Of a stretch of DNA of 64,000 nt, positions 1-64,000 are shown piece after piece (within the stretch, counting starts at the first letter, position 1; every line of letters starts with the position of its first letter). Source of the stretch: Stieleria neptunia (GTDB lineage: Bacteria > Planctomycetota > Planctomycetia > Pirellulales > Pirellulaceae); NCBI RefSeq assembly GCF_007754155.1, contig NZ_CP037423.1, positions 2,790,001 through 2,854,000 on the forward strand, in the 5' to 3' direction. A program made the translations under genes and the position numbers. Under the pieces are notes generated by a model. It searched no databases, was not told where the DNA came from, and saw only the letters and a list, made by a program, of their open reading frames with translations.

Positions 1-100
1 GAAGCATCGCGTCGGAGCCGCATGCTTGCTGCAACCAGGCGGCTCGCTCGTCTCCAGAAGTCTTTTCCAGGGCCTGAAGAAAGAGGTCTTGTTCGTCCAC
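1..100 (-). CDS. Ser/Thr protein kinase, N-terminal start only (cut by window edge)
   Basis: Reading leftwards from a GTG at 100, 33 codons give VDEQDLFLQALEKTSGDERA and then AAWLQQACGSDAML. This matches the usual N-terminus of planctomycete Ser/Thr kinases encoded directly after an ECF sigma factor (pattern of ..ERDIFLAALE....ERAAYLDEACG.D..L). An in-frame stop lies a short way upstream and AAAGAGA precedes the GTG as a possible ribosome site. The sigma gene ends 128 bp upstream on the same strand, so the two probably form a signalling pair. No kinase catalytic motif is inside the window; the kinase call rests on the N-terminal pattern and on context. Confidence 0.55.
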   Translation of the reverse strand, partial: MDEQDLFLQALEKTSGDERAAWLQQACGSDAML

Positions 101-228
101 GGCGAGGTCTCTTTGGCAGGATTCGATTCAGGGCGTTAACTAAGGTGCGAGATCGAGCGAGAATTCCGCCACCGATTTGACCACTTTCTCTGAAAATCTC
201 TCGATTGCCATTGATGGCGGGGGAAGGA

Positions 229-789
229 TCAACACTCGCCTCGCATCGCATCGAGCAGCCAGACCTTGGCGTAAGTCCAGTCTCGCTCGGCCGTTCGGCG
301 AGAGACCTGGAGGGCGTTCGCGGTCTGCTCCATGGTCAAACCCGCGAAATAGCGAAGGTGGACGAGTTTCGCCAATTTGGGACGCTCCACCGCGAGTCGC
401 GTCAGCGCCTCGTCGAGTTCCAGTAGGTCCGGGTCTTGTGGGGACGACGCAACACGGTTCGCATCGAGCGGCACTCGCATGCGATCTCCGCCTCGCTTGA
501 GCGTCTGTTTGCGGCGCGCGTGTTCGACCAGAATTCTCCGCATCGCCTCGGCTGCGGCGGCATAGAAATGCCCCCGGTGACTCCAGAGTGGTTGATCGGT
601 TTGGTCGACCAACCGGACGTAGGCCTGATGGACCAGCGCCGTTGGCTGGATCGAATGGCCACTGGGGTCGCCACTCAACTCGCGGGCGGCCAAATGCCGC
701 AGTTCGTTGTAGACCAACGGCAACAACTCAGCCGACGCCGCGGGGTCAGCTTGTTCGATGGCCGAGAGAATTTTCGTTACATCAGTCAT
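229..789 (-). CDS. ECF-type RNA polymerase sigma factor
   Basis: A 186-residue sigma-70 factor of the extracytoplasmic class typical of planctomycetes. Starting at MTDVTKIL, it shows region 2 with LPLVYNELRHLAARE and the segment PTALVHQAYVRLVDQ, a linker, and a region 4 helix-turn-helix LRYFAGLTMEQTANALQVSR. The reading frame is open for 43 more codons upstream, but this part is arginine-rich and unlike the family, so the ATG at 789 is preferred. It would direct RNA polymerase to a small regulon. The kinase start follows downstream on the same strand, the usual planctomycete sigma-kinase arrangement. Confidence 0.9.
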   Translation of the reverse strand: MTDVTKILSAIEQADPAASAELLPLVYNELRHLAARELSGDPSGHSIQPTALVHQAYVRLVDQTDQPLWSHRGHFYAAAAEAMRRILVEHARRKQTLKRGGDRMRVPLDANRVASSPQDPDLLELDEALTRLAVERPKLAKLVHLRYFAGLTMEQTANALQVSRRTAERDWTYAKVWLLDAMRGEC

Positions 790-937
790 CGCCGTATTGT
801 AGCCGGTCAACGCAATGATCGCCCCGACGCCAAACGGTGGTCCGCGTAACCTATGGAGAAGTTCACGACCTCTGCGAATTGACGGCCGCCAAGAACGCGT
901 CGCAGGATGTAACTGCATATGTCGCTGAGGTCACATC

Positions 938-1642
938 CTATGGCAAATCAGAACGATAAAGAATGACCGAACCTTCCCTGGTCCCTGCCGCAATGAGTCG
1001 TTCGTCATGTAAGACCGCCATCGCGCAAAAGATCTCCGAATCCGAGATGGTGAATCGCGATTCACCTAATTCTAGATCCCAGATCTTCAGTTGCTGATCT
1101 GAGCCGATCGTTACGAGTGTTCTGCCCTCTTCGATGAAGGCCACACCTTTCGAATTGGAATTGTTTCCGTAAAGCTTGTGAAGCGACTGCCGGATATCGC
1201 CGTAAAAAACCTGATAGCCGCGATGTCGGTTGAACAGGCCAAATGCAACCATTTGCTTATAGCAACAAAGCGAGCTAACCCAGGAAGTGTATGGACCGTG
1301 CGTTCTCGTGATTTCACCGTCGTCCCAAACACACACGTCTTCGTCGTGATGCGCTGTGACCAGGGTGTTATCTTCAAGGAAATCGAGTTTCCGGACCTGA
1401 CCTTTTCCAACACTGGAATACATTCGAACTTCACCAGAGGCCAGATCAAGCTCGTAAACGCTCCCATTCTCGCAGCCGATTACAACGGACTCTAGATCCG
1501 GTGAAAAGTCGACTGCCGTTGTCGATTCCTTGGTCGGCAGACTGAACTCACTAGTGATCTCTTCCTTTTGGAAATCGAGAAGCACGATCTGTCCCGGTTG
1601 TGCGACCGCTATAGTGGACGGCTCTTTAATCCTCCGAGACAT
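938..1642 (-). CDS. WD40-repeat protein, probably a truncated remnant
   Basis: About 234 residues from the ATG at 1642 (MSRRIKEPSTIAVAQPGQIV). The protein holds several WD40-like blades: TTAVDFSPDLESVVIGCENG, KLDFLEDNTLVTAHHDEDVCVWD, GVAFIEEGRTLVTIGSDQQLKIWD and a last strand ending GSVILYRSDLP. WD40 blades form a beta-propeller used for protein binding. Four to five blades are fewer than the usual seven, and the 5' side abuts antisense recombinase sequence at about 1.68 kb, so the gene was probably cut when the mobile DNA arrived. The frame stays open to 1753, but that part is not WD40-like. No partner can be named. Confidence 0.65.
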   Translation of the reverse strand: MSRRIKEPSTIAVAQPGQIVLLDFQKEEITSEFSLPTKESTTAVDFSPDLESVVIGCENGSVYELDLASGEVRMYSSVGKGQVRKLDFLEDNTLVTAHHDEDVCVWDDGEITRTHGPYTSWVSSLCCYKQMVAFGLFNRHRGYQVFYGDIRQSLHKLYGNNSNSKGVAFIEEGRTLVTIGSDQQLKIWDLELGESRFTISDSEIFCAMAVLHDERLIAAGTREGSVILYRSDLP

Positions 1643-1682
1643 CACTCCAGGGTGGTTTAGCAGGTTGCCCCCGGCATTCGGC

Positions 1683-2668
1683 GGAGCACTGACGACGGAT
1701 CTGGTCGAGCTACGGCCAGTCATCGAAAACGCTTTTGAATCCTGGTTCAACAAAACTGAGAGCCGGGCTACCCGAACCGCCTATCGCAATGACGTCACGC
1801 AATTCCTGACCTTCTGCGGCATTGATCCGGACCATATCGAAGAAATGACACGGATTGTCCCTGGGGACGTTACCAGTTGGCGGGATCATCTTTTAGCGGC
1901 CGGCGGCCGGCCCGATGAATATGGCGACCCGACGCCTGCATCGAATGCGACTGTCGCCCGCAAGATTACTTCGCTGCGATCGTTCTTCTCGTTTCTGCAA
2001 GTCGGCGGCTATCGCGGTGGCAACCCGGCACATCCCAACTTTGTGAAAGCTCCTTCGGTGCCTGACGAAGGTGTGACGCCGTCCATTCACCCGAAGCTGT
2101 TGGGCAATTGCTTTCTTGTCCGGATGAAGACGCGCTCGCAGGCATTCGTGACAGGGCCATTTTGGCGGTCTTCGCCTACATGGCGCTTCGCGTCGATGAG
2201 CTTCATCACATCAATGTCGGCAACATCGCACGCGACGGCGAGCACACCGTCATTCGGATCAAGGGAAAAGGAAACGAAACAAGAAAGGGCGTATTGCCTC
2301 CGATTGCCGCAACCCCGGTCAACGCCTGGATTGCGTCGGCTGACATCCAAAACGATCGTTCCGGTCCCCTCTTCCGCCCCGGCAACTCGGCCCGTGGTGC
2401 CGGCCGCGATGGGTTTAAGCGCGCACGACTATCAGTGCGGTCGATACAAGAGCTGATTAAGAAATATTGCCGCCAAGTCGGGATCGACGAGGCGGTCAGC
2501 GTCCATTCGCTCCGCGTGACGGCCGCCACCGAAGCCGACAAAGCTGGAGTGCCGCTGATTGCTATTCAGAAATGGTTAGGACACAAGGATCCGAGGACAA
2601 CACTGCGGTACATCCGGGGACATGAGGATCTAGACCGCAGCCCGGCCTACACAATCAGGTATGGCTGA
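1683..2668 (+). pseudogene. Tyrosine recombinase (phage-type integrase) broken by a one-base frameshift
   Basis: The N-terminal SAM-like DNA-binding domain (AFESWFNKTESRATRTAYRN, ITSLRSFFSFLQVGGY) is in one frame and the catalytic domain in the -1 frame from about 2105. The catalytic part keeps ALRVDELHHINV (Arg), KGKGNETRKG (Lys), HSLRVTAATEAD (HxxR), GHKDPRTT (His) and TLRYIRG (Tyr), so the active site is complete. Restoring one G in TTGGGCAATTG at 2100-2110 would read K-L-L-G-Q-L-L-S-C-P-D-E and join the halves. The 5' end is also uncertain: no good start is seen and the frame runs antisense into the WD40 gene. It probably once mobilised this block. Confidence 0.85.
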
Positions 2669-2754
2669 TCCCACTTCTTCAGCAATCAAAGCGATTTCGT
2701 TTCCCTTGACGACCTGATCACGCCATCTCAGGCATTGGCAATTGGAGAATTGGA

Positions 2755-2994
2755 ATGAATCCCGCGGACATTGAGCCGATGACCGACGAAAACTGGACGG
2801 ACGCCGCATCCGCGTTGTGCCGCGCTGCGATGACATTTGAAACCATGCTCGTCAGTTGTCTGGAGAAGCACCCGGAACGTTTTCGAGAATTGATTGCACC
2901 GTACCAAGAAGAATTCCAAACTCACTCGGCAGTGGTGACTCATTGGAGGCATCTTCTAGAGATCTCGGAAGGTTTGGGCGCGGAGGCGGAGTAG
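2755..2994 (+). CDS. Small acidic hypothetical protein
   Basis: A 79-residue ORF beginning MNPADIEPMTDENWTDAA, with GGAGA six bases before the ATG. The product is mostly helical in appearance and acidic (ALCRAAMTFETMLVSCLEKH, FRELIAPYQEEFQTH) with no signal peptide or membrane segment. It follows the recombinase on the same strand by 86 bp and precedes the convergent toxin gene. I do not recognise the family. The good ribosome site and balanced composition argue that it is real; its role is unknown. Confidence 0.45.
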   Translation: MNPADIEPMTDENWTDAASALCRAAMTFETMLVSCLEKHPERFRELIAPYQEEFQTHSAVVTHWRHLLEISEGLGAEAE

Positions 2995-3024
2995 ATTCTC
3001 GCAAAAATGAGCGAGGAGAGACCG

Positions 3025-3438
3025 TTAGGGCCGTTTCGCAGGATCAGTGATCAACGTGAGATTGGGGAGGTATCCAAAGTCCTTCTCATTGTTGCTGACC
3101 AACGGAATGTCACGCGATACCGCCGCTGCGGCGACCCAGCCGTCCGCAGTGCGCAGAACACGCCCAGCTCGCGTTGCGGCATCACGAAGCATCGCCCATG
3201 CATCTGCCATTGATTTGTCACTTTGGATGATCGCGAAATGATTCTCGATGAATGTCAGAAGCTCGTTGGTTCGTCGCTCACCCCAATTGCGGTTTAAAGC
3301 ACCATGCCGCATCTCGGCATAGGTCATGAATGAAATCATCGGGACAGTGGATTCGACGACCGGACGATAGAACGAGTAGCGGTCGTCTCCCCGGAACGCA
3401 AACGAAACGACATCCGTATCAATGACCGCGAACTTCAT
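3025..3438 (-). CDS. PIN-domain ribonuclease toxin (VapC-like)
   Basis: 137 residues with the PIN-domain acidic set: MKFAVIDTDVVSFAF (first Asp), MTYAEMRHGALN (Glu), RTADGWVAAAAV (Asp) and LVSNNEKDFGYLPNL near the C-terminus. PIN toxins are Mg-dependent RNases that cut tRNA or rRNA when not bound by their antitoxin. The gene overlaps the upstream small gene by four bases (ATGA), the usual coupling of antitoxin then toxin. The length fits the VapC family (about 130 residues). The pair lies between two copies of an integrase 3' end, suggesting it travelled as a cassette. Confidence 0.85.
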   Translation of the reverse strand: MKFAVIDTDVVSFAFRGDDRYSFYRPVVESTVPMISFMTYAEMRHGALNRNWGERRTNELLTFIENHFAIIQSDKSMADAWAMLRDAATRAGRVLRTADGWVAAAAVSRDIPLVSNNEKDFGYLPNLTLITDPAKRP

Positions 3439-3788
3439 CGCTCGGCAGTCGGCTCATTCAGCCCTTTCGCGGCCGCAATGAAGTCGTCAACGTTTTCCTC
3501 GTCAGGCCAATGGGGAAAGCGAAGATCATCTGAACTTTCAATAGGACGAATGCCCTGCTCCAAAGCAATTTCCTCGGCGGATTTGCTTGCATGGAATTTT
3601 TGCCAGCTCTGCTGGCGATACGCATCTCCGCGAAGGCGGTCTACAGCATCGTCTCGTGCGGAAGGTTTGATCGCCGGCCGTTCGTTCAATATCGCATCGG
3701 CAAGCTGCTTCGCCACGCTCACGTAGTCACCAGCCTGAGCCGATTTCAAGATATTTTCTTCGGTCTGATTCGAGAGTGGGATTTCCAT
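3435..3788 (-). CDS. Antitoxin partner of the PIN toxin
   Basis: 117 residues (MEIPLSNQTEENILKSAQAG...). It lies directly upstream of, and overlaps by 4 bp, the PIN-domain toxin gene. The N-terminal half (ENILKSAQAGDYVSVAKQLA) looks like a helical DNA-binding or dimer region. The C-terminal half (FHASKSAEEIALEQGIRPIE, FPHWPDEENVDDFIAAAKGL) is acidic and rich in aromatic residues, suited to wrap the toxin. The antitoxin call is by position and size; the family is not one I can name with certainty. Autoregulation of the pair is expected but no operator was identified. Confidence 0.72.
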   Translation of the reverse strand: MEIPLSNQTEENILKSAQAGDYVSVAKQLADAILNERPAIKPSARDDAVDRLRGDAYRQQSWQKFHASKSAEEIALEQGIRPIESSDDLRFPHWPDEENVDDFIAAAKGLNEPTAER

Positions 3789-3810
3789 GATCTGATGCTC
3801 CTGATTACCG

Positions 3811-4050
3811 ATAAATCATACCACGCCAGAGCCGGAAGCCAAAGCAATTGTTGCCCACATCGACCTCGACAAGGCGGTCTGCACGCATTCGCTCCGCGTG
3901 ACGGCGGCCACCGAAGCCGACGAGGGCGGTGTTCCGCTGATCGCCATTCAAAAGTGGTTGGGACACAAGGATCCCCGGAAAACGCTTCGGTACATTCGGG
4001 GACACGAGGATTTAGACCGCAGCCCGGCGTACATCATTCGGTATGACTAG
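3811..4050 (+). pseudogene. C-terminal remnant of a second integrase copy
   Basis: In the frame ending at the TAG of 4048-4050, translation gives DLDKAVCTHSLRVTAATEAD then GGVPLIAIQKWLGHKDPRKT and LRYIRGHEDLDRSPAYIIRY. This closely matches the last ~60 residues of the recombinase at 2.5-2.67 kb, including HxxR, the GHKD histidine and the tyrosine. No start codon or upstream domains remain: the 5' side stops at the antitoxin promoter region. Together the two copies form a direct repeat around the 1.2 kb toxin-antitoxin segment. Confidence 0.85.
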
Positions 4051-4180
4051 ACGTATCAGACGTTGCCACAGTCCGCTGATGTTCGTAAATCGAAGTTCGA
4101 CGCCTGTCTACGACCACATCAAATGCCCGCTACTGAGTCGCCAATGCTCATTGGCCGCATAAGCTCGTCCCACCTCAATA

Positions 4181-5491
4181 TCACTCCGTGGCACCGAGAA
4201 TTCTTAGACTGATCGTACGATCGCGTCCGATGTCCTCTGATTTCGTGCATTCGTCGCACTCGTTCTCGTTGCCTGAGGCGTATGAATTTGTGCGGCGCCG
4301 GCTTTCCTGCGGCTCAGGAATAAACCGCGAATCGATCGCCTGCAGCAATTTGCTAATACACAGCTTGTTGATGCTCAGCCCCCAATCCTTGGATTCCTGC
4401 TGAAGCACGTCATGCAGCGAACGAGGGATCCGGATTGTGATCATTCGCTCAGGCTCTGCCGCATCTGATTTAGTCTGATCTTGGCTGCGGATCGCCGCGA
4501 GCATTTCATGCAGAGTCGTAAATTCCGGTCCCGCGACAAAACGGGCCAGTTCATCTCGTGTGCCAAACAGTTGTCGAACAACTCCATCCACACCAAGTAT
4601 CTGGCGAAAGAAAACCACCCAGCTACCGGTCTTGGCAAATGCTTCTTCAGCCAGCAAGAGCGTCAGCCGGCATCGCTCTTCGTAACTCTGTGGGGCGACT
4701 TCTTTTGCCAATTCTGAAGTCGCCACCTTTTCTTCGCGAAGTGAGTGCACCATCTCCTCAATGATTCGACTTTCTGCGGTTTCGTGATATCGTTCGAGTT
4801 CGGCATCGGTGGGGAATGCCTCCCTGACAAGACCGTCGGCACCAAAGAATGCCTCTTTGAATGTTTCGTAGTCCGTTCCGGTCTCAACCATTTCTGTTGC
4901 TTGAGCGAGCAAACCTTTTGCCGAGTGCGGAACGCTAAGCAAGTTTTTGAGGTTCATATAGACGTCCTCATCCAAGAGGTCGGGTACCTCGTATTCGCCT
5001 TGTTCGTTAGTTGCAAAGAGCGACTCGATGCGATCCACTGCTTCGTCGGAGACCTCCATGTCGAAGTGGATAGAACCAGCTCTAAAATTGGACAACCTTA
5101 CAACCTCTTCGCCAAGCAAATCTTTGAGTGCCTCCAGACGCTTAATCAGCTCTGAGCCATCCGTATCAATCGAAACGTCCTTCATCACCATCTTCTTAAC
5201 GTGTCGAACGACATCGGAAAGCTCGTTCGGGATCTCTTCGGGCTCAAGAAGCAGCTTGCCGTTCTCAAGTCTGACGACTCTCGGCTCCAGTTCGTAGAAC
5301 TCGCATAGAATCTTGGCAGTTTTGAAGCTTACGGGACCACCCGCTTCTACTTTCCAAACGCTGTTCTTCGAAATCGGATCAATTCCATTTTCGTCAATCG
5401 CGTTAGGGACTTCTTCGATGGTTAGAAGCCTTTTTTCTCGTGCCTGGCGAAACACAACGCCATTCGTTAATACGTTCGACCGTTGTTTCAT
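4181..5491 (-). CDS. HTH plus ribbon-helix-helix transcriptional regulator (fusion)
   Basis: 436 residues. Residues ~8-72 resemble a Cro/CI helix-turn-helix (FRQAREKRLLTIEEVPNAID, ISKNSVWKVEAGGPVSFKTA, LCEFYEL). Residues ~349-386 (ERMITIRIPRSLHDVLQQES, GLSINKLCISKLLQAID) form a ribbon-helix-helix of HicB/Arc type. Between them is a helical region with RAGSIHFDMEVSDEAVDRIE and two similar repeats (about 205-250 and 288-335: FKEAFFGADGLVREAFPTDA versus FFRQILGVDGVVRQLFGTRD). Two different DNA-binding folds in one chain is unusual and suggests a plasmid or phage regulator. It is monocistronic, with convergent remnant sequence downstream. Confidence 0.8.
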   Translation of the reverse strand: MKQRSNVLTNGVVFRQAREKRLLTIEEVPNAIDENGIDPISKNSVWKVEAGGPVSFKTAKILCEFYELEPRVVRLENGKLLLEPEEIPNELSDVVRHVKKMVMKDVSIDTDGSELIKRLEALKDLLGEEVVRLSNFRAGSIHFDMEVSDEAVDRIESLFATNEQGEYEVPDLLDEDVYMNLKNLLSVPHSAKGLLAQATEMVETGTDYETFKEAFFGADGLVREAFPTDAELERYHETAESRIIEEMVHSLREEKVATSELAKEVAPQSYEERCRLTLLLAEEAFAKTGSWVVFFRQILGVDGVVRQLFGTRDELARFVAGPEFTTLHEMLAAIRSQDQTKSDAAEPERMITIRIPRSLHDVLQQESKDWGLSINKLCISKLLQAIDSRFIPEPQESRRRTNSYASGNENECDECTKSEDIGRDRTISLRILGATE

Positions 5492-5641
5492 CAGTGTCTC
5501 CGTTCATTTAGGGCGACCCCAATTCTAGTGGTATTCAGTATGTGAGCAACAAAGTTTGGGTTCGTTGGGATGGTTTTGGGATGAGAGCGACTGAAATCTC
5601 TCATTGGGATCTAATCGGGACAACAATGAGCTTCGATTGCG

Positions 5642-5902
5642 ATGACGAACTTAGTGGTCGCGGCGAAAATACTGCAGGAAAAATCCACTACCCGGAATCT
5701 GGAGATGCTCGTGGCCGAGACGATGATCGAACTCGCAGAAACGCGATTCTGGCCTTTTTTCGTGCTATTTGGAATCCTCGCGATTCTTTTTCTTCTCACC
5801 GGACATGTCCAGGGATGGGGGTGGACGTTCCGCGGGTATTTTCATCGGGGCCGTGACGACGATGGAAATCGAGCACCTTCCGATTCCGAGGCAACCGATT
5901 GA
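5642..5902 (+). CDS. Small single-pass membrane protein (tentative)
   Basis: An 86-residue ORF with one clear hydrophobic segment, FWPFFVLFGILAILFLLTGH, followed by an aromatic stretch (VQGWGWTFRGYFHRGRDDD) and a charged tail. ATG codons at 5642 and 5705 are both possible; the latter starts MLVAETMIELAETRFWPFF and has GGAG directly upstream. No relative is recognised. The hydrophobic core is the only support, since overlapping frames are also open here. Confidence 0.35.
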   Translation: MTNLVVAAKILQEKSTTRNLEMLVAETMIELAETRFWPFFVLFGILAILFLLTGHVQGWGWTFRGYFHRGRDDDGNRAPSDSEATD

Positions 5903-6029
5903 TAGGATTGCATTTGACGGCGCCGGCATTGCTCGTGTGCTTCCTTTCGCTGCTCAGATATGAGTAGGACGTAGTGGTAACAGAATGCCCCTGATGCAAA
6001 GGCGGGCCGGTCGGAAAGTCGGCGACAAA

Positions 6030-7022
6030 TCATTCGGGCTGGAAACGAAGGGAATCGTTGCTTCGAACGCAGTCGTTCCAGTCCATGCCTGGTGTCGGCG
6101 GCACGACTCTCCGGATTGCTAGGGCAAGATCAGCTAACTTGGCTTCGATTATTTGGGCGATTTCGCGGCCACCGGCGTCGTTGTCGAATCGAAGCTGGAT
6201 TTCTGATCCGGCTGGCATGCGATTTGATGCGTTCGCGATGAGGTCGAGCTGCTTTGGGCTTGGCCGGCCGGCGGTGCTGAAGAATCGTGCGTCTCGGGTA
6301 CCGATGAGCGCCGCGACTGACAGCATGTCGATGAATGTTTCGGCGATGATCATCAGTCGGTCACCGGGCCTGGGCCGGGACGCAAACAGGCCCTTGATGC
6401 CTCCGGGGCAAAAGCCCGTGAATGTTGTGCGGTCCCTCGTTCCGTTCTTGATCTCGAAGCCGCACAGTCCGTCGGTGTCATAGTGGGCTGCCAAAACGTT
6501 ACCGCGGTGATCAATGCGGAAGCGCCCCGCGAAAATCGGATCGAGGTACGTCTGAGTTGGGATCAGCCGACAATCCGATAGATATGGGTTCCGGTTCGTG
6601 ATGGGCTGCGCACTTTCCCACTTGGCTTGCACCGATTTTCGGTCGATCGTTTGATTCGAACTGCTGGTGGTGACCCAATCGGAGGCCGAATCATTCTGCT
6701 GGGGCGAATACCTTCGCAGTGTCTTCCGAACATCTCCAAGCGAGCCGCCATCGAGCGTCTGGACGAGGTCAATGATTGTTCCGCTGTCGTTTCCTTTGGC
6801 GTTGAAATAGAAAAACGTGCCATCGGGTGATTTTCCGACGATCAATTTGTCGCCGTTGGTGTGCCGGACAACCGTGCTCTTCGGGCTGCTTGACTTGCGG
6901 TCGATTTGGTAGCCTCGGCTGACCGCGTACTGAACGAGATCCATTCGTTTGAAGCGATTGAGTTCGTCGTGGCGCGATTCCATGAACAACCGATACCAGA
7001 CTCGTTGTGAGATGCCAAGCAT
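6030..7022 (-). CDS. Toprim-domain primase-like protein (DUF3991/Toprim_2 type)
   Basis: 330 residues. The N-terminal half has the zinc-free primase-like region common in plasmid and conjugative-element proteins (MDLVQYAVSRGYQIDRKSSS; NAKGNDSGTIIDLVQTLDGG). The C-terminal half is a Toprim fold: FEIKNGTRDRTTFTGFCPGG, MIIAETFIDMLSVAALIG with the catalytic Glu, LRFDNDAGGREIAQII with the DxD, and PPTPGMDWNDCVR. Such proteins synthesise or process primers during plasmid replication or transfer. A shorter start at 6983 (MESRHDEL) is possible. It reads away from the iteron origin, divergent from the rep gene. Confidence 0.85.
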   Translation of the reverse strand: MLGISQRVWYRLFMESRHDELNRFKRMDLVQYAVSRGYQIDRKSSSPKSTVVRHTNGDKLIVGKSPDGTFFYFNAKGNDSGTIIDLVQTLDGGSLGDVRKTLRRYSPQQNDSASDWVTTSSSNQTIDRKSVQAKWESAQPITNRNPYLSDCRLIPTQTYLDPIFAGRFRIDHRGNVLAAHYDTDGLCGFEIKNGTRDRTTFTGFCPGGIKGLFASRPRPGDRLMIIAETFIDMLSVAALIGTRDARFFSTAGRPSPKQLDLIANASNRMPAGSEIQLRFDNDAGGREIAQIIEAKLADLALAIRRVVPPTPGMDWNDCVRSNDSLRFQPE

Positions 7023-7070
7023 TCAATCGCCCTGCCCTTCACGCAGGTTTCGTTTTCCCGTTGCCCAGTG

Positions 7071-7304
7071 TGTGTTAATAGTTGTGTTATTGAAGTGTTA
7101 AGCTGTGGACGATGACCGACAGCGGTCTGATTTGGCTGCACTTTCTCAATCGCCTGGTACCTGAAACCCTGAAAATCGGTACCTGTTCCCCCGAAACGTC
7201 GTACCTGAAACCCCGAATGGATTTGGCATGGATTGAAAGACTTTTCCACAGGCTGTGGCCGGTATCTGAAACCCCGAACTTGACGCGGTACCCGAAACCC
7301 CGAA
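7071..7304 (+). other. Plasmid-type replication origin (candidate oriV)
   Basis: Between the divergent Toprim and rep genes lies an AT-rich stretch with three TGTTA motifs (7071-7105), a set of five iterons (7156-7304) and TTTTCCACA at 7242-7250, one mismatch from the DnaA box TTATCCACA. A second DnaA-like site, TGTGGAC, follows the AT-rich part near 7105. The arrangement of an unwinding region, iterons, a DnaA box and the initiator gene immediately downstream is the classic layout of an iteron-controlled origin. Confidence 0.7.
7156..7304 (+). repeat. Five 18-bp iterons, consensus GGTACCTGAAACCCCGAA
   Basis: Copies start at 7156, 7178, 7200, 7261 and 7287. The first three are spaced exactly 22 bp, two helical turns, so they face the same side of the DNA. 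Copy 2 has TT in place of AA, copy 4 has TATCTG and copy 5 has TACCCG. The last copy ends ten bases before the rep start, so the initiator could both bind the origin and repress its own gene. Confidence 0.85.
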
Positions 7305-7314
7305 CAGTAGAAGG

Positions 7315-8364
7315 ATGTCGACTTCGTTTGATCAGCCGCTGACACAAACCTCGCTCATTCCCGAGCGGTACGACACCAACGAGCTGTTCGTTTGCGACAT
7401 CGCCGATGCCGTGTTGAAAGACATCATGCCGCAAATGGAGCACCCGTTCTATTCGCTCTCCAAGAAGCCCGAACGCAACGTCCGAGAATACCGGCACGGC
7501 GAACAATGGATTCGAATCGTTCCCAGTGCGTTGGGGCAAGCCACGATTTACGACAAGGATATCTTGATCTACGCGATTTCGCAGCTGATGGGCAAACAAG
7601 CACGGGGCGAACCAATCGGCCGGCGAATTCGCTTGAACAGCCACGACTTTCTCAGGTTCACCAATCGTGGAACCGGAGGCAAAGATTACGCCGCACTGGT
7701 CGATGCCCTGTCGCGGCTCAACGGAACTATGATTCAAACCAACATCGTTACCGGTGATGACGAGCAGTTTGATTCGTTTTCGCTGATCTCGTCAGCCGCG
7801 ACAAGGCGAAAGCGAGGTTTGGACGGACGCCTGCTATGGGTTGAATTAGAGCTATCGCAATGGCTATTCAACGCCATTCGTCAGCAAGAAGTCTTGACGC
7901 TTCATCGAGACTACTTCCGCCTTCGCAAGCCTTTGGAGCGGCGGATCTACGAGCTGGCGAGGAAACACTGCGGGCGGCAGGCTTCGTGGAAATGTTCCGT
8001 CGAAGTGTTGCAAAAGAAGTCCGGCGCAAAGAGCGATGCCAAGAGATTCCGACAACTCGTCAAGGCGATCGTCAAAACCGACCATCTTCCCGACTACCGT
8101 CTCTCCTACGATTCTGAGTTCGACAGCGTCACATTCTGCAATCGCAATACGATGCCGTCCGAAAATTCAGTACCATTAAACCACTTCGCAGTGAAGCCCC
8201 TGCCCGAAGAAGCGTTTCAGAAAGCACGGCGCGCGGCACCGGGATGGGATGTCTATTATCTGGAACGCCAGTGGCGAGAATGGATGACTGAGCCGCCACG
8301 AATCCCCGAGGCGGCATTCGTCGGGTTCTGCCGCAAGTGGTATGAAAAACGCGGTTCCCCGTAA
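7315..8364 (+). CDS. repA: Replication initiator protein (RepA / RPA family)
   Basis: 349 residues of the plasmid replication initiator A type. Recognisable parts are ERNVREYRHGEQWIRIVPSA, LGQATIYDKDILIYAISQLM, the winged-helix region SHDFLRFTNRGTGGKDYAAL, and the second winged helix LHRDYFRLRKPLERRIYELA RKHCG. It should bind the adjacent iterons, open the AT-rich region and recruit host replication proteins. It starts just after iteron 5 and is followed by a parA gene. The full length is typical for the family, so the initiator seems intact. Confidence 0.9.
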   Translation: MSTSFDQPLTQTSLIPERYDTNELFVCDIADAVLKDIMPQMEHPFYSLSKKPERNVREYRHGEQWIRIVPSALGQATIYDKDILIYAISQLMGKQARGEPIGRRIRLNSHDFLRFTNRGTGGKDYAALVDALSRLNGTMIQTNIVTGDDEQFDSFSLISSAATRRKRGLDGRLLWVELELSQWLFNAIRQQEVLTLHRDYFRLRKPLERRIYELARKHCGRQASWKCSVEVLQKKSGAKSDAKRFRQLVKAIVKTDHLPDYRLSYDSEFDSVTFCNRNTMPSENSVPLNHFAVKPLPEEAFQKARRAAPGWDVYYLERQWREWMTEPPRIPEAAFVGFCRKWYEKRGSP

Positions 8365-8381
8365 TCGAGTATTCGCGGAAT

Positions 8382-8437
8382 CGAGGAACCTCGAAACCGC
8401 GTTTCCAGGGAAGCTAGGAAACTTAGTTGTGGACAAC
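8382..8437 (+). promoter_or_regulatory. Pair of short palindromes before parA (candidate centromere or operator)
   Basis: CGAGGAACCTCG (8382-8393) and GTTGTGGACAAC (8426-8437) are both palindromes with 5-bp arms and a 2-bp centre, in the 156 bp between rep and parA. CTAGG also appears twice nearby. No parB gene is seen, so these could be partition sites or ParA operators. Short palindromes can occur by chance; this is a weak call. Confidence 0.3.
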
Positions 8438-8520
8438 CTCCCAACCTAGGAACCGGGAACTTGCGTTTTCTCGTTTCTGCGTTCACGATGAAACGAGGAT
8501 TCAAGGAAAGGAGTCACACC

Positions 8521-9030
8521 GTGCAGCTTGTATCAATTTGGAACCCGAAAGGAGGGCAGGGCAAGAGCTTGATCGCGATCAACCTCGCTGCCGCCGCAGT
8601 GAGTTTTGGACTGAAGCCCCTGGTTGTCTGTGACGACCCACAGGGCACCGCAACGCTGTTCCACCGAGGAGGTCAGTTACCTTTCGAAGTGATCGACTCC
8701 ATTCCGTCCAGCAAACCCGATGCAGATTTGCTTGTAATCGATCATGGTGCACGCGACTGGAAGGTCCCACCGGCCCCCATCGTGATCATGCCGACGAAGC
8801 CGGATCGATCCGACATCGCGACCTATCAGGATGCGTTGTCTTTGCTGCGACCGGCCGGCAAAAAGGTGGTCCCAGTGATCACCGACGCTCAGGGTCACCG
8901 AGCCAGCCACACGCGAGCGGTCCAGGCGATGCGAAAAGTAGGGGCCTTCGAGTTACGGTCATCCGGCGTCTACGGCCGGGCCGCCGAGCAATGGCTCTCA
9001 ATCTTCGACCAACGGATCCACGGAGCCTAA
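8521..9030 (+). CDS. parA: ParA-type partition ATPase
   Basis: 169 residues from a GTG at 8521 with AAGGAG seven bases upstream. The upstream in-frame ATG at 8491 has no ribosome site. Motifs are the deviant Walker A WNPKGGQGKSLIAINLA, the A' region VVCDDPQGTATLF, LLVIDHGARDWK as Walker B, and IVIMPTKPDRSDIATYQDAL. It is short, like the small ParA/ParF class that segregates plasmids by a DNA-bound ATPase gradient. It sits directly downstream of rep. No parB partner follows: the next gene is a convergent oxidoreductase. Confidence 0.88.
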   Translation: MQLVSIWNPKGGQGKSLIAINLAAAAVSFGLKPLVVCDDPQGTATLFHRGGQLPFEVIDSIPSSKPDADLLVIDHGARDWKVPPAPIVIMPTKPDRSDIATYQDALSLLRPAGKKVVPVITDAQGHRASHTRAVQAMRKVGAFELRSSGVYGRAAEQWLSIFDQRIHGA

Positions 9031-9125
9031 CGACCAAGCTCAACTGCGGCCCGAGCCAAGTGATCTTACAGGTTTCAGAAAAGCCTACATGCCCCCGACG
9101 CTTACTGCGGCGCCCGGTTCGGCAT

Positions 9126-10790
9126 CTAGCCGAGATGACGCGAAAGACGCAGTGACAGACCAGCCAACGCTCGCACGGGATTTGCCGCAGTGCTGACGGG
9201 GAGTACGGACATATCGCAGACGTACAGGCCGGCCGTGCCGTGGACCCTCAGGTCCTCATCTACGACCGACCGAGTGTTGAAGGCCGCGTCGCGGTTCGCC
9301 TTCCACGGCATTCGCAGGGTGCCGCAGGCGTGGTGGACGGTGCCCCATCCGAACGGCTTCTGGTCATTGCCGAGTTCACCGTAAGGCGCCGTCTGGAACT
9401 CAACGTCGTTGAACTCGGCGAAGATGCGGTCCCGCGTATTGTTCAGCAACGTCAAGAAATCGCCGGCATTCTTATGCCAGCCGGCTACGGCTGGGAACCG
9501 CGAGTTGAGTAAGTCGTTGAGATCAGCGAACCGCTTGAAACTGATGTACGGCGTGTATCCGTCGTTGGCGTGCGAATGGATGCCGTTCTGGTCGTCGAGG
9601 CAGTTGGCAAAGCTGAACTTGATGTCCACCCGCGTGCGGGTCGGGTCGTTGGGGGTGAGACCCGCAGACGGGTCATTGTTCCGCAGGTGCCAATACTCGT
9701 GGTTGACGTTCATCTCAATGTTGAACGGGTACTGGACGTGGCCGGTGGCATCGAGATTCCCCTTCGAGTAGAAGATGATCTTTGCATGATCCTGTGGTGA
9801 GATGTCGATTCGTGGGTTGCCCACGGACGTGACGTATGCTTGGGACTCGCTCGACACGGGATGATCAGTCAGGCCGAAACCCACCAAGCTCTTGATGTCA
9901 GCGGGAAGCGTGTGGAACACGGAAGATCGGTTGATCAGCTTCGGACTTTCCGTCGAGCCGGCCGCGACGACCACCTTCGGCGAGTAGAAGCTCCGCTGTT
10001 CTCCTGTCACCGTATTGGTCGTCTTCACTTCGTACCAATCGTGCGGCACGCTGTTGACGGCCTCGACGAAGCTGTTTAATCGGATGAACAGCCCGGAGCC
10101 ATTGAGGTCGTGCCCAGGGGTCAGCCCGGATTGGTTGATGAGCAGTTCGGCCGTGTTGAACACGCCGGTTGGCTCGAGGAAGAACTTATTCGCTGGCGTA
10201 CCGTCCGCAAGCAAGTACGGCTGATGCAGTGCCCTCGGTGTTTCGTAGATATCGAAATCGTTTCCGATCGAGCTGTTGTGAAAATGTGCGACCAACTCCT
10301 GCGCCTTGCTGCCAAGGGTCAGAGAAGCGTTCATCCTTTCGCCGGCCAACTTCAGGAATTCGTTCTTCAGGGCGGCGCGGATGGCGGCGGGGAAGAACTC
10401 CAGTTCCCAATCTTGTGGCTGCGGGATGAGACCGGACCAGAAGACCGATCGGCCGCCGAACACCAGTTGCGGCTTGCCGCCGATGAAGTGGGTGCCCGTC
10501 CCCGTCTGCTGGAAGTTGTCGGCGCCGAAGTGGTTGGCTACCTTATCGTTCGGAATGCGGCTGATATTGTAGACGTGCGTAGGGTAGACAAACGAGCCGA
10601 CGTCCACCACGAGGATGCGTTTGTCCGGCTTGCGGTCGGCTAGGTCGTCCGCCACGGTGCCGCCACCGATGCCGGAGCCAATCACGATGTAATCAAAGTC
10701 CGGATTCGGGCCGTCGTAATCCCTGATCAGTCGGGTATGCGCTTCACTCTTCTGTGACACCAGGTTTGCATATTCGTTTTGAAAGGGCAT
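9126..10790 (-). CDS. GMC-family FAD oxidoreductase
   Basis: 554 residues. The FAD Rossmann fold is at residues ~33-60 (FDYIVIGSGIGGGTVADDLA, then RILVVDVG), and the GMC middle signature is VFGGRSVFWSGLIPQPQDWE. The C-terminal substrate/FAD domain has WGTVHHACGTLRMPWKANRD and VDEDLRVHGTAGLYVCDMSV followed by ALAGLSLRLSRHL. GMC enzymes oxidise alcohols or sugars. No signal peptide is seen. It lies downstream of a broken carbonic-anhydrase-like gene on the same strand (157 bp gap). The substrate cannot be inferred. Confidence 0.92.
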   Translation of the reverse strand: MPFQNEYANLVSQKSEAHTRLIRDYDGPNPDFDYIVIGSGIGGGTVADDLADRKPDKRILVVDVGSFVYPTHVYNISRIPNDKVANHFGADNFQQTGTGTHFIGGKPQLVFGGRSVFWSGLIPQPQDWELEFFPAAIRAALKNEFLKLAGERMNASLTLGSKAQELVAHFHNSSIGNDFDIYETPRALHQPYLLADGTPANKFFLEPTGVFNTAELLINQSGLTPGHDLNGSGLFIRLNSFVEAVNSVPHDWYEVKTTNTVTGEQRSFYSPKVVVAAGSTESPKLINRSSVFHTLPADIKSLVGFGLTDHPVSSESQAYVTSVGNPRIDISPQDHAKIIFYSKGNLDATGHVQYPFNIEMNVNHEYWHLRNNDPSAGLTPNDPTRTRVDIKFSFANCLDDQNGIHSHANDGYTPYISFKRFADLNDLLNSRFPAVAGWHKNAGDFLTLLNNTRDRIFAEFNDVEFQTAPYGELGNDQKPFGWGTVHHACGTLRMPWKANRDAAFNTRSVVDEDLRVHGTAGLYVCDMSVLPVSTAANPVRALAGLSLRLSRHLG

Positions 10791-10947
10791 GTGTGCTCCA
10801 GTTGATTTTCATTACATCAGTCGAGGATTGATGCCGCCGAACGACCCAAGCTCGCCTGCCGGGGGCGCCCCAGAAGGCTACGCATTACGGAAAGCGTTGA
10901 GGCGGCCCCGGTCAGGTACGGCGTCTGGTACTGTGCGCCTTTGTTTC

Positions 10948-11473
10948 TCACACCAGTCGCTGCATCTTGAGCGAGGCGGCCGGAGCGGATCCCAGGCTCA
11001 GCAGGAACTTCTCGACCACCAATTCCGAGTGAAACCGCTTGACCAACTCCTCCAGCCGGTCGGCGTGCCGCTTGTGTGCTACCCGTTCCTCGTCGGGAGT
11101 GGGGTTGTCCGGCAGAACCTTGAACTCCTTGTACACCCCGCAGTCCCGGTGGCCGAGGACAACCACCCGCTTGATGTTGTGCAATCTCTTGGACAGGGTG
11201 GAGGTGCTCAAGAAAGAGCTGCTGCCAGTGCAACTTCGGCTCTGGCGGGAAGTCGACGACCGCGCCCGGCTCCGCTCCGGCGAGGATGACGTGATCGAAC
11301 TTGCCCGACAGGCCGGCGGCGGTGATGTGTTCGGCCATCTTGTGGAAGAAGCAGAAGTCGATGCAGGTTAGCAGTAGCTCCTTTTTGAAAGCCACTTTTC
11401 TCGCCTGTTCCAAGGTTTCGCCGAATATCCGATGAGAGTCATACCGACAAATCATCTGCGACGCGCCGAACAC
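10948..11473 (-). pseudogene. Beta-carbonic-anhydrase-like protein, frameshifted
   Basis: The first half (KKELLLTCIDFCFFHKMAEH, FDHVILAGAEPGAVVDFPPE, HWQQLFLEHLH) and the second half (RLHNIKRVVVLGHRDCGVYK, HADRLEELVKRFHSELVVEK) are in different frames, changing near 11.21 kb within the codons for EHLHL/SKRLH. Together they make a ~175-residue protein with a Cys in the first strand and the HRDCG motif, resembling the zinc-site Cys and HxxC of beta-class carbonic anhydrases. It could be a true pseudogene or a base error. It lies upstream of the GMC gene in the same direction. Confidence 0.68.
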
Positions 11474-11889
11474 TGCTTTCGGGTTGCATCGGTATCGTCA
11501 CTGGATGATCCACTCGAATATCACATCGAGCGGATCGAGTGCCCCTCCTTGGCGAGTAAGACAGTTGAGCGAGATGTCGTCTGTTGATCAAGCAATAAAT
11601 TGAGAACTGTGGGGATTTTCATTGGATTCTATAAATTTGCTGTTCGCACAGCTTCAAGAGCCGCGTTTCGCGGATCCGATATGGCAGGGCGCCTGATACA
11701 ACACTTGCGTGAGATGCTCTGGCTTGGCCTTTCGTCATCGTGGAAACGAATCAATCAGTTCTACTCTCGCGGGAATCATTGCTTTACGACTTAGACTGAC
11801 GCGATGATGCTGCGAATTGAGTAGGTCAGATCATGGTGCAAAACGCCGCCCCCCTACGACACGACGCGAGTTGCGCCAGCGACCAACTG
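11474..11889. other. Intergenic stretch without a supported gene
   Basis: No ORF with recognisable protein features, ribosome site or repeats was found on either strand. It lies between the broken carbonic-anhydrase-like gene and an integrase remnant and is probably decayed DNA. Confidence 0.5.
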
Positions 11890-12066
11890 AATGAAGTTGG
11901 ATCGACCGCCAGCAGTTCAATTGCATGCTCGTACACCCAATCCAGGAAGTCTCGGATTGTGGATCGAGATAGCTGCTCTAGCTGGACGTCTTGGCCCCAA
12001 CTGATCCACTTTCTGACAGTAGCTTTGTATTCATCGCTTGTGCCCTTTGAGTGCTTCTTGGCTATG
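11890..12066 (-). pseudogene. N-terminal remnant of a different tyrosine recombinase
   Basis: On the minus strand, translation gives IAKKHSKGTSDEYKATVRKW, then ISWGQDVQLEQLSRSTIRDF and LDWVYEHAIE. This is the SAM-like N-terminal domain pattern of planctomycete phage integrases (GTxxEYxxTVRKWxxWG, then IRxFLDWVYExA). No start codon and no catalytic domain follow: the frame continues into unrelated sequence (LLAVDPTSFSW). It differs from the recombinase at 1.7-2.7 kb, so at least two integrative elements have touched this region. Confidence 0.55.
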
Positions 12067-12486
12067 CAATAATGTCTTGCTGCGGATGGAAAATCTGTCG
12101 ATATCTGGAGGTGCTCCGACGTTGCCGTCGACTACTTCCGCTAGGCTCCGCTCGACGTGCGACGGGACTGAATGCTCCTGCTCGACGTCCGAATCTCAGG
12201 CAGAAAAGATTCCCCATCATAGTTCGAGCTATCATGCGATGCGCCGGTCGATGAAAGCGAAGGAAAAGGTTCCAGGACTCAAAAGCAGGCGATCACATGC
12301 GTTTCGATATAGCGCAACTCTCCAAGCGTCTAGAAACTGGATCCGCTTCCTCAGGCTGACGCAAGTTTCACAGAATCGCTTGCACGCTCCGGTGTCCGGA
12401 AACGCAATTTGCTTGGGCGTTTACTTTTGTCCGTCCTTTTGGCCAAGCGGCGTTCTCGGCGAGACGGCTCAGTATAGCAATCGTCG
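12067..12486. other. Decayed sequence without a supported gene
   Basis: Only short overlapping frames occur on both strands, none with recognisable domains. It separates the integrase remnant from the broken membrane-protein gene. Confidence 0.4.
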
Positions 12487-12754
12487 TCACGTCGCAGGTT
12501 GTGCCGCCCGGTGGCTGGCGGGAGTATCCAGCAGCAGCCATCGAACCGTGCTGCAGATCAGTCCATGAGCGAGAGCGGTCAGCGTCGAAAACAGAAATCC
12601 CCCCAAACGAAACCGCCTGCGATTCAGGGCTCCCGCTCAGCCAAGACCGCACGACCGAAGAATGGAAGCTGACCCCAACCAGCCCCAGAAACCCCGGGAG
12701 CAGGTAAGCAATCACCAATCCAAAGTTGCCCCGAGAGATCTGCTGCATGTCCAA
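12487..12754 (-). pseudogene. Conserved membrane protein, frameshifted at a C6/G6 run
   Basis: The first ~50 codons read MDMQQISRGNFGLVIAYLLP, then GFLGLVGVSFHSSVVRSWLS, a hydrophobic N-terminus I associate with a conserved bacterial membrane protein of about 200 residues. At the six-base G run (plus-strand CCCCCC near 12,600) the frame must shift to continue as GGFLFSTLTALAHGLICSTV then RWLLLDTPASHRAAQPA before a TGA. Both halves are hydrophobic and compatible, so a frameshift is likely. The 3' end is then lost. The family assignment is from memory of its N-terminus only. Confidence 0.55.
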
Positions 12755-12978
12755 ATGCTAAATCGGAATCGCCCACAGCGCAACCAGCATCTCACCCGAC
12801 TGCAGGTCTGATTCACGACCTAGACGAAGCAGTTGCAGGATCTACCCCAAGCCACCCCGCCAAACTGGCCCACTTCCTGTCCGCCATCGACATCCTGTGT
12901 CAGCGGCGAGGGTTAAAAGGACAATCTGTCAGGTCAGCACTCATCATTTTGCAAAACTACCCACCTCCGTCGAGGTTG
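12755..12978. other. Short region without a supported gene
   Basis: No convincing gene on either strand. One plus-strand frame reads AKLAHFLSAIDILCQRRG, which looks protein-like but has neither start nor full length. Confidence 0.35.
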
Positions 12979-13200
12979 TTAGAGATTTTTTGGCGACTCC
13001 GACTTGGCAGCTTTCGCTTCCGCGGCTCGCTTCTGCTTTTCAATATGGGCGAGCAGTTCTTCGTCGCTCGCCAAGCCTTGAAAGTAGTACGAAATCATTT
13101 CGAACGTTCGTTTAATCGAATGGATTTCCGTCAATGTTCGACATGCGGTCACGGTGAGGTGGTGTCCCAGGGTTGTAGACACCAAAGCGGGTGTGACCAC
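12979..13200 (-). CDS. Small hypothetical protein or 3' remnant
   Basis: 73 codons ending TEIHSIKRTFEMISYYFQGL, ASDEELLAHIEKQKRAAEAK and a lysine-rich tail. The C-terminal two thirds look like a genuine amphipathic helical tail. The N-terminal part (MVTPALVSTTLGHHLTVTAC) is less convincing, so it may be the end of a lost larger gene. No family is recognised. Confidence 0.25.
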   Translation of the reverse strand: MVTPALVSTTLGHHLTVTACRTLTEIHSIKRTFEMISYYFQGLASDEELLAHIEKQKRAAEAKAAKSESPKNL

Positions 13201-13333
13201 GTGGTTTCATCGTCGGCATAGCAAACGCAAGATGATGTCAATGCGGAGGCGCATGGAATAAACCGCGAAAAACAATCCCTTCTTTTCGCGGTTTGGCGGG
13301 TTCGCCAGCGCTGGCTGAGCGTTGATCCAAGGC

Positions 13334-14095
13334 TTAATCGACCAGGATCGATTGGATCTGGATTTCGATCGATGCCAGGTCCGGTCCTTCGGCGATGACA
13401 TCGTTCGACCAGGTTTCGAATTCGGCGTCAACCTGTTCTTCGATTCGGATTCTCCGGTCTAACTTTGACTCGAGTTCGACGGCTCGGCTCAAGTCGTCTT
13501 CATCGAAAGACGCTTTGTCGACCACCGCAATTTGAGTCGCCGCCTGACGAGCCCGCAGCGAATCTAACTGCTGTTTCAGCGTGTCACGTTGAAGCGACCA
13601 GCGATCGAATCGGTTCACAAGGTCGGTCACAGCCTCTCGATGAGCCGTCACCGCTTTCTCACGAGCCTCCATGGTTCCGCTGTGAGTCTTGTACGCCGAA
13701 ATCAAGTGTTCCAGTCGACTCTTGAACGCAGGGTCGACCGTTCCGCCGCAACCGGAACCCGTCGAAACGAACATCGGCAATTGGTCTCGCATGTGGACGA
13801 TCGTCTGCTTCAGCGTGCGACACTTGCACTGTGAATCCGCGAAGAGTGTCTCCGCGTCTTCGAGGTCAACCTTGGCACGTGCGACAACCCGTTTGTGCTC
13901 CTTCGCTTGCGTGTCTAGTTTTTGGATCAGCAACTGCAACCGATTCAGTTCAATCTCGGTCGGAATAGACTCCGAAGAGGCCTCACGAATCTCTTCGCGG
14001 GTCGCCTGGTAGTATTCGCTCAGCTCTTCCCACGACCATCCCGTGAACAGAAGCACCAAACTCAGGCATCCGACCAATGACATTAGCTTTCTCAT
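13334..14095 (-). CDS. Exported or membrane-anchored coiled-coil protein, last gene of the caspase operon
   Basis: 253 residues from the ATG at 14095, preceded by GAGAAAG. An N-terminal hydrophobic segment (MSLVGCLSLVLLFTGWSWEE) acts as signal or anchor. The rest is almost all heptad-like helix (LNRLQLLIQKLDTQAKEHKR, ARAKVDLEDAETLFADSQCK, AVTAHREAVTDLVNRFDRWS). A cysteine-glycine loop (STGSGCGGTVDP) breaks the coil and CKC occurs before it. The gene lies 132 bp after the upstream gene in the same orientation as the caspase-cytochrome operon. No family is known to me; a scaffold or envelope role is inference. Confidence 0.75.
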   Translation of the reverse strand: MRKLMSLVGCLSLVLLFTGWSWEELSEYYQATREEIREASSESIPTEIELNRLQLLIQKLDTQAKEHKRVVARAKVDLEDAETLFADSQCKCRTLKQTIVHMRDQLPMFVSTGSGCGGTVDPAFKSRLEHLISAYKTHSGTMEAREKAVTAHREAVTDLVNRFDRWSLQRDTLKQQLDSLRARQAATQIAVVDKASFDEDDLSRAVELESKLDRRIRIEEQVDAEFETWSNDVIAEGPDLASIEIQIQSILVD

Positions 14096-14227
14096 TTCTT
14101 TCTCTCGCAAAAACGGTTTCAACTTTGTTGCGGGCTCATCGCCGCGTCCTACCTTTGCAACGAGCCGGAAGTCGAAATCTTCCGAACAACCGATTGAAAA
14201 AGAGATTGAAAAACTTATCGACCAGTA

Positions 14228-15346
14228 TTAGCGGGCATAGCGGATGGACACGAAATCGTGCGGCGGATCGAATTCCCGCTGGACCGGTTTCTGAAAAACT
14301 TTTCTCGGGGGGCCGAACCCGGTTTCTTTGCCCGGTGCCGAACGGCCTCCCATCGGGATCACTTTGGTGAATCCAAATTGCACGTGGATCACGCCAATTT
14401 TTCCCTTCGCATCAATGCCCGATTTGGCCGAGGCGCCCTGGCCGTAGGACGTGACCAGGAATGACTTGTAGTTTTCGTTGCCTCCGACGGAATGGTGCCA
14501 GCCCACGATGACGGCCTCGGACAGAGGGGGCACGATCATGTGAGAATACAGCGGACGTCCGTCGTCGCCACGATCCTGGCTGAAATGAAACATGTCGATT
14601 CCGTCCACCGAGACATTCGCAGCGATTTCCCGCGGGTATCGGTTGTAGAGCTTGATCTCGTAGATCTCGTCGACGGCAATGTCAACAAAGGCCAATCCAT
14701 CGAGATCCTTCGCCGATCGAGGTCGGGCAGGCGCATGCGGGCTGGGGCGCACCAGGACTTCGACGGCGAGTTTGCTTTCCCGAGAGCTGGACACCAACGA
14801 ACGTTGTGGGCCGTGGAGAAAGACGGAGGGATTTTTGACCGCACTGGCAAGAATTTGATTTCGTTCTTCTTTCGTCCCGTTGGCCGGAAGGGCAACGGTT
14901 TCTTGAATCACCTTGGCAATCGTCTTGGTATGGTCCAATTCAAGACGAATCGGAAATTTTCCCAACTGTTTTCCGCCTGCGGCTAGGTCGATCACCCGCG
15001 CGTCAATACTCACGACCCGCGCCAAGGATTTGTTGGCCTCGGATTGGCTCTTGACGAACATGTAGTCGCCCTTGACTTCGAAATCTGCCCGTTTGTTGAC
15101 CGAGCCCGGTTTCTGGTCCTCGAGAGCGGCAGCGAGTGCTTCGGAACATCCGGGGCCGAAATTCGTGTCGGGAAGCCCGGTCGGGGAAAAGACACCCACC
15201 GCGACCTGCTGTCCTCGGGTCAAGGCCAAGACTCGACGGGCCAGTTCGACCATCTTGTCGTCGAGCTGGGATGCCGCCACCTGAGTCGGCGAGACGCTGA
15301 ACGTGAGCGCGAGGAAAAAGCCGATGCCTATCCGATCCATGTTCAT
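14228..15346 (-). CDS. Secreted protein with a caspase-associated beta domain
   Basis: 372 residues from MNMDRIGIGFFLALTFSVSP with a signal peptide ending near VAA. The first part (MVELARRVLALTRGQQVAVG, FSPTGLPDTNFGPGCSEALA) looks like a lipoprotein-type nucleotide- or peptide-binding region. The second part holds VDEIYEIKLYNRYPREIAAN, VSVDGIDMFHFSQD, IVPPLSEAVIVGWHHSVGGN and KSFLVTSYGQGASAKSG. I associate this beta-rich region with proteins found beside bacterial caspases (DUF4384-like neighbours), though I cannot confirm the exact family. It follows the cytochrome-like gene by 35 bp. An extended start at 15469 would overlap that gene and lacks a signal peptide. Confidence 0.8.
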   Translation of the reverse strand: MNMDRIGIGFFLALTFSVSPTQVAASQLDDKMVELARRVLALTRGQQVAVGVFSPTGLPDTNFGPGCSEALAAALEDQKPGSVNKRADFEVKGDYMFVKSQSEANKSLARVVSIDARVIDLAAGGKQLGKFPIRLELDHTKTIAKVIQETVALPANGTKEERNQILASAVKNPSVFLHGPQRSLVSSSRESKLAVEVLVRPSPHAPARPRSAKDLDGLAFVDIAVDEIYEIKLYNRYPREIAANVSVDGIDMFHFSQDRGDDGRPLYSHMIVPPLSEAVIVGWHHSVGGNENYKSFLVTSYGQGASAKSGIDAKGKIGVIHVQFGFTKVIPMGGRSAPGKETGFGPPRKVFQKPVQREFDPPHDFVSIRYAR

Positions 15347-15381
15347 TTCGTAGACTCCTGGTTGACGGTACACGTGAAAAT

Positions 15382-17166
15382 TTACAGCGGTAGAACGGGC
15401 GTTGCGCCCAACTCGGTTGCAATCTGTTGCATCAGAGAGGGGCCGAACTTGCTGTCTAAAGCCTCCCATTCGGGACGGCTGATGACCCCGCCCTTCATCA
15501 AAGACTCCAAGCCCAGACGCTTCAACGTATTGTCTCCGACCCGCAGCAACTGAGTTTCCTCTTTCAAGTCAAGTTCCGTCAGCACGGTGTTGAGGTCGAG
15601 GTAGACCGAGCGATGCCAAACCGCGACTTTGCGGACGGGTTCGTCGAAGGATTGGAGATCATCTTCATCGTTGAAGTATGTCGAAATGCACCGTCGCAAC
15701 GCTTGCATGAAGCGTTGTTGGTCTTCCTGCAAAAGTTCGTCCATCGCTTCACGTTCGGGATAAAGTCTCTCGACGTGTTGCTCGACTTCACCAAAGGTCG
15801 CGTTGCCTAGCCGGATCGAATCCTTAAACTTGATCATGCCGTGACGGTGGCAGGCAATGCAGGAGAGTCCGTTGACGATTTCGGGGGTCCCGCTGGTGCG
15901 CCGGGCGTCGCTTACAACCGTGATCGGCCCGACATCGATCCGCTGATCCTCTCCGTCGACGAGCATGTAGGCCTGCATTCCGTTGGGCAATGAAAAAATG
16001 ACTTCACCTCCGTCGTGCTCGAAGGCGAACCGTTCGAACGGATGGCGACGGTCCTCGAAAAGATTCGCCGGCCCGAGCGGAAACCGCGTCAGTTTGGCAC
16101 GCCCCGTGTCGGGTTTAAAGTCGTAGCTCTTCCAATAGAAACCGTGAAGCGCGTCGCTCCTCTGCACCAGCCGGTTTTGACCCGAAATGCCGCTGCGGGC
16201 GAATCCAGCTCGGGCGATGCGTCTCGGTTTGGGGTTGAGAAAATCACTTGCGATCGAAACCTCCAGGCGGGCTTCCAGTGATCGAGCGTCCGTCGGGATC
16301 TGCAACAACTTGTGATACAGCGGTGGGCGGGTCGCGGTGGCGACAAACCAGTCCGCCCGGAGAACTGGAATCTGCGTTTGCGTCAGACCTTGAACGGCTA
16401 GATCGTTCTCGTGGGCTTCCCCGTGGTGTTGCGAAAACTCGAAACTAAGTCCATATGGATAGGCTTTCTGCAGTTCATTCCAATTCGCATTTCGTTGCCG
16501 ATCCCAACCGAATTCTTTCAGATCGATCACGTACAGGATATCGTCGTTTACACCGTCAACTTCGACGGCGTCGGGTAGGGTGATGCGTCGTTCCCAGGTC
16601 AAGCTGTTGAGCACTTTGGATAAACCGGCGCGGTAGAACCGCAGATCGGACGGGTCCGTCGACCTCCGGTTGTAAACATTGTGAAGCGTAAAAAACCTGA
16701 GTTGCGGCCGGTCTTCTCGGGCTGCGTTTCTCAGATAGCCGAGGGCTGCTGAATAGATCGACTCGATAGAGACAAAATCACTTCGGTCCGCCTGGGGAAA
16801 GTCGGTCGCACCTCCGGCGATCCATTGTCGAAGGATTTCTCGTTCTTCTTCGGTCACCGGTTGAAGTTCCCGGTTCGCCGCCGGTGGCATGTCCTCGTCA
16901 ATGATTCGGAGATAAACGAGCGATTCCTCTGGATCTTGCGCGATGACATAGCCTTCATCACTGGACCGCATCGCCGCAGCGTTGAGCACATTGAAACCGT
17001 CGTCGTCGTCTTGGCCGCTATGGCACTCGACACAGTGACGCCGAAGCACCTGGCGTGCCTTGGCGGCCAACGGTTGGTCGTCAGCGGCGGAGACGTAGTA
17101 CAGCGGCGACAGGGCGAGGAAGGCGAGAACAAACGTTCGCATTGAAATACGCTTGGCAAGGACCAT
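15382..17166 (-). CDS. Exported diheme cytochrome-c-like protein
   Basis: 594 residues with a signal peptide (MRTFVLAFLALSPLYYVSAA). Two heme c motifs are visible: CVECH at 45-49, in the planctomycete cytochrome arrangement (ARQVLRRHCVECHSG ... ILRQWIAGGA), and CIACH at 436-440 in VNGLSCIACHRHGMIKFKDS. The middle part (LRFYRAGLSKVLNSLTWERR; LPDAVEVDGVNDDILYVIDL) is a conserved-looking region I cannot name. It should be a periplasmic electron carrier or redox sensor. It is 7 bp from the upstream gene and belongs to the caspase operon, a striking association. Confidence 0.88.
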   Translation of the reverse strand: MVLAKRISMRTFVLAFLALSPLYYVSAADDQPLAAKARQVLRRHCVECHSGQDDDDGFNVLNAAAMRSSDEGYVIAQDPEESLVYLRIIDEDMPPAANRELQPVTEEEREILRQWIAGGATDFPQADRSDFVSIESIYSAALGYLRNAAREDRPQLRFFTLHNVYNRRSTDPSDLRFYRAGLSKVLNSLTWERRITLPDAVEVDGVNDDILYVIDLKEFGWDRQRNANWNELQKAYPYGLSFEFSQHHGEAHENDLAVQGLTQTQIPVLRADWFVATATRPPLYHKLLQIPTDARSLEARLEVSIASDFLNPKPRRIARAGFARSGISGQNRLVQRSDALHGFYWKSYDFKPDTGRAKLTRFPLGPANLFEDRRHPFERFAFEHDGGEVIFSLPNGMQAYMLVDGEDQRIDVGPITVVSDARRTSGTPEIVNGLSCIACHRHGMIKFKDSIRLGNATFGEVEQHVERLYPEREAMDELLQEDQQRFMQALRRCISTYFNDEDDLQSFDEPVRKVAVWHRSVYLDLNTVLTELDLKEETQLLRVGDNTLKRLGLESLMKGGVISRPEWEALDSKFGPSLMQQIATELGATPVLPL

Positions 17167-17173
17167 GAATCAT

Positions 17174-19588
17174 CTAAGGCAATCGAAACAGAGTGGCTGT
17201 TGTGCTACGCATCACGATGTCCTCGTGAAGGCGATAACTTTCTTTAATCGTTCCGGCATCGACAATGACGTCCTGACCGACTCGCGACCAGGTGCCGGAC
17301 ACCGGTGGAACCCTCTTGTCGAATGTTTTACTGATCCGTGCGGTTCCACTCTCATTCGTTCCGCCGAGTGTGTAGGTCATGCCGTCCAGCCGGAACCAGT
17401 CGCCGGTCAGGCGGAAGGGAGGGACCACGAACGCCTGACGTATTGCGTCGGGAAGTCCGTCCCCGCTCATCAGTCTGATTTCGCCCGACCCGGCCGTGGC
17501 CACCATGTGGTATTCCAATTCACCTTTGTTATGGATTGCTCCGACCGCTCGCAGGATTGCAATTTTTCCAGCGAGCGTCTCGTAGGACTTGGGAATCGTT
17601 TTTCGCCGACGTGCGACGGTGCCGTTCGCCTTATTGATTCCGAATTGCAGCTTTTGAATTTGACCGCTTAGAGCCCCCATTTGATTCGCAAGTCGACCGG
17701 CCTGTTGTGGGTTTTGATTGGCCATCCCCCTTAAACGACTCAAGTCGCCCTGCAACTTGTTTAGCTGTGGAGTGGCGATCAGGATTTGATTGATCGCGTT
17801 TCCGTATGCGGCGACGTCCTCACGGATCCTTCTAACAAGCTGATTCAGGTCATCGTTCAGATCGTCGATGCTTTTGGTCACATACGTACCGCCCCGGTCC
17901 TCGGAAATGCGGACCCGCGTTGCCATCCCCAACTGAAACGTGTCCGAACTTGATTCGGCCTGGTCCAACCGCAGCGCCACCTTGACCATCTCTTGTGAAT
18001 CCACCGGAAACATGTGCGGCGTGTTCAGTGGTAGCGGAGCGCCGCCCGAACCATCGAATTGCGCCAAGATCGGAAGAGTGGAATGAACGGATTTCAGCGT
18101 CCCGTCTTTAACGGTTGGCGACTGCGATTGGGGTACGTCGGGCTTGAGGCCGTCGCGGTGCATCATTACCCGCAAGCCGAGCGTCGACGCGGACGGTGGT
18201 GCAAACACCTGAAGTGGAATCTTCACATCGCGGCCCGACAATTCGGTCGGTTGGCGACTCTGGTGGGACACCGACCGTAGCTGCAACACTTTCTTCTCGT
18301 CCTTGAACGTCATGGTGAGCAAACAGTTCGCCAGTTGCTCCGCCCTCGGGACCGGTCGGGACATTTCCCAAAGGAAACGGAACTGGTTCAACTCGTCGAC
18401 CAAAAAGTGACCGACCTGGTCGGTCGCGCCGGTTTGATTACCAGTCGGCTTGATCACAACCCGCCAGCGTTTGGATTCGCGTTCGTTGGAATCCGCATCT
18501 TCGATCGCGAGTTGATACCTTCCCGACAGATCGGCCGCGGAGCTGTCGAGCGAGAGCGTTAGAAGGCTAAAGTCGCTGAGCGATACTTTTCCGGCCGTTG
18601 AAGACTTTGAGATCTCCGTCGCGCTTCGAGGCATCTCCGGTAGTGGAAATTCAGTGCTCAGGTCGTCGAAAGCCGCGCCGATTGGTTTCGGAGTAGGTTC
18701 CTCGTCAATCTCCGAAGACATGGGTGGCCCGGCGGCACCTGGTACGCCTGCGGCCGCCAAATCGGACGGCGACTGACCGGGAAGAGACGGTTCCTCCGTC
18801 GCGTTGCCCAGCGTCGACGAATCGAACGCATCGGTATCGGTGTCATCGGAGGCGACGTTGTTTGCTGACGTCGGTGGATCTTGCGATGGAGCGACCGCAG
18901 CAGCGGCGGGGATTGACGATTCTGGGGCCGTGCCTGATCCGCCGACGGCCGCGGTGACATCGCGGTCCGATCGACCGCGCGTCATCAAACTCATGATCAA
19001 CAAAGACAACAACATTCCGTTGAGCGCGAGTGATCCGATCAGCGGCCACTGTGGTCGGCCCCAAGCATGACCGGCCACCGACTTTCCTTGGGCGTGCGTT
19101 TGATCGATTCGCCGATCGGGATGGTCCGCATCTTCGACGTGCGTCGGCTGAGGGGACTCGGTTGCGGCGGCTCGTCGTGCACGCGGCGGTCCCGAGGCCC
19201 GCATTTTTGTGGCCGACTGCAGAGCGGCATTGGAACTCGTTTCGCCCTCCTTGTGAGCCGCTCGTGTGCCAGCCCCAACCGATCGTTGCTGCACGAATCG
19301 CAAGTTGGTGTCGTAAATACCTTTGGACGTTTCGTCCAGCAGTTCATCATGTACCGCTTTGAGTTGTCGGAGGACTGCTTGCGCCTCCTTGGTTTCGTCC
19401 GGAGTCGCAACGTTCTTGATTTGCCGTTGTCTGGCAATGGCCGCGGCGCGAATCAAGTCGGGGTTCGATTCGAATCTTGCGAGACCTAATAGCCGGTAAT
19501 AGTCCGGTGGACATTCGTCGGCCGGTATGCCCAGCCATTCCACATAGCATTTTTGCACAAGCGCGGACACATTTGAGTTCGGCATCAC
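17174..19588 (-). CDS. Large membrane protein with N-terminal J-like domain and coiled coil
   Basis: 804 residues. Residues ~13-98 resemble the planctomycete J-domain-like region (YVEWLGIPADECPPDYYRLL, FESNPDLIRAAAIARQRQIK, LRQLKAVHDELLDETSKGIY). A low-complexity linker leads to one membrane segment at ~181-203 (WPLIGSLALNGMLLSLLIMS). The outer part contains beta-rich stretches, a coiled coil (LNKLQGDLSRLRGMANQNPQ, QMGALSGQIQKLQFGINKAN) and a C-terminal beta domain (GDWFRLDGMTYTLGGTNESG). A cytosolic J-like head with a periplasmic sensor-like body would fit signal transfer across the membrane. It lies 7 bp from both neighbours. Confidence 0.85.
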   Translation of the reverse strand: MMPNSNVSALVQKCYVEWLGIPADECPPDYYRLLGLARFESNPDLIRAAAIARQRQIKNVATPDETKEAQAVLRQLKAVHDELLDETSKGIYDTNLRFVQQRSVGAGTRAAHKEGETSSNAALQSATKMRASGPPRARRAAATESPQPTHVEDADHPDRRIDQTHAQGKSVAGHAWGRPQWPLIGSLALNGMLLSLLIMSLMTRGRSDRDVTAAVGGSGTAPESSIPAAAAVAPSQDPPTSANNVASDDTDTDAFDSSTLGNATEEPSLPGQSPSDLAAAGVPGAAGPPMSSEIDEEPTPKPIGAAFDDLSTEFPLPEMPRSATEISKSSTAGKVSLSDFSLLTLSLDSSAADLSGRYQLAIEDADSNERESKRWRVVIKPTGNQTGATDQVGHFLVDELNQFRFLWEMSRPVPRAEQLANCLLTMTFKDEKKVLQLRSVSHQSRQPTELSGRDVKIPLQVFAPPSASTLGLRVMMHRDGLKPDVPQSQSPTVKDGTLKSVHSTLPILAQFDGSGGAPLPLNTPHMFPVDSQEMVKVALRLDQAESSSDTFQLGMATRVRISEDRGGTYVTKSIDDLNDDLNQLVRRIREDVAAYGNAINQILIATPQLNKLQGDLSRLRGMANQNPQQAGRLANQMGALSGQIQKLQFGINKANGTVARRRKTIPKSYETLAGKIAILRAVGAIHNKGELEYHMVATAGSGEIRLMSGDGLPDAIRQAFVVPPFRLTGDWFRLDGMTYTLGGTNESGTARISKTFDKRVPPVSGTWSRVGQDVIVDAGTIKESYRLHEDIVMRSTTATLFRLP

Positions 19589-19595
19589 AGTTGCC

Positions 19596-21179
19596 TCAGC
19601 GAACGGGTTGAAAAAAAAGTGGACGACCCTCGACGAATGCTTCGTCCTCTCCCTCCTGCCAACGAATCACACCATCAAAAACTTCCGCGACGGTTGAGAT
19701 CTTGACGGATAAATTTCGGTCGCGATAAACGGTCCGTAGCTTTCCGGCCTGCGCGGGCGGGGAGCCGAAAAACTCCCAACCGGTCGCGGACGCCCCGCCT
19801 AGACAGCCGACCCATTCAAGCGTCGGCACGTCCTGGCCCGCGGGATTGACCGCCAGCCGAAGCGCGTGTTCGCAGGCTTTCGGGACAGCAGGCAATCTCC
19901 GAAAGAACTCAGTCGCTTGTGCGATTGCGGTCCGATCTTCGGCGGTTTGCGGGGCGATCCAATTGGCCGTCCGATCGATCTTCGCGGATTCCTCCAATGC
20001 CCGCAGATGCCGATCAAACGCACGCGTCATCGGTTCGCTTCCGAGGCAGGCGACACGAAGCAGATTCTCAAAAAACGTTAGCCGCACGAGCGGATCCGCA
20101 TCGGCGGCCTGGGTGACGTCGACGATCGCGTTGCAAAAAACACTTTCCCACTGACGGCCGGCGAGGTCCTCGGCGAGTTGCAGACGCTCTCGAACCTTCC
20201 GCGCCAGGGCACAGTGCGGGGCCAATGTCACTCCCGGTTTGATCTCCGCCCATTTTATCCGCTTCTTTTTCGTCTTCAGCCCGACCAAATCCACGACGTA
20301 ATCCAGTTCGGCTTCTCGTTTCTGAGGGTCGTTCTTCACCGAACCCGCCCGGACGTAGTAACGCTGTCCGCTTTTCAGGATAACCAGATTGAGGTGCGCG
20401 TACGCATCCTCGTCGAGCAAAGCGGTGACGCGTTGATCAAGTCGCTTGTCGGCGTGATCGAGCCGTGACGAGACACAAAACAAATGCGGTCGCAGCTTTC
20501 TGTAGCTCGGTTCGTAGGGAGCGATCCGCCACCTCTCGGCAATCCGATCGCCTTCTCGAATCAACTCGCGCGCCTGCCCAGGGCGTAGCCCCTCGCGAAG
20601 TCCCCGATCGATTTTTTCAAAGATTGACACCCACTGCAGCGTTCCACGCCAGATCGGCGCCTCGATCGCCGCTCGACGGTATTGGGGAGCCGAACTCAGT
20701 TGGGGGTACGATTTGGCGAGCTGGCCGAGTTGCTCGGCAAATCCATCGATGTCTTTGATCGATGTGGATAGATTTGCAAAATCGGTTCGACGGCTGACAT
20801 CAATGGCGGCGAGTCTGGCTTGAAAGGATTCTTGAAATGCTTGCTGCTGTTGAACAGTCGAGAGCAGTTCGCCGGGCAAATCGTCCACCGCGTCCTCAGC
20901 AGAAGCGATGGTCGCGCCGACGACGGAATCGTGCGCGGTCATCTCGTGCGACGCCGGCTGGGCCGCGGCACCTCGGGATTCCGAGCCGCTCGGTGTCGTG
21001 CCCGCCACGACATCGCTACGTTCGGAGGAATCTGCGGCGGTCGTTTCGGTGCGACTTGACAACGCGGTAATCAGGACACCCACGCCCACGCCGATCGCGA
21101 CCATTGCGATTCCGGACGCCACCAGGACGATCGGATATCGTTTTTCCTTCGTTTCGGTAGGCTGCGTTTCATCACTCAT
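19596..21179 (-). CDS. Single-pass membrane protein of the caspase operon
   Basis: 527 residues with a short cytosolic N-terminus, one membrane segment (YPIVLVASGIAMVAIGVGVG VLITAL, ~15-40), a Ser/Thr/Ala-rich linker (~42-100) and a large extracytoplasmic helical body (FQARLAAIDVSRRTDFANLS, WVSIFEKIDRGLREGLRPGQ). A beta section follows (LVILKSGQRYYVRAGSVKND; ISTVAEVFDGVIRWQEGEDE). The start codon overlaps the caspase stop by 4 bp, so the two are translationally coupled. I do not recognise a domain; a receptor or adaptor for the caspase is inference. Confidence 0.82.
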   Translation of the reverse strand: MSDETQPTETKEKRYPIVLVASGIAMVAIGVGVGVLITALSSRTETTAADSSERSDVVAGTTPSGSESRGAAAQPASHEMTAHDSVVGATIASAEDAVDDLPGELLSTVQQQQAFQESFQARLAAIDVSRRTDFANLSTSIKDIDGFAEQLGQLAKSYPQLSSAPQYRRAAIEAPIWRGTLQWVSIFEKIDRGLREGLRPGQARELIREGDRIAERWRIAPYEPSYRKLRPHLFCVSSRLDHADKRLDQRVTALLDEDAYAHLNLVILKSGQRYYVRAGSVKNDPQKREAELDYVVDLVGLKTKKKRIKWAEIKPGVTLAPHCALARKVRERLQLAEDLAGRQWESVFCNAIVDVTQAADADPLVRLTFFENLLRVACLGSEPMTRAFDRHLRALEESAKIDRTANWIAPQTAEDRTAIAQATEFFRRLPAVPKACEHALRLAVNPAGQDVPTLEWVGCLGGASATGWEFFGSPPAQAGKLRTVYRDRNLSVKISTVAEVFDGVIRWQEGEDEAFVEGRPLFFQPVR

Positions 21180-22795
21180 CGAACATCACACACCACGCGT
21201 ATGCCCACGAAGGGCTCTCTTGAGCCGGGATCGGCTGACTGTCGGCTGCCACAACGCAGAAGGTAAGGATGGTCGAACCATGATCCGCCACGAACGACCC
21301 GCTTCGTTCCACTCGTCGGACCGACCGGATCGGCGGTCGGGGAAACGTCGTAATAAGCAGCGCCGAACCAGTCTTGGCACCATTCAGAGACATTCCCCGA
21401 CATGTTGTAGATCCCGAACGCGTTGGGGCGATAACTTGCGATGTCGGCGGTTTGTTTTAGAAAGATGCCGCCACCACTCGCAGAAGCAAATCGTCCGTCC
21501 GCGTTCGCCTGACCGTCTCGATAGACGTCTCCGAACCCATACGCCGCAGTGCTGCCTGCCCGGCAGGCGTATTCCCATTCAGCTTCAGTCGGCAAGCGGT
21601 ACCGTCTGCCGGCACGCACCTCTACAGGAAGCTTTGAAAGACGACGACAAAACTCGTTTGCGTCTTGCCAACTCACCTGTTCGACCGGTCGTTGGTCCGA
21701 TAGTTGTCCCGCCAACCGCTCGGCCCCGTCGCCCCAATCGCTGAAGTAACTGGGGTTGGTCTCCATCACAAATTCGTAATCGCATTGTGAGACCTCAAAC
21801 ACGGAAAGATGAAACTCACGCGAGACATCCACGCGGTGAGGACGTTCCTCCGGGCGGCGACCCGGCTGATCGATCGGTGAACCCATGATGAAGGAACCCG
21901 GATGGATCTTTTGGAACTTCATCCCGATCGAATTCACAAAGGAGTGATCCAACTCTTCTTGCTTAGGACGTTGAATCTCTGTCGGCACTTCGCTCCAATT
22001 GCCTTCTCCCAAGACGGCAAACGGAATGCCACCAGCGCTGATCGGAACTTGCGGCGTACCGTCAGGCATGTGCCGACGGAGCTGTTCGGTCGCCATCACC
22101 CAATCGACATACGAGACCAGTTGCGACCACACGATTTTTCCGTCCCGCGCCGCTCCGCCTCTTAGGCCTTCCAGAACCGCGTACGTGAACAATCCGTGAC
22201 GAAGAGTGTCGTTTTCGAATGATCGCTGGCCGGAGCGGCAACTAAAGAGGATGGCGGTGTCTTCGGGCAATGCAATGGTCGCATTTCCTTGGATCCCGCG
22301 GCCGACGTCGTCGGCCACGTTGCGGCACGCGTCGACCATGACGATGCGTCGGCCGACGTTCGGTATCAACTGACGATCGATCAAATGGCTGAGCGAATAG
22401 AGTGACTCGGCGTCACGATTTATTCCGTCATAGGGACAGAAAAATGCGTCTTCGGACGGCAAACCGTCGATCCCCGTCACTTCGATTTGCTGGCCGTGGC
22501 CGGCCAACATCACCAACATCAGATCGTCTTTGCCAAGCGGCGCGACCACGCGATCAATGGTGTCTTCGATTCTGGTGCGGGTTGCTTCAGGCCCCCGAAG
22601 CAAGGTTGTCGTAAAGCCGAGTTTCTTCAATTCAGCATCCACCGCCTCGACGTCCGCGCGGGCGAATCGGAGGCTCGTGAATGCGGGTTTTTGGTACTCA
22701 TTCACGCCGACCAGCACGGCCACCTTGCGTCCTTGGGCGGAGGCGGCCGATGCGAGAACCATGGAGGCCGCCACGGCGATCAGGAGATAGGTCAT
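21176..22795 (-). CDS. Exported caspase-like (peptidase C14) protein fused to an FGE-sulfatase-like domain
   Basis: 539 residues from the ATG at 22795 (MTYLLIAVAASMVLASAASA signal peptide); longer starts reach into the promoter region. The caspase p20 domain has RKVAVLVGVNEYQKPAFTSL, the catalytic His100 in MLAGHGQQ and Cys157 in IVMVDACRN. From ~285 an FGE-sulfatase/C-type-lectin-like domain follows: FVNSIGMKFQKIHPGSFIMG, RPVEQVSWQDANEFCRRLSK, RLPTEAEWEYACRAGSTAAY, GNVSEWCQDWF and RVVRGGSWF. The FGE part keeps only one Cys (LLRCGSRQ) where formylglycine-generating enzymes have two, so it may bind rather than modify a target. First gene of the six-gene operon. Confidence 0.92.
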   Translation of the reverse strand: MTYLLIAVAASMVLASAASAQGRKVAVLVGVNEYQKPAFTSLRFARADVEAVDAELKKLGFTTTLLRGPEATRTRIEDTIDRVVAPLGKDDLMLVMLAGHGQQIEVTGIDGLPSEDAFFCPYDGINRDAESLYSLSHLIDRQLIPNVGRRIVMVDACRNVADDVGRGIQGNATIALPEDTAILFSCRSGQRSFENDTLRHGLFTYAVLEGLRGGAARDGKIVWSQLVSYVDWVMATEQLRRHMPDGTPQVPISAGGIPFAVLGEGNWSEVPTEIQRPKQEELDHSFVNSIGMKFQKIHPGSFIMGSPIDQPGRRPEERPHRVDVSREFHLSVFEVSQCDYEFVMETNPSYFSDWGDGAERLAGQLSDQRPVEQVSWQDANEFCRRLSKLPVEVRAGRRYRLPTEAEWEYACRAGSTAAYGFGDVYRDGQANADGRFASASGGGIFLKQTADIASYRPNAFGIYNMSGNVSEWCQDWFGAAYYDVSPTADPVGPTSGTKRVVRGGSWFDHPYLLRCGSRQSADPGSREPFVGIRVVCDVR

Positions 22796-23169
22796 TGAGA
22801 CGATCTGCACTTGATTCCCGTTGAAGCTAGAACGATGCAAGGGGGGGGAGGGTCCGGGCATTCTAGTGAAGAGGTGCTGGTGGGTCCACCAGATGGCGGG
22901 GTTTTCTGCGCTCGCGAGGCTGGGGGGGGTGTTTTTGTTCACTTCCGAGTTTGAGTGGTGCCGGCCGCCAATTCGTTTAACGAATGGGGATGGATTCTCT
23001 TCCAAGATTCCTGGCCGATGTTGAACGACGTGGTTGGCGATGGCCGGCGATCTGAAAATCCTTTTTTGCGCGCCGATTATTGGAAGGATTCGCCAGGTGT
23101 CTCGTTGTGGGGATTGAGTGGCAATCGGTCGCTCAATCTCACAAACACACTCTGAACGAGGCACACACG
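22796..23169. other. Divergent promoter region between the caspase operon and the sigma group
   Basis: About 370 bp without a supported gene. It contains two long G runs (GGGGGGGGAGGG at ~22,842 and GGGGGGG at ~22,922) and must hold promoters for both directions. I could not identify -35/-10 elements with confidence; an ECF-type promoter recognised by the neighbouring sigma factor is expected. Confidence 0.5.
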
Positions 23170-23544
23170 ATGCGCTGCGATCCGACCGAACGAAGTAAGA
23201 AGACGCCTGATTGCAACCGTAACGAGGGAGAGGGACTGGGGCTGAGGGTCGGTCGTCGATCTCCGCCGGTCGCAGGGGCGAAAAGCGATCGGCATTCGGA
23301 AACCGTAGCGGTTTCGAGCGATCGTGTTGCCTACACTCGACTGGCGAATCGTTTGTATGCGAGGCGGACCATTCGTCATAACGTGCTTCGGTCCGCCGCA
23401 TTCTCGTTGATCGTGCCGGTCGCCTTAGCGTATCTCGGGGCGATCAACCTCGGCGCAATGTCGGCGATGTTGACGGGCTCATTTATCACCGTGTGTGGCG
23501 CGCTTTGGGCCGTGGCAAGGTTCACACAGCGATGCTATTCCTAG
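23170..23544 (+). CDS. Small membrane protein, first gene of the sigma group
   Basis: 124 residues from the ATG at 23170 (MRCDPTERSKKTPDCNRNEG), with ACGAGG upstream. The N-terminal half is polar; the C-terminal half has two hydrophobic stretches (VLRSAAFSLIVPVALAYLGA, MSAMLTGSFITVCGALWAVA). It overlaps the upstream extension of the sigma frame. No family is recognised. Position suggests a role in controlling the sigma factor or the divergent operon. Confidence 0.5.
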   Translation: MRCDPTERSKKTPDCNRNEGEGLGLRVGRRSPPVAGAKSDRHSETVAVSSDRVAYTRLANRLYARRTIRHNVLRSAAFSLIVPVALAYLGAINLGAMSAMLTGSFITVCGALWAVARFTQRCYS

Positions 23545-23591
23545 CGGTTGTGGTCAACGCCAATCGGTTTTACCATAGTGAAGACTGGTTT

Positions 23592-24197
23592 GTGGTCCAG
23601 CAAACGTCGTTAGAGCAACTCGCCCCGCAACCAAATGTGATTGAGCAGTTGAGTGGAAAGGAATCGCCGGAAACTCTAGTCTCCCGATGCAGGAAGGGTG
23701 ATCGACGTGCGTTCGATCGTCTTCAGCAAGTCAGTGACGCCCAGCTCAGAAGGTACCTTGAGAAAAAGTCGGGGGCTCGCGGGTCGGTCGACATCGATGA
23801 TGTCATGCAGGAAACGTGGATCAAGGTCCTGAACAACCTCAACGCGTTCACTCACGGATCGTTCATGGCTTGGCTGTACACCGTCGCATGGAGGACGTTC
23901 TTGGATGCCCAGAAGAAGCGTCGTCCGGTCCAGGTCAGTGACGATACTCTCTTTGAACACTACCTCCGCGTCGATCTGCCGAAGCACAGCGATGGTGCGG
24001 CACTGGACGCACTCGAATCTTGCGTCAACAGCTTGGATGCCGGCAAGGTTCAGTTCGTCAAACTGCTGCTCGCCGGCATGAAAGCCGACGCGATCGCCAT
24101 CAAACTTGGATTGACGAATCAACAAATCTACAAGCGTAAGCACACTCTCAAAGCGGAATTGTTTGACTGTATTATGCGTCGCCTGAATTCCGAGTAA
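23592..24197 (+). CDS. ECF-like RNA polymerase sigma factor facing the caspase operon
   Basis: About 201 residues from a GTG at 23592. The frame is open to 23493 with an ATG at 23532 that would overlap the preceding gene. Region 2 is LVSRCRKGDRRAFDRLQQVS, DIDDVMQETWIKVLNNLNAF, SFMAWLYTVAWRTFLDAQKK. Region 4 is a divergent helix-turn-helix (FVKLLLAGMKADAIAIKLGL, TNQQIYKRKHTLKAELFDC). It likely transcribes its own operon and the divergent caspase operon. The gene 5 bp downstream encodes a membrane protein that could be its anti-sigma factor. Confidence 0.8.
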   Translation: MVQQTSLEQLAPQPNVIEQLSGKESPETLVSRCRKGDRRAFDRLQQVSDAQLRRYLEKKSGARGSVDIDDVMQETWIKVLNNLNAFTHGSFMAWLYTVAWRTFLDAQKKRRPVQVSDDTLFEHYLRVDLPKHSDGAALDALESCVNSLDAGKVQFVKLLLAGMKADAIAIKLGLTNQQIYKRKHTLKAELFDCIMRRLNSE

Positions 24198-24202
24198 GCC
24201 TT

Positions 24203-25093
24203 ATGCCACTGCGTCTACAATCACTTCCCGAACAGACGGATGACTGGCCGGATTGGCTCGAACGGCAAATCGTCGGTACCGATCTATCCGATTTGATTCA
24301 CGAGTTGAGTGTGTTCGGCGCGGCGAAGGAAGCTGTTGCACCGGTCCCCGCCTCATTGGCAGACGTGTTCGGGCCGGCCTACGAAGATGTCTTACGCGAC
24401 GGTCTATCACAGGCGTCGCCGGATCAGATTCAGATTCTGATCGAACGCCCCCGGTTGCTTCTCGTCCTTCAAGAAGAAGCGCTCGTCGGTGGCAGCCAAT
24501 ACTGGATCGACCGCTGCCAGGCCGCCCACGAAGACTTAGAGTTTGAATTTGACGAGACGGGATCGGATGCGGTTCAGCCCGGGTCTGCCACCGTAGCGAC
24601 CGGTGACGAATCAACCGAACCGAATCGGAGGACCCGGATTTCTCGTACCGCCTTGGTACTGCTTTCGCTGGCTGCGGTGCTGTTCGTTGCGGTGATGCTG
24701 TTCCTGCGTCCTTCGGCTCAAGATGCCGAGTGGGGGTTTCACGATGACAGTGTTTTTGTCGCCGGCTCTCCGGACGACTACTTTCGGTCGCTCGCCGGCG
24801 CGGCAAACGAGTGGTTCGATGAGCGGCCACAAACTGCAGAGGAACTCATGGCCCGTTTGGCCGAGTTCAGTAGCGGTTGTCAACGCGTCATCGACATGGA
24901 GCACGACAATCTGACCGATCTGCAATGGCAATGGCTCGTCAACCGCTGTGAACTTTGGAAAGACCAGATCGACACCCTGAACCGTCGGCTTGCCGCAGAC
25001 TCGACACGGTTTGCACAAACCCTGTCCCAAGCGGATCAGACGATCGAGCGGATCGTTGAAGCACTGAAGGATCAGGCCGAATCGGTCGGCTAG
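24203..25093 (+). CDS. Single-pass membrane protein, putative anti-sigma partner
   Basis: 296 residues. The cytosolic N-terminal ~145 residues are acidic and helical (WLERQIVGTDLSDLIHELSV, LADVFGPAYEDVLRDGLSQA). One membrane segment follows (TALVLLSLAAVLFVAVMLFL, ~148-170), then a periplasmic helical region (LAGAANEWFDERPQTAEELM, ADSTRFAQTLSQADQTIERI). It starts 5 bp after the sigma gene stop. There is no zinc anti-sigma motif (HxxxCxxC), so the anti-sigma role is inferred from position and topology only. Confidence 0.72.
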   Translation: MPLRLQSLPEQTDDWPDWLERQIVGTDLSDLIHELSVFGAAKEAVAPVPASLADVFGPAYEDVLRDGLSQASPDQIQILIERPRLLLVLQEEALVGGSQYWIDRCQAAHEDLEFEFDETGSDAVQPGSATVATGDESTEPNRRTRISRTALVLLSLAAVLFVAVMLFLRPSAQDAEWGFHDDSVFVAGSPDDYFRSLAGAANEWFDERPQTAEELMARLAEFSSGCQRVIDMEHDNLTDLQWQWLVNRCELWKDQIDTLNRRLAADSTRFAQTLSQADQTIERIVEALKDQAESVG

Positions 25094-25173
25094 CAGGATC
25101 GCCCCTCTGACACGCGGCATCATCGACGGTGTGGACAAGGCGGAGTCGCCTCAAATCTCTGTAGGGCTTTTGT

Positions 25174-25470
25174 CTAAACGGGGCGAACTCCTTCCACGAT
25201 GAGGCCGCGGTAGACTGCGCCACGGAAACGATGCTGAGCGGCTTCTTGGTAGGCAGGGCTGTCGTACCATTTGCGAGCCTCCTCCACAGTCGGAAACTCT
25301 GCGATGACGACGCCTTCAACGTCTGGTCCCTCCAACGTTACATGGGTACCATACGCGGCCAGAGGCTTCACCGGATGCCCCTCCATTGCGGCAGGTGCTT
25401 TCTGCCAATAAGTCTCCAACTCTGACGTGTCGAGCGTCTTTTCGCGGATGAACACGATGTAGGCGGACAT
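25174..25470 (-). CDS. DUF1330 family protein
   Basis: 98 residues, full length for this ferredoxin-like alpha+beta family. Typical segments are MSAYIVFIREKTLDTSELET, YWQKAPAAMEGHPVKPLAAY, VVIAEFPTVEEARKWYDSPA and YQEAAQHRFRGAVYRGLIVE. Biochemical function is unknown; the fold resembles small dimeric monooxygenase-like proteins. It lies 51 bp downstream of the SDR gene in the same orientation, and likely shares its transcript and the upstream sigma factor. Confidence 0.88.
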   Translation of the reverse strand: MSAYIVFIREKTLDTSELETYWQKAPAAMEGHPVKPLAAYGTHVTLEGPDVEGVVIAEFPTVEEARKWYDSPAYQEAAQHRFRGAVYRGLIVEGVRPV

Positions 25471-25521
25471 GGACTCTCCTTTGCTGATTGAAATTGATGG
25501 GGGATAGGTTTTCGCTGCCGT

Positions 25522-26277
25522 TTATCGCAGACCGCCGGATGCCAGGATCGCTTCGCCTGTTAGCCAGCCTGCATCATCGGACGCGAGGAAGGCAACGACT
25601 TTGGCGATGTCCGGTGGTGTTCCGATGCGACCGAGCGGGGTCATGGCTACCAGTTGCTGTTCGAAGTCACTGCCCGTGCCATATAACCCGGCCGATTTCG
25701 TCCCTTCGCTTAGCGTCGCACCAGGATTGACCGAGTTGACTCGGATGCCACGAGGGGCCAGTTCTTTCGCGAGCACTCTGGTGATCGCATCGAGTGCACT
25801 TTTGCTCGCGGCGTAGATCGAATAGCCGGGCGGGCACATTTTCGATGCACCGGAACCGATGTTGATGACGCTGCCGCCGTCTGGTCCGAAGCGATGGAGC
25901 GATTTCTGAATCACCATCAACGGGCCGAGGACGTTTGTGTTGAACTCACGCTGGAATTCGCTTTCGGTGACCTCCTCAAGGTTCATTGGCAGATAGACGC
26001 CGGCGTTGTTCACCACGATATCGAGCGGCCCGCAGGCGTCGGTGACTTCTGCCAGCATTCGACATATGTCGTCGGAATTCGACACGTCACCCTGTATCGA
26101 AATTGCTTGCCCTCCGGATTCGTTGATCTCCCGAGTAACAGCATCCGCGCCGGTTTTGTCCCGGTGAAAGTTGACGGCGACGACCGCGCCTGCGGCGGCC
26201 AGTTCTTTGGCGATGGCGGCCCCGATCCCTTTCGAACCACCGGTCACCACAGCGACCCGGTTCTGCAGTTTCAGCAT
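25522..26277 (-). CDS. Short-chain dehydrogenase/reductase (SDR)
   Basis: 251 residues from [20 protein letters not shown], with the NADP-binding TGGSKGIG, the NNAG motif ([18 protein letters not shown]), the catalytic Ser in INIGSGASK, and [13 protein letters not shown] with Tyr and Lys. The C-terminus ([15 protein letters not shown]) is typical of the FabG-like classical SDRs. A longer start at 26322 exists but adds unrelated residues. It is downstream of an ECF sigma gene and upstream of DUF1330. Substrate unknown. Confidence 0.92.
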
Positions 26278-26366
26278 GATTTGCGTCCTCAAAACCAGAA
26301 AGAAGTTGTCTCTCAATGGCATAGACGCGCCGCGTTAACGACTGTGACAGTCCCTCGAAAAAGTTT

Positions 26367-27263
26367 TCAACCCAAGTCCAGCGTCTTGCGAACTTCAGGC
26401 AGATCGAGAATTCGCCGCAGCCATCGGGCTTGCTCTGCAGGCTCCAGAAACGGGTGATCGCGGTAGATCGCGGCGAAGGATCGATCGGCGACATCGTCGA
26501 TCTCGCGAGCCATCCCCTGCGCGATGTCGCCAATCCGCTGAAGGTGGCTCGTCGCAAAAAGCAGGTTGTTGGGGTCCACGTGTCCCGCGTCGATGAAGCC
26601 TTTGGTCTTTTTGACACACCGACAGGGATTGCTTGCGTTGACCAGACCGCATTGCTGATTCATGAACTGGTGCAGGTCACGGCGTGCGCGGGAGAGACAC
26701 TGCCGGAAGTTGGCGGTCGTCATTTCCATGACTTCGCTGCCGACGGTGTCGCTCACGCCGATGATTTCGCCCAGCGTGAAGATCAATCGCTGTCGTCGGT
26801 CAAGGCAAAGCAGCATTCCTGTCGTGCAGGCGACTTTGGTTTCTTCGACCAACAGCGGCACTTCCACCGGCACACTTTGGGGATCGGGTGGATCTAGGTC
26901 CGCAGTGCCGTTGATGGCGTCCGCGTACGTTGAGAACGTCAAAGTCGCCTTCTCGCCGCCGCGGCGTTTCATGCTGAGAACGTGGTTCACTGTGATGCGG
27001 TAGAGCCATGTGCGAAATTGGCTGTCGCCACGAAACGTGCTGAGTCGAGTGACGACTTTGATCAGCACTTCCTGCGTGACCTCCTCCGCGTCCTGAGGCT
27101 CAAAGACAATGCGGACGGCGATGTTGTAGATCCATGCCTGATGCCGCAAAATCAGTTTTTCCAGCGCCGAACGATCACCGTTGTTGGCTCGGCAAACCAA
27201 CTCGGCGTCTTCCGAATCATCGGCAGAAGCTTCTGTGAAAGGATTGTGCATGGAGGTCCGCAT
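26367..27263 (-). CDS. ECF sigma factor with a C-terminal cysteine-containing extension
   Basis: 298 residues. Region 2 is ADDSEDAELVCRANNGDRSA, EEVTQEVLIKVVTRLSTFRG, FRTWLYRITVNHVLSMKRR. Region 4 is CLDRRQRLIFTLGEIIGVSD, EMTTANFRQCLSRARRDLHQ. After this comes ~95 residues with QQCGLVNASNPCRCVKKTKG, a conserved-looking Cys cluster, and helices (REIDDVADRSFAAIYRDHPF). Such an extension may sense a ligand or metal. An ATG four codons downstream (27251) is a possible start. It leads an SDR-DUF1330 gene set and diverges from the Rrf2 regulator. Confidence 0.9.
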   Translation of the reverse strand: MRTSMHNPFTEASADDSEDAELVCRANNGDRSALEKLILRHQAWIYNIAVRIVFEPQDAEEVTQEVLIKVVTRLSTFRGDSQFRTWLYRITVNHVLSMKRRGGEKATLTFSTYADAINGTADLDPPDPQSVPVEVPLLVEETKVACTTGMLLCLDRRQRLIFTLGEIIGVSDTVGSEVMEMTTANFRQCLSRARRDLHQFMNQQCGLVNASNPCRCVKKTKGFIDAGHVDPNNLLFATSHLQRIGDIAQGMAREIDDVADRSFAAIYRDHPFLEPAEQARWLRRILDLPEVRKTLDLG

Positions 27264-27343
27264 CTGAAGCTGGATAGGGTTATTCTACGTGAAGGCAGCT
27301 CGTACATCCCACTTGGACGCAACCCAGTTCTACCCGGTTGGGC

Positions 27344-27373
27344 TTGACAAAGAATATGTTACGCAACAACATA
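27344..27373 (+). promoter_or_regulatory. TTGACA box and inverted repeat before the Rrf2 gene
   Basis: TTGACA (27344-27349) is followed by TATGTT (27355-27360), seven bases and AACATA (27368-27373), a perfect 6-bp inverted repeat ending six bases before the Rrf2 start. A repressor bound here would block transcription from the box. Self-regulation by Rrf2 is common in the family; the assignment here is inference. Confidence 0.45.
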
Positions 27374-27379
27374 GGTTAC

Positions 27380-27847
27380 ATGAAACGAGATAGCAAGCTT
27401 TCCGGTGTGCTGCACATCTTGCTGCACATGGCGGAGTTGGAAGCGCCGGTCACTTCCGAGGATCTGTCGAAAATGATGGACACCAGTCCAGTTGTGGTGC
27501 GTCGGTTGATGGCAGGGCTGCGCGAGCAGGGCTACGTGCGTAGCGAGAAGGGGCATGGTGGCGGTTGGACTGTGGCTTGCAACCTTGCCAAAGTCACTCT
27601 ACTGGACATCTACAAAGCAGTCGGGAGTCCGTCACTGTTGGCGATCGGCAATCGCACCGAATCGCCTGGTTGCCTGGTGGAGCAATCCGTGAACGCGGCA
27701 CTGGGCAGGGCATTTGATGAAGCCGAGCAACGACTGCTGCGGCGACTGGGCGAAGTGACACTCGCTTCGCTGAGCGCCGATTGTCACAAACGACTTAAAG
27801 CCAAAGGGATCTCATTTGAGGCGAAACGGAATGCACATGGCATCTAG
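27380..27847 (+). CDS. Rrf2-family transcriptional regulator
   Basis: 155 residues from MKRDSKLSGVLHILLHMAEL. The winged helix-turn-helix follows the family closely: VTSEDLSKMMDTSPVVVRRL, MAGLREQGYVRSEKGHGGGW, and the effector region KVTLLDIYKAVGSPSLLAIG. It lacks the three-cysteine iron-sulfur set of IscR/NsrR (only one Cys, in SPGCLVEQSV), so it is nearer the YwnA-like group. The methyltransferase start overlaps its 3' end. Likely represses itself and the methyltransferase via the inverted repeat upstream. Confidence 0.88.
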   Translation: MKRDSKLSGVLHILLHMAELEAPVTSEDLSKMMDTSPVVVRRLMAGLREQGYVRSEKGHGGGWTVACNLAKVTLLDIYKAVGSPSLLAIGNRTESPGCLVEQSVNAALGRAFDEAEQRLLRRLGEVTLASLSADCHKRLKAKGISFEAKRNAHGI

Positions 27848-28532
27848 TCAAGAATTGCAGAACGCGGCGTTTCACGATCCCAAAGCGGTCGCCCAGTACT
27901 GCGACTCGCCGCGCCGTGCAGTGCCTGGATTCGCGGACATGCAGCGAATGGCAACGCTATTGCTCACCGAACGTGTCGGCAGTAACGGCCGTATTCTCGT
28001 TGTCGGAGCTGGCGGCGGACTGGAGCTAAAAGTCTTTGCAGGCGCCAAACCGAGCTGGACGTTTGATGGCGTCGATCCTTCTCCAGCCATGTTGGAACTT
28101 GCCAGGCAAATCCTTGGTCCGCATGTCTCGCGAGTCGCACTTCACGAGGGCAAAGTCGACGTCGCACCGGAAGGGCCGTTTGACGCAGCGACTTGCCTTT
28201 TGACCATGCACTTTGCCGACCTTGATGAGCGCAAACAAATGCTGGCTGCCATTCGTGGGCGACTTAAACCAAACGCCCCGTTTATCACACTCCAATTGAG
28301 TTTTTCCCAAGCAGACGGCGCTCGAGAACAGTGGCTTGCTCGCTACGCAGCTTATGTGGTGAGTTCCGGTGTCGATCCGCAAAACGCATCGCAGGCAAGT
28401 GAGGCAATCGCCTCGCATCTCACGATTCTCGATCCACAGCAAGACGAGGTGCTGTTGCGAGAAGCGGGGTTTTCCGACGTGAGTTTGTTCTATGCCGGGT
28501 TGGCTTTTCGAGGGTGGGTGTCCTATGCGTGA
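27831..28532 (+). CDS. Class I SAM-dependent methyltransferase
   Basis: 233 residues (MHMASSQELQNAAFHDPKAV). Motif I is GRILVVGAGGGLELKVFAGA, motif II FDGVDPSPAMLELARQILGP, and later strands are APEGPFDAATCLLTMHFADL and ERKQMLAAIRGRLKPNAPFI. The order fits small-molecule methyltransferases of the Methyltransf_12/25 type. The start overlaps the Rrf2 gene by 17 bp, indicating coupling. An ATG two codons downstream is an equal choice. The substrate is unknown. Confidence 0.88.
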   Translation: MHMASSQELQNAAFHDPKAVAQYCDSPRRAVPGFADMQRMATLLLTERVGSNGRILVVGAGGGLELKVFAGAKPSWTFDGVDPSPAMLELARQILGPHVSRVALHEGKVDVAPEGPFDAATCLLTMHFADLDERKQMLAAIRGRLKPNAPFITLQLSFSQADGAREQWLARYAAYVVSSGVDPQNASQASEAIASHLTILDPQQDEVLLREAGFSDVSLFYAGLAFRGWVSYA

Positions 28533-28682
28533 TGAAGAGGAACGAGAGATGGGGCGACGAGAGTTGATGGCTGCCGTCAGTACGTCATCGGTGGCGCATC
28601 TCTCGGCGCACCCCAAGTCGCAACCGCCGTCTCAGACGGCTCGGTGGCAGCGATCATGGTGAATAAATCGTTTCTTAAGGAA

Positions 28683-28757
28683 GGCGAGTGCCTCATAAAA
28701 CGTCATCGATGCTTTGAGGTCTGCAACCGGCAAGTTCACGAAAATCATCTTTGACAT
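28683..28757 (-). pseudogene. Glyoxalase/VOC-family N-terminal fragment
   Basis: From the ATG at 28757, 25 codons read MSKMIFVNLPVADLKASMTF and YEALAF, which is the first strand and helix of VOC-superfamily proteins (..NLPVxDLxxSxxFYxxLGF). The sequence then changes to LKKRFIHHDRCH and stops, so the remainder of the ~130-residue gene is lost. Confidence 0.5.
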
Positions 28758-28791
28758 TTTGCTTCTCTGTGAGTGTTTCTTGTTGAATGCT

Positions 28792-29091
28792 TCAGTTCCG
28801 TTCCGATGGGTTGCGAAAATCGAGGCCATTTGCCAGTAATCCAGCATGAAGCGTATTCACAGCTTTCGGTCCCATCCCATGCAGTTCGGACAATTCGTCT
28901 TTCGTGACCGTGGTCAGTTGTTCCAAAGTTGTGAAACCGGCCGCTACCAAAGCGCGCAGCGCAGGGCGAGCAATGCCCGCCGGAAAGTTCGCTTTGATGG
29001 CGTCGGTTTGTGTATCGCTCGCCAGGCGCTTTTTTGGGTCGCTGGTAATCGGGCAGAGGCTTTCGTCGAGCGCTTTTTTGCGTTTGGGCAT
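28792..29091 (-). CDS. Small helix-hairpin-helix protein (RNA polymerase alpha-CTD-like)
   Basis: 99 residues (MPKRKKALDESLCPITSDPK). The second half, FPAGIARPALRALVAAGFTT, LEQLTTVTKDELSELHGMGP, KAVNTLHAGLLANGLDF, carries a helix-hairpin-helix of the alpha-CTD type that contacts DNA backbone. The N-terminus is basic and flexible. It stands between two gene fragments but is itself complete. Its cellular role is not known. Confidence 0.75.
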   Translation of the reverse strand: MPKRKKALDESLCPITSDPKKRLASDTQTDAIKANFPAGIARPALRALVAAGFTTLEQLTTVTKDELSELHGMGPKAVNTLHAGLLANGLDFRNPSERN

Positions 29092-29122
29092 TGTTTAGGC
29101 TAGCTCCAGGGGCATCGGGAAA

Positions 29123-29336
29123 TCAGCCGCCATCGGGGATATCCGCATCGACCAACCTGGCAAGCTGCAACAACGACTCCTGCCAGCCGAGATAACACAT
29201 CTCCGCCGGGATCGCCGCAGGAAGTCCTTCGTGCAGAATCTCGATCTCGGTGCCGCAGCCTACGGTTCTCAAAGTAATGGTCTTGGTCATGTCTGGTGAA
29301 GATGCAAAGTTTCACTTCGCCACCATTATCGCGCAC
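29123..29336 (-). pseudogene. SRPBCC/AHSA1-type protein, 3' remnant with frameshift
   Basis: From 29290 the frame reads MTKTITLRTVGCGTEIEILH, EGLPAAIPAEMCYLGWQESL, LQLARLVDADIPDGG, the C-terminal strand and long helix of SRPBCC (AHSA1) proteins. The preceding MRDNGGEVKLCIFT fits the strand before it but is one base out of frame. The 5' two thirds are absent; sequence upstream is the start of another gene. Decay is likely. Confidence 0.6.
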
Positions 29337-29411
29337 GATGCCCTTCGTTGATCAGACCTCGAAAAAACTGCTAAAAAACATCTCAAGCGATGCACACCAA
29401 AATTTTGCTTA

Positions 29412-29435
29412 GGACCGCCGGAACAATTAGTGTCG
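29412..29435 (+). repeat. Left terminal inverted repeat of the ISAzo13 element
   Basis: 24 bp, perfect complement of 30714-30737. Confidence 0.93.
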
Positions 29436-29496
29436 CGGGTTTTCGCTGGATGGGGTAGACTTTCCGCGTCTCAATCCACCAGCGAGGGTGCCAAGG

Positions 29497-30722
29497 ATGG
29501 CGTTTGTATTCGAAAATCAGCTTGACGATCTGGCTGCCAAGCGAGCAGTCGATTTTTATTCAACCTTGTCCGAAAAGGATCGCCGTCGGTTCGCGGCTGT
29601 CGAGGCACAGCGTCTCGGGCGAGGAGGTGTACCGTACATCAGTCAATTACTGGGCTGCTCGACTCGCACCATCGAACGAGGTATCGCTGAGCTCGATCAA
29701 CTCTCCAATGATCCGGCGAAAGGTAGGATACGGCGGCCAGGTGCTGGACGAAAAAAAAGATCGAAACCGATCCCGACCTCGAAGACAATCTGAACGAACT
29801 ATTGAGCGTTCGTGTTGGAGGCGATCCTGATGAGCCCGACGTGGTTTACACAAACCTGGCCTCCACTGAAATGGCTGAGAAGGCGGCCGAGGCCGGCACC
29901 CCTGTGAGCGACAAGACGGTCTCCGCTTGGCTGAATAGCTTGAAGATCGGTTTTCGAAAAATGATCAAAACTATTTCCGGTGGCTTGTCAGCGGATCGCG
30001 AGCAGCAGTTTGATCTCATCGCAGGACATGTGGAGAGCTATCAGGCTGCCGGCAATCCGGTCTTTTCGATCGACACAAAAAGCAAAGAATTCCTGGGCCG
30101 TCTTTACCGGGCCGGTCGCATTCGCACCACAGAGCCCATTGAAGCGTTCGACCACGACTTTCCGAGTTGGGCTGATGGCGTTGTGATTCCTCACGGAATC
30201 TACGACATCGGACGAAATGCTGGGCACGTCAACATTGGACTCTCTCACGAGACGAGTCGCTTCGCGACCGATAGCCTCAAATGGTACTGGAACCGGATAG
30301 GGAAACGTTGTTATCCGGATACCAATTCCATTTTGCTATTGTGCGATTGCGGCGGTAGCAACTCAGCTTCAAAATACATCTTCAAGCACTACCTTCAAAA
30401 GTTGGTCGACACGATCGGCATCGAAATTCGGGTAGCCCACTATCCAAGCTACTGTTCAAAATACAATCCGATTGAACGCCGTTTTTTTCCGCATCTTGGA
30501 CGTGCTTGCTCCGGGATGCTTTTCGATAAGTTGGAAACAGTTGTCAAGTTGATGCGGAACACATCGACTCGGACCGGCCTTCGCACTACGGTCAACGTCT
30601 TGCGAGGGTTGTACGAGACGGGTGAGAACGCGACCGCAACAATGAAAGCAGCTCTGCGTACAGTTTTTGACGAACAAATACCGAGATGGAACTATCGATT
30701 CTCGCCAATTAACCGACACTAA
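29497..30722 (+). CDS. ISAzo13-family transposase made by -1 frameshifting
   Basis: The first frame (MAFVFENQLDDLAAKRAVDF, LLGCSTRTIERGIAELDQLS, PGAGRKK) ends at 29793. An A8 run at 29751-29758 allows a -1 shift onto the second frame, KKKIETDPDLEDNLNELLSV, which runs to 30722. The catalytic part has NPVFSIDTKSKEFLGRLYRA (Asp), ILLLCDCGGSNSASKYIF (Asp) and YNPIERRFFPHLGRACSGML (Glu). Start at 29497 has GAGG eight bases upstream. The stop codon lies within the right inverted repeat. Both halves look intact, so the enzyme is probably active if frameshifting occurs. Confidence 0.9.
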
Positions 30723-30737
30723 TTGTTCCGGCGGTCC
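30714..30737 (-). repeat. Right terminal inverted repeat of the ISAzo13 element
   Basis: 24 bp, perfect complement of 29412-29435; contains the transposase stop codon. Confidence 0.93.
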
Positions 30738-31216
30738 TTACCGGGTCGTCAGGCTGGCTCGGCCGGTTCTTGGCGCCAAGGTTGCGACGCGATGGGCACG
30801 AGGTCGTAGGGCTCGATGTAGTGGATGGGAAAGACACGACAGTGGTGGGCAGCGTCTTCGACCGTTCGTTGATCGATAGGATTTTCACAGACAATGACAT
30901 AACAACGGTAGTTCACTGTGGTGCGCTGCATAAGCCTGACATAGCTCGCTATTCTGCGAGGGCCTTTGTTGATGTCAACGTAGGCATGAGCGGATTCTTC
31001 GGATCCCCATTTCATGCGTTCGGGACAAGCCAGCGAGCCGACGACGCGAAAGCATGCCGGGCAAAACGCGTTTAATGAACTTCGAGAGAAACATAGTGGT
31101 AGTCCAGTCTATGTTTCCAATATCTTTCGAAGCAGCAGTTTCAATGGTCCAGTCTACGTAAACTGCAATTCGGCGAAAGCGCCTGTGAGCTGCACGTAAG
31201 GATCGGTCAGCACGTG

Positions 31217-32140
31217 CTATTTCTTTGCAGTTCCAATACCAAGTGAACGAGGGATCTCAAGGTTTTGCTTGAAGAACTCGGTATTCAGCTCGTTCGTTCT
31301 TGATCGTATGGATTCAGCCTGTGTCTGAACGCGAGCACCTGACTCGCGCGCGGACCGAATGTAGGTCTGGATTAAGTCTTCGAATAGTTGATCAGCCGGC
31401 GTGCCCCCGAGCGGAACCATGTTCCACGTTCTTAGCCATCCAGCGAGTTCGGCTACGCGACGAATATGGTCGGGCGGCTGTTCAGTGGGAGACTGATTTC
31501 GGGACGGTGAGAAGTAGTTCTCGGGACTTCTGAGCGATTCGGGAATCTCCGTATAGAGTCTTGCGTCCGGTGGAACCAGAGGTGATCGTGAGCCGATGTA
31601 AATTAGCGATGACCAAAGCCGCGTAATACTCGGTGGGCTTAATTGAGCAGCACTGGGGTAAACCGAAAGCGAGGCAGCGGAGGAGTAATGAATGTTCCGA
31701 TGGCGATTTAGTGTCCGCACTTGCTTTCGCAATGCGGCCATATGTTTCTTGTGTTCCTTCTGAGATTGAAGTATTTGCCTTTTGTAAAGCAACAGAGCGC
31801 CGGCTACGTGTTGCGCTTGGAACGACCTCCAAATCTCGGTGCGAGTTTGGGCCATTTTCAGGTTATAATCCGCAATCGCCTGTAGCATCTCCCGACGGAT
31901 AGCCCAGAGTCTGACCAAATCGTCAACGTCTAACATTTGTTTTGCCCCGGTTTGTCCGAGCGAATTGATGGCTATCTTCCAGATAATACTCCTTCGCAAT
32001 GCAGCCAGCAATCGCTTGTGTGAGTTTTCCACTCTTCGCGCTAAGGCTCCCGGGTGCCCCCTTTTGCCTTCCCCTAGTCGATGCGGCCATTCCGGCAGCG
32101 TTTGCACTTCAACTTGCCTGCCCCATTGCACGTCGTGCAT
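31217..32140 (-). CDS. Hypothetical helical protein, likely a C-terminal remnant
   Basis: 307 codons, of which about residues 45-130 look like real protein: LLAALRRSIIWKIAINSLGQ, MLDVDDLVRLWAIRREMLQA, IADYNLKMAQTRTEIWRSFQ, resembling the coiled-coil end of planctomycete TolC-like or adaptor proteins. The first ~40 residues are antisense to a zinc-ribbon coding sequence and are not credible. The C-terminal half (ELAGWLRTWNMVPLGGTPAD, LFEDLIQTYIRSARESGARV) is plausible. No signal peptide remains. Probably the 3' part of a lost larger gene. Confidence 0.4.
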   Translation of the reverse strand: MHDVQWGRQVEVQTLPEWPHRLGEGKRGHPGALARRVENSHKRLLAALRRSIIWKIAINSLGQTGAKQMLDVDDLVRLWAIRREMLQAIADYNLKMAQTRTEIWRSFQAQHVAGALLLYKRQILQSQKEHKKHMAALRKQVRTLNRHRNIHYSSAASLSVYPSAAQLSPPSITRLWSSLIYIGSRSPLVPPDARLYTEIPESLRSPENYFSPSRNQSPTEQPPDHIRRVAELAGWLRTWNMVPLGGTPADQLFEDLIQTYIRSARESGARVQTQAESIRSRTNELNTEFFKQNLEIPRSLGIGTAKK

Positions 32141-32600
32141 TTCTTTTGCTTCGTGACGGTGCCGTAAATGTCTCCCGCCAGTTTGGTCCGGGCGACAACT
32201 TCACGGCTCTTGTAGCTTTGGGTGCCGCCGGTACAACAGACGAAGTCTTAATCGCATTGACGAGCGAGGCTGCAGCCTGATTCGCGCCGCGTTCTTTCAG
32301 CGACACGACTCCCAGATTGTTGTAGGCGGACGCGAGTGTGATTCGGTGGCGGTTGGGAAGCGATTGTTGTTGTTGTTTGATCCGTTCGATCGACTGTTGC
32401 AGGAGACGCTGTGCAAACGAGTTGTCATTTTCGCCTTCCGAGATTCCGGCCGCCGCCCAAATCCCTGCATACGGGCTTTCTGGAACCACTTTGTGGATTT
32501 CAAGGAGCAGCCGACTGACAGCTCCCGGACGCTCATAGATGCCCTGGAGGTGTTGACGGATCATGCGAAACTGCTTGGCGTGTTGTCGATTGAACCACAA
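32074..32600 (-). pseudogene. TPR protein with C-terminal DnaJ-type zinc ribbon, frameshifted
   Basis: The first frame (IRQHLQGIYERPGAVSRLLL, LLQQSIERIKQQQQSLPNRH, RITLASAYNNLGVVSLKERG) shows a tetratricopeptide-like repeat. At about 32,230 the frame must shift by one base to continue as QSYKSREVVARTKLAGDIYG, TVTKQKKCTTCNGAGKLKCK, RCRNGRID and stop. CTTCNGAGKLKCKRC is a CxxCxGxG..CxxC zinc ribbon. The fit of the two parts suggests a single gene with a frameshift. The true 5' end is unclear. Confidence 0.6.
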
Positions 32601-32878
32601 CTCAGATGCTGATATTGTGATTGAGGTGTTAAGCGGTAGAGCGGTACCGAGATCGGCGCTGGGCGTCCCGCGATCTTGAGGACAACGGTTGTGTTGACCA
32701 TTTCGACGAGATCAAAGTCCCAGGCAAATACTGAAATTCGCCTTCGACTGGCCATCCCGCATTCAGCCCGAAAAAAATAGGACTGGTTTCGAGATTATGC
32801 TACGATCGCGACTGACGGAATAAGTTGTGGGACCGGGCACGGATCGTGGATTGGTTTTGTACACAGACGAAGTTGCAG

Positions 32879-33853
32879 ATGATCAACGACACGAGCAGGT
32901 CATTCAATCCATCGGTCACGCGACGTGGTTTGATCGCCATGGCGGCTGCCGCGTCGACGATAGGGTCAGACGATGCTTTTGGACAAAATCCGCATGATAC
33001 GACATGTCGGCTTGCCGATGGCCGAAGCCTCGGGTACCGAATCTATGGTTCATTAACGGATTTTCCGGTTCTCTATTTCCACGGAACACCGGGCTCACGT
33101 TTGGAGGCGACGCTGCTTGCTCCGTTTTGTCATGCCAACGGAGTCTGCCTCATCGCTGTCGACCGCCCGGGGATGGGAAGGTCCACTTTTTCGCACGGGC
33201 ATAGCCATACGAGTTGGCCCAGCGATGTTGTTCGGTTGATCGACCAGCTTGAGCAATCGACATCTTTCGATCGATTCGGCATTCTGGCGATGTCTGGCGG
33301 GACATCGTTCGCGCTCGCCTGTGCCGCAATGTTGCCGGAGCGGATTTCTGCGACCGCAATTGTTTCGCCACGCACGCCCGGTGCGCCGGGGGTGCCCAAG
33401 GGCGTGCTGGACAATGCACTGCAGCAGGCGGCGACGTATCCGCGGTTGGCAGAAGGTGTCTTGCGACGCCAGTTACGACGAAGCCGACGAAATCCGAATG
33501 TGATGCCGTCGCAATTCAAGAAATTTTCCGCGGTGGATCGCAATTATATCCGGCGCAACGGGACCGTGCTTCGTCAGGCGGTCGCCGAAGCATCTCGCTG
33601 TGGTACGCAAGGCATCGTCCACGATATGGCGTTGATACGTTGGCCATGGCGAATCTGTCTCGCTCGCATCGGCATTCCCGTAGGGCTGTGGATCGGAAGC
33701 TGCGACTACTCCGCTCTGCCCGAGACGCTGCGTTTTCTGCAGCGGAACATTCCCGACAGTCGGGCAACAACGGTGCTTGGGGAGGGCCATTTCTCGATCA
33801 TCGACCAAGCAGTTGCTCCCGCGGCGATTTGGCTGAAATCAAATTCGGTGTGA
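32879..33853 (+). CDS. Alpha/beta hydrolase with a Tat-type signal
   Basis: 324 residues from MINDTSRSFNPSVTRRGLIA, with a twin-arginine motif (TRRGLIAMAAAAS) for export of a folded protein. The hydrolase core has VLYFHGTPGSRLEATLLAPF (oxyanion loop), the nucleophile elbow in GILAMSGGTSFALACA, an acid in GLWIGSCDYSALPETLRFLQ and the catalytic His in VLGEGHFSIIDQ. The full triad is present. The substrate is unknown. An in-frame upstream start at 32825 lacks a ribosome site and would bury the signal. Confidence 0.85.
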   Translation: MINDTSRSFNPSVTRRGLIAMAAAASTIGSDDAFGQNPHDTTCRLADGRSLGYRIYGSLTDFPVLYFHGTPGSRLEATLLAPFCHANGVCLIAVDRPGMGRSTFSHGHSHTSWPSDVVRLIDQLEQSTSFDRFGILAMSGGTSFALACAAMLPERISATAIVSPRTPGAPGVPKGVLDNALQQAATYPRLAEGVLRRQLRRSRRNPNVMPSQFKKFSAVDRNYIRRNGTVLRQAVAEASRCGTQGIVHDMALIRWPWRICLARIGIPVGLWIGSCDYSALPETLRFLQRNIPDSRATTVLGEGHFSIIDQAVAPAAIWLKSNSV

Positions 33854-33884
33854 ACGTGACGTTTAATGACTAGAGAACAGCGAC

Positions 33885-34067
33885 GTGATCGATCTGGCAA
33901 GCATGGATATTGATCGTATCGCTGACTTAACCCTCATTCGGAAGCGCGACCTGCTTGCAAGGCTCCTCCAAGAGTCATGGCCGCAGATTGAAAATGGATC
34001 CGTCGTCTTAGAATCCTCAGTGGTATCCGGTGGAAGCTCTGTTGAATCGAATGCCGTTGAAGAGTAA
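33885..34067 (+). CDS. Small acidic protein (tentative)
   Basis: A 60-codon frame from GTG (VIDLASMDIDRIADLTLIRK, RDLLARLLQESWPQIENGSV), amphipathic then Ser/Glu-rich. Its 3' end overlaps the start of the next gene, which would fit an operon. An ATG at 33903 is an alternative. No relative is recognised. Confidence 0.3.
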   Translation: MIDLASMDIDRIADLTLIRKRDLLARLLQESWPQIENGSVVLESSVVSGGSSVESNAVEE

Positions 34068-34854
34068 CTCTCGTCTTGCGAATGTGATCCTTGTCGCGAT
34101 TGCAATCTCTGCTGTCGTGAGCTTGTCGCGTCTAGGCCTAGCGTATGCGCAGGTCCAGCGACTTCGCCTGCGACTTGTCGACCTGGAACGGCAGGATTCG
34201 ATTCAAAAACGAACCAACGCTGCTCTCCGGGATCAGTATCAGTCCATTGGACGGATCCGCGAAAAAGCACAGGAGAAGTTCGCGGACCTGCAACTCAAAT
34301 ACGGAGGGTTGGTTGATCGAGGCGGTTCGGTCGTTTCGTTTCGCAGTGTTCCAAGCATCCAAATCGAAGAAGAATCACCACCGATCATCTTTCGTGTCAT
34401 CGTGCCAGATGACCGTGCCGTGTGGCTCCGTTACGGCGTTTTCCCCAGCGACAAGGACAGCGTTAAAAACCCACACGCGTTCCGATCAACAGTGGGATTA
34501 CCCACCGGAACTGCGTTTCGACATGAAGGGATTTTTCAGTACCGACTACCAAAAGGCCCACACCTCATCTCGATTCGATGCGAAATCGGAGTGAACGTCC
34601 CGATCGAAGTTTCGCTTGACGATCGACGCATTTTGTCAACGTGTTACGAGAGCGGATTCTACACGTATTTCGGTCGTGACCAGGCACATCAGCATGAGCA
34701 AGGAGACAGAGAAGTCGGACAAAGATTACCGTGGCTATTTTCGTGCGAGATGTATCCACAGACGACTTCAGAAAAGTCTTTCGAGCCTGCACCGCATGCG
34801 TGCTCCATCTGGCTCAGTGAAGATAGAATCGACGTCCCTTCATTTCCGCGTTAA
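34051..34854 (+). CDS. Single-pass membrane protein with coiled coil and outer beta domain (copy 1)
   Basis: 267 residues from MPLKSNSRLANVILVAIAIS. The N-terminal membrane helix (NVILVAIAISAVVSLSRLGL) is followed by a coiled coil (VQRLRLRLVDLERQDSIQKR, IREKAQEKFADLQLKYGGLV) and an extracytoplasmic beta region (PPIIFRVIVPDDRAVWLRYG, QYRLPKGPHLISIRCEIGVN). Architecture matches the next gene (LPKGPHLI versus VPQGNHKLL), though overall identity is low by eye. Function unknown. Two-base spacing to the next gene indicates an operon. Confidence 0.65.
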   Translation: MPLKSNSRLANVILVAIAISAVVSLSRLGLAYAQVQRLRLRLVDLERQDSIQKRTNAALRDQYQSIGRIREKAQEKFADLQLKYGGLVDRGGSVVSFRSVPSIQIEEESPPIIFRVIVPDDRAVWLRYGVFPSDKDSVKNPHAFRSTVGLPTGTAFRHEGIFQYRLPKGPHLISIRCEIGVNVPIEVSLDDRRILSTCYESGFYTYFGRDQAHQHEQGDREVGQRLPWLFSCEMYPQTTSEKSFEPAPHACSIWLSEDRIDVPSFPR

Positions 34855-34856
34855 CC

Positions 34857-35741
34857 TTGCAAACCAAAAAGATTGAGTCAGTGTCGTCGACTTCGCTTGT
34901 GAGAAAACGTGTGCCTGTTGGACTCGTCATTTCGTTTTCCGTCCTTGCAGCGGTGACGGCTTGGGCACTCATTCGCGATCGCCCACTGCAAGTTGAAATT
35001 GAAAAGTTAACTGGGCGCGTCAATGAACTTGATCCCAGGGACATCCAACTGTCGCAAGCATACATGAACTCGTATTACGACCAGCGATATATCTTCTCTG
35101 TCATGCGGTCTTGTCGTGATGCGAACGATATTCCTCGATTCGCATGTTCCCGCATCGTTGTTCAGAAAAAGGGGAGGGATGGTTCGCTGTTTTATGTGCC
35201 GCAGGGAAATCACAAGCTGTTGGTGAGGGCCAATTGGCAGAAACGAGAGAAGGGCACGAGAGCCATTGACGTTTTGCATACGGAGTATCCCGAAGCGCCC
35301 AATCAAACGTGGACCATCAAGTTGCAGGGCGATAGCGGCTATTATTGCCACTGGTTGAGCGACGACGATCCAGGCACAATTGGTTGGCGTCTGACATCAA
35401 ACAACGAAACATTTGAAGCCGTCTCGCACGATCTTCCACTCCTTGACTTTGCAGAATCCGACGTTAGCTGGACCAACGGTGGCACAGAGATGCGATTTCC
35501 CAATGCGTTGATGGATGACGACCGTTCCGATCGTCCCTCTGCTTCAGTGAGTTTGGGTCACTGGGATCGAATTGGCAAAAACGACAACGAAACTTGGCAT
35601 GTGCGGTTTGCGGCTGAACTTGTTTCTGACACACCTGCGGTGATTTGCGCAAAAAGCACGGAATGGTATGAAGGAACGAATGAAAGGAAGGTCATTGGAG
35701 AATACGTCGGAGACGGGCGATTCCTATTTCTTTCGCAATGA
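34857..35741 (+). CDS. Single-pass membrane protein with coiled coil and outer beta domain (copy 2)
   Basis: 294 residues from a TTG at 34857; a GTG at 34881 (VSSTSLVRKRVPVGLVISFS) is an alternative. The membrane helix is VGLVISFSVLAAVTAWALIR, followed by a short helix (LQVEIEKLTGRVNELD) and a soluble domain (SLFYVPQGNHKLLVRANWQK, YPEAPNQTWTIKLQGDSGYY). Starts directly after the preceding gene. The MoxR operon begins ~150 bp downstream. Family unknown. Confidence 0.62.
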   Translation: MQTKKIESVSSTSLVRKRVPVGLVISFSVLAAVTAWALIRDRPLQVEIEKLTGRVNELDPRDIQLSQAYMNSYYDQRYIFSVMRSCRDANDIPRFACSRIVVQKKGRDGSLFYVPQGNHKLLVRANWQKREKGTRAIDVLHTEYPEAPNQTWTIKLQGDSGYYCHWLSDDDPGTIGWRLTSNNETFEAVSHDLPLLDFAESDVSWTNGGTEMRFPNALMDDDRSDRPSASVSLGHWDRIGKNDNETWHVRFAAELVSDTPAVICAKSTEWYEGTNERKVIGEYVGDGRFLFLSQ

Positions 35742-35894
35742 AGACATGGTGTACTCGTGCGGGGACGGGAAGGGTGAAGACACGGACGAAATTGGAGAAC
35801 TCGCGAATTTTGGGCCCCCTCGATCAGCCGGAATGTATTAACATCGTTTCGGTTTTCCGAGAACGGCTCGATGGTGACAAGGTTGGAAGAACGA

Positions 35895-36947
35895 ATGACC
35901 GATTCAGCGACGCATGAGACGTCCAAACGCCGAAATGAGATGAATTTTGATGAAACGCACGCCTTCATCGATCGCATTCGCAGCCGGATCGCCGAGGTGG
36001 TGGTCGGCCAAGAGGTCGTGGTGGAACGGCTTTTGATCGCGTTGTTTACCGGTGGGCATGTGTTGTTGCAGGGTGTGCCGGGCTTGGCCAAGACGCTGCT
36101 CGTGTCCGCGATGGCGAAAAGTGTCCACCTGGAGTTTAGCCGGATTCAGTTCACCGTCGACTTGTTGCCGTCGGATATCGTCGGAAGTGAAATTCTAGAC
36201 CAAAAGTCCAATGACTTTCGGGTTCACCAAGGTCCGATCTTCACGAACCTGTTGCTCGCCGATGAAATCAACCGTGCCGCACCGAAGGTTCAAAGCGCCT
36301 TGTTGGAAGCGATGCAGGAACACAAGGTGACGATCGGTAACGAAACGTTCGCCCTGCCGGCTCCGTTTCTGGTCATCGCGACTCAAAACCCGGTGGAACA
36401 ATCCGGAACGTTTGAATTGCCCGAAGCACAGTTGGACCGATTCATGCTGTGCCATCGATTGACGTACCCGACGCCGGAAGAGGAGCGCGAAGTGTTGATG
36501 AGGAACGCGCGGCTGGGGATTCGGCGTGAAGGATCCGGTGCGGTCGCGCGAACGGAATTCGATGTTTTGGAACACAGCCCGGTCGGAACCGGTGGTGACT
36601 TGATCGCCGCGATGGAAGCCGTTCAGGATATCCATGTCAGCGAAACGTTCGCCGATCACGTGGTCGAGATCGTCAATCAAACCCGGCAGGATGATCGGTT
36701 GGATTTCGGTTGCAGCCCGCGGGCGGGAATCGCTTTGATCAAGTCGGCCCGCGCCCGCGCGTTGATTCAAGGTCGACATTACGTTGTGCCGGATGACTTG
36801 TTCGCGCTCGCCGAAGACGTGATGTTGCACCGGATCCGTTTGAATTACGAAGCGTTGGCGGACGGGCTGACCGGAACTGACGTGCTGCAGCAAATCATGG
36901 CCGGTGTCGGCCGCAAGGTGGCCGGTCGCAACGGCCAAACCGTCTAG
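35895..36947 (+). CDS. MoxR-family AAA+ ATPase
   Basis: 350 residues. Walker A is in HVLLQGVPGLAKTLLVSAMA, Walker B in TNLLLADEINRAAPKVQSAL, sensor 1 in FLVIATQNPVEQSGTFELPE, arginine finger region AQLDRFMLCHRL, and the C-terminal lid CSPRAGIALIKSARARALIQ. MoxR ATPases act as chaperones with von Willebrand A partners. This gene leads a MoxR-DUF58-membrane-vWA-vWA-TPR operon, the Bat-like layout common in Bacteroidetes and planctomycetes. Starts at 35871 and 35943 are also possible. Confidence 0.95.
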   Translation: MTDSATHETSKRRNEMNFDETHAFIDRIRSRIAEVVVGQEVVVERLLIALFTGGHVLLQGVPGLAKTLLVSAMAKSVHLEFSRIQFTVDLLPSDIVGSEILDQKSNDFRVHQGPIFTNLLLADEINRAAPKVQSALLEAMQEHKVTIGNETFALPAPFLVIATQNPVEQSGTFELPEAQLDRFMLCHRLTYPTPEEEREVLMRNARLGIRREGSGAVARTEFDVLEHSPVGTGGDLIAAMEAVQDIHVSETFADHVVEIVNQTRQDDRLDFGCSPRAGIALIKSARARALIQGRHYVVPDDLFALAEDVMLHRIRLNYEALADGLTGTDVLQQIMAGVGRKVAGRNGQTV

Positions 36948-37043
36948 CTGCGATCCGGCTGAGCGCCCGATCGGGCTGAAGTGCTGCCCAATCCGCCGCG
37001 GTGAGACCCGCCGCCCATCACAGGTTTCGAGAGGCAAATCCGA

Positions 37044-37934
37044 ATGACTCCAGCGAGTCACCCCCAATCGAACAACACCGGCACGCTCGGCGCGGTCGAG
37101 CCGTTGGACGCGCGGAAGTTCATGATTGCCGTCAAGCGGTTGGCCGACTCTTTGAGCTACGGCACAGACCGTTCGCCGTTTTTGGGCTCGGGATTGGAGT
37201 TCGCCCAGTCGCGCATTTACGAACCCGGCGATCCGGTCAAGCTGATCGATTGGCGGGTCACCGCGCGAACGGGCAAGTTATTCGTCAAAGAGTACGAGAC
37301 GCCCAAGCGGATGCCGGTGTATCTGGTGGTCGACACGTCGGCCTCGATGGTCATCTCCAGTTATCGCAAGAGCAAATACGAAATTGCCGTTCAGGTCGCC
37401 GGGGCGCTGGCGCTGGCATGTCTGGACCGAATCAGCCCCGTCGGGATCTTGGGCGCAGGGAGCAAGGCGTTGCATGTCCCGCCGTCGCTCTCGAAGGATC
37501 GTGTGATGCAATGGCTCCACATGCTCAGAACGTATCGTCACGACGAGTCGACGGAGCTGGGAAAGCGTCTGGTCGAACTCGGGCCGAGTTTGCCCAATCG
37601 TGTGATGTTGATCGTGATCAGTGACCTGCACGATCCGTCGTCGCTGCCGATCATCAAACGGCTCGGTCAACGACACGATTGCTGTGTCTTGCAAATGCGT
37701 GATCCGGCCGAAGAACAGCTGCGTCGGACCGGCTTCTATCGCGGACGCGAAGCGGAGAGCGGTCGCGTCTTTATCGGCCACGGCCGCTCCCGGTTGCTCG
37801 ATCCGACGGCCGCAAAAGAGGCGCTTCGCCGCGCCGGCGTCGACCATCTGTTGTTGGAGACGGATCAGCCGATCGCGATCCGGTTACGGCAATTCTTTGC
37901 CGCACGCGGACTACTCGGGAAGGGAGCTCGATGA
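37044..37934 (+). CDS. DUF58 (vWA-like) protein of the MoxR operon
   Basis: 296 residues. The DUF58 signature is SPFLGSGLEFAQSRIYEPGD, PVKLIDWRVTARTGKLFVKE. A degenerate MIDAS follows in VYLVVDTSASMVISS (DxSxS), and NRVMLIVISDLHDPSS. There is no membrane segment. It lies 96 bp after the MoxR gene and 1 bp before the next. DUF58 proteins are partners of MoxR ATPases; the client is unknown. Confidence 0.95.
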   Translation: MTPASHPQSNNTGTLGAVEPLDARKFMIAVKRLADSLSYGTDRSPFLGSGLEFAQSRIYEPGDPVKLIDWRVTARTGKLFVKEYETPKRMPVYLVVDTSASMVISSYRKSKYEIAVQVAGALALACLDRISPVGILGAGSKALHVPPSLSKDRVMQWLHMLRTYRHDESTELGKRLVELGPSLPNRVMLIVISDLHDPSSLPIIKRLGQRHDCCVLQMRDPAEEQLRRTGFYRGREAESGRVFIGHGRSRLLDPTAAKEALRRAGVDHLLLETDQPIAIRLRQFFAARGLLGKGAR

Positions 37935-37935
37935 A

Positions 37936-38781
37936 ATGTCACGGATCAGTCTGATTCTTGTGTGCGCGATCATGGGTTCTTGTGCATCGCACGTGGATGC
38001 CGAAACGCCACCGCCGACGGTCGGCATGCCCGAGCGAATCGAACAGGTCGTCTTGCCAGGACCGGAACTCCAGGTGCGACCTCTGGAAGACCGGCATGCG
38101 CCCTTCGTGTTGCGGATCGTCGCGGTTTATCCGCATGGCACCGACCACCGCTACGATTTTGAGTACTACGCGCTCGAACCGGGCGAGTACAACCTGTCCG
38201 ACTACTTGCAACGCACCGACGGAACCACTCCAGACGATCTTCCCGAGATCATCGTCGAGTACCAATCGATCTTGCCGGAGGGACAGGTTTTCCCGACATC
38301 GCTTGGTCCGACAAAGATCCGTCGCTTCGGCGGATACCGAATGTGGGCCGCGATCGCCACGATCGTTTGGGTCGCCGGCTTGTTCGCGTTGATGTTTGTC
38401 GGGCGGAAACCGAAGCTCGAAAAACGAGAGGCGAAACAGGAAACACTGTCACCGGCGGATCGCTTACGGCCCCTGATTCGGGCGGCCCGCAGGCGTACGC
38501 TGCCTGCCGAGGAACGCGCCTCGCTGGAGCGCGCCGTGATGGCGTTTTGGCGCGACGAATTAGACCTCGGCAACCTGCCGCCGGCCGAACTGTCACAGCA
38601 ACTGAAGACCCACCCGGATGCCGGTCCGATGCTCCGCGGTTTGGAAATGTGGTTGCACGCTCCGGGCAGTGATCCGTCGGTCGACTTGGATGAACTTTTG
38701 CGACCGATCGAAGATCGTTTGGACGCCCAACCGCAACCAACCGCCGCCAGCCAGTCACCCAGAGACGACCTCCGAACATGA
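37936..38781 (+). CDS. Membrane-anchored protein of the MoxR operon
   Basis: 281 residues from MSRISLILVCAIMGSCASHV, a signal peptide whose cysteine (GSC) may be lipidated. An extracytoplasmic beta region follows (FVLRIVAVYPHGTDHRYDFE, EPGEYNLSDYLQRTDGTTPD), a membrane helix (MWAAIATIVWVAGLFALMFV, ~135-157) and a cytosolic tail of helices (IRAARRRTLPAEERASLERA, ELDLGNLPPAELSQQLKTHP). It occupies the place of the variable middle gene in Bat-type operons. It overlaps the next gene by 4 bp. Confidence 0.75.
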   Translation: MSRISLILVCAIMGSCASHVDAETPPPTVGMPERIEQVVLPGPELQVRPLEDRHAPFVLRIVAVYPHGTDHRYDFEYYALEPGEYNLSDYLQRTDGTTPDDLPEIIVEYQSILPEGQVFPTSLGPTKIRRFGGYRMWAAIATIVWVAGLFALMFVGRKPKLEKREAKQETLSPADRLRPLIRAARRRTLPAEERASLERAVMAFWRDELDLGNLPPAELSQQLKTHPDAGPMLRGLEMWLHAPGSDPSVDLDELLRPIEDRLDAQPQPTAASQSPRDDLRT

Positions 38782-39704
38782 TCGTCGGATTCACTCAACC
38801 GTTGATACTTCTGTTGCTGATCTTGCCGATCACGCTGCTGGCATGGATGTGGCGCCGCTCGGGGCGTGAAGTTGCGTTGCCGATCGATCACGGGGTTCAA
38901 CCTGAGGGGCGGGGGCTTCGACGCTTGATCAACGTCTTCGAATCAATGCCACCGCTATTGCTCGGGGTGGCGATTTTCTTGTTGGCCGGACCGCAAACGT
39001 CCGGAGCGCCGCGAACCAGGCGGGCACTTTCGAACATCGAGTTCTGCGTCGACATCTCGGGCAGCATGACGGCCTCGTTCGGTGATCAAACTCGATACGA
39101 AGCTTCGATGCAGGCGATCAATGAATTCGTCAGCTACCGCGAAGGTGACGCGTTCGGGTTGACGTTTTTCAGCGACGAAACGTTGCAGTGGGTGCCATTG
39201 ACCACCGACACGTCCGCGTTCGAATACGCACTGCCGTTCATGGATCCCAGGCGTCGGTTGCCGCAAGGTTTGGGGGGCGGAACGCGAATCGGCAAAGGGC
39301 TGGAGGCTTGCCGGAAGACACTGCTCGAGCGTGAGCAGGGTGACCGAATGATCATCTTGATCTCCGACGGTTCGAGTGCGGACCTCTACGGAGGCCGCGA
39401 TGCCGAAATCGCCAAGACACTTAAGAGCGACGGGATCATCGTGTACGACGTGCATGTCGCCCCGGGTGATGTGCCGGAGCAGATCGTGAACATCGCCTAC
39501 ATCACCGGTGGAGAAGTCTTTTCGCCGGGTGACGACGAAGCACTTGCGGCGGTCTTCCAGCGAATCGACTCGATGCAGAAAACGAAACTTGAGCGCGTGG
39601 CGGCGGAAACCCACGATCAGTTCTTGCCGCCCGCCATCGCGGGGTTGTCCTTGTTGGGTTGCTTGATCATCGGATCCTACGGCTTAAGGTACACGCCGTG
39701 GTAG
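38778..39704 (+). CDS. Membrane vWA-domain protein (BatA-like)
   Basis: 308 residues. Two N-terminal membrane helices (LILLLLILPITLLAWMWRRS region; LLLGVAIFLLAGPQTSGAP) and one at the C-terminus (PAIAGLSLLGCLIIGSYGL) surround a von Willebrand A domain. The MIDAS motif is in FCVDISGSMTASF, with GGGTRIGKGLEACRKTLLER and MIILISDGSSADLYGG. Stop overlaps the next start, as in other Bat operons. Likely binds ligands through metal at the periplasmic or cytosolic face. Confidence 0.93.
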   Translation: MIVGFTQPLILLLLILPITLLAWMWRRSGREVALPIDHGVQPEGRGLRRLINVFESMPPLLLGVAIFLLAGPQTSGAPRTRRALSNIEFCVDISGSMTASFGDQTRYEASMQAINEFVSYREGDAFGLTFFSDETLQWVPLTTDTSAFEYALPFMDPRRRLPQGLGGGTRIGKGLEACRKTLLEREQGDRMIILISDGSSADLYGGRDAEIAKTLKSDGIIVYDVHVAPGDVPEQIVNIAYITGGEVFSPGDDEALAAVFQRIDSMQKTKLERVAAETHDQFLPPAIAGLSLLGCLIIGSYGLRYTPW

Positions 39705-40657
39705 TCGAAGGGATCACGCTGTTCACGTTTGCGATGATGTTGATCGCCGAAGTCGTGCATTTTCGACGCTGCGCTCGATTGGCACCCCTGGCGTTCGGCC
39801 CGTCCGCGTCGCCCCGTCCATGGGCGAAGCTGGCACCCGGGATACGACTGCTTTCGGCGGTCGCGGTCGCATGGGGGGTCAGTACGCTGTTGGTCGTGCA
39901 GCCGAAATCGTTCCGCCCCGAGGGTGAAGTGCAACCGGGCAAGGAGCAGCACTTGTTGATCGTGTTGGACGTTTCGCCCAGCATGCGGCTGGAGGATGCC
40001 GGGCCGACCGGGAAACAATCGCGAAAAGAGCGCGGACGTGACTTGATGCGGTCGCTGTTCGAACGATTGACCACCGAGCAGTACCGTGTTTCTGCGATCG
40101 CGGTCTACAACGGTGCCAAACCGGTGGTGGTCGATTCCAAGGACTTGAACGTCATCGACGGCGTGCTCGGCGATTTGCCACTGTTCCAAGCGTTCGAATC
40201 CGGCAAGACTCGTTTATTGGATGGGCTGCGGGAAGCGGCCGAAATCGCCAAGCCATGGAATCCGGGCAGCGCCACGGTGATCCTGCTGTCCGACGGCGAT
40301 ACGGTTCCGCCTCAAGGCATGCCGTCGATGCCGGCCTCGGTCGCCAGCGTACTGGTCGTCGGTGTCGGCGATCCGTCCCAAGGCTCGTTCATCGACGGCC
40401 GGCAATCCAAACAAGACACGTTCATGCTGCGTCAGATCGCGACTCGATTACGCGGCGCCTACCACGACGGAAACAAGCGACATTTGCCGTCGGAGCTGGT
40501 CGCCGGAATCGCCCTGCGAGGTGTCCAGAACCAGAAAGAACCCTGGACGCGACGCGAATATGCCCTGATGGCGACCGCAATCGGCAGTTTTTTGCTCGCG
40601 GTGCTGCCCTGGCTACTTGAACACTTTGGCACAACGTACCGACCTGGCGTACGATAG
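39698..40657 (+). CDS. Membrane vWA-domain protein (BatB-like)
   Basis: 319 residues from a GTG at 39698 (VVVEGITLFTFAMMLIAEVV) that overlaps the preceding stop by 7 bp. Helices flank the vWA domain at both ends (LLSAVAVAWGVSTLLVVQP; LMATAIGSFLLAVLPWLLEH). MIDAS is LLIVLDVSPSMRLEDAG and the later part has ATVILLSDGDTVPPQG. It pairs with the BatA-like protein as the second vWA component. Followed after 38 bp by the TPR gene. Confidence 0.9.
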   Translation: MVVEGITLFTFAMMLIAEVVHFRRCARLAPLAFGPSASPRPWAKLAPGIRLLSAVAVAWGVSTLLVVQPKSFRPEGEVQPGKEQHLLIVLDVSPSMRLEDAGPTGKQSRKERGRDLMRSLFERLTTEQYRVSAIAVYNGAKPVVVDSKDLNVIDGVLGDLPLFQAFESGKTRLLDGLREAAEIAKPWNPGSATVILLSDGDTVPPQGMPSMPASVASVLVVGVGDPSQGSFIDGRQSKQDTFMLRQIATRLRGAYHDGNKRHLPSELVAGIALRGVQNQKEPWTRREYALMATAIGSFLLAVLPWLLEHFGTTYRPGVR

Positions 40658-40695
40658 TATGTTGAATCACACCATTCATTTGATGGAGAAGGACG

Positions 40696-41415
40696 ATGCG
40701 ACTGTTTCTGATTCTTTGCTGGCTATCCTTGCCACTGCTCGCGTGGGCCTATCACGTCGGTCCCGGTCAGGACCAATTGGCGATCGATGATGCAAACGCG
40801 ATGATCCGTCTTGCGGCGGTGTCTGAGACCGACGGTGACTACGCGGCGGCGACCGATCACTACGCCGACGCACTCGCCAAACTCCCCGAGGGCGATGCGA
40901 ATGACAGGTTCGCGATTCAGCTCGCGATGGCGAAGACGCAGATGAATTCCGGAAAGCTTCCCGAGGCCCGCGTCGCCCTTGAAGGCCTGCTCGATGCGAT
41001 GGAGGCGGCCGAGGATTGTGACCCGTCTCTGATCGTCGAGACCCGCAACACACTTGCCAGCTCGCAGTACTACATGACGTGGCTGATGCGTTTGGAAGGA
41101 CTGCCCGCCGAAGAGTGGGAGCCCGAGATCGAAGCTTCACGACAGCACTATCGAATGCTGGCCGAAACGACTCGCCGGCAAGAGGGAGAACAGGACGCCG
41201 AGCAGTTCGCCGCCTACCAGCAGGATCTGGAGTCGGCGATTCGACTGGCCCGCATGGATCTCTCGGAGTTGCAAGCATTGAAGATTCCGACGCAATGCAA
41301 GGGTTGTTGTTCGGGCCAGTGTGACAAGCCGGGCAAAAAACAATCGAAGAAGCCCGGCAAAAAGAAAGGCGCCGGTTCGAACCTCGGTCCGCTTCCCGAT
41401 GGAAGTGGTTCTTAG
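40696..41415 (+). CDS. Exported TPR-like protein of the MoxR operon
   Basis: 239 residues with a signal peptide (MRLFLILCWLSLPLLAWAYH). Tetratricopeptide-like helices follow (AAVSETDGDYAAATDHYADA, IQLAMAKTQMNSGKLPEARV, TRNTLASSQYYMTWLMRLEG). The C-terminus has a Cys cluster (TQCKGCCSGQCDKPG) and a Lys/Gly tail. TPR proteins are normal last members of Bat operons (BatC-like). The tail of the gene is duplicated after the inverted-repeat element downstream. Confidence 0.75.
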   Translation: MRLFLILCWLSLPLLAWAYHVGPGQDQLAIDDANAMIRLAAVSETDGDYAAATDHYADALAKLPEGDANDRFAIQLAMAKTQMNSGKLPEARVALEGLLDAMEAAEDCDPSLIVETRNTLASSQYYMTWLMRLEGLPAEEWEPEIEASRQHYRMLAETTRRQEGEQDAEQFAAYQQDLESAIRLARMDLSELQALKIPTQCKGCCSGQCDKPGKKQSKKPGKKKGAGSNLGPLPDGSGS

Positions 41416-41544
41416 GGCATCGTCAACTCTTCAACTTGAGGTGCCGCGGAAAAGGGGTCAGGTACCAAAAATGCGAAGCACCCTTCGGGCCATTTGGTTT
41501 TTGGTACCTGACCCCTTTTCCGCTCGATGGAAGTGGTTCTTAGG
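41397..41544 (+). repeat. Inverted-repeat element bracketed by a 20-bp direct repeat
   Basis: A perfect 26-bp inverted repeat (41446-41471 and 41498-41523; core AAAAGGGGTCAGGTACC) encloses a 26-bp loop that itself has a small hairpin. CGATGGAAGTGGTTCTTAGG occurs at 41397-41416, spanning the preceding stop codon, and again at 41525-41544. The arrangement looks like a small mobile palindrome (MITE or REP-like) that duplicated its target, and it may also terminate transcription of the MoxR operon. Confidence 0.85.
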
Positions 41545-41579
41545 CCGTTGAACATTCAAGCAAATCGATCGTTTCCAAG

Positions 41580-44500
41580 ATGACCATGTATCGACACCTT
41601 CTCTCCTGCTGCCTGTTTCTTTGCTTGGCAACCTTCGCGTTTAAGTCGCAAGCTCAAACGCTGCAGTTCGATCCGTTCGGTGCCAATCCGTTTAACTCGG
41701 CGGACGTGATCGTCGAGTACGAAGCGGCAATGGCCGGCGCCGCGGAAACGTCCGAACAGCCCGAGACCGCCGCGGCAACGAGTGACGACGCCGAGCAGAA
41801 GGCCGCCGACAAACGCAAGGCGGAGCGTTTGGCCGCCATCAAGAAGCTGGTCTTTGATCGCCGCCCGTCCGCGATCCTGAAACTGTGGTCGGCCCCCGAG
41901 CAAGACGAAACCGAGCAAGACGAAACCGAGGCAGACGCCGAGGTCGAAGAAAAGAAGGTCGAAGAAAAGAAGGTCGAGCAGAAGCAACCGACGGAAGAGC
42001 AACCAGCCGAGTCGGAAGAAACCCTCACCGAGGAAGAGAAAGCGCAGAAGGCGAAGGAACAGGCCGAAAAACTAGCCAAAGAAAAGGAGGAGCAAGAGCG
42101 CAAGGAGAAGGAAAGAATTGAGAAAGAGCAGTTTGCCGAAACGACGAAGACACTGACCGAGTCGGTCACGCGAGGTGATTGGGATCAGTTCGCACAAACG
42201 CTCAAGAACCGTGAGCGACTCAGCGGTGACGAAGCGGTGGCCGCATACGATCGCCTGCTCGACCAACTCGCCGCTCGGGCGACCATGAACTTTGACGAGG
42301 TCGTGGGGCTTTCGGCCGACATGAAGAGCTTCATGAAATCCATCCTCGGAAACCGCAAGAACAATCCGGCGATCGAGTACGCCGAACAAAACATCATCCA
42401 TGTGCAGGACATCGTGGAAATCATCGCGTCGGCCCCAGCCGAGATTCGCGAAGGTGCCGATGAGAAGGCGTCGGATGAAAAACAAGCCGATAGAAAAAGC
42501 GAGAAACCAGAGAATGCCTCCGGCGCTGAGCCCAAAGACGACGCGCCGGCCGGACTAAAGGCCGAGCAATTGAGAAAGCTGGCGGGTTTGGTGCGGATGT
42601 GCATCGCCGCTGGCAGTCCGGTCGAAGAGTTTATCGATGCGATGAAGGAGGCAAGCGGTGAACTGCTTCCCAAACAGAACATCGCCATGCTGCTCAGTTT
42701 TTCCTCGTGTGACGACGAGACGGCAGATTTTCTGCCTTCCCCGAAGGATGCGATCGCGGCGGCGAATATCGATGCGTTGAACTTGTTGGCCAAACATTAC
42801 CTGGCGCTCTACAAAGACGATCCCCAAGAATCTCTTCGGGTGAAAGCCTGGGAAAACACGTTGGCTGCCCTCGAAATCGCGGACGACGATCCCAAGAAAA
42901 AAGCCGCCCGCACCGAAGCACTGACGCGAGCGGTGATGCTCGCGCCCAAACTGGCCGACGACTTGGGCCAGCAGTGGTTGCGAGAAAGCTTCACAAAACA
43001 CGCCGAACGGGGACAGGAATTGGTGGCGAAACTCGGGACCTCCACGGCTCAACGACTCGCCCAAATCCCCCAGGACGCGAACACGCGCGGCGAAAATCTG
43101 AAACTCCAGTCGGCCGCCGTCCAAGCGTTTCTCGACACGGACGCGGAAATCGATCGACAGTGGACCGAGATCTTGAATCTGCTCGCTTCCAACTGGCTCA
43201 AGGAAGCCGGCGTCACCCAGCAACACTCCGCCAGCAGCCGATACGGATCCTCGATGCGCCGTGACCGCTACGGGAATTTGTATTACGTCGAAGAATCCGC
43301 CGGCGTCGACCAGGCCCAACAAATGGCGCTGCGAAGGATCAATCCGGTCAAAGTCGAAACCATTCTGGACACCGCTCCCACCGGCGACTGGTTTGACACG
43401 ATCGATCCCGGTTTGCAATCGAATTACACGACCATGATGTGCCGCCTTTGGTTGAAGGTCAACGAGCCCGAAAAAGCGTTTCCGTACATCGAGACGCTGG
43501 CGAAGACCAACCCGGGAACGGCGCGCGAACTGGCGGAGGAGTTTCTGAGGGTTTGGACAAAGGATCACAACCCCAACCAGGAACGGCAGCGAACCAACTA
43601 CTACATGTTCATCTACGGTTATGAACAGAAAGCGGACAAGATTCCACTGACGCGTTCCAAACAGGAACGGAATCTGGCGGAGTTGTCGAGTTGGATCGAG
43701 CGACTTTCCGCCCTGCCGCTCGACGAAGATCTGGACGAAAACCTGTTGGTCGGCGCGTTCATGACCTGCCACAGCGTCGCCGAGGTTTATGACGTCCAAG
43801 ACATCGAAAAGGTGTTTGGTGCGTGGGGTTCGATCGAAGCCGGCACCATGGCTCGATTGATCGATCAGATGCGGAAAAATCTGGCCGGGATTTGGCGCGA
43901 CCCCAACGTCCAGCGGGACAACAAGACGAACCGCAAGAAGAAGGACATCCAAGCCGAAGTGGTGCGCGGTTACGACGTCGCCGAAAGCGTCCTCGATCGC
44001 GCCTTGAAGCAGCACCCCGGCAATTGGCAACTCTTGCTCTCCAAAGCATGCATTTTGCATGACGAAAACGATTTTATTCAGGAAGTGGATCCCTCGTCTG
44101 ACTTTAGCAAACGACGCCAGGCGGCGTTTGATGTGTTCGCCGAGGCGGCGAATGCCTACGTCGATGTGGCCCCGGAGTTGCCGGAACGAGAGCAGTCCAA
44201 CGAGGCGTTCGATCGCTGGTTTTATGCCTCGCTCGGTGCGACGGATCTTGGCGGCGTCAGTGAAAATAATCGCCCGGATGGGCGTCAGATTCAGAGGATC
44301 AAAGCAACGCTCGATTCATTCGAAGGCGACGTCGGCAAAGAGCATCGCGAGAAACTGGCCAATTCACTGTTCACTCGCATGAGTGCGGTCAGTCCGGCAT
44401 GCAAGTTCCGCTATCTCGAAGCCGGTTTCCAATTGGTCGACGAGAACGATCCCAAAGCGGTCGAGGCGAGGAAAGTCTATGACTATTACAAAGACTTGGT

Positions 44501-45680
44501 CACCGAATTGGAATTGGTGTCTCGAATCGACGGAGATGCCCGAGTCGGTCACACCGAGCCCTTCGGCGTGTACGTCGATCTTCGACACACCAAGGAGCTT
44601 GAACGAGAGTCTGGCGGGTTCTCAAAGTATCTTCAAAACCAAAAAAGCGGCTCCTATTATTCGTACAACTACGGCCGCCCCACGGAAAATTATCGCGACA
44701 AGTTTGAAGACGCTTCGATCGCGTCGCTGGAAGATCAATTCGAAATCCTTTCGGTCACGTTCAATCATCCGGAAACAAAAAGCCGTGACGCCGGCAACGG
44801 CTGGCGGGTCACGCCGTACGCTTATTTGTTGTTGAAAGCTCGCGGACCGGAAGTCGATCGGCTGCCCGCTCTCAAGATCGATCTCGATTTCTTGGACACG
44901 TCCGGCTATGTCGCGTTGCCAATCGAGTCGAGTCCGATCCCGATCGACGCCGACGAATCGGTACCTTCGAAGACGGGCGGCAAACTCGAAATGGTTCAAT
45001 TGCTGGACGAGCGGCAGTCGGCCGAGGGCAAACTGATTGTCGAGACCCGGGTGACGGGCCGGGGACTGGTTCCGGCCATCGACCAGATCGTCCAGACGAC
45101 CGTCCCCGGATTCGAACTGGTCGACGTCGAAGATTCCGACGTCAGCGTGATCGAATTCGACAAGGAATCAGTCGAACCGATCGTGCTCTCCGAACGGACT
45201 TGGACGTTGAAGTACGCCGCGGCGGACCCGGCCGCGCCGGCGCCTGATCAATTCACTTTCCCGAACCCGGTCGCTGAGATCAATGAAGTGACCTATCAAC
45301 GGTACGTCGATGCGGATCTGGAGGATGTTGAATCCACGGTCTCGCTGATTCAAGACTATGGCTCCAACAAGCGGGCGTGGACGATCATCGGTTTGTGCGT
45401 CGCGGCGGGGCTGATTCTATTGGCCAGCTTGATCGTCGCCATCCGCTCGTCTCGCGGTCGGCCGGCCGAGGTTGCGGCAACGAACGAGCAGGCGGTCACC
45501 CCGTTCGGGCTCTTAACGCAGTTGCGAAACGCCGAGCAACACGACGCGATTTCCGAAGATCGTCGCAGTCAACTGGCCAGCGACATCTCCGCGATCGAGT
45601 CGCATTATTTCGCCGGGTCCAATGGGAAAGCCGCCCCCGACTTGACAACGATTGCTCATCGCTGGGCGTCGATTCTCTAA
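41580..45680 (+). CDS. Giant exported membrane protein (1366 residues)
   Basis: Signal peptide MTMYRHLLSCCLFLCLATFA, then a short linker, a Glu/Lys-rich charged segment (~105-185, with repeated EQDETE and EEKKVE units), long helical repeats of TPR-like character (LQSNYTTMMCRLWLKVNEPE, KQHPGNWQLLLSKACILHDE) and a beta region near 1000-1200. One membrane helix lies ~100 residues from the end (WTIIGLCVAAGLILLASLIV). The architecture suggests a large scaffold with a cytosolic tail. No family is recognised. It follows the MoxR operon by 164 bp, with the inverted-repeat element between. Confidence 0.8.
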   Translation: MTMYRHLLSCCLFLCLATFAFKSQAQTLQFDPFGANPFNSADVIVEYEAAMAGAAETSEQPETAAATSDDAEQKAADKRKAERLAAIKKLVFDRRPSAILKLWSAPEQDETEQDETEADAEVEEKKVEEKKVEQKQPTEEQPAESEETLTEEEKAQKAKEQAEKLAKEKEEQERKEKERIEKEQFAETTKTLTESVTRGDWDQFAQTLKNRERLSGDEAVAAYDRLLDQLAARATMNFDEVVGLSADMKSFMKSILGNRKNNPAIEYAEQNIIHVQDIVEIIASAPAEIREGADEKASDEKQADRKSEKPENASGAEPKDDAPAGLKAEQLRKLAGLVRMCIAAGSPVEEFIDAMKEASGELLPKQNIAMLLSFSSCDDETADFLPSPKDAIAAANIDALNLLAKHYLALYKDDPQESLRVKAWENTLAALEIADDDPKKKAARTEALTRAVMLAPKLADDLGQQWLRESFTKHAERGQELVAKLGTSTAQRLAQIPQDANTRGENLKLQSAAVQAFLDTDAEIDRQWTEILNLLASNWLKEAGVTQQHSASSRYGSSMRRDRYGNLYYVEESAGVDQAQQMALRRINPVKVETILDTAPTGDWFDTIDPGLQSNYTTMMCRLWLKVNEPEKAFPYIETLAKTNPGTARELAEEFLRVWTKDHNPNQERQRTNYYMFIYGYEQKADKIPLTRSKQERNLAELSSWIERLSALPLDEDLDENLLVGAFMTCHSVAEVYDVQDIEKVFGAWGSIEAGTMARLIDQMRKNLAGIWRDPNVQRDNKTNRKKKDIQAEVVRGYDVAESVLDRALKQHPGNWQLLLSKACILHDENDFIQEVDPSSDFSKRRQAAFDVFAEAANAYVDVAPELPEREQSNEAFDRWFYASLGATDLGGVSENNRPDGRQIQRIKATLDSFEGDVGKEHREKLANSLFTRMSAVSPACKFRYLEAGFQLVDENDPKAVEARKVYDYYKDLVTELELVSRIDGDARVGHTEPFGVYVDLRHTKELERESGGFSKYLQNQKSGSYYSYNYGRPTENYRDKFEDASIASLEDQFEILSVTFNHPETKSRDAGNGWRVTPYAYLLLKARGPEVDRLPALKIDLDFLDTSGYVALPIESSPIPIDADESVPSKTGGKLEMVQLLDERQSAEGKLIVETRVTGRGLVPAIDQIVQTTVPGFELVDVEDSDVSVIEFDKESVEPIVLSERTWTLKYAAADPAAPAPDQFTFPNPVAEINEVTYQRYVDADLEDVESTVSLIQDYGSNKRAWTIIGLCVAAGLILLASLIVAIRSSRGRPAEVAATNEQAVTPFGLLTQLRNAEQHDAISEDRRSQLASDISAIESHYFAGSNGKAAPDLTTIAHRWASIL

Positions 45681-45759
45681 AGACTCGTCTTCGCCGTCTT
45701 CGACGCGCGAATCCCTTTTGGCGGAGTCCTCTCCGTGCAACTGTTCATTGGCGGACTGA

Positions 45760-46149
45760 TTGCGACATGTTTTATCACGGGGCGACATCGATGGCGTCCA
45801 GGTGGGCGATCAGGGCAAGAACCGCCCTCCGCATGATCACAATCGAGACGATGGCGAAGCGTCTATCTATCGCAGCGTGCAGGCGATCAAGGTTTTCGAC
45901 GCCGAGAACAATCTTCGCGTTCTGCTCGACCTGCACTGTCCGACTCTGGTGATGGACATCCATCAGAGGTTTTACTTTGCCGGGCCCAGCGACATGCCGC
46001 CACGGAATGAAGCCGTGGTGAAACAGTTCGCCTCGCTCTTCAAATCGGAACTACGCGGCGGAGCTCCCCACGGACCGGTGTTGCAACTGAAACCAACCGG
46101 CAAAGACCGTGACAAACACTGCAGCGGATCTTTTTCGGGCGTTGGTTAA
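45760..46149 (+). pseudogene. M14-type zinc carboxypeptidase-like remnant
   Basis: Residues ~10-75 read DGVQVGDQGKNRPPHDHNRD, IYRSVQAIKVFDAENNLRVL, LDLHCPTLVMDIHQRFYFAG. GDQGKN..PHDHNRD and LDLHCP are the active-site-side segments of planctomycete M14 carboxypeptidases. The N-terminal zinc-binding HxxE part and the C-terminal part are missing, and the first residues are out of context, so this is an internal fragment. It lies in a gap between the giant protein and a sigma gene. Confidence 0.6.
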
Positions 46150-46370
46150 GTGACAATCCGCATTCACGGTTCGCCTCTCAAACGTTCTGGACTTTGGCGG
46201 GCTGCAGGCACGATTGTTCAGTGCACGCCCCAACTCCTGGCCTGTCGCACCGCTATCCGAACCAGGTCAAAAAATGTTGGCAATTCTTCCGGATTCTTTG
46301 TCCCCAAATGCGCAATTTGCAACAGTAAGGGTATTCGACAACTGAAGATTCCTTTCCTGGTCGCGCAATT

Positions 46371-46916
46371 GTGAATGAAAAAGGCCGTAGAGCATTCGAG
46401 ATTTTGGCCCGTGAAAATTCACGAATGCTGATGGTTTATCTGCGCAGCTTGGTTCGCGATGAGGCCGCGATTGATGACTTGTTTCAGGAGTCAATGATTG
46501 TTGCCTGGCGGCGGCTCGATGAATGTGATCCGGAACGCCCGTTTGGTCCGTGGCTTCGCGGGATCGCTTCAAAACTGGTGATGGCTCACTACCGCAAGCA
46601 GAAGCAGGTTCCGGTGGCCCTGCACGAAGCCGTGCTGTCCGTTGTCGATCGTCATTTTGAGAACATCGGTCTACTGGCGGGCGATACGTGGGACGAGAAA
46701 GTGACGGCGTTACGGGAGTGCGTTGAAGCGCTGCCGGATCATCATCGGAACGTCATCAGCGGTCGGTATTTTGACGGCCTGCAAACGCAGATTCTCGCTG
46801 AACAGCTGGATCTTACGCTGGAAGCGTGCAAGAAACGCCTGCAGCGTGGTCGCGCGTTGCTTGCGGAATGTCTCAGGAAGAAGGGTGCCCTGAGTGCAGC
46901 GGAGGTCACGTCATGA
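46371..46916 (+). CDS. ECF sigma factor of the EF-hand/YHYH operon
   Basis: 181 residues. Region 2 is FEILARENSRMLMVYLRSLV, AIDDLFQESMIVAWRRLDEC, GPWLRGIASKLVMAHYRKQK. Region 4 is ECVEALPDHHRNVISGRYFD, ILAEQLDLTLEACKKRLQRG. It resembles the RpoE-like planctomycete group. The stop overlaps the following anti-sigma-like gene by 4 bp. It probably controls the whole 46.4-52.2 kb operon. Confidence 0.92.
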   Translation: MNEKGRRAFEILARENSRMLMVYLRSLVRDEAAIDDLFQESMIVAWRRLDECDPERPFGPWLRGIASKLVMAHYRKQKQVPVALHEAVLSVVDRHFENIGLLAGDTWDEKVTALRECVEALPDHHRNVISGRYFDGLQTQILAEQLDLTLEACKKRLQRGRALLAECLRKKGALSAAEVTS

Positions 46917-47950
46917 GTGAGAACGTCAACGATCTGCTTTCGGACTGGCTGGACGATGAAAATCCGGAATCGAAAAGCTCAAAAGATGAGATTGTGGAGG
47001 GATCAAGTGAGGCCGTCGCCGACACTTTGGTCGTCCATGGTTTGCTGGCTGACCAGGGTCGACGCGACGATGAACAGGAGGCTCTGCGTCTTCGCAACGT
47101 GATGGAGCGAATCGATTCGGAGGGCGATGCTGAATCAGTGTCACTTGCGAAAGCACGTCTGCCGAGCGGGCGCCGTCGGTTCGCGATTCTGACTTCCGGT
47201 CTGACGATTGCTGCTGCCGTACTCGTGATGTTTGTGGTGCTGGGGCCACAGCAAAACGTTTCTGCGGCGATGGCTTCCCTTGAAAAAGTGATTGAAGCAG
47301 CGGCGAAGCCGTTTGATCGAAGCTATCGCGTAAGCGTGATCGAAGAATATCCGCGTGGCAAAAAGCCGCGAAATCTATCGCAGCAAGCATGGGAGCGAGA
47401 GGCGGAAGAACAAATCGATGGTGCGGAGCTTTTTGTGCGCGGAGCGAATCAGTTTGTGCTCACCGTGATGCTCCGGTCTGGGGTGATGAGAACTTCGGGC
47501 TGCGATGGCGAAGTGAGTTGGGCTTTTCGCGAAAACGGACCGGTCCACGTGAGTACGGATCTAAGTCGCTTTCGTAGCGGAATGCCAGGCGGGCAGCAAG
47601 ACCTGCCATTCATGAACATGCACGCGCATTTGTCTCAGTTGCTCAATGGCTATGAAGTAGAACTGACCGAGGAGCAGGACGCCGCGAACGACGGGACGGT
47701 CCTTTCGCAGCTTGTCGGTGAGCGGCAATCGCGTGATGTGCGTGGCCCAAAGCAAATCGAGATTTGGTTCGATGCTGTCAGCGGGACCGTTCACAAGATG
47801 GTGTTGGATGGACTTCCTCGTGGGCGAGGCGGACCGAAGAGCGTGATGCTCGAATTGGAAGACCAGTCTGATTTGGCTCCCAATTTTTTCTCCCACGAGG
47901 CACATCACGAACCCGGAAAACGCATTCGAGAGGAGGGTGGACAGAGATGA
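46913..47950 (+). CDS. Putative anti-sigma membrane protein
   Basis: 345 residues from the ATG at 46913. The cytosolic N-terminus (MSENVNDLLSDWLDDENPES, VVHGLLADQGRRDDEQEALR) is acidic. One membrane helix follows (AILTSGLTIAAAVLVMFVVL), then an outer domain (SLEKVIEAAAKPFDRSYRVS, QIEIWFDAVSGTVHKMVLDG) like the MucB/outer-lipoprotein-type domain of planctomycete anti-sigmas. Coupled to the sigma gene by ATGA and overlapping the next gene by 4 bp. It lacks a zinc anti-sigma motif. Confidence 0.82.
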   Translation: MSENVNDLLSDWLDDENPESKSSKDEIVEGSSEAVADTLVVHGLLADQGRRDDEQEALRLRNVMERIDSEGDAESVSLAKARLPSGRRRFAILTSGLTIAAAVLVMFVVLGPQQNVSAAMASLEKVIEAAAKPFDRSYRVSVIEEYPRGKKPRNLSQQAWEREAEEQIDGAELFVRGANQFVLTVMLRSGVMRTSGCDGEVSWAFRENGPVHVSTDLSRFRSGMPGGQQDLPFMNMHAHLSQLLNGYEVELTEEQDAANDGTVLSQLVGERQSRDVRGPKQIEIWFDAVSGTVHKMVLDGLPRGRGGPKSVMLELEDQSDLAPNFFSHEAHHEPGKRIREEGGQR

Positions 47951-49590
47951 GGCATCATTGGATGAAAGTCGCCGTGGCGTTGGCCGCATGTTGGAGCTTG
48001 CCATCGGTGCTTGCTCAGCAGGGCGGCGTCGACCCGGTCGCCCGGGCGATCGATACGAATGGCGACGGCTCACTCGATTCAGCGGAATTGAAATCTGCCG
48101 CGGCGTCGATTCGCAAACTCGACGCGAATGGGGATGGAACAGTTTCGCTCGATGAAGTCACCGGCAGAACCAATTCGAGCCAGGGACGTGGTGGCGGCAG
48201 TAGATCCAGTGGAAGCAGATTGGGTGGATACACGACTCCACCGCCTGCGAACGAAGTTCCGGATCATCCCTTTAACATCATCGTGGGTCGGCTGACCGAC
48301 GACAGCGCGACCATTCGCGTTCTGTTTCACAGTGACGTCAAAGCCTCTGTAACCTATGGCGATCGGTCCGGCGAGTTGCCGAGCAAAACGGATGCTGAAG
48401 ACCTGCGCGCGGGTGAGCCGTTTGACTTCGTTATTGATTCGCTTGCGAAGAACACGCGGTACTTCTACCGGGTCGTCTACCAATCAGATGGACGCACGCG
48501 GCAGAGCGATGAGTTCACGTTTCATACCCAGCGTGACAAGGACAGCTCATTCGTCTTCACCGTCCAGGCGGATTCGCATCTGGACGAAAACACAAGCGGT
48601 GACGTCTATTTGCGAACGCTCGACAACGCGCTGGCTGATCAACCTGACTTCCACGTTGCGCTCGGCGACACGTTCATGACGGGAAAGTATGTCAAACCGG
48701 AACTGTCGCAGCCTCAGTATCTTGCCCAGCGTTATTATCTTGGCAGGCTCTGCCATTCCGCGGCGTTGTATTTCGCGTTAGGGAACCATGACGGGGAATC
48801 AGGCAATCGCGGATCAAACGTCTGGGCGACAACAACTCGCAAGCGATATCTGCCGAATCCGTTTCCCAATCGCTTCTATACCGGCAACGACAGGCGCGAA
48901 CGCGACGTTGGCCTGCCGGAGAATTATTACGAGTTTGAGTGGGGCAACGCGCAATTCATCGTACTTGATCCATTTCGTCACACGACCACGCGCCCCAGAG
49001 GCAAGGGAAACACGGGTGGCGGAAACAGCGATAACTGGTACTGGACGCTCGGCGAGCAGCAATACGAATGGCTAGGGCGATCTTTGGACGAAAGTGATGC
49101 AGAGTTGCGGTTTGTGTTTCTGCATCACCTTGTTGGTGGCAGCGACCGCAATCAACGCGGCGGTGCCGAAGCGGCTCGGTTGTGGGAATGGGGGGGCCAA
49201 GGTGCGTCTGGCAAAGATGAGTTTGCCCAGCATCGTCCCGGTTGGGAAAAGCCCATTCATCAAATGCTGGTCGATCATGGGGTCGACGTCGTCTTCCACG
49301 GTCACGATCACATGTTCATCAAGCAGGACCTTGACGGCATCGTCTATCAGCTTGTTCCGCAGCCCGGTCATCCGCGCAGCGGGACCAAGAGCGCGAAGGA
49401 ATACGGATACCTTAGCGGGGAAGTCCAAGGCAGCAGCGGACACGTACGCGTACGCGTTCGCGGAGATTCGGCTCGCGTGGACTATGTCCGAGCCTATTTG
49501 CCAGTCGCCGAAGGCGGAGGACGAAAAAATGGCGATGTCAGCTATTCCTACATGTTGTCGAGTGAAAGCGGCGGAAGGAGCGGTCGATGA
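47947..49590 (+). CDS. Exported metallophosphoesterase with two EF-hands
   Basis: 547 residues. Signal peptide (MKVAVALAACWSLPSVLAQQ) is followed by two calcium-binding EF-hand loops (DTNGDGSLDSAE, DANGDGTVSLDE), a fibronectin-III-like domain (FNIIVGRLTDDSATIRVLFH, NTRYFYRVVYQSDGRTRQSD) and a metallophosphoesterase domain. Metal ligands are visible in VQADSHLDENT, FHVALGDTF, YFALGNHDGES, VFLHHLVGGS and VVFHGHDHMF. The layout is that of purple-acid-phosphatase-like enzymes. It likely releases phosphate outside the cell. Confidence 0.9.
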   Translation: MRHHWMKVAVALAACWSLPSVLAQQGGVDPVARAIDTNGDGSLDSAELKSAAASIRKLDANGDGTVSLDEVTGRTNSSQGRGGGSRSSGSRLGGYTTPPPANEVPDHPFNIIVGRLTDDSATIRVLFHSDVKASVTYGDRSGELPSKTDAEDLRAGEPFDFVIDSLAKNTRYFYRVVYQSDGRTRQSDEFTFHTQRDKDSSFVFTVQADSHLDENTSGDVYLRTLDNALADQPDFHVALGDTFMTGKYVKPELSQPQYLAQRYYLGRLCHSAALYFALGNHDGESGNRGSNVWATTTRKRYLPNPFPNRFYTGNDRRERDVGLPENYYEFEWGNAQFIVLDPFRHTTTRPRGKGNTGGGNSDNWYWTLGEQQYEWLGRSLDESDAELRFVFLHHLVGGSDRNQRGGAEAARLWEWGGQGASGKDEFAQHRPGWEKPIHQMLVDHGVDVVFHGHDHMFIKQDLDGIVYQLVPQPGHPRSGTKSAKEYGYLSGEVQGSSGHVRVRVRGDSARVDYVRAYLPVAEGGGRKNGDVSYSYMLSSESGGRSGR

Positions 49591-49700
49591 AAATCGGTCT
49601 CCGTTCGTACGCTGATGATCGTGGCCGCGTTGACACAATGCAAAGTCGACGAACGACTTACAAACGCATGCAAACCTGAAACCTCCAAAGGAAACGAAAC

Positions 49701-50453
49701 ATGAAACGGCTCATGACGCTTGCAGCAGCGATCGCGTTGCTGACAGTTGCGGACCCTGCGTTCGCTCAGCAAGGTCAACAACCTCCGCGCAAACCACGCA
49801 TTGACGACACGATCAAGGCGAATGTGTACGCAGACAACTCGTTCAAGCTTTACATCAACGGTGAGCTGGTAGCCGTCGACTCGATTCCTTTCGTACCGCA
49901 CAACGTCGTCTCTGTCGACATCTTGCCTGCCTATCCGATGACGATCGCGGTCATGGGAATCGACAACGCCGATCCGAAGACGGGCATGGAATATGCCAAC
50001 ACAAGTATCGGCGATGGCGGCATCATCCTCAAATTGGGTGATGGCACCGTTACCAACGCAACATGGAAGGCAAAGAAGTTCTCCTGGGGACCGATCGACG
50101 GCGACGTTAAGAATCCTCGCGTCGAAAACCTCCCACTGCCGAAGAACTGGTACGCGGTCGACTTTGACGACAGCGGGTGGCCGGACGCCAAAGAGTTCAC
50201 TGAGGAAGAAGTCGGACCGAAGGAACCGTTCTATCAACACGACTTCAAAGGCGCCACATTCATCTGGTCCGACGATGTCAAACTCGACAACCTTGTGCTG
50301 TTTCGCACCGTTGTGAAGTCGCCACCGGACGGAATCGAGCGTCCCGACTTCCGTGGATTGACCGACGTCGTTCCGCAGCGCGGCGCGGGAGGCGGTGGTC
50401 GCCGAGGCGGAGATGGAAACCGAGGACAACGCGGACCAAACCGGTCGAATTAA
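49701..50453 (+). CDS. Secreted protein with a Gly/Arg-rich tail
   Basis: 250 residues with a signal peptide (MKRLMTLAAAIALLTVADPA). The mature part is beta-rich (IKANVYADNSFKLYINGELV, PAYPMTIAVMGIDNADPKTG, IKVNA-like strands; FDDSGWPDAKEFTEEEVG). It resembles a jelly-roll/galactose-binding-type fold with an ATFIWSDDVKLDNLVLFRTV strand near the end. The C-terminus is Gly/Arg-rich (GGGGRRGGDGNRGQRGPNRS). It shares the operon with the phosphatase and the YHYH protein. Specific ligand unknown. Confidence 0.72.
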   Translation: MKRLMTLAAAIALLTVADPAFAQQGQQPPRKPRIDDTIKANVYADNSFKLYINGELVAVDSIPFVPHNVVSVDILPAYPMTIAVMGIDNADPKTGMEYANTSIGDGGIILKLGDGTVTNATWKAKKFSWGPIDGDVKNPRVENLPLPKNWYAVDFDDSGWPDAKEFTEEEVGPKEPFYQHDFKGATFIWSDDVKLDNLVLFRTVVKSPPDGIERPDFRGLTDVVPQRGAGGGGRRGGDGNRGQRGPNRSN

Positions 50454-50500
50454 GAAGCGACCTTTAAAAATACAATCCCATCTCACAGCGAAAGACGACC

Positions 50501-52219
50501 ATGAACAACTCACGCCGAATTTCAACATTTGTACTACTGGCGGCAATCGTGTCTCCGACAATGTTGACCGCTCACGAAGGCCACTCGCATGCTCCTTCGC
50601 CTCAGACCCAGCAGACGATCATACGGCTGAACACCGAGGCTCCGAAGGTTCACTTTGTGGTTCAGCGGCGAACTGCAGAGACGGTACGCCCCGATCTTGC
50701 AAAGCTGTTCGATCCGTTCAAAGATAAGGTCAGCGTCCGATTTGATCGCGATTTCCTGTTCGTTGAGTCTAACGGAATGCCCGATCATTCGATGATGACC
50801 GGCATCACAGCTTGGCAGCAACAGGTCCCGCTGCCTCAATCGTACACCGGTAACAATGCATGGAGGATTCCGCTGCATCCGGTTCCAGCAACGAATCCGA
50901 TGTCGACGAAGGAACACTTCTTTCGCGGGGCGATCGCCTTGGCGGTCAACGGCGTGCCGATCTTCAACCCGATCAAAAACGATGGCAGAACCGATACGTT
51001 GCTCGCCGGCGAACTCGATCAATGGGGCGGCCATTGCGGTCGAGCTGACGATTACCACTATCACATTGCTCCCGTGCATCTGGAAAAGATCGTTGGTGTC
51101 GGAAACCCGGTCGCCGTGGCTCTCGATGGCTATCCGATCCATGGCTACAACGACCCGGACGGAAAGCCGCCGACCGATCTGGATTGGCTCGGCGGCCACA
51201 AGGGGCCTGACGGAGAATACCACTACCACGCCACGAAAGCCTTTCCCTACTTGAACGGCGGTTTCTATGGCCAAGTCACCGAACGCAACGGACAGGTTGA
51301 TCCGCAACCGCGGGCCCAAGGTGTCCGGCCGTCGCTTCCCGGTCTGAAAGGTGCGAAGATCGTCGGCTTTGAGAATCCGACACCGGGCAGCTTCATCGTG
51401 CGTTACGAAGTTTTCGGCGACCCCCGCTCCGTCCAGTACACCGTCGCCGACAATGGATCGGCGACGTTCAATTTCGTTTCAGCACAGGGAACGAAGACCG
51501 AACACTACACGCCGCGTCAAGGCGGTGGTGGCGACGGGCGTCGAAATGCCCAGCGACCAGGAGCACAGCGACCCTCTGGCAATGAAGGTCGTGGCGGCGA
51601 AGGCGGCGGGCGTCCTGAGGACGAAAGGGCCGGCGGCGATCCCATTGTGGCGGCGTTGGATACAAACGGCGACGGTCGGATTGACAAGACCGAACTTCGC
51701 GGAGCCGCTGAGGCGTTACGCAAGCTCGATAAGAACAAGGATGGCCAAATCACGTCTGAAGAGATTCGTGGCCCGGGCGACGGGCGGCGAGGCGGCCCGC
51801 GCGAGAGGCCTCGCGATGGTGGCGGTCCTGCGGGGCAAGCCGGTGGTCCACGCGGACCCGCGGCGGGTGATGGTCCCCGGCAACCGTGGATTCTGGTTCA
51901 TGCCGATGAGATCGATCTCGATAAGAACAAAATCATCAGCCGAGACGAAATTGTCGGCGAAGCAACGAAGGCTTTTGCAGGGTATGACACGAACAACGAC
52001 GGAGAAATCAGCCAAAGTGAACTGAGCGGACGCGGAGGATCGCGCAGTGCAATGGGCGGCTTTTTAAAAGGCCACTCAAAGGAGATTGACCGTGATGGAG
52101 ACGGCATCCTGACACGAACCGAAGCCGTCGGTAACGCAGAGCGAATGTTCGCCAAGATGGATGGCGATCGCGACGGAGAGATCAGTTCAAGCGAGATGGA
52201 AGCATCTCGCCGCCACTAG
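50501..52219 (+). CDS. YHYH-domain protein with six EF-hand-type loops
   Basis: 572 residues with a signal peptide (ISTFVLLAAIVSPTMLTAHE) and a His-rich start (HEGHSHAPSPQ). The YHYH domain (~100-280) has WGGHCGRADDYHYHIAPVHL, VALDGYPIHGYNDPDGKPPT and GPDGEYHYHATKAFPYLNGG. A linker leads to EF-hand-type loops: DTNGDGRIDKTE, DKNKDGQITSEE, DLDKNKIISRDE, DTNNDGEISQSE, DRDGDGILTRTE and DGDRDGEISSSE, separated by Gly/Arg/Pro-rich linkers. Binds calcium and perhaps other metals at the cell surface. Confidence 0.88.
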   Translation: MNNSRRISTFVLLAAIVSPTMLTAHEGHSHAPSPQTQQTIIRLNTEAPKVHFVVQRRTAETVRPDLAKLFDPFKDKVSVRFDRDFLFVESNGMPDHSMMTGITAWQQQVPLPQSYTGNNAWRIPLHPVPATNPMSTKEHFFRGAIALAVNGVPIFNPIKNDGRTDTLLAGELDQWGGHCGRADDYHYHIAPVHLEKIVGVGNPVAVALDGYPIHGYNDPDGKPPTDLDWLGGHKGPDGEYHYHATKAFPYLNGGFYGQVTERNGQVDPQPRAQGVRPSLPGLKGAKIVGFENPTPGSFIVRYEVFGDPRSVQYTVADNGSATFNFVSAQGTKTEHYTPRQGGGGDGRRNAQRPGAQRPSGNEGRGGEGGGRPEDERAGGDPIVAALDTNGDGRIDKTELRGAAEALRKLDKNKDGQITSEEIRGPGDGRRGGPRERPRDGGGPAGQAGGPRGPAAGDGPRQPWILVHADEIDLDKNKIISRDEIVGEATKAFAGYDTNNDGEISQSELSGRGGSRSAMGGFLKGHSKEIDRDGDGILTRTEAVGNAERMFAKMDGDRDGEISSSEMEASRRH

Positions 52220-52921
52220 GCTTTTTGTCTCCTTCACTCATCTACAGACGATTCCAAACCTGTGTCACTTTAGCCCCGTGACCGTTGCGGTAAACAGCCA
52301 AGTTCGGCGCGCGGTGTGGCATTGCCCAAAATTGAGCAACGGCTTGTCATATCGAGCTTGCCCCCTGCCATGCGGACGGCTGCTCGTCTCCTGAGTCACA
52401 TGCCCCAATCAACATTTCGGGACTGTCGAAGATCGCCGACCACTGCTGTCGTGCAATTCAAAATCGCGATCGGCCTGTCGTCACGCTTTGCAGGGGCAGA
52501 CCGATTGATTTTGCCGAGTGTCTCGGTGGGCTCATCCAAAACACGTTGATTCCTTGTATCGGGGATACAACGGGTGATCGGTTTATTGCCGAGCGTGTTT
52601 CGTGGTTCGGATGCCCGGCGAATTCCGAAGCCGAACTTCAAAAGGCAGCCGCATTTGTTTCGCCTCACGAAGAAGCTGGGGCGATTTGGGGCTCTGATTC
52701 TCCAGGCGTGCATCCATCTTCGCAGCGTTCTTGGCCAGCCTTCCCACCGTTCGGCGGCGATTTCCCAGCCTGCGGCCATGAAAATCATTTGACGCAGCGC
52801 AGACCGATTGAGACACTGACCCTTGTTGCTCGTCAGTTCTTTATTCTTGCGACCGTTGAGCGGTATGTGTCCTCTTTCGTCTGACCTGATTTTTAATCGA
52901 TACTCGACCAGGGAACTTAAC
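52220..52921. other. 700-bp gap without a supported gene
   Basis: Frames up to ~230 codons are open on the minus strand, but they are Arg-rich, lack domains and run antisense into the next gene. A tail-like stretch (RTVGRLAKNAAKMDARLENQ) could be an old remnant. No RNA gene or repeat was recognised. Confidence 0.45.
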
Positions 52922-55546
52922 TTGCGTGGTTTCATACTCGCCTTGATCCTTCTCATTGAATTCAATGCAGCGTTCGCGGAAGAGGGTGTCCGGCGCTGGA
53001 GTGATGCTTCGGGGAAGTTTTCGGTTGATGCCCGCTTGGCTGAACGGACACAAACACAAGTCGTGCTGGAGAAATCGGATGGCCGGATGCTCACCGTACC
53101 GATCGCGCGATTAAGTCAGGCGGACCAGGACTATCTGGCAGCATTGTCGGATAGCCCGCCAAAGAGAGCAGACGAAGCAAGCAGCATCGATCTACTTGAT
53201 CCGCAGGCACAAGTACCAACTTTATCGGCCACGGGGCCAACCATCTTGCTGACGCAGCGTGTTGCTCCGGTGTCGATTCCGGCGGATCCACAGCCGGAGA
53301 GCGTGAGTTCTGTACCTTTCGTCCGTCCGCTGCAATCGATCGACAGCTCAACGGATCTTTGTAAGCCGATCGCGGTTTCGGCGGACACTTTCGCAGTCAC
53401 GATGTTCAAACGTCACATCCCGACAGGTGGGGCTGCACGTCTCTACCGGGTGCAAGCTCAGAACAGGTCGCCGGAAGTCATTTTGCAATTAAAGCAGGCC
53501 TTGCGTTTTCTGGACCATCATCGACCATCGGGACGAACACTTGCTGTGATCGGGTCGGAGGGGTCGGGAAATCAGGGCGGAGAACTATTGCTGTTGTCAG
53601 GGCTGGCGGAAGGAAAGCCGGCCGCGGTGGGGCGGGCAAAGGTTCCTAAGAAGGTCGGGCAACTCAGTGTCCCTGAGATCGTAAAAGGGCGATTGATTGA
53701 AGCCGACAAGGCGATCGTGCAAGTTGACGACCAGGTCTATGTATGGTCGCTGGCAGACGGCCGACTACTCGCGCACCTCGTTGATGTAAAAACGAACTTT
53801 AGCGTCAGTGGTTCGGGACGGTTCCTGGCCGTGGGCGTGATGGGCGCTGCGCAGGTCATCGATTTGGCGCAACGCAAGCTGGTGGCCACATTCGAATTCC
53901 CGGTCCAACTGAGCCCGCATGTGGCCTTTTCGCCCGATGGTACGAAGCTTGCGACGTTGGCCAGCAGACATTGTCGCGTCTGGGATCTAACAAGAGCTGA
54001 AGTTCTAAGTGAACAGCAGCTCGATGCGCCCTTCACCAATCTATTCGGGTGGGTGGGCAATGACTACATCTTGACACGTGGCGGGCTGATCCAGGCAAAC
54101 ACCGCTCGAAAGGTCTGGCAGTATCGGTTTCCGTCGGTCACCAACGTGGTACCGATCAATGGGGCCGTGCTTTTCACACAAGAGATTCCTGTCGCTTCAT
54201 TGCTGTGTCTACCGTTGCCACATCGTGAGTTTGCTGAACTGGGAGAGAGTCAGTTGCGGGAGGGCAAATGGGTCGATAGCGACGGTGGAGCGCCGCACCT
54301 GGGCACAGCAGGGGCACCGGCTGTGGCGATGCCAAACAATCCACCGACATCTTCGGTCAGCAATCAAGCGTCGTTGTCGGGAGCGGGGATTTCAAGTCAG
54401 GCGACGGGGCTGGCGTTGCTAGAAACGCATGATTCGGTCAAACCGCTTTCGACTCAAGGTCGACAGATTCTGTTCGCACCGAATGAAATGGCAGCGGCAG
54501 TTCCCGCTGATTCAATCTCCTCTGACGAGTCATCCGATGCCGCGTCATTTCGTTCCTATCAGGCCAAGTTGGAGGAGAGGCCGCGCGGCGCGCGAGTCGA
54601 GACCACGGCGCCGCTGTGGATCGACGCCGATCGTTCGATTCATGCCGTATCGGTTTATCAATATCCCATCGGGCAAGGCGAGTCTTTCGGTCGCGTCTAC
54701 GTGGCGTCACCTGACGCGACAGAGGATCCACCAGTCCTTGATGTCAAAGCGCCGTTGGTGTTGATGGACCATCACCGCGCCAGCGGCAATACCTTGGGAA
54801 CCTACGGCCCCGACTTAGTCGTGCTGAGCAATCTTGCATCGCGAAAACCGGACGTCGTGGCGCGCTGGCATTTGCCAAACTGGACGCGCAGCAGTGCAGC
54901 GACCAGCGTGGAGAACGCCAAGTGGGTGAGTGGCGAATATGTTGTCGTGCAACAGCATCATCGGGTTTATTGCTGGTCGCTTGCGACAGGCAAGCTTCAC
55001 TTCAAAATTGATACCGAGGTGGTCACCGATTTTGCGGTGAGCCCCAACGGTCGTTATCTTGCGATCGCTTCCTCACGCGGTTGTTTTTTGATTGACGTGC
55101 ACATGGCGGAGCCTGTTGGGCAGATTGACATTCCTCGCTTGCCTTCGGCTGAACTGCACTTTTCCCCCAGCGGTCGGTATCTGGCGTTCGCCTTCGGCAA
55201 GCAGTTCGTTGTTTGGGACGTGACCGAAGCAAAATTAGCGGCGTCGTCGACCCTGAATACGTCACTCGGAAAATTCATTGGCTGGGTGAACGACGAATCT
55301 CTGCTGTGTGACGTCGGCGGACTTTTGCGATTCGATACGGAAGCAGGGGAAGTCGTTCAGATCTGGAATTATTCATTGTCTCTTCTCGAAATGAACTTGG
55401 TTCCGGGCGGAATCATCGGGGTGCCACGGACCGGCGATGCGAACTTGTTCGCTTTGCCGTTTCCCCACCAACCAGGCATTCTAGGGAAGGTTCGGGGAAT
55501 GATGGGCAAACGAACTCGCGTGAAGGATGGTCAATGGACCGATTGA
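52922..55546 (+). CDS. Exported SHD1-WD40 protein with an internal duplication
   Basis: 874 residues from a TTG at 52922 preceded by AGGGA; the in-frame ORF opens 33 codons earlier. Signal peptide (LRGFILALILLIEFNAAFAE), then an SHD1 (SLA1-homology) domain (VRRWSDASGKFSVDARLAER, VVLEKSDGRMLTVPIARLSQ) and WD40-like blades. Two halves of about 330 residues repeat: LDHHRPSGRTLAVIG..YVWSLADGRL..FSVSGSGRFLAVG versus MDHHRASGNTLGTYG..YCWSLATGKL..FAVSPNGRYLAIA. Both halves end in a LP.PH-like motif. Typical planctomycete surface or periplasmic protein; role unknown. Confidence 0.85.
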   Translation: MRGFILALILLIEFNAAFAEEGVRRWSDASGKFSVDARLAERTQTQVVLEKSDGRMLTVPIARLSQADQDYLAALSDSPPKRADEASSIDLLDPQAQVPTLSATGPTILLTQRVAPVSIPADPQPESVSSVPFVRPLQSIDSSTDLCKPIAVSADTFAVTMFKRHIPTGGAARLYRVQAQNRSPEVILQLKQALRFLDHHRPSGRTLAVIGSEGSGNQGGELLLLSGLAEGKPAAVGRAKVPKKVGQLSVPEIVKGRLIEADKAIVQVDDQVYVWSLADGRLLAHLVDVKTNFSVSGSGRFLAVGVMGAAQVIDLAQRKLVATFEFPVQLSPHVAFSPDGTKLATLASRHCRVWDLTRAEVLSEQQLDAPFTNLFGWVGNDYILTRGGLIQANTARKVWQYRFPSVTNVVPINGAVLFTQEIPVASLLCLPLPHREFAELGESQLREGKWVDSDGGAPHLGTAGAPAVAMPNNPPTSSVSNQASLSGAGISSQATGLALLETHDSVKPLSTQGRQILFAPNEMAAAVPADSISSDESSDAASFRSYQAKLEERPRGARVETTAPLWIDADRSIHAVSVYQYPIGQGESFGRVYVASPDATEDPPVLDVKAPLVLMDHHRASGNTLGTYGPDLVVLSNLASRKPDVVARWHLPNWTRSSAATSVENAKWVSGEYVVVQQHHRVYCWSLATGKLHFKIDTEVVTDFAVSPNGRYLAIASSRGCFLIDVHMAEPVGQIDIPRLPSAELHFSPSGRYLAFAFGKQFVVWDVTEAKLAASSTLNTSLGKFIGWVNDESLLCDVGGLLRFDTEAGEVVQIWNYSLSLLEMNLVPGGIIGVPRTGDANLFALPFPHQPGILGKVRGMMGKRTRVKDGQWTD

Positions 55547-56532
55547 TTGAGGTGTTAGCCTGCGATCTCTGCACCGAGCTTCAATCCCACATTTTATCGA
55601 CCGGCGCTTCCCCTTTCTTGGGTGTCTACGCAGCGTAACGCTCGAGTGGCTCAATACTCTGGTGCCGGCCGAACGGCTCGGCTTCACAGGTCGATGCAAC
55701 CTACACGTCATCGGTTTCGATCGTACGTTGCTCGCCGGGATAAAAACCGTGCAAGGGGACCAATAGGACAGATAGGACGTATCGGGCGCATCTGTCCCGA
55801 TTGACCCCTATCGATCGCGGGACGCTTCGACGCAGCGGAGGCCCGTGGCTAGCGCCATCGGATCACTATTGTTTCGGTTGCGATTAAACCGACAAACCGA
55901 ATTGATGAAGTCTTGGGTAATCCGCAGGCTACTTGCCAAGCCTTCTAGGCAAACAAAAGCTTTTTACCCATTTTCTCGTCCGCGGGACGAATTGCAGTTG
56001 GTTTATGGCGGACTCGGCGGAGAACCGACCAATCGCATCCTCGATGAAATCAAACATCGTCTCCGCCAATGTCGCGCGCTGGCCACAGATCGCCTGGGAC
56101 CGATCGAGTATCCTACCGACGCTGCCATCGGGCGCTAACTCACTTAGCTGCCCCGGGGTGAGTGGCTTCCACCCGCAAGAGCGTTATTGTTCAGAACGCG
56201 CGGTTGTTCAATGAACCTCCCGATGAGTTTTTCCGTTTTCGATGACACCCCCTCCCTAGCTGCCTTGCGTTCAGTTGCATGGGGACGTGAAGCTTATTTA
56301 ATTGTTTCAGATGTAATTGCGATCGCACGATTAAGGCACCTGCGACGGCGTGCGCAGCAGTTGTCTGACCGGCATATCTCGCGAACACTCGAATTGTCGG
56401 GCAATTTGTTGCGAAGTGTGTTCGCGAAAGCTGCGACTGCTTTTTGTTATCGCGTGATTGATTCGTGTTGTCATCAGCGGCAAACAAAAGCGAAGCTCCC
56501 GGTTCCCTTTCCGACTCCCATCAGACAATTCA
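55547..56532. other. Gene-poor stretch between the SHD1-WD40 and LysR-like genes
   Basis: No ORF has recognisable features. It contains an imperfect palindrome at 55754-55809 and short GGAC repeats at 10-bp intervals (55757-55780). Confidence 0.5.
55754..55809 (+). repeat. Imperfect palindrome with two 20-base arms
   Basis: Left arm 55754-55773 (AGGGGACCAATAGGACAGAT) pairs with right arm 55790-55809 around a 16-base loop. Reading the right arm reversed gives AGGGGTCAATCGGGACAGAT, about 16 matches of 20. It could be a REP-like element or the terminator of the SHD1-WD40 gene. Confidence 0.6.
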
Positions 56533-58107
56533 ATGTCCGTACTATCTCGCGATGCGGAACGTTTCTGCGAAATTGTCGAAATCATCAACAAAACTGGTGC
56601 GTCAACCTACGCATCGATGGCAACTTCGCTGAATATCAGTGAATCGACGCTGCGTGCGTCACTCTCTCGGCTTTCGAGCGATGTCGAAACGCAATTGATA
56701 AAGATCGATCCTGATAGTAACACATCGAGGTTACGCGTTTCACCGATGGGACGTCTGTTATATGAGCGGTTGATTGAGTGCAATCGGCCCATCGGAACCG
56801 GCGACGAAACAAAGGAGTTTACGCTGGTGGTGTCACCCTCAATGATCTCCTCGGGCTTGGTCGATGGCATGCTGGGTTCACTCCGCAACTTAGACCCTGC
56901 AATCAAGATCTGTCTTCGCACGCAACTTCGATTCGAGGAGACATTGGAGGGGATCAACGAGGGCAACATTGACCTTGCGATCCTTTGGGGGGTGGAGCAA
57001 CGAATCAAAAACACTCACCACTCGCTACGGACTGAAGAAGTCGTCTCGAACATAGATATCGTGGTCGTCTCACACGACCAGGCGATTATCGACTTGGTCA
57101 ACCCGGTCGCCCACTGGTTCAATCCGGATGAAGAATTAAATGGCGAGGGTCGCAGGTCGATCATCGCGAAGGCGATGTCCGAGTTGTGCGATTATCGAGG
57201 AGCGTTTCTCCCGCCGGACAGCCAACCAGCGTTCGACCTGCTTTCAAACACCGATTGGAAAAGCGGAAAGGGCTACTTGGAGGTCGACACCATTGAAGGC
57301 GCTTTAGGGATGGTGCGGTGCCGCGTCGCGGATTTCGCGATTGTCCCCGCGTTCTATGACAAATTGAGCCGAGAACAACAAACGGGAGCGTTGGTCTTTT
57401 CCGAACCGATTTCACGCATTCCATTTATCGTCATTTCCAGGAAATCGAAATACCTCGAACCGGTGGTGAGAATCGCCTATGACGACTTGCTAAAAGATTT
57501 GAGCCGTGACAACTCGTTGGCGGTGTGGAAGCATCGGAAAACGCCAACGGATCGATTTCCGCGATCGACAGAGTTTTACCAGAAACTTCGATACGGTTAC
57601 TACATCGGCACCGATATAAGCAAACCCGATGCCCCCTTGCAATGGTGTTGGGAGAGTATCCGGCTAACCGCGGACGACCAGCCGAATCGTTCGCTCCGCG
57701 GTCACATCGTCAATGAGTTTCATTTGAAATTTGAAGTCACGTCCGCGCAGTTTCGTGAATCGTTATTCGTCGCACGGGTCAAACCCATCAGTCGCGGCAA
57801 AAAACGCATGAAGGAGTTTATGTCCCGGTTTCACTATTGCGACTACAAAGCGGGAATCATTTGTGGAACTTGGAGTGGAACCGCTCGCGAAGGGAGATCG
57901 GGGGTGTTTGCAACCGTCTGGTCCCATTCGAAACTCGATCTTAGGGAGTTAACGCTGGTTACAAGAGTGGCTGGACTGTACAGCGTAATGTCAGCTCGAT
58001 TTGGATGCGAAAAGAGGGAACTCCAAAAGGAACTTGCCGACCGGTTCGAGTTGCCGGTGAGTGGCCGGGACACATTGGAAGACCTCGCTGACATTCACGA
58101 AGCGTAG
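56533..58107 (+). CDS. LysR-like regulator with a long C-terminal extension
   Basis: 524 residues from the ATG at 56533 (MSVLSRDAERFCEIVEIINK). Residues ~1-65 form a LysR-type winged helix (TGASTYASMATSLNISESTL, RASLSRLSSDVETQLIKIDP, RLRVSPMGRLLYERL). Residues ~90-290 resemble the periplasmic-binding-type effector domain (FTLVVSPSMISSGLVDGMLG, NEGNIDLAILWGVEQRIKNT). The last ~220 residues (WESIRLTADDQPNRSLRGHI, FHYCDYKAGIICGTWSGTAR, FELPVSGRDTLEDLADIHE) are not seen in classical LysR proteins, which have ~300 residues. Target unknown. Confidence 0.75.
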   Translation: MSVLSRDAERFCEIVEIINKTGASTYASMATSLNISESTLRASLSRLSSDVETQLIKIDPDSNTSRLRVSPMGRLLYERLIECNRPIGTGDETKEFTLVVSPSMISSGLVDGMLGSLRNLDPAIKICLRTQLRFEETLEGINEGNIDLAILWGVEQRIKNTHHSLRTEEVVSNIDIVVVSHDQAIIDLVNPVAHWFNPDEELNGEGRRSIIAKAMSELCDYRGAFLPPDSQPAFDLLSNTDWKSGKGYLEVDTIEGALGMVRCRVADFAIVPAFYDKLSREQQTGALVFSEPISRIPFIVISRKSKYLEPVVRIAYDDLLKDLSRDNSLAVWKHRKTPTDRFPRSTEFYQKLRYGYYIGTDISKPDAPLQWCWESIRLTADDQPNRSLRGHIVNEFHLKFEVTSAQFRESLFVARVKPISRGKKRMKEFMSRFHYCDYKAGIICGTWSGTAREGRSGVFATVWSHSKLDLRELTLVTRVAGLYSVMSARFGCEKRELQKELADRFELPVSGRDTLEDLADIHEA

Positions 58108-58368
58108 GCCTTCTAGTCTGTGAGAAAACGATGAAGATGGGGGGCCGGCTGTGATTTCGCGGCGGCGCCGGCGACGATTCGGTTCTGTTCATGTTTCGTT
58201 CATGCGATCGTCATAGGCGTGGGGCTAATTGGAAAACCGAACAGGAATGAAGCTTGTTCGTGGGCCGGGAATCTTGAGAATCCGCTGCGTGTAGTTTTAT
58301 GCCGGTGCATTGAGGCGATTCATGGTGTGCCGACTCAATTATTTGAAACCCTCGTCGCAAGGACTCTC

Positions 58369-61137
58369 ATGCGATTATTTGGAAGAAACAAACGACGTCC
58401 GTTTGCGATCGAAGCACTTGAGCATCGTCGATTGCTCACCGCGATGCGGATCGTTGGCTGGAACACGTTGAACAACCCCGACAATGCGACGGAGGATGCG
58501 AATTTCAGTACCGTCCTCAGCGCGATCGGCAACGAAACGATCGGCTCGATCACGAAGCGTATTGATGTTCTCGGGTTGAGCGAAACCGATGCGTCGTCGA
58601 TTGCGCGGGTCGAAAGTATCCTCGACTCGCTTTACCCCTCAACGGACTATGCCCGGATCGTGACCGCACCGGATGGCGGCGGAGATGCGACCGGGTTTGT
58701 GTATGACACCGCGACCGTGCAATTGCAGGAATCGGTTCAGTTGGCGGGGGCCTTCACGCATTCGACCATGCGGGCAAAGTTCCGCCCCGTCGGAACGTCC
58801 GGCACAGAAGACTTCTATGCGTATTCGGTTCACCTAAAAGCGGGTACCAGTTCGTCGGACAAGAGCAAACGCGCCAGCGAGGCAAATCTGCTTCGCAATG
58901 ACATCGATGCGCTCGGCCAGGGCACCAGCGTGATCGTCGCTGGTGATTTCAATATGAAAACGAGTTCCGAGTATGCGTGGGGCAACTTGACGTCAGCCGG
59001 TGCCGGTCAGTTGCTTGATGTTTACGGGCCGGGAGGCGCCGGAAACTGGAACGACAACTTCTCGTTCAGACACCTTCACTCGCAGGACCCGAGCACAAGT
59101 GGGGCCGGGATGGACGACCGCTTCGACATCCAATTCGCAACCGGCGAGTTCTTCGATGGCAGCGGGCTGGAATATGTCGACGGCTCGTACCACGTCTTCG
59201 GAAACAACGGTACACACACGTTGAACGGCAGCATCCTGACAGGAACGGGGGCCAGCACGACCGTACTCAACGCGCTCGCAGCGGCGAGTGATCACCTGCC
59301 GATCGTTGCCGACTATCAGTTTTCAACAACCGCCGAGGTCGTCATCGTCGAAACCTCTGGAACTCATGTGACCGAGGGCGGTGCGTTGGACAGTTACAAC
59401 GTCAGCCTTTCGCAATCGCCGACGTCGAACGTGTCGGTGACGATCACGCCCGACGGCCAACTCGACATCGGTTCGGGACCTGGAATCTCCCAAGTCCTGA
59501 CGTTCACGCCCGTCAACGCACTAACACCGCAGACCGTCATTGTTTCGGCGTATAACGACTTGGTGATCGAAGGCAGTCACCAAGGCGTGATCACTCACAG
59601 CTCTTCGAGCAGTGACCCCAACTACAACGGCCTATCGGTCCCGAGTGTTGTGGCGAGTATCACTGACAACGATAACGCACCCGGTGTGAGCTTCGCGCAC
59701 AGCGGGGGCGGTCTGGATGTCGCCGAAGGCGGCTTGACCGATAGTTATGCCGTCTCGCTCGATACCGTACCGGCCGACAACGTCACGATCACGTTGACGC
59801 CCGATAGCCAATTGGACCTCGGCGCGGGTGCGGCGACGCCGATCGTCCTGACCTTCACCCCGGCCAACGCGCAGACACCCCAAACCGTGCCCGTCGCAGC
59901 ATTCGACGACGCACTGGTCGAGAGTCTGCACACCGGAGTCATTCAACATTCGGCCTCCAGCGCCGATCCGCTCTACAATGACATCGCGATCAGCCAGCTC
60001 GTCGCTGAAATCACGGACAACGAGATACCGAGCGTTCCGTCGATCGTCATTTCTGAGATCATGTACAACCCCGACACCAGCGAAACAGGGGCGCTTCCGG
60101 AATGGCTGGAGGTCGTCAACACCGGGACGGAGATCGCAGACCTGGGCGGTTGGTACTTCGAAGACGAAGACACGAACTGGGGCGCGATACCCGCCGGCAC
60201 CTTCCTGCCTCCCAACGAAGCCGCCGTCTTCTACGATCAAACATTCACCTCCGAAGCGACCTTTCGATCGGCCTGGGACGTGCCCGCATCAGCCCTGGTG
60301 ATCGGGATCAACTGGGCTTCGCTTGCGAACAGCCCTTCATCGACGAACGAGGTCTTGCGTCTATACGATGACAACCAGGTCGAAATGGATCTCGTCAATT
60401 ACGACGACTCTGGTGCCTGGCCGTCGGACAGTCCCGACGGCCCCAGCATCTACTTGACCGATCTGGCCGCCGACAACAACGTCGGGTCGAATTGGGGCCG
60501 GTCGACGAGCGGAATCGTCGATGCACGGAACGCCAGTTCGCCCTTTTCCTTTGCCGACGTCGGATCGCCCGGAGACTTTCCACCGCTCCCCACGCCGGCT
60601 TCATTGGTGGTGACGCAAAGTGGAGGTTCCACAGGCGTTACCGAGGGCGGCGGCGCTGATTCGCTGGACGTCGTGTTGGCCGGAACGCCAACCGCAAACG
60701 TGACCGTGACGTTGACACCTTCCAACGGCGAGATCGATCTCGGATGGGGAGCCGGCGTGCCGCGCGTTTTGACGTTTACCCCGGCGAATGCGGCAACGGT
60801 GCAGTCCGTTACGATTTCCGCCGACAATGATAGCGAGATCGAGGGAGTCCACTGGTCGCTGGTCAGCTTCACGATATCCAGCAGCGACCCCACTTTCAAT
60901 GCCCTCTCCACCACCCCGGTCGACGTGCAAATCACCGACAACAATGTTCTTGGTGACATGAACGGTGACGGTCAAGTGGACAATCTCGACATCGCAGCGT
61001 TTGCGATGGCGTTGTCGGATCCTGTCGCCTATGCCCAAGCCTATCCCGGGTTGGACCCCGAAATCCTGGGCGACTTCGACGACGACGGTTATTTGACCAA
61101 CCTCGACATTGCGGGGTTCGCGGCGTTGCTTTCGTAG
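58369..61137 (+). CDS. Large secreted protein: endonuclease/phosphatase-like domain, beta repeats, LTD and dockerin
   Basis: 922 residues from MRLFGRNKRRPFAIEALEHR, whose EALEHRRLLTA motif marks many planctomycete secreted proteins. Residues ~25-330 are an endonuclease/exonuclease/phosphatase domain (MRIVGWNTLNNPDNATEDAN; VIVAGDFNMKTSSEYAWGNL; AAASDHLPIVADYQFSTT). Three Calx-beta-like repeats follow (VTEGGALDSYNVSLSQSPTS; VAEGGLTDSYAVSLDTVPAD; VTEGGGADSLDVVLAGTPTA) with a lamin-tail domain between the second and third (IVISEIMYNPDTSETGALPE; PNEAAVFYDQTF). A dockerin type I module ends the chain (LGDMNGDGQVDNLDIAAFAM; GDFDDDGYLTNLDIAGFAAL). Monocistronic. Confidence 0.88.
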   Translation: MRLFGRNKRRPFAIEALEHRRLLTAMRIVGWNTLNNPDNATEDANFSTVLSAIGNETIGSITKRIDVLGLSETDASSIARVESILDSLYPSTDYARIVTAPDGGGDATGFVYDTATVQLQESVQLAGAFTHSTMRAKFRPVGTSGTEDFYAYSVHLKAGTSSSDKSKRASEANLLRNDIDALGQGTSVIVAGDFNMKTSSEYAWGNLTSAGAGQLLDVYGPGGAGNWNDNFSFRHLHSQDPSTSGAGMDDRFDIQFATGEFFDGSGLEYVDGSYHVFGNNGTHTLNGSILTGTGASTTVLNALAAASDHLPIVADYQFSTTAEVVIVETSGTHVTEGGALDSYNVSLSQSPTSNVSVTITPDGQLDIGSGPGISQVLTFTPVNALTPQTVIVSAYNDLVIEGSHQGVITHSSSSSDPNYNGLSVPSVVASITDNDNAPGVSFAHSGGGLDVAEGGLTDSYAVSLDTVPADNVTITLTPDSQLDLGAGAATPIVLTFTPANAQTPQTVPVAAFDDALVESLHTGVIQHSASSADPLYNDIAISQLVAEITDNEIPSVPSIVISEIMYNPDTSETGALPEWLEVVNTGTEIADLGGWYFEDEDTNWGAIPAGTFLPPNEAAVFYDQTFTSEATFRSAWDVPASALVIGINWASLANSPSSTNEVLRLYDDNQVEMDLVNYDDSGAWPSDSPDGPSIYLTDLAADNNVGSNWGRSTSGIVDARNASSPFSFADVGSPGDFPPLPTPASLVVTQSGGSTGVTEGGGADSLDVVLAGTPTANVTVTLTPSNGEIDLGWGAGVPRVLTFTPANAATVQSVTISADNDSEIEGVHWSLVSFTISSSDPTFNALSTTPVDVQITDNNVLGDMNGDGQVDNLDIAAFAMALSDPVAYAQAYPGLDPEILGDFDDDGYLTNLDIAGFAALLS

Positions 61138-61275
61138 GCACTCGCGCATCCGCAACTTGTCGGCACCCTGTTGCGATGTGGTCGATCTCGCGAGTTTTTC
61201 CGCGACGGTCCCGGCGTGTACCGGTGACCGTCGTAATGCCCATTGGGAAATCACATCGAGCGACCGCATGGTCGC

Positions 61276-61556
61276 TCAGCACGCCGACACCGAAACGTCA
61301 TCGATGGCGAATCCGTCCGTACCCAACTCGTGATTGTCGTCCTGCTGAAATCGCATGACGAATTCATTGTTCAGCTTCATTGTTCAGTGACATCCCGTTG
61401 GCAGAAGCGAGTAGGTCCAGGTCCAGCGTGATCTTCTGCCAGGCGTTGTTTGTGCTCGACGATCCGTTCAGGTCAAACACTTTGGCGACGTTTTGTCCCA
61501 CGTCGTCGGACAGGTACACGCCGTCGTACGAGATCGTCAGACTTCGTCGCGTGCCT
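61276..61556 (-). pseudogene. C-terminal fragment of a secreted protein, broken by a 13-bp tandem duplication
   Basis: One frame reads RRSLTISYDGVYLSDDVGQN, VAKVFDLNGSSSTNNAWQKI, TLDLDLLASANGMSLNNE; the next continues as FVMRFQQDDNHELGTDGFAI, DDVSVSAC and stops. The change occurs at the tandem repeat TTCATTGTTCAGC (61363-61375 and 61376-61388), whose 13-bp length shifts the frame. GTDGFAIDDVSVS is typical of planctomycete secreted beta domains. The N-terminus may survive at 62.2-62.3 kb. Confidence 0.55.
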
Positions 61557-61817
61557 CTATGCCTTTTCGCCTCGCAGCAGTGGTGGCGTGAGGGTTTCAC
61601 GTTCAATTCTCTTCAACTTCTCTTTTCCTCGTCTTAGGGGACGCAGCATCACCTCGATCTCCACTGGTGAGGGTAGCCAATCAAGCGGGACGTCCGCCCC
61701 ACGATAAAGTTTTGGCGGCAGGCACACCAGCTCGCACGCGTCGTAGAGCGACATGCCATGCAGACGCTGAAACGCTTCTGCTTCAGTTGACTTCTGTCGA
61801 ATCGATTCGAGATCCAC
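61557..61817 (-). CDS. Hypothetical protein or remnant
   Basis: 86 codons (MDLESIRQKSTEAEAFQRLH, GMSLYDACELVCLPPKLYRG, PSPVEIEVMLRPLRRGKEKL, TLTPPLLRGEKA). Balanced composition suggests translated origin, but no family, signal or ribosome site is seen. It sits between the two pieces of a broken secreted-protein gene, so it may belong to the DNA that split it. Confidence 0.3.
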   Translation of the reverse strand: MDLESIRQKSTEAEAFQRLHGMSLYDACELVCLPPKLYRGADVPLDWLPSPVEIEVMLRPLRRGKEKLKRIERETLTPPLLRGEKA

Positions 61818-62168
61818 GAAAATACTTCCACCTGCATGCTGTTTTTTGAACGGATTCGAGTGGATGTAAAGTGTTGTGCATCAGGCGAAAGAGGGAACCC
61901 TTGTTGGGTGAAGTTGTGACGAAGTGAATACGTTGCGGTTTTGTAGGATGTGTGTAGACGACGATAAAGCGACAATTTTTGAAGAATGGTTGGCAGAATC
62001 ATCGTTTCGTCGACTGCAATTCATCCTATGTTCATAAACGCAAGTCATCCAATCGTGCGTCGATCCACACGCGGGCGAAAAAGAAAAGGCAGCCCGTCCT
62101 ACGAACCGCTTTACCGGAGCTGGCGTATCTGTCGACGCGATGAGGCATCCCGAACGCAGGTCAGTGAT
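61818..62168. other. 350-bp stretch without a supported gene
   Basis: No credible coding frame or repeat on either strand. Confidence 0.45.
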
Positions 62169-62345
62169 TCAAGCGTTTCTGCCGAACGCATCCGATGTTG
62201 CGTCGTAATTGACGACAACGCCGGCAAACAAAATATCCACCTGCGGTGCCGTCGACGGCCCCACGATGTCATTGAAGTTGATGGTGTCGGCCGATGCTTG
62301 CACGCATAGTACAGCCAAAACCAAACACAGTCCAAAACTTCTCAT
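62169..62345 (-). pseudogene. N-terminal fragment of a secreted protein with signal peptide
   Basis: MRSFGLCLVLAVLCVQASAD is a clear signal peptide. The mature start TINFNDIVGPSTAPQVDILF, AGVVVNYDATSDAFG looks like the first beta strands of a secreted domain, then the frame ends. With the fragment at 61.28-61.56 kb on the same strand, it could be the other end of one ancestral gene. Confidence 0.5.
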
Positions 62346-62489
62346 TTCGCTCGGGTGCATTCCCATTTAGTTGACGTTTTTGCTAGCAACCCGTCGGGGG
62401 CTTGGCTGCTGTTTCTGGATCCGGTGTTGACGGTATCTTGGGCGATTCAAGGATGATTTTCCACTCGCCTAGCAAGGATGCCGACGACA

Positions 62490-64000
62490 ATGCAAGGACT
62501 AGACATGGGGCAAGAGAATGGTGAGCGGATTGAGTCGGCTGAAGAAATGCTCGCGCTCTTTTACGCTCAGTTGGTTCCCAAAGTTACGCTCTGGAAACAA
62601 CGGATCTCAGATCATCCCGAGCAACTCGCAACGCTGGAAAGAACCATCCATGATGCCTTTGCCCGCGGTGCGGACATGGTCGTCGCCGGGCTGATCTCCG
62701 CGACCATGATCGAAAAAGGTTTTGAAAAAGCATGCCAATCGAGTCGGGTCAACTTCTCAAGACCGCTTCAGAAAGGGCGCGAGACTAGGGTCGCCGTTCG
62801 ATTGCTCGGCGGCATGCTGTTCTGGGCCACAGCGCTCTACTGTGCCCCTAAGAAAAAGTTGCTTGGTCGAGACGATTCGCCCCGCGTCGGCTTGCATGTT
62901 TCGCTTGCTCAATTCGGGTTCGGCAAAGGCGTCTCGCCCGCGCTGGAGAGTCGCGTGGCACGCCAAGTGGCATTGTGTCCTTCGATCGAAGTGGCTCACC
63001 GAGAACTGGTTCGCGATGGTATCACACTTGATATCAAGGCGGTCAAACGGATCGCCTATCAATCTGGCGACGGCTTATTGCGCCTACGACGGCATCGGCT
63101 CAAACTGTTTCGGCAGGGCAAGTTGGCGAGCACCGGTGAATTGGCCGGGAAACGAGTGTCGGTGCAAATTGATGGCGGAAGAATGAAAATACGCGGCAAA
63201 ATGCTACCTGCATCGACTTCCAATGCGTCAAGCGATGATGTCGCTCAGGGGCAAGCTGACTCGCCCGGACGCTCGGCAAAGAAACCTGCACGCTCGTTTG
63301 AAGCGGACTGGCGGGAGCCTAAACTGATGACGATTTTTGTTCACGACGAGCAGGGGCGGATGGTGAAGGAGCATGAAGCGACGATCGATGGCACCCTGAC
63401 TGGGCCCGACGCGATCGCCGAATTGGTTGCGATGCATCTGCATCGGCTCGGAGCCGCGGAGGCACATAGCGTGACGTTCGTCGCCGATGGCGCCCCCTGG
63501 ATTTGGGATCGTATTGATCGCATCATTCAATATGCGGGACTCACGAGCGTCGTCACGCATCAGGTCTTGGACTGCTGCCATGCGGTGCATCACGTTTCCA
63601 AAGCGCTTGCTTCGCTTGGGCTCGACGCAGACGTCCGCCAGGGGCTTTATCGTCAGTACCGAACGCTGCTGCGAAACGGTCAATGGCGGCGAGTGGTTGA
63701 TGAGCTCGCCGGCCTAGAACGCGTCGGAAAATCGGCCACAGAACTGGAAACAGAAATCCATTACCTTTGCCGACATGGTGAAGCGGGTCGGTTGAGTTAC
63801 CCTGCCTATCGTCGCAGCGGAATCCCTTGTGGTAGCGGGGCGATCGAAAGCAGCATTCGCCGCGTGATCAATTTGCGTCTAAAGAGCAATGCAATGTTTT
63901 GGAAAAGCGAAAACGCGGAGCAGATGCTTCAAGTTCGCGCTCATCTGATTCCTAATCGTTGGGATGAATCAATCGGCGAGCTGGCCGAATTCCGTCGCAC
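62490..64000 (+). CDS. DDE transposase of an ISKra4-like type (cut by window edge)
   Basis: Open from ATG 62490 to the window end, at least 503 codons with no stop (MQGLDMGQENGERIESAEEM). The N-terminal region is helical (FYAQLVPKVTLWKQRISDHP, ATALYCAPKKKLLGRDDSPR). The catalytic triad candidates are Asp in ELAGKRVSVQIDGGRMKIRG, Asp in SVTFVADGAPWIWDRIDRII and Glu in GIPCGSGAIESSIRRVINLR. The region after DDE (LKSNAMFWKSENAEQMLQVR) fits this group. The left end of the element was not located in the upstream ~150 bp. The second end lies outside the window. Confidence 0.88.
   Translation, partial: MQGLDMGQENGERIESAEEMLALFYAQLVPKVTLWKQRISDHPEQLATLERTIHDAFARGADMVVAGLISATMIEKGFEKACQSSRVNFSRPLQKGRETRVAVRLLGGMLFWATALYCAPKKKLLGRDDSPRVGLHVSLAQFGFGKGVSPALESRVARQVALCPSIEVAHRELVRDGITLDIKAVKRIAYQSGDGLLRLRRHRLKLFRQGKLASTGELAGKRVSVQIDGGRMKIRGKMLPASTSNASSDDVAQGQADSPGRSAKKPARSFEADWREPKLMTIFVHDEQGRMVKEHEATIDGTLTGPDAIAELVAMHLHRLGAAEAHSVTFVADGAPWIWDRIDRIIQYAGLTSVVTHQVLDCCHAVHHVSKALASLGLDADVRQGLYRQYRTLLRNGQWRRVVDELAGLERVGKSATELETEIHYLCRHGEAGRLSYPAYRRSGIPCGSGAIESSIRRVINLRLKSNAMFWKSENAEQMLQVRAHLIPNRWDESIGELAEFRR

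What the first reader, a model, noticed from the sequence alone, without database searches (positions are those of the whole stretch)
13334..25093. Caspase-FGE, diheme cytochrome and J-like membrane protein operon facing a sigma/anti-sigma-like pair
Six tightly spaced minus-strand genes (overlap or 7-bp gaps for the first four) combine an exported caspase-FGE protein with intact His/Cys, two single-pass membrane proteins, an exported two-heme protein, a secreted partner and a coiled-coil protein. A sigma factor and membrane partner start on the opposite side of a shared promoter region. Bacterial caspases with FGE domains, sigma factors and helper domains are known from NTP-dependent conflict systems, but an exported caspase tied to a cytochrome c-like protein and a J-like membrane protein is not one I know described. 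It could be an envelope stress, death or redox-sensing module. Function is inference.
Basis: partly seen in the sequence, partly recalled or inferred. Interest (0 to 1): 0.82.

Follow-up and report, generated by a model that had tools for sequence, protein, structure and literature searches.

The report
Exported caspase paired with cytochrome c
A planctomycete bacterium carries an exported caspase-type protease in one operon with a two-heme cytochrome c and a partner envelope protein, a pairing that recurs across many bacteria and, as far as searched, is undescribed.

Summary
The operon is real and holds a conserved core. The wider core is three exported proteins: diheme cytochrome, g5, and a clan-CD protease (caspase, or CHAT instead). 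Of 76 loci around relatives of this cytochrome, 39 have a caspase or CHAT protease and 48 a g5-type gene within 8 kb; 23 have neither. A caspase lies within 10 kb of 20 of 77 cytochromes, where chance predicts about 0.5. The pairing recurs in two Pseudomonadota loci, one with five caspases. Catalytic His/Cys are nearly always kept; the FGE domain lacks the enzyme's cysteines. Models: cytochrome = class I cytochrome c plus a domain most like gas-binding cytochrome c'-beta (weak); g5 = LpoB/TolB-like domain plus Ig-like sandwich. Best reading: an envelope heme sensor that switches on an exported clan-CD protease, with a sigma factor reporting to transcription. Sensing, activation and outcome are inferred. 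No description was found in an open-access library.

The parts
21176..22795 (-). Exported caspase-FGE protein (539 aa): signal-type N-terminus, Peptidase_C14 with His100 (codon 22498-22496) and Cys157 (codon 22327-22325), C-terminal FGE/C-type-lectin-fold domain without the enzyme's two cysteines
19596..21179 (-). g2: membrane protein (527 aa), one N-terminal TM by reading; strong match only in S. maiorica among 14 genomes of the genus
17174..19588 (-). J: N-terminal J-like region, one TM by reading, long C-terminal part; lineage-specific member of the cassette
15382..17166 (-). Exported diheme cytochrome (594 aa): class I cytochrome c (heme 1 CxxCH, residues 45-49) plus cytochrome c'-beta-like domain (heme 2 CxxCH, residues 436-440)
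14228..15346 (-). g5: exported partner (372 aa), LpoB/TolB-N-like domain plus Ig-like beta sandwich; no Pfam family
13334..14095 (-). Coiled-coil protein downstream; absent in S. maiorica, relatives beside the cytochrome or asig at four other loci: possible optional member
22796..23591 (.). Divergent intergenic region, not conserved at DNA level with S. maiorica; promoters not located
23592..24197 (+). ECF-type sigma factor (best NCBIfam model TIGR02989, below its cut-off); start uncertain (23592 or 23637)
24203..25093 (+). asig: single-pass membrane partner of the sigma factor, with a Cys pair (226, 249) each kept in 27 of 28 aligned proteins; only match in the genome at E<=0.001

Best explanation
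It is an extracytoplasmic heme-sensor/protease cassette. A periplasmic diheme cytochrome (electron-carrying class I heme plus a c'-beta/P460-like heme that could bind NO or another small ligand) senses the redox state or a gas and, through the g5 partner, switches on an exported clan-CD protease, here a caspase whose lectin-fold (FGE) domain picks the target or place. The divergent sigma factor with its membrane partner couples the event to transcription; the partner's two conserved cysteines may be a thiol switch, or its outer domain may be a protease substrate. g2 and J are lineage-specific membrane adaptors. SHOWN by sequence: the genes, export-type signals, intact catalytic and heme-binding residues, conserved linkage, protease swapping (caspase for CHAT), gene fusions. 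INFERRED: ligand, activation, substrate, outcome.
For: Linkage: caspase within 10 kb of 20 of 77 cytochromes (window included), about 0.47 expected; caspase or CHAT near 39 of 76 loci and g5/g5b near 48 of 76. Internal control: in the cytochrome tree the g5-linked clade has a caspase at 27 of 43 rows (window included), the group of long fusions at 1 of 21 (Fisher 7.5e-6). Protease swap: CHAT at 8 of 10 rows of a second clade, CHAT confirmed by Pfam in five proteins. Fusions: kinase-cytochrome, cytochrome-FGE and cytochrome-g5, WD40-caspase. Second phylum: Neorhizobium plasmid and G913, with ferric reductase and OmpA in the same run. Export: 45 of 49 caspases, 65 of 76 cytochromes, 38 of 45 g5 pass an N-terminal hydrophobicity test. 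Dyad: His in 41 of 42, Cys in 38 of 40 aligned. Folds.
Confidence: 0.5

Rival explanations
1. A programmed-death or abortive-defence module: the sensor unleashes an exported caspase/CHAT protease that destroys the cell envelope or kills neighbours; the sigma factor only sets its expression.
For: Clan-CD proteases that swap within one cassette and caspase-rich loci such as L225, L233 and G913 with five caspases recall conflict systems; G913 caspases carry peptidoglycan-binding, SH3 and lectin domains.
Against: The PADLOC scan of the window gave one weak caspase hit (E 1.3e-6) and a few weaker matches to coiled-coil-type proteins; no NTPase or nucleotide sensor among the eight genes; only 1 of 72,556 plasmid records had a cytochrome match.
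Confidence: 0.22
2. A heme enzyme system: the cytochrome detoxifies or oxidises a nitrogen or peroxide species (P460-like chemistry), and the protease only matures or clears it.
For: c'-beta/P460-like fold; a weak di-heme peroxidase model match, far below cut-off (NF040606); a ferric-reductase-type NAD(P)H oxidoreductase beside the cytochrome in both Pseudomonadota loci.
Against: Fusions of the cytochrome to a Ser/Thr kinase, WD40 and FGE point to signalling; the protease partner changes family while the cytochrome stays.
Confidence: 0.18
3. Sigma-factor relay: the caspase is a site-1 protease whose main substrate is the outer part of asig, releasing the sigma factor as in RseA/DegS-type pathways (recalled).
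For: asig is single-pass, found once in the genome, co-occurs with the cytochrome (23 of 26 genomes) and sits by cytochrome or caspase at 15 of 29 places.
Against: Most cytochrome-caspase loci have no asig nearby, and 14 of 29 asig places have neither cytochrome nor caspase within 15 kb; no cleavage site or binding is shown; an anti-sigma role is itself unproven.
Confidence: 0.2
4. Chance neighbours: highly expanded planctomycete families that happen to lie together.
For: Cytochromes of the PSCyt1 kind, FGE and J-like proteins are numerous in these genomes.
Against: About 0.5 expected against 20 seen; clade-specific linkage; recurrence in a second phylum.
Confidence: 0.03

Closest known systems
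NTP-dependent conflict systems with caspase and FGS effectors (Kaur et al. 2020, eLife, PMC7159879; passages seen)
   Same: Caspase and FGE/FGS-type domains as exchangeable effectors in operons, planctomycetes among hosts
   Different: Those centre on NTPases (MoxR-vWA, GAP1, STAND); here no NTPase among the eight genes, parts exported, and a cytochrome is the constant partner; the one cytochrome passage shown to me concerns the APAF-1 apoptosome
Prokaryotic metacaspase-FGE proteins (2012 survey, PLoS One, PMC3501461; passages seen)
   Same: Caspase-FGE architecture, 33 of 671 sequences there; N-terminal TM/signal peptides noted
   Different: The word cytochrome does not occur in that main text; no heme partner there; its operon table (supplement) was not seen
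Orthocaspases of cyanobacteria (PMC8283722; passages seen)
   Same: WD40, FGE and DUF4384 as accessory domains
   Different: No occurrence of 'cytochrome' or 'signal peptide' in its main text
Cytochrome P460 / c'-beta superfamily (PMC11928373; passages seen)
   Same: The heme-2 domain gives its two best VIA matches there (7ead, 7s5o)
   Different: Here fused to a class I cytochrome c and linked to proteases; no occurrence of 'caspase', 'planctomycet' or 'fused' in that review
LpoB / TolB N-terminal / CsgG-type envelope domains
   Different: g5 adds an Ig-like sandwich and is encoded with cytochrome and protease
Animal apoptosome (cytochrome c, WD40-bearing APAF-1, caspase; recalled, and one passage)
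   Same: Works-like parallel: cytochrome c next to caspase, and a WD40-caspase protein at L220
   Different: No homology between the systems was tested or is claimed; the bacterial proteins are exported, the cytochrome is diheme; likely convergence

Membership tests
Caspase (Peptidase C14), active | p20 fold with His/Cys dyad | tested here: met
   PF00656 E 7.6e-19; His100, Cys157 aligned
Caspase (Peptidase C14), active | proteolytic activity | not testable with these tools
   sequence only
Formylglycine-generating enzyme | two active-site cysteines | tested here: not met
   alignments to 6muj and 2q17 put D and L where the enzyme has the two cysteines of its SYLC..YC stretch (that these are the catalytic ones is recalled); best solved match is PvdO, 5hha
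NTP-dependent conflict systems (Kaur et al.) | NTPase (MoxR-vWA, GAP1, STAND) core | tested here: not met
   no NTPase domain in Pfam among the eight genes; weak SMC/TrlF matches of the coiled-coil gene in NCBIfam are far below cut-off
NTP-dependent conflict systems (Kaur et al.) | cytoplasmic system (my reading of that paper's passages) | tested here: not met
   caspase, cytochrome and g5 carry N-terminal export-type stretches; hydrophobicity heuristic only
Diversity-generating retroelement target | reverse transcriptase nearby | tested here: not met
   nearest RVT_1 match about 0.3 Mb away
Diversity-generating retroelement target | template repeat | not tested
   -
Class I cytochrome c / PSCyt1 | CxxCH with downstream Met | tested here: met
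   PF07635 29.9 bits over cut-off 22; C37, C40, H41, M85 invariant in 59
Cytochrome P460 / c'-beta | beta-sheet fold with c-heme | tested here: inconclusive
ECF sigma factor | Sigma70 region 2 and ECF model | tested here: met
   PF04542 1.2e-10; TIGR02937 51.7 bits over 42.9
Anti-sigma factor | binds and inhibits its sigma | not testable with these tools
   only gene pairing and topology
J-domain co-chaperone | DnaJ domain with HPD | tested here: not met
   no Pfam DnaJ match at E<=1; no HPD by reading the N-terminal region
DUF4384 (g5 C-terminal part) | PF14326 match | tested here: not met
   PF14326 not among the families matched by any of 72 g5 members at E<=0.1; hhalign to DUF4384-type tails 0.1%; the label comes from one UniRef name

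The most novel reading that the evidence does not exclude
Bacteria possess a widespread, never described cytochrome-caspase signalling system in the cell envelope: a gas- or redox-sensing diheme cytochrome directly controls exported clan-CD proteases (caspase or CHAT), a bacterial counterpart in logic, though probably not in descent, of the cytochrome c-caspase axis of animal apoptosis.
Probability: 0.4. Interest if true: 0.95.

Novelty: new variant of a known kind. Interest (0 to 1): 0.83.

Why it matters
Why cytochrome c and caspases are wired together in animal cell death is an old question, usually discussed through the mitochondrial ancestor (recalled). Here a cytochrome c and a caspase are encoded together in bacteria, recurrently and in two phyla, with intact active sites, in a genus with cultured members (Stieleria; recalled). 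That makes 'can a bacterial heme protein control a caspase?' testable at the bench. It would also give exported caspases and CHAT proteases a candidate sensor, and it points to an undescribed envelope protein family (g5).

Tried and rejected
Rejected: six-gene operon as the conserved unit; active FGE enzyme; DGR target; NTP-dependent conflict system; g5 as DUF4384; plasmid-borne spread as the rule (1 of 72,556 records); Rfam element in 12000-26000; conserved divergent promoter.

Limits: loci are from draft genomes, many cut by contig ends. Nine of the 77 cytochrome matches were not fetched. Of 79 loci, three (L203-L205) gave no cytochrome call and were dropped; two fragments (L262, L263) were left out of the tree. 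The CHAT and g5b profiles were built from loci of the same set (L192, L210, L255, L258; L199, L201, L255, L258), and the cytochrome and g5 profiles from window, L151, L153, L155. Genomes are related, so Fisher values overstate independence; the 0.47 expectation assumes 7 Mb genomes.
Full report
WHAT IS THERE. The window is G000:C1:2790001-2854000 of a 10.98-Mb genome, by its relatives a planctomycete. On the minus strand run caspase-FGE (22795-21176), g2, J, diheme cytochrome, g5 and a coiled-coil gene; on the plus strand a sigma factor and a membrane partner, asig. The caspase overlaps g2 by 4 bp; g2-J and J-cytochrome gaps are 7 bp. g5 begins most likely at 15346. The coiled-coil gene is separated by about 130 bp. 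Pfam sees caspase, FGE, PSCyt1 and sigma region 2, and nothing over its cut-off in g2, J, g5, asig or the coiled-coil protein.

CONSERVATION OF THE WHOLE UNIT. The coiled-coil gene is missing there. Among 14 genomes of the genus g2 has one strong match outside the window, so the full unit is rare. Two further loci showed what is constant: G231 has cytochrome-g5-caspase, and G312, of another genus, caspase-cytochrome-g5-caspase.

THE CORE ACROSS PLANCTOMYCETES. A cytochrome profile finds full-length relatives (E<=1e-20) in 56 of 241 genomes of the family, 77 places, and 17 strong places in 11 of 392 genomes of the phylum. I fetched 79 loci; 76 gave a callable cytochrome. Within 8 kb, 25 have g5 and caspase, 2 g5 and CHAT, 13 g5 without either, 7 g5b and CHAT, 1 g5b alone, 4 caspase alone, 1 CHAT alone, 23 none (profiles partly built from the same loci). 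g5b is a longer relative of g5 (hhalign probability 92.6, E 4.6e-7). With the stricter pairwise caspase list, 20 of 77 cytochromes (window included) have a caspase within 10 kb, where about 0.47 is expected.

CLADES. A maximum-likelihood tree of 75 cytochrome domains has a supported g5-linked clade (43 rows with the window, 99/96): 39 with g5, 27 with caspase, 2 with CHAT and no caspase. A second clade (10 rows, 99/97) has CHAT at 8 and g5b at 8. The third group (21 rows, support 90/60) consists mostly of long proteins, some with SHD1, WD40 or FGE; one has a caspase nearby. It serves as an internal control from the same families (27 of 43 against 1 of 21, Fisher 7.5e-6). One long-branched row (L265) lies outside. 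The protease thus changes family (caspase or TPR-CHAT, both clan CD, recalled) while cytochrome and g5-type protein stay.

FUSIONS. Ser/Thr kinase-cytochrome (L196; P0228, P0232), SHD1-cytochrome-WD40 (L250), cytochrome-FGE (L236, L241, L243), cytochrome-g5 in one 1118-aa protein (L235), WD40-caspase (L220). Kinase and WD40 partners fit signalling better than plain respiration.

SECOND PHYLUM. A Neorhizobium petrolearium plasmid encodes a 1157-aa homologue with four CxxCH (30.8% over 78%, E 3e-48) in a same-strand run with an exported-looking caspase (PF00656 E 1.3e-34, peptidoglycan-binding domain), an OmpA protein and a ferric-reductase-type oxidoreductase. One of 299 sampled Pseudomonadota genomes, G913, has the same cytochrome (54% identity), with ferric reductase, OmpA, four same-strand caspases (tails DUF4384, LprI, SH3, peptidoglycan-binding plus C-type lectin) and a fifth, divergent one. 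The linkage is therefore not a planctomycete accident, though rare in that sample.

SIGMA PAIR. asig matches once in the genome and in 26 of 241 family genomes, 23 of which also have the cytochrome (Fisher 6e-14, relatedness not corrected). 12 of 29 places are within 15 kb of a cytochrome, 15 of 29 of a cytochrome or caspase. Of 15 asig loci fetched apart from cytochromes, 3 show a caspase. Cys226 and Cys249 of its outer domain are each kept in 27 of 28, a possible thiol switch. Anti-sigma function is inferred.

COILED-COIL GENE. Four relatives among 1067 proteins of 95 loci: L216 (45%, E 6e-65, same strand, just upstream of the cytochrome), L229 and L230 (20%, E about 5e-7, beside cytochromes) and L271 (24%, E 2e-10, two genes from asig). 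It may be an optional part.

HOW IT PROBABLY WORKS. A ligand or redox change at the cytochrome (inferred) is passed by g5 (inferred from adjacency and fusion) to an exported clan-CD protease (shown: gene, export-type signal, dyad; inferred: activation). The lectin-fold, WD40, TPR or peptidoglycan-binding part would set the target. The sigma pair would adjust transcription. Whether the outcome is repair or death is open.

LITERATURE. Searches of an open-access library. Passages seen: PMC7159879, PMC8195603, PMC3501461, PMC8283722, PMC11928373; all other papers only in listings, among them PMC5982838 and PMC3640913 on apoptosis origins and two more with DUF4384 and caspase. None of the passages seen describes a bacterial cytochrome-caspase operon; subscription papers and supplements were not searched.

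Noticed in passing
L287 (NZ_CP123001.1 498567-518048) and L291 (G913:C1:974500-994400): Multiheme cytochrome, ferric reductase, OmpA and one to five exported-looking caspases with cell-wall-type tails in Pseudomonadota; three further hypothetical proteins follow in Neorhizobium.
   Followed up: partly
L197 (G000:C1:7693500-7713400): Second relative of the cytochrome in the same genome, inside a 1546-aa ORF, with no caspase, CHAT or g5 within 8 kb.
   Followed up: partly
L225, L230, L246, L279 (G321 contig 51): A 189-kb contig with a dozen caspase match pieces and three cytochrome loci: a caspase-rich island.
   Followed up: no
G000:C1:9082300-9084936: Two reverse transcriptase matches with identical scores about 1.4 kb apart, perhaps a recent duplication.
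   Followed up: no
L152, L156, L157: A g2-like stretch inside ORFs of about 680-714 aa in the window's genome and relatives of the genus.
   Followed up: no
window 42001-44000: Strong AT skew (0.26) inside the 1366-aa ORF 41580-45680.
   Followed up: no
window 26367-27263: A second ORF that reads like an ECF sigma factor close to the cassette (by reading; not scanned).
   Followed up: no
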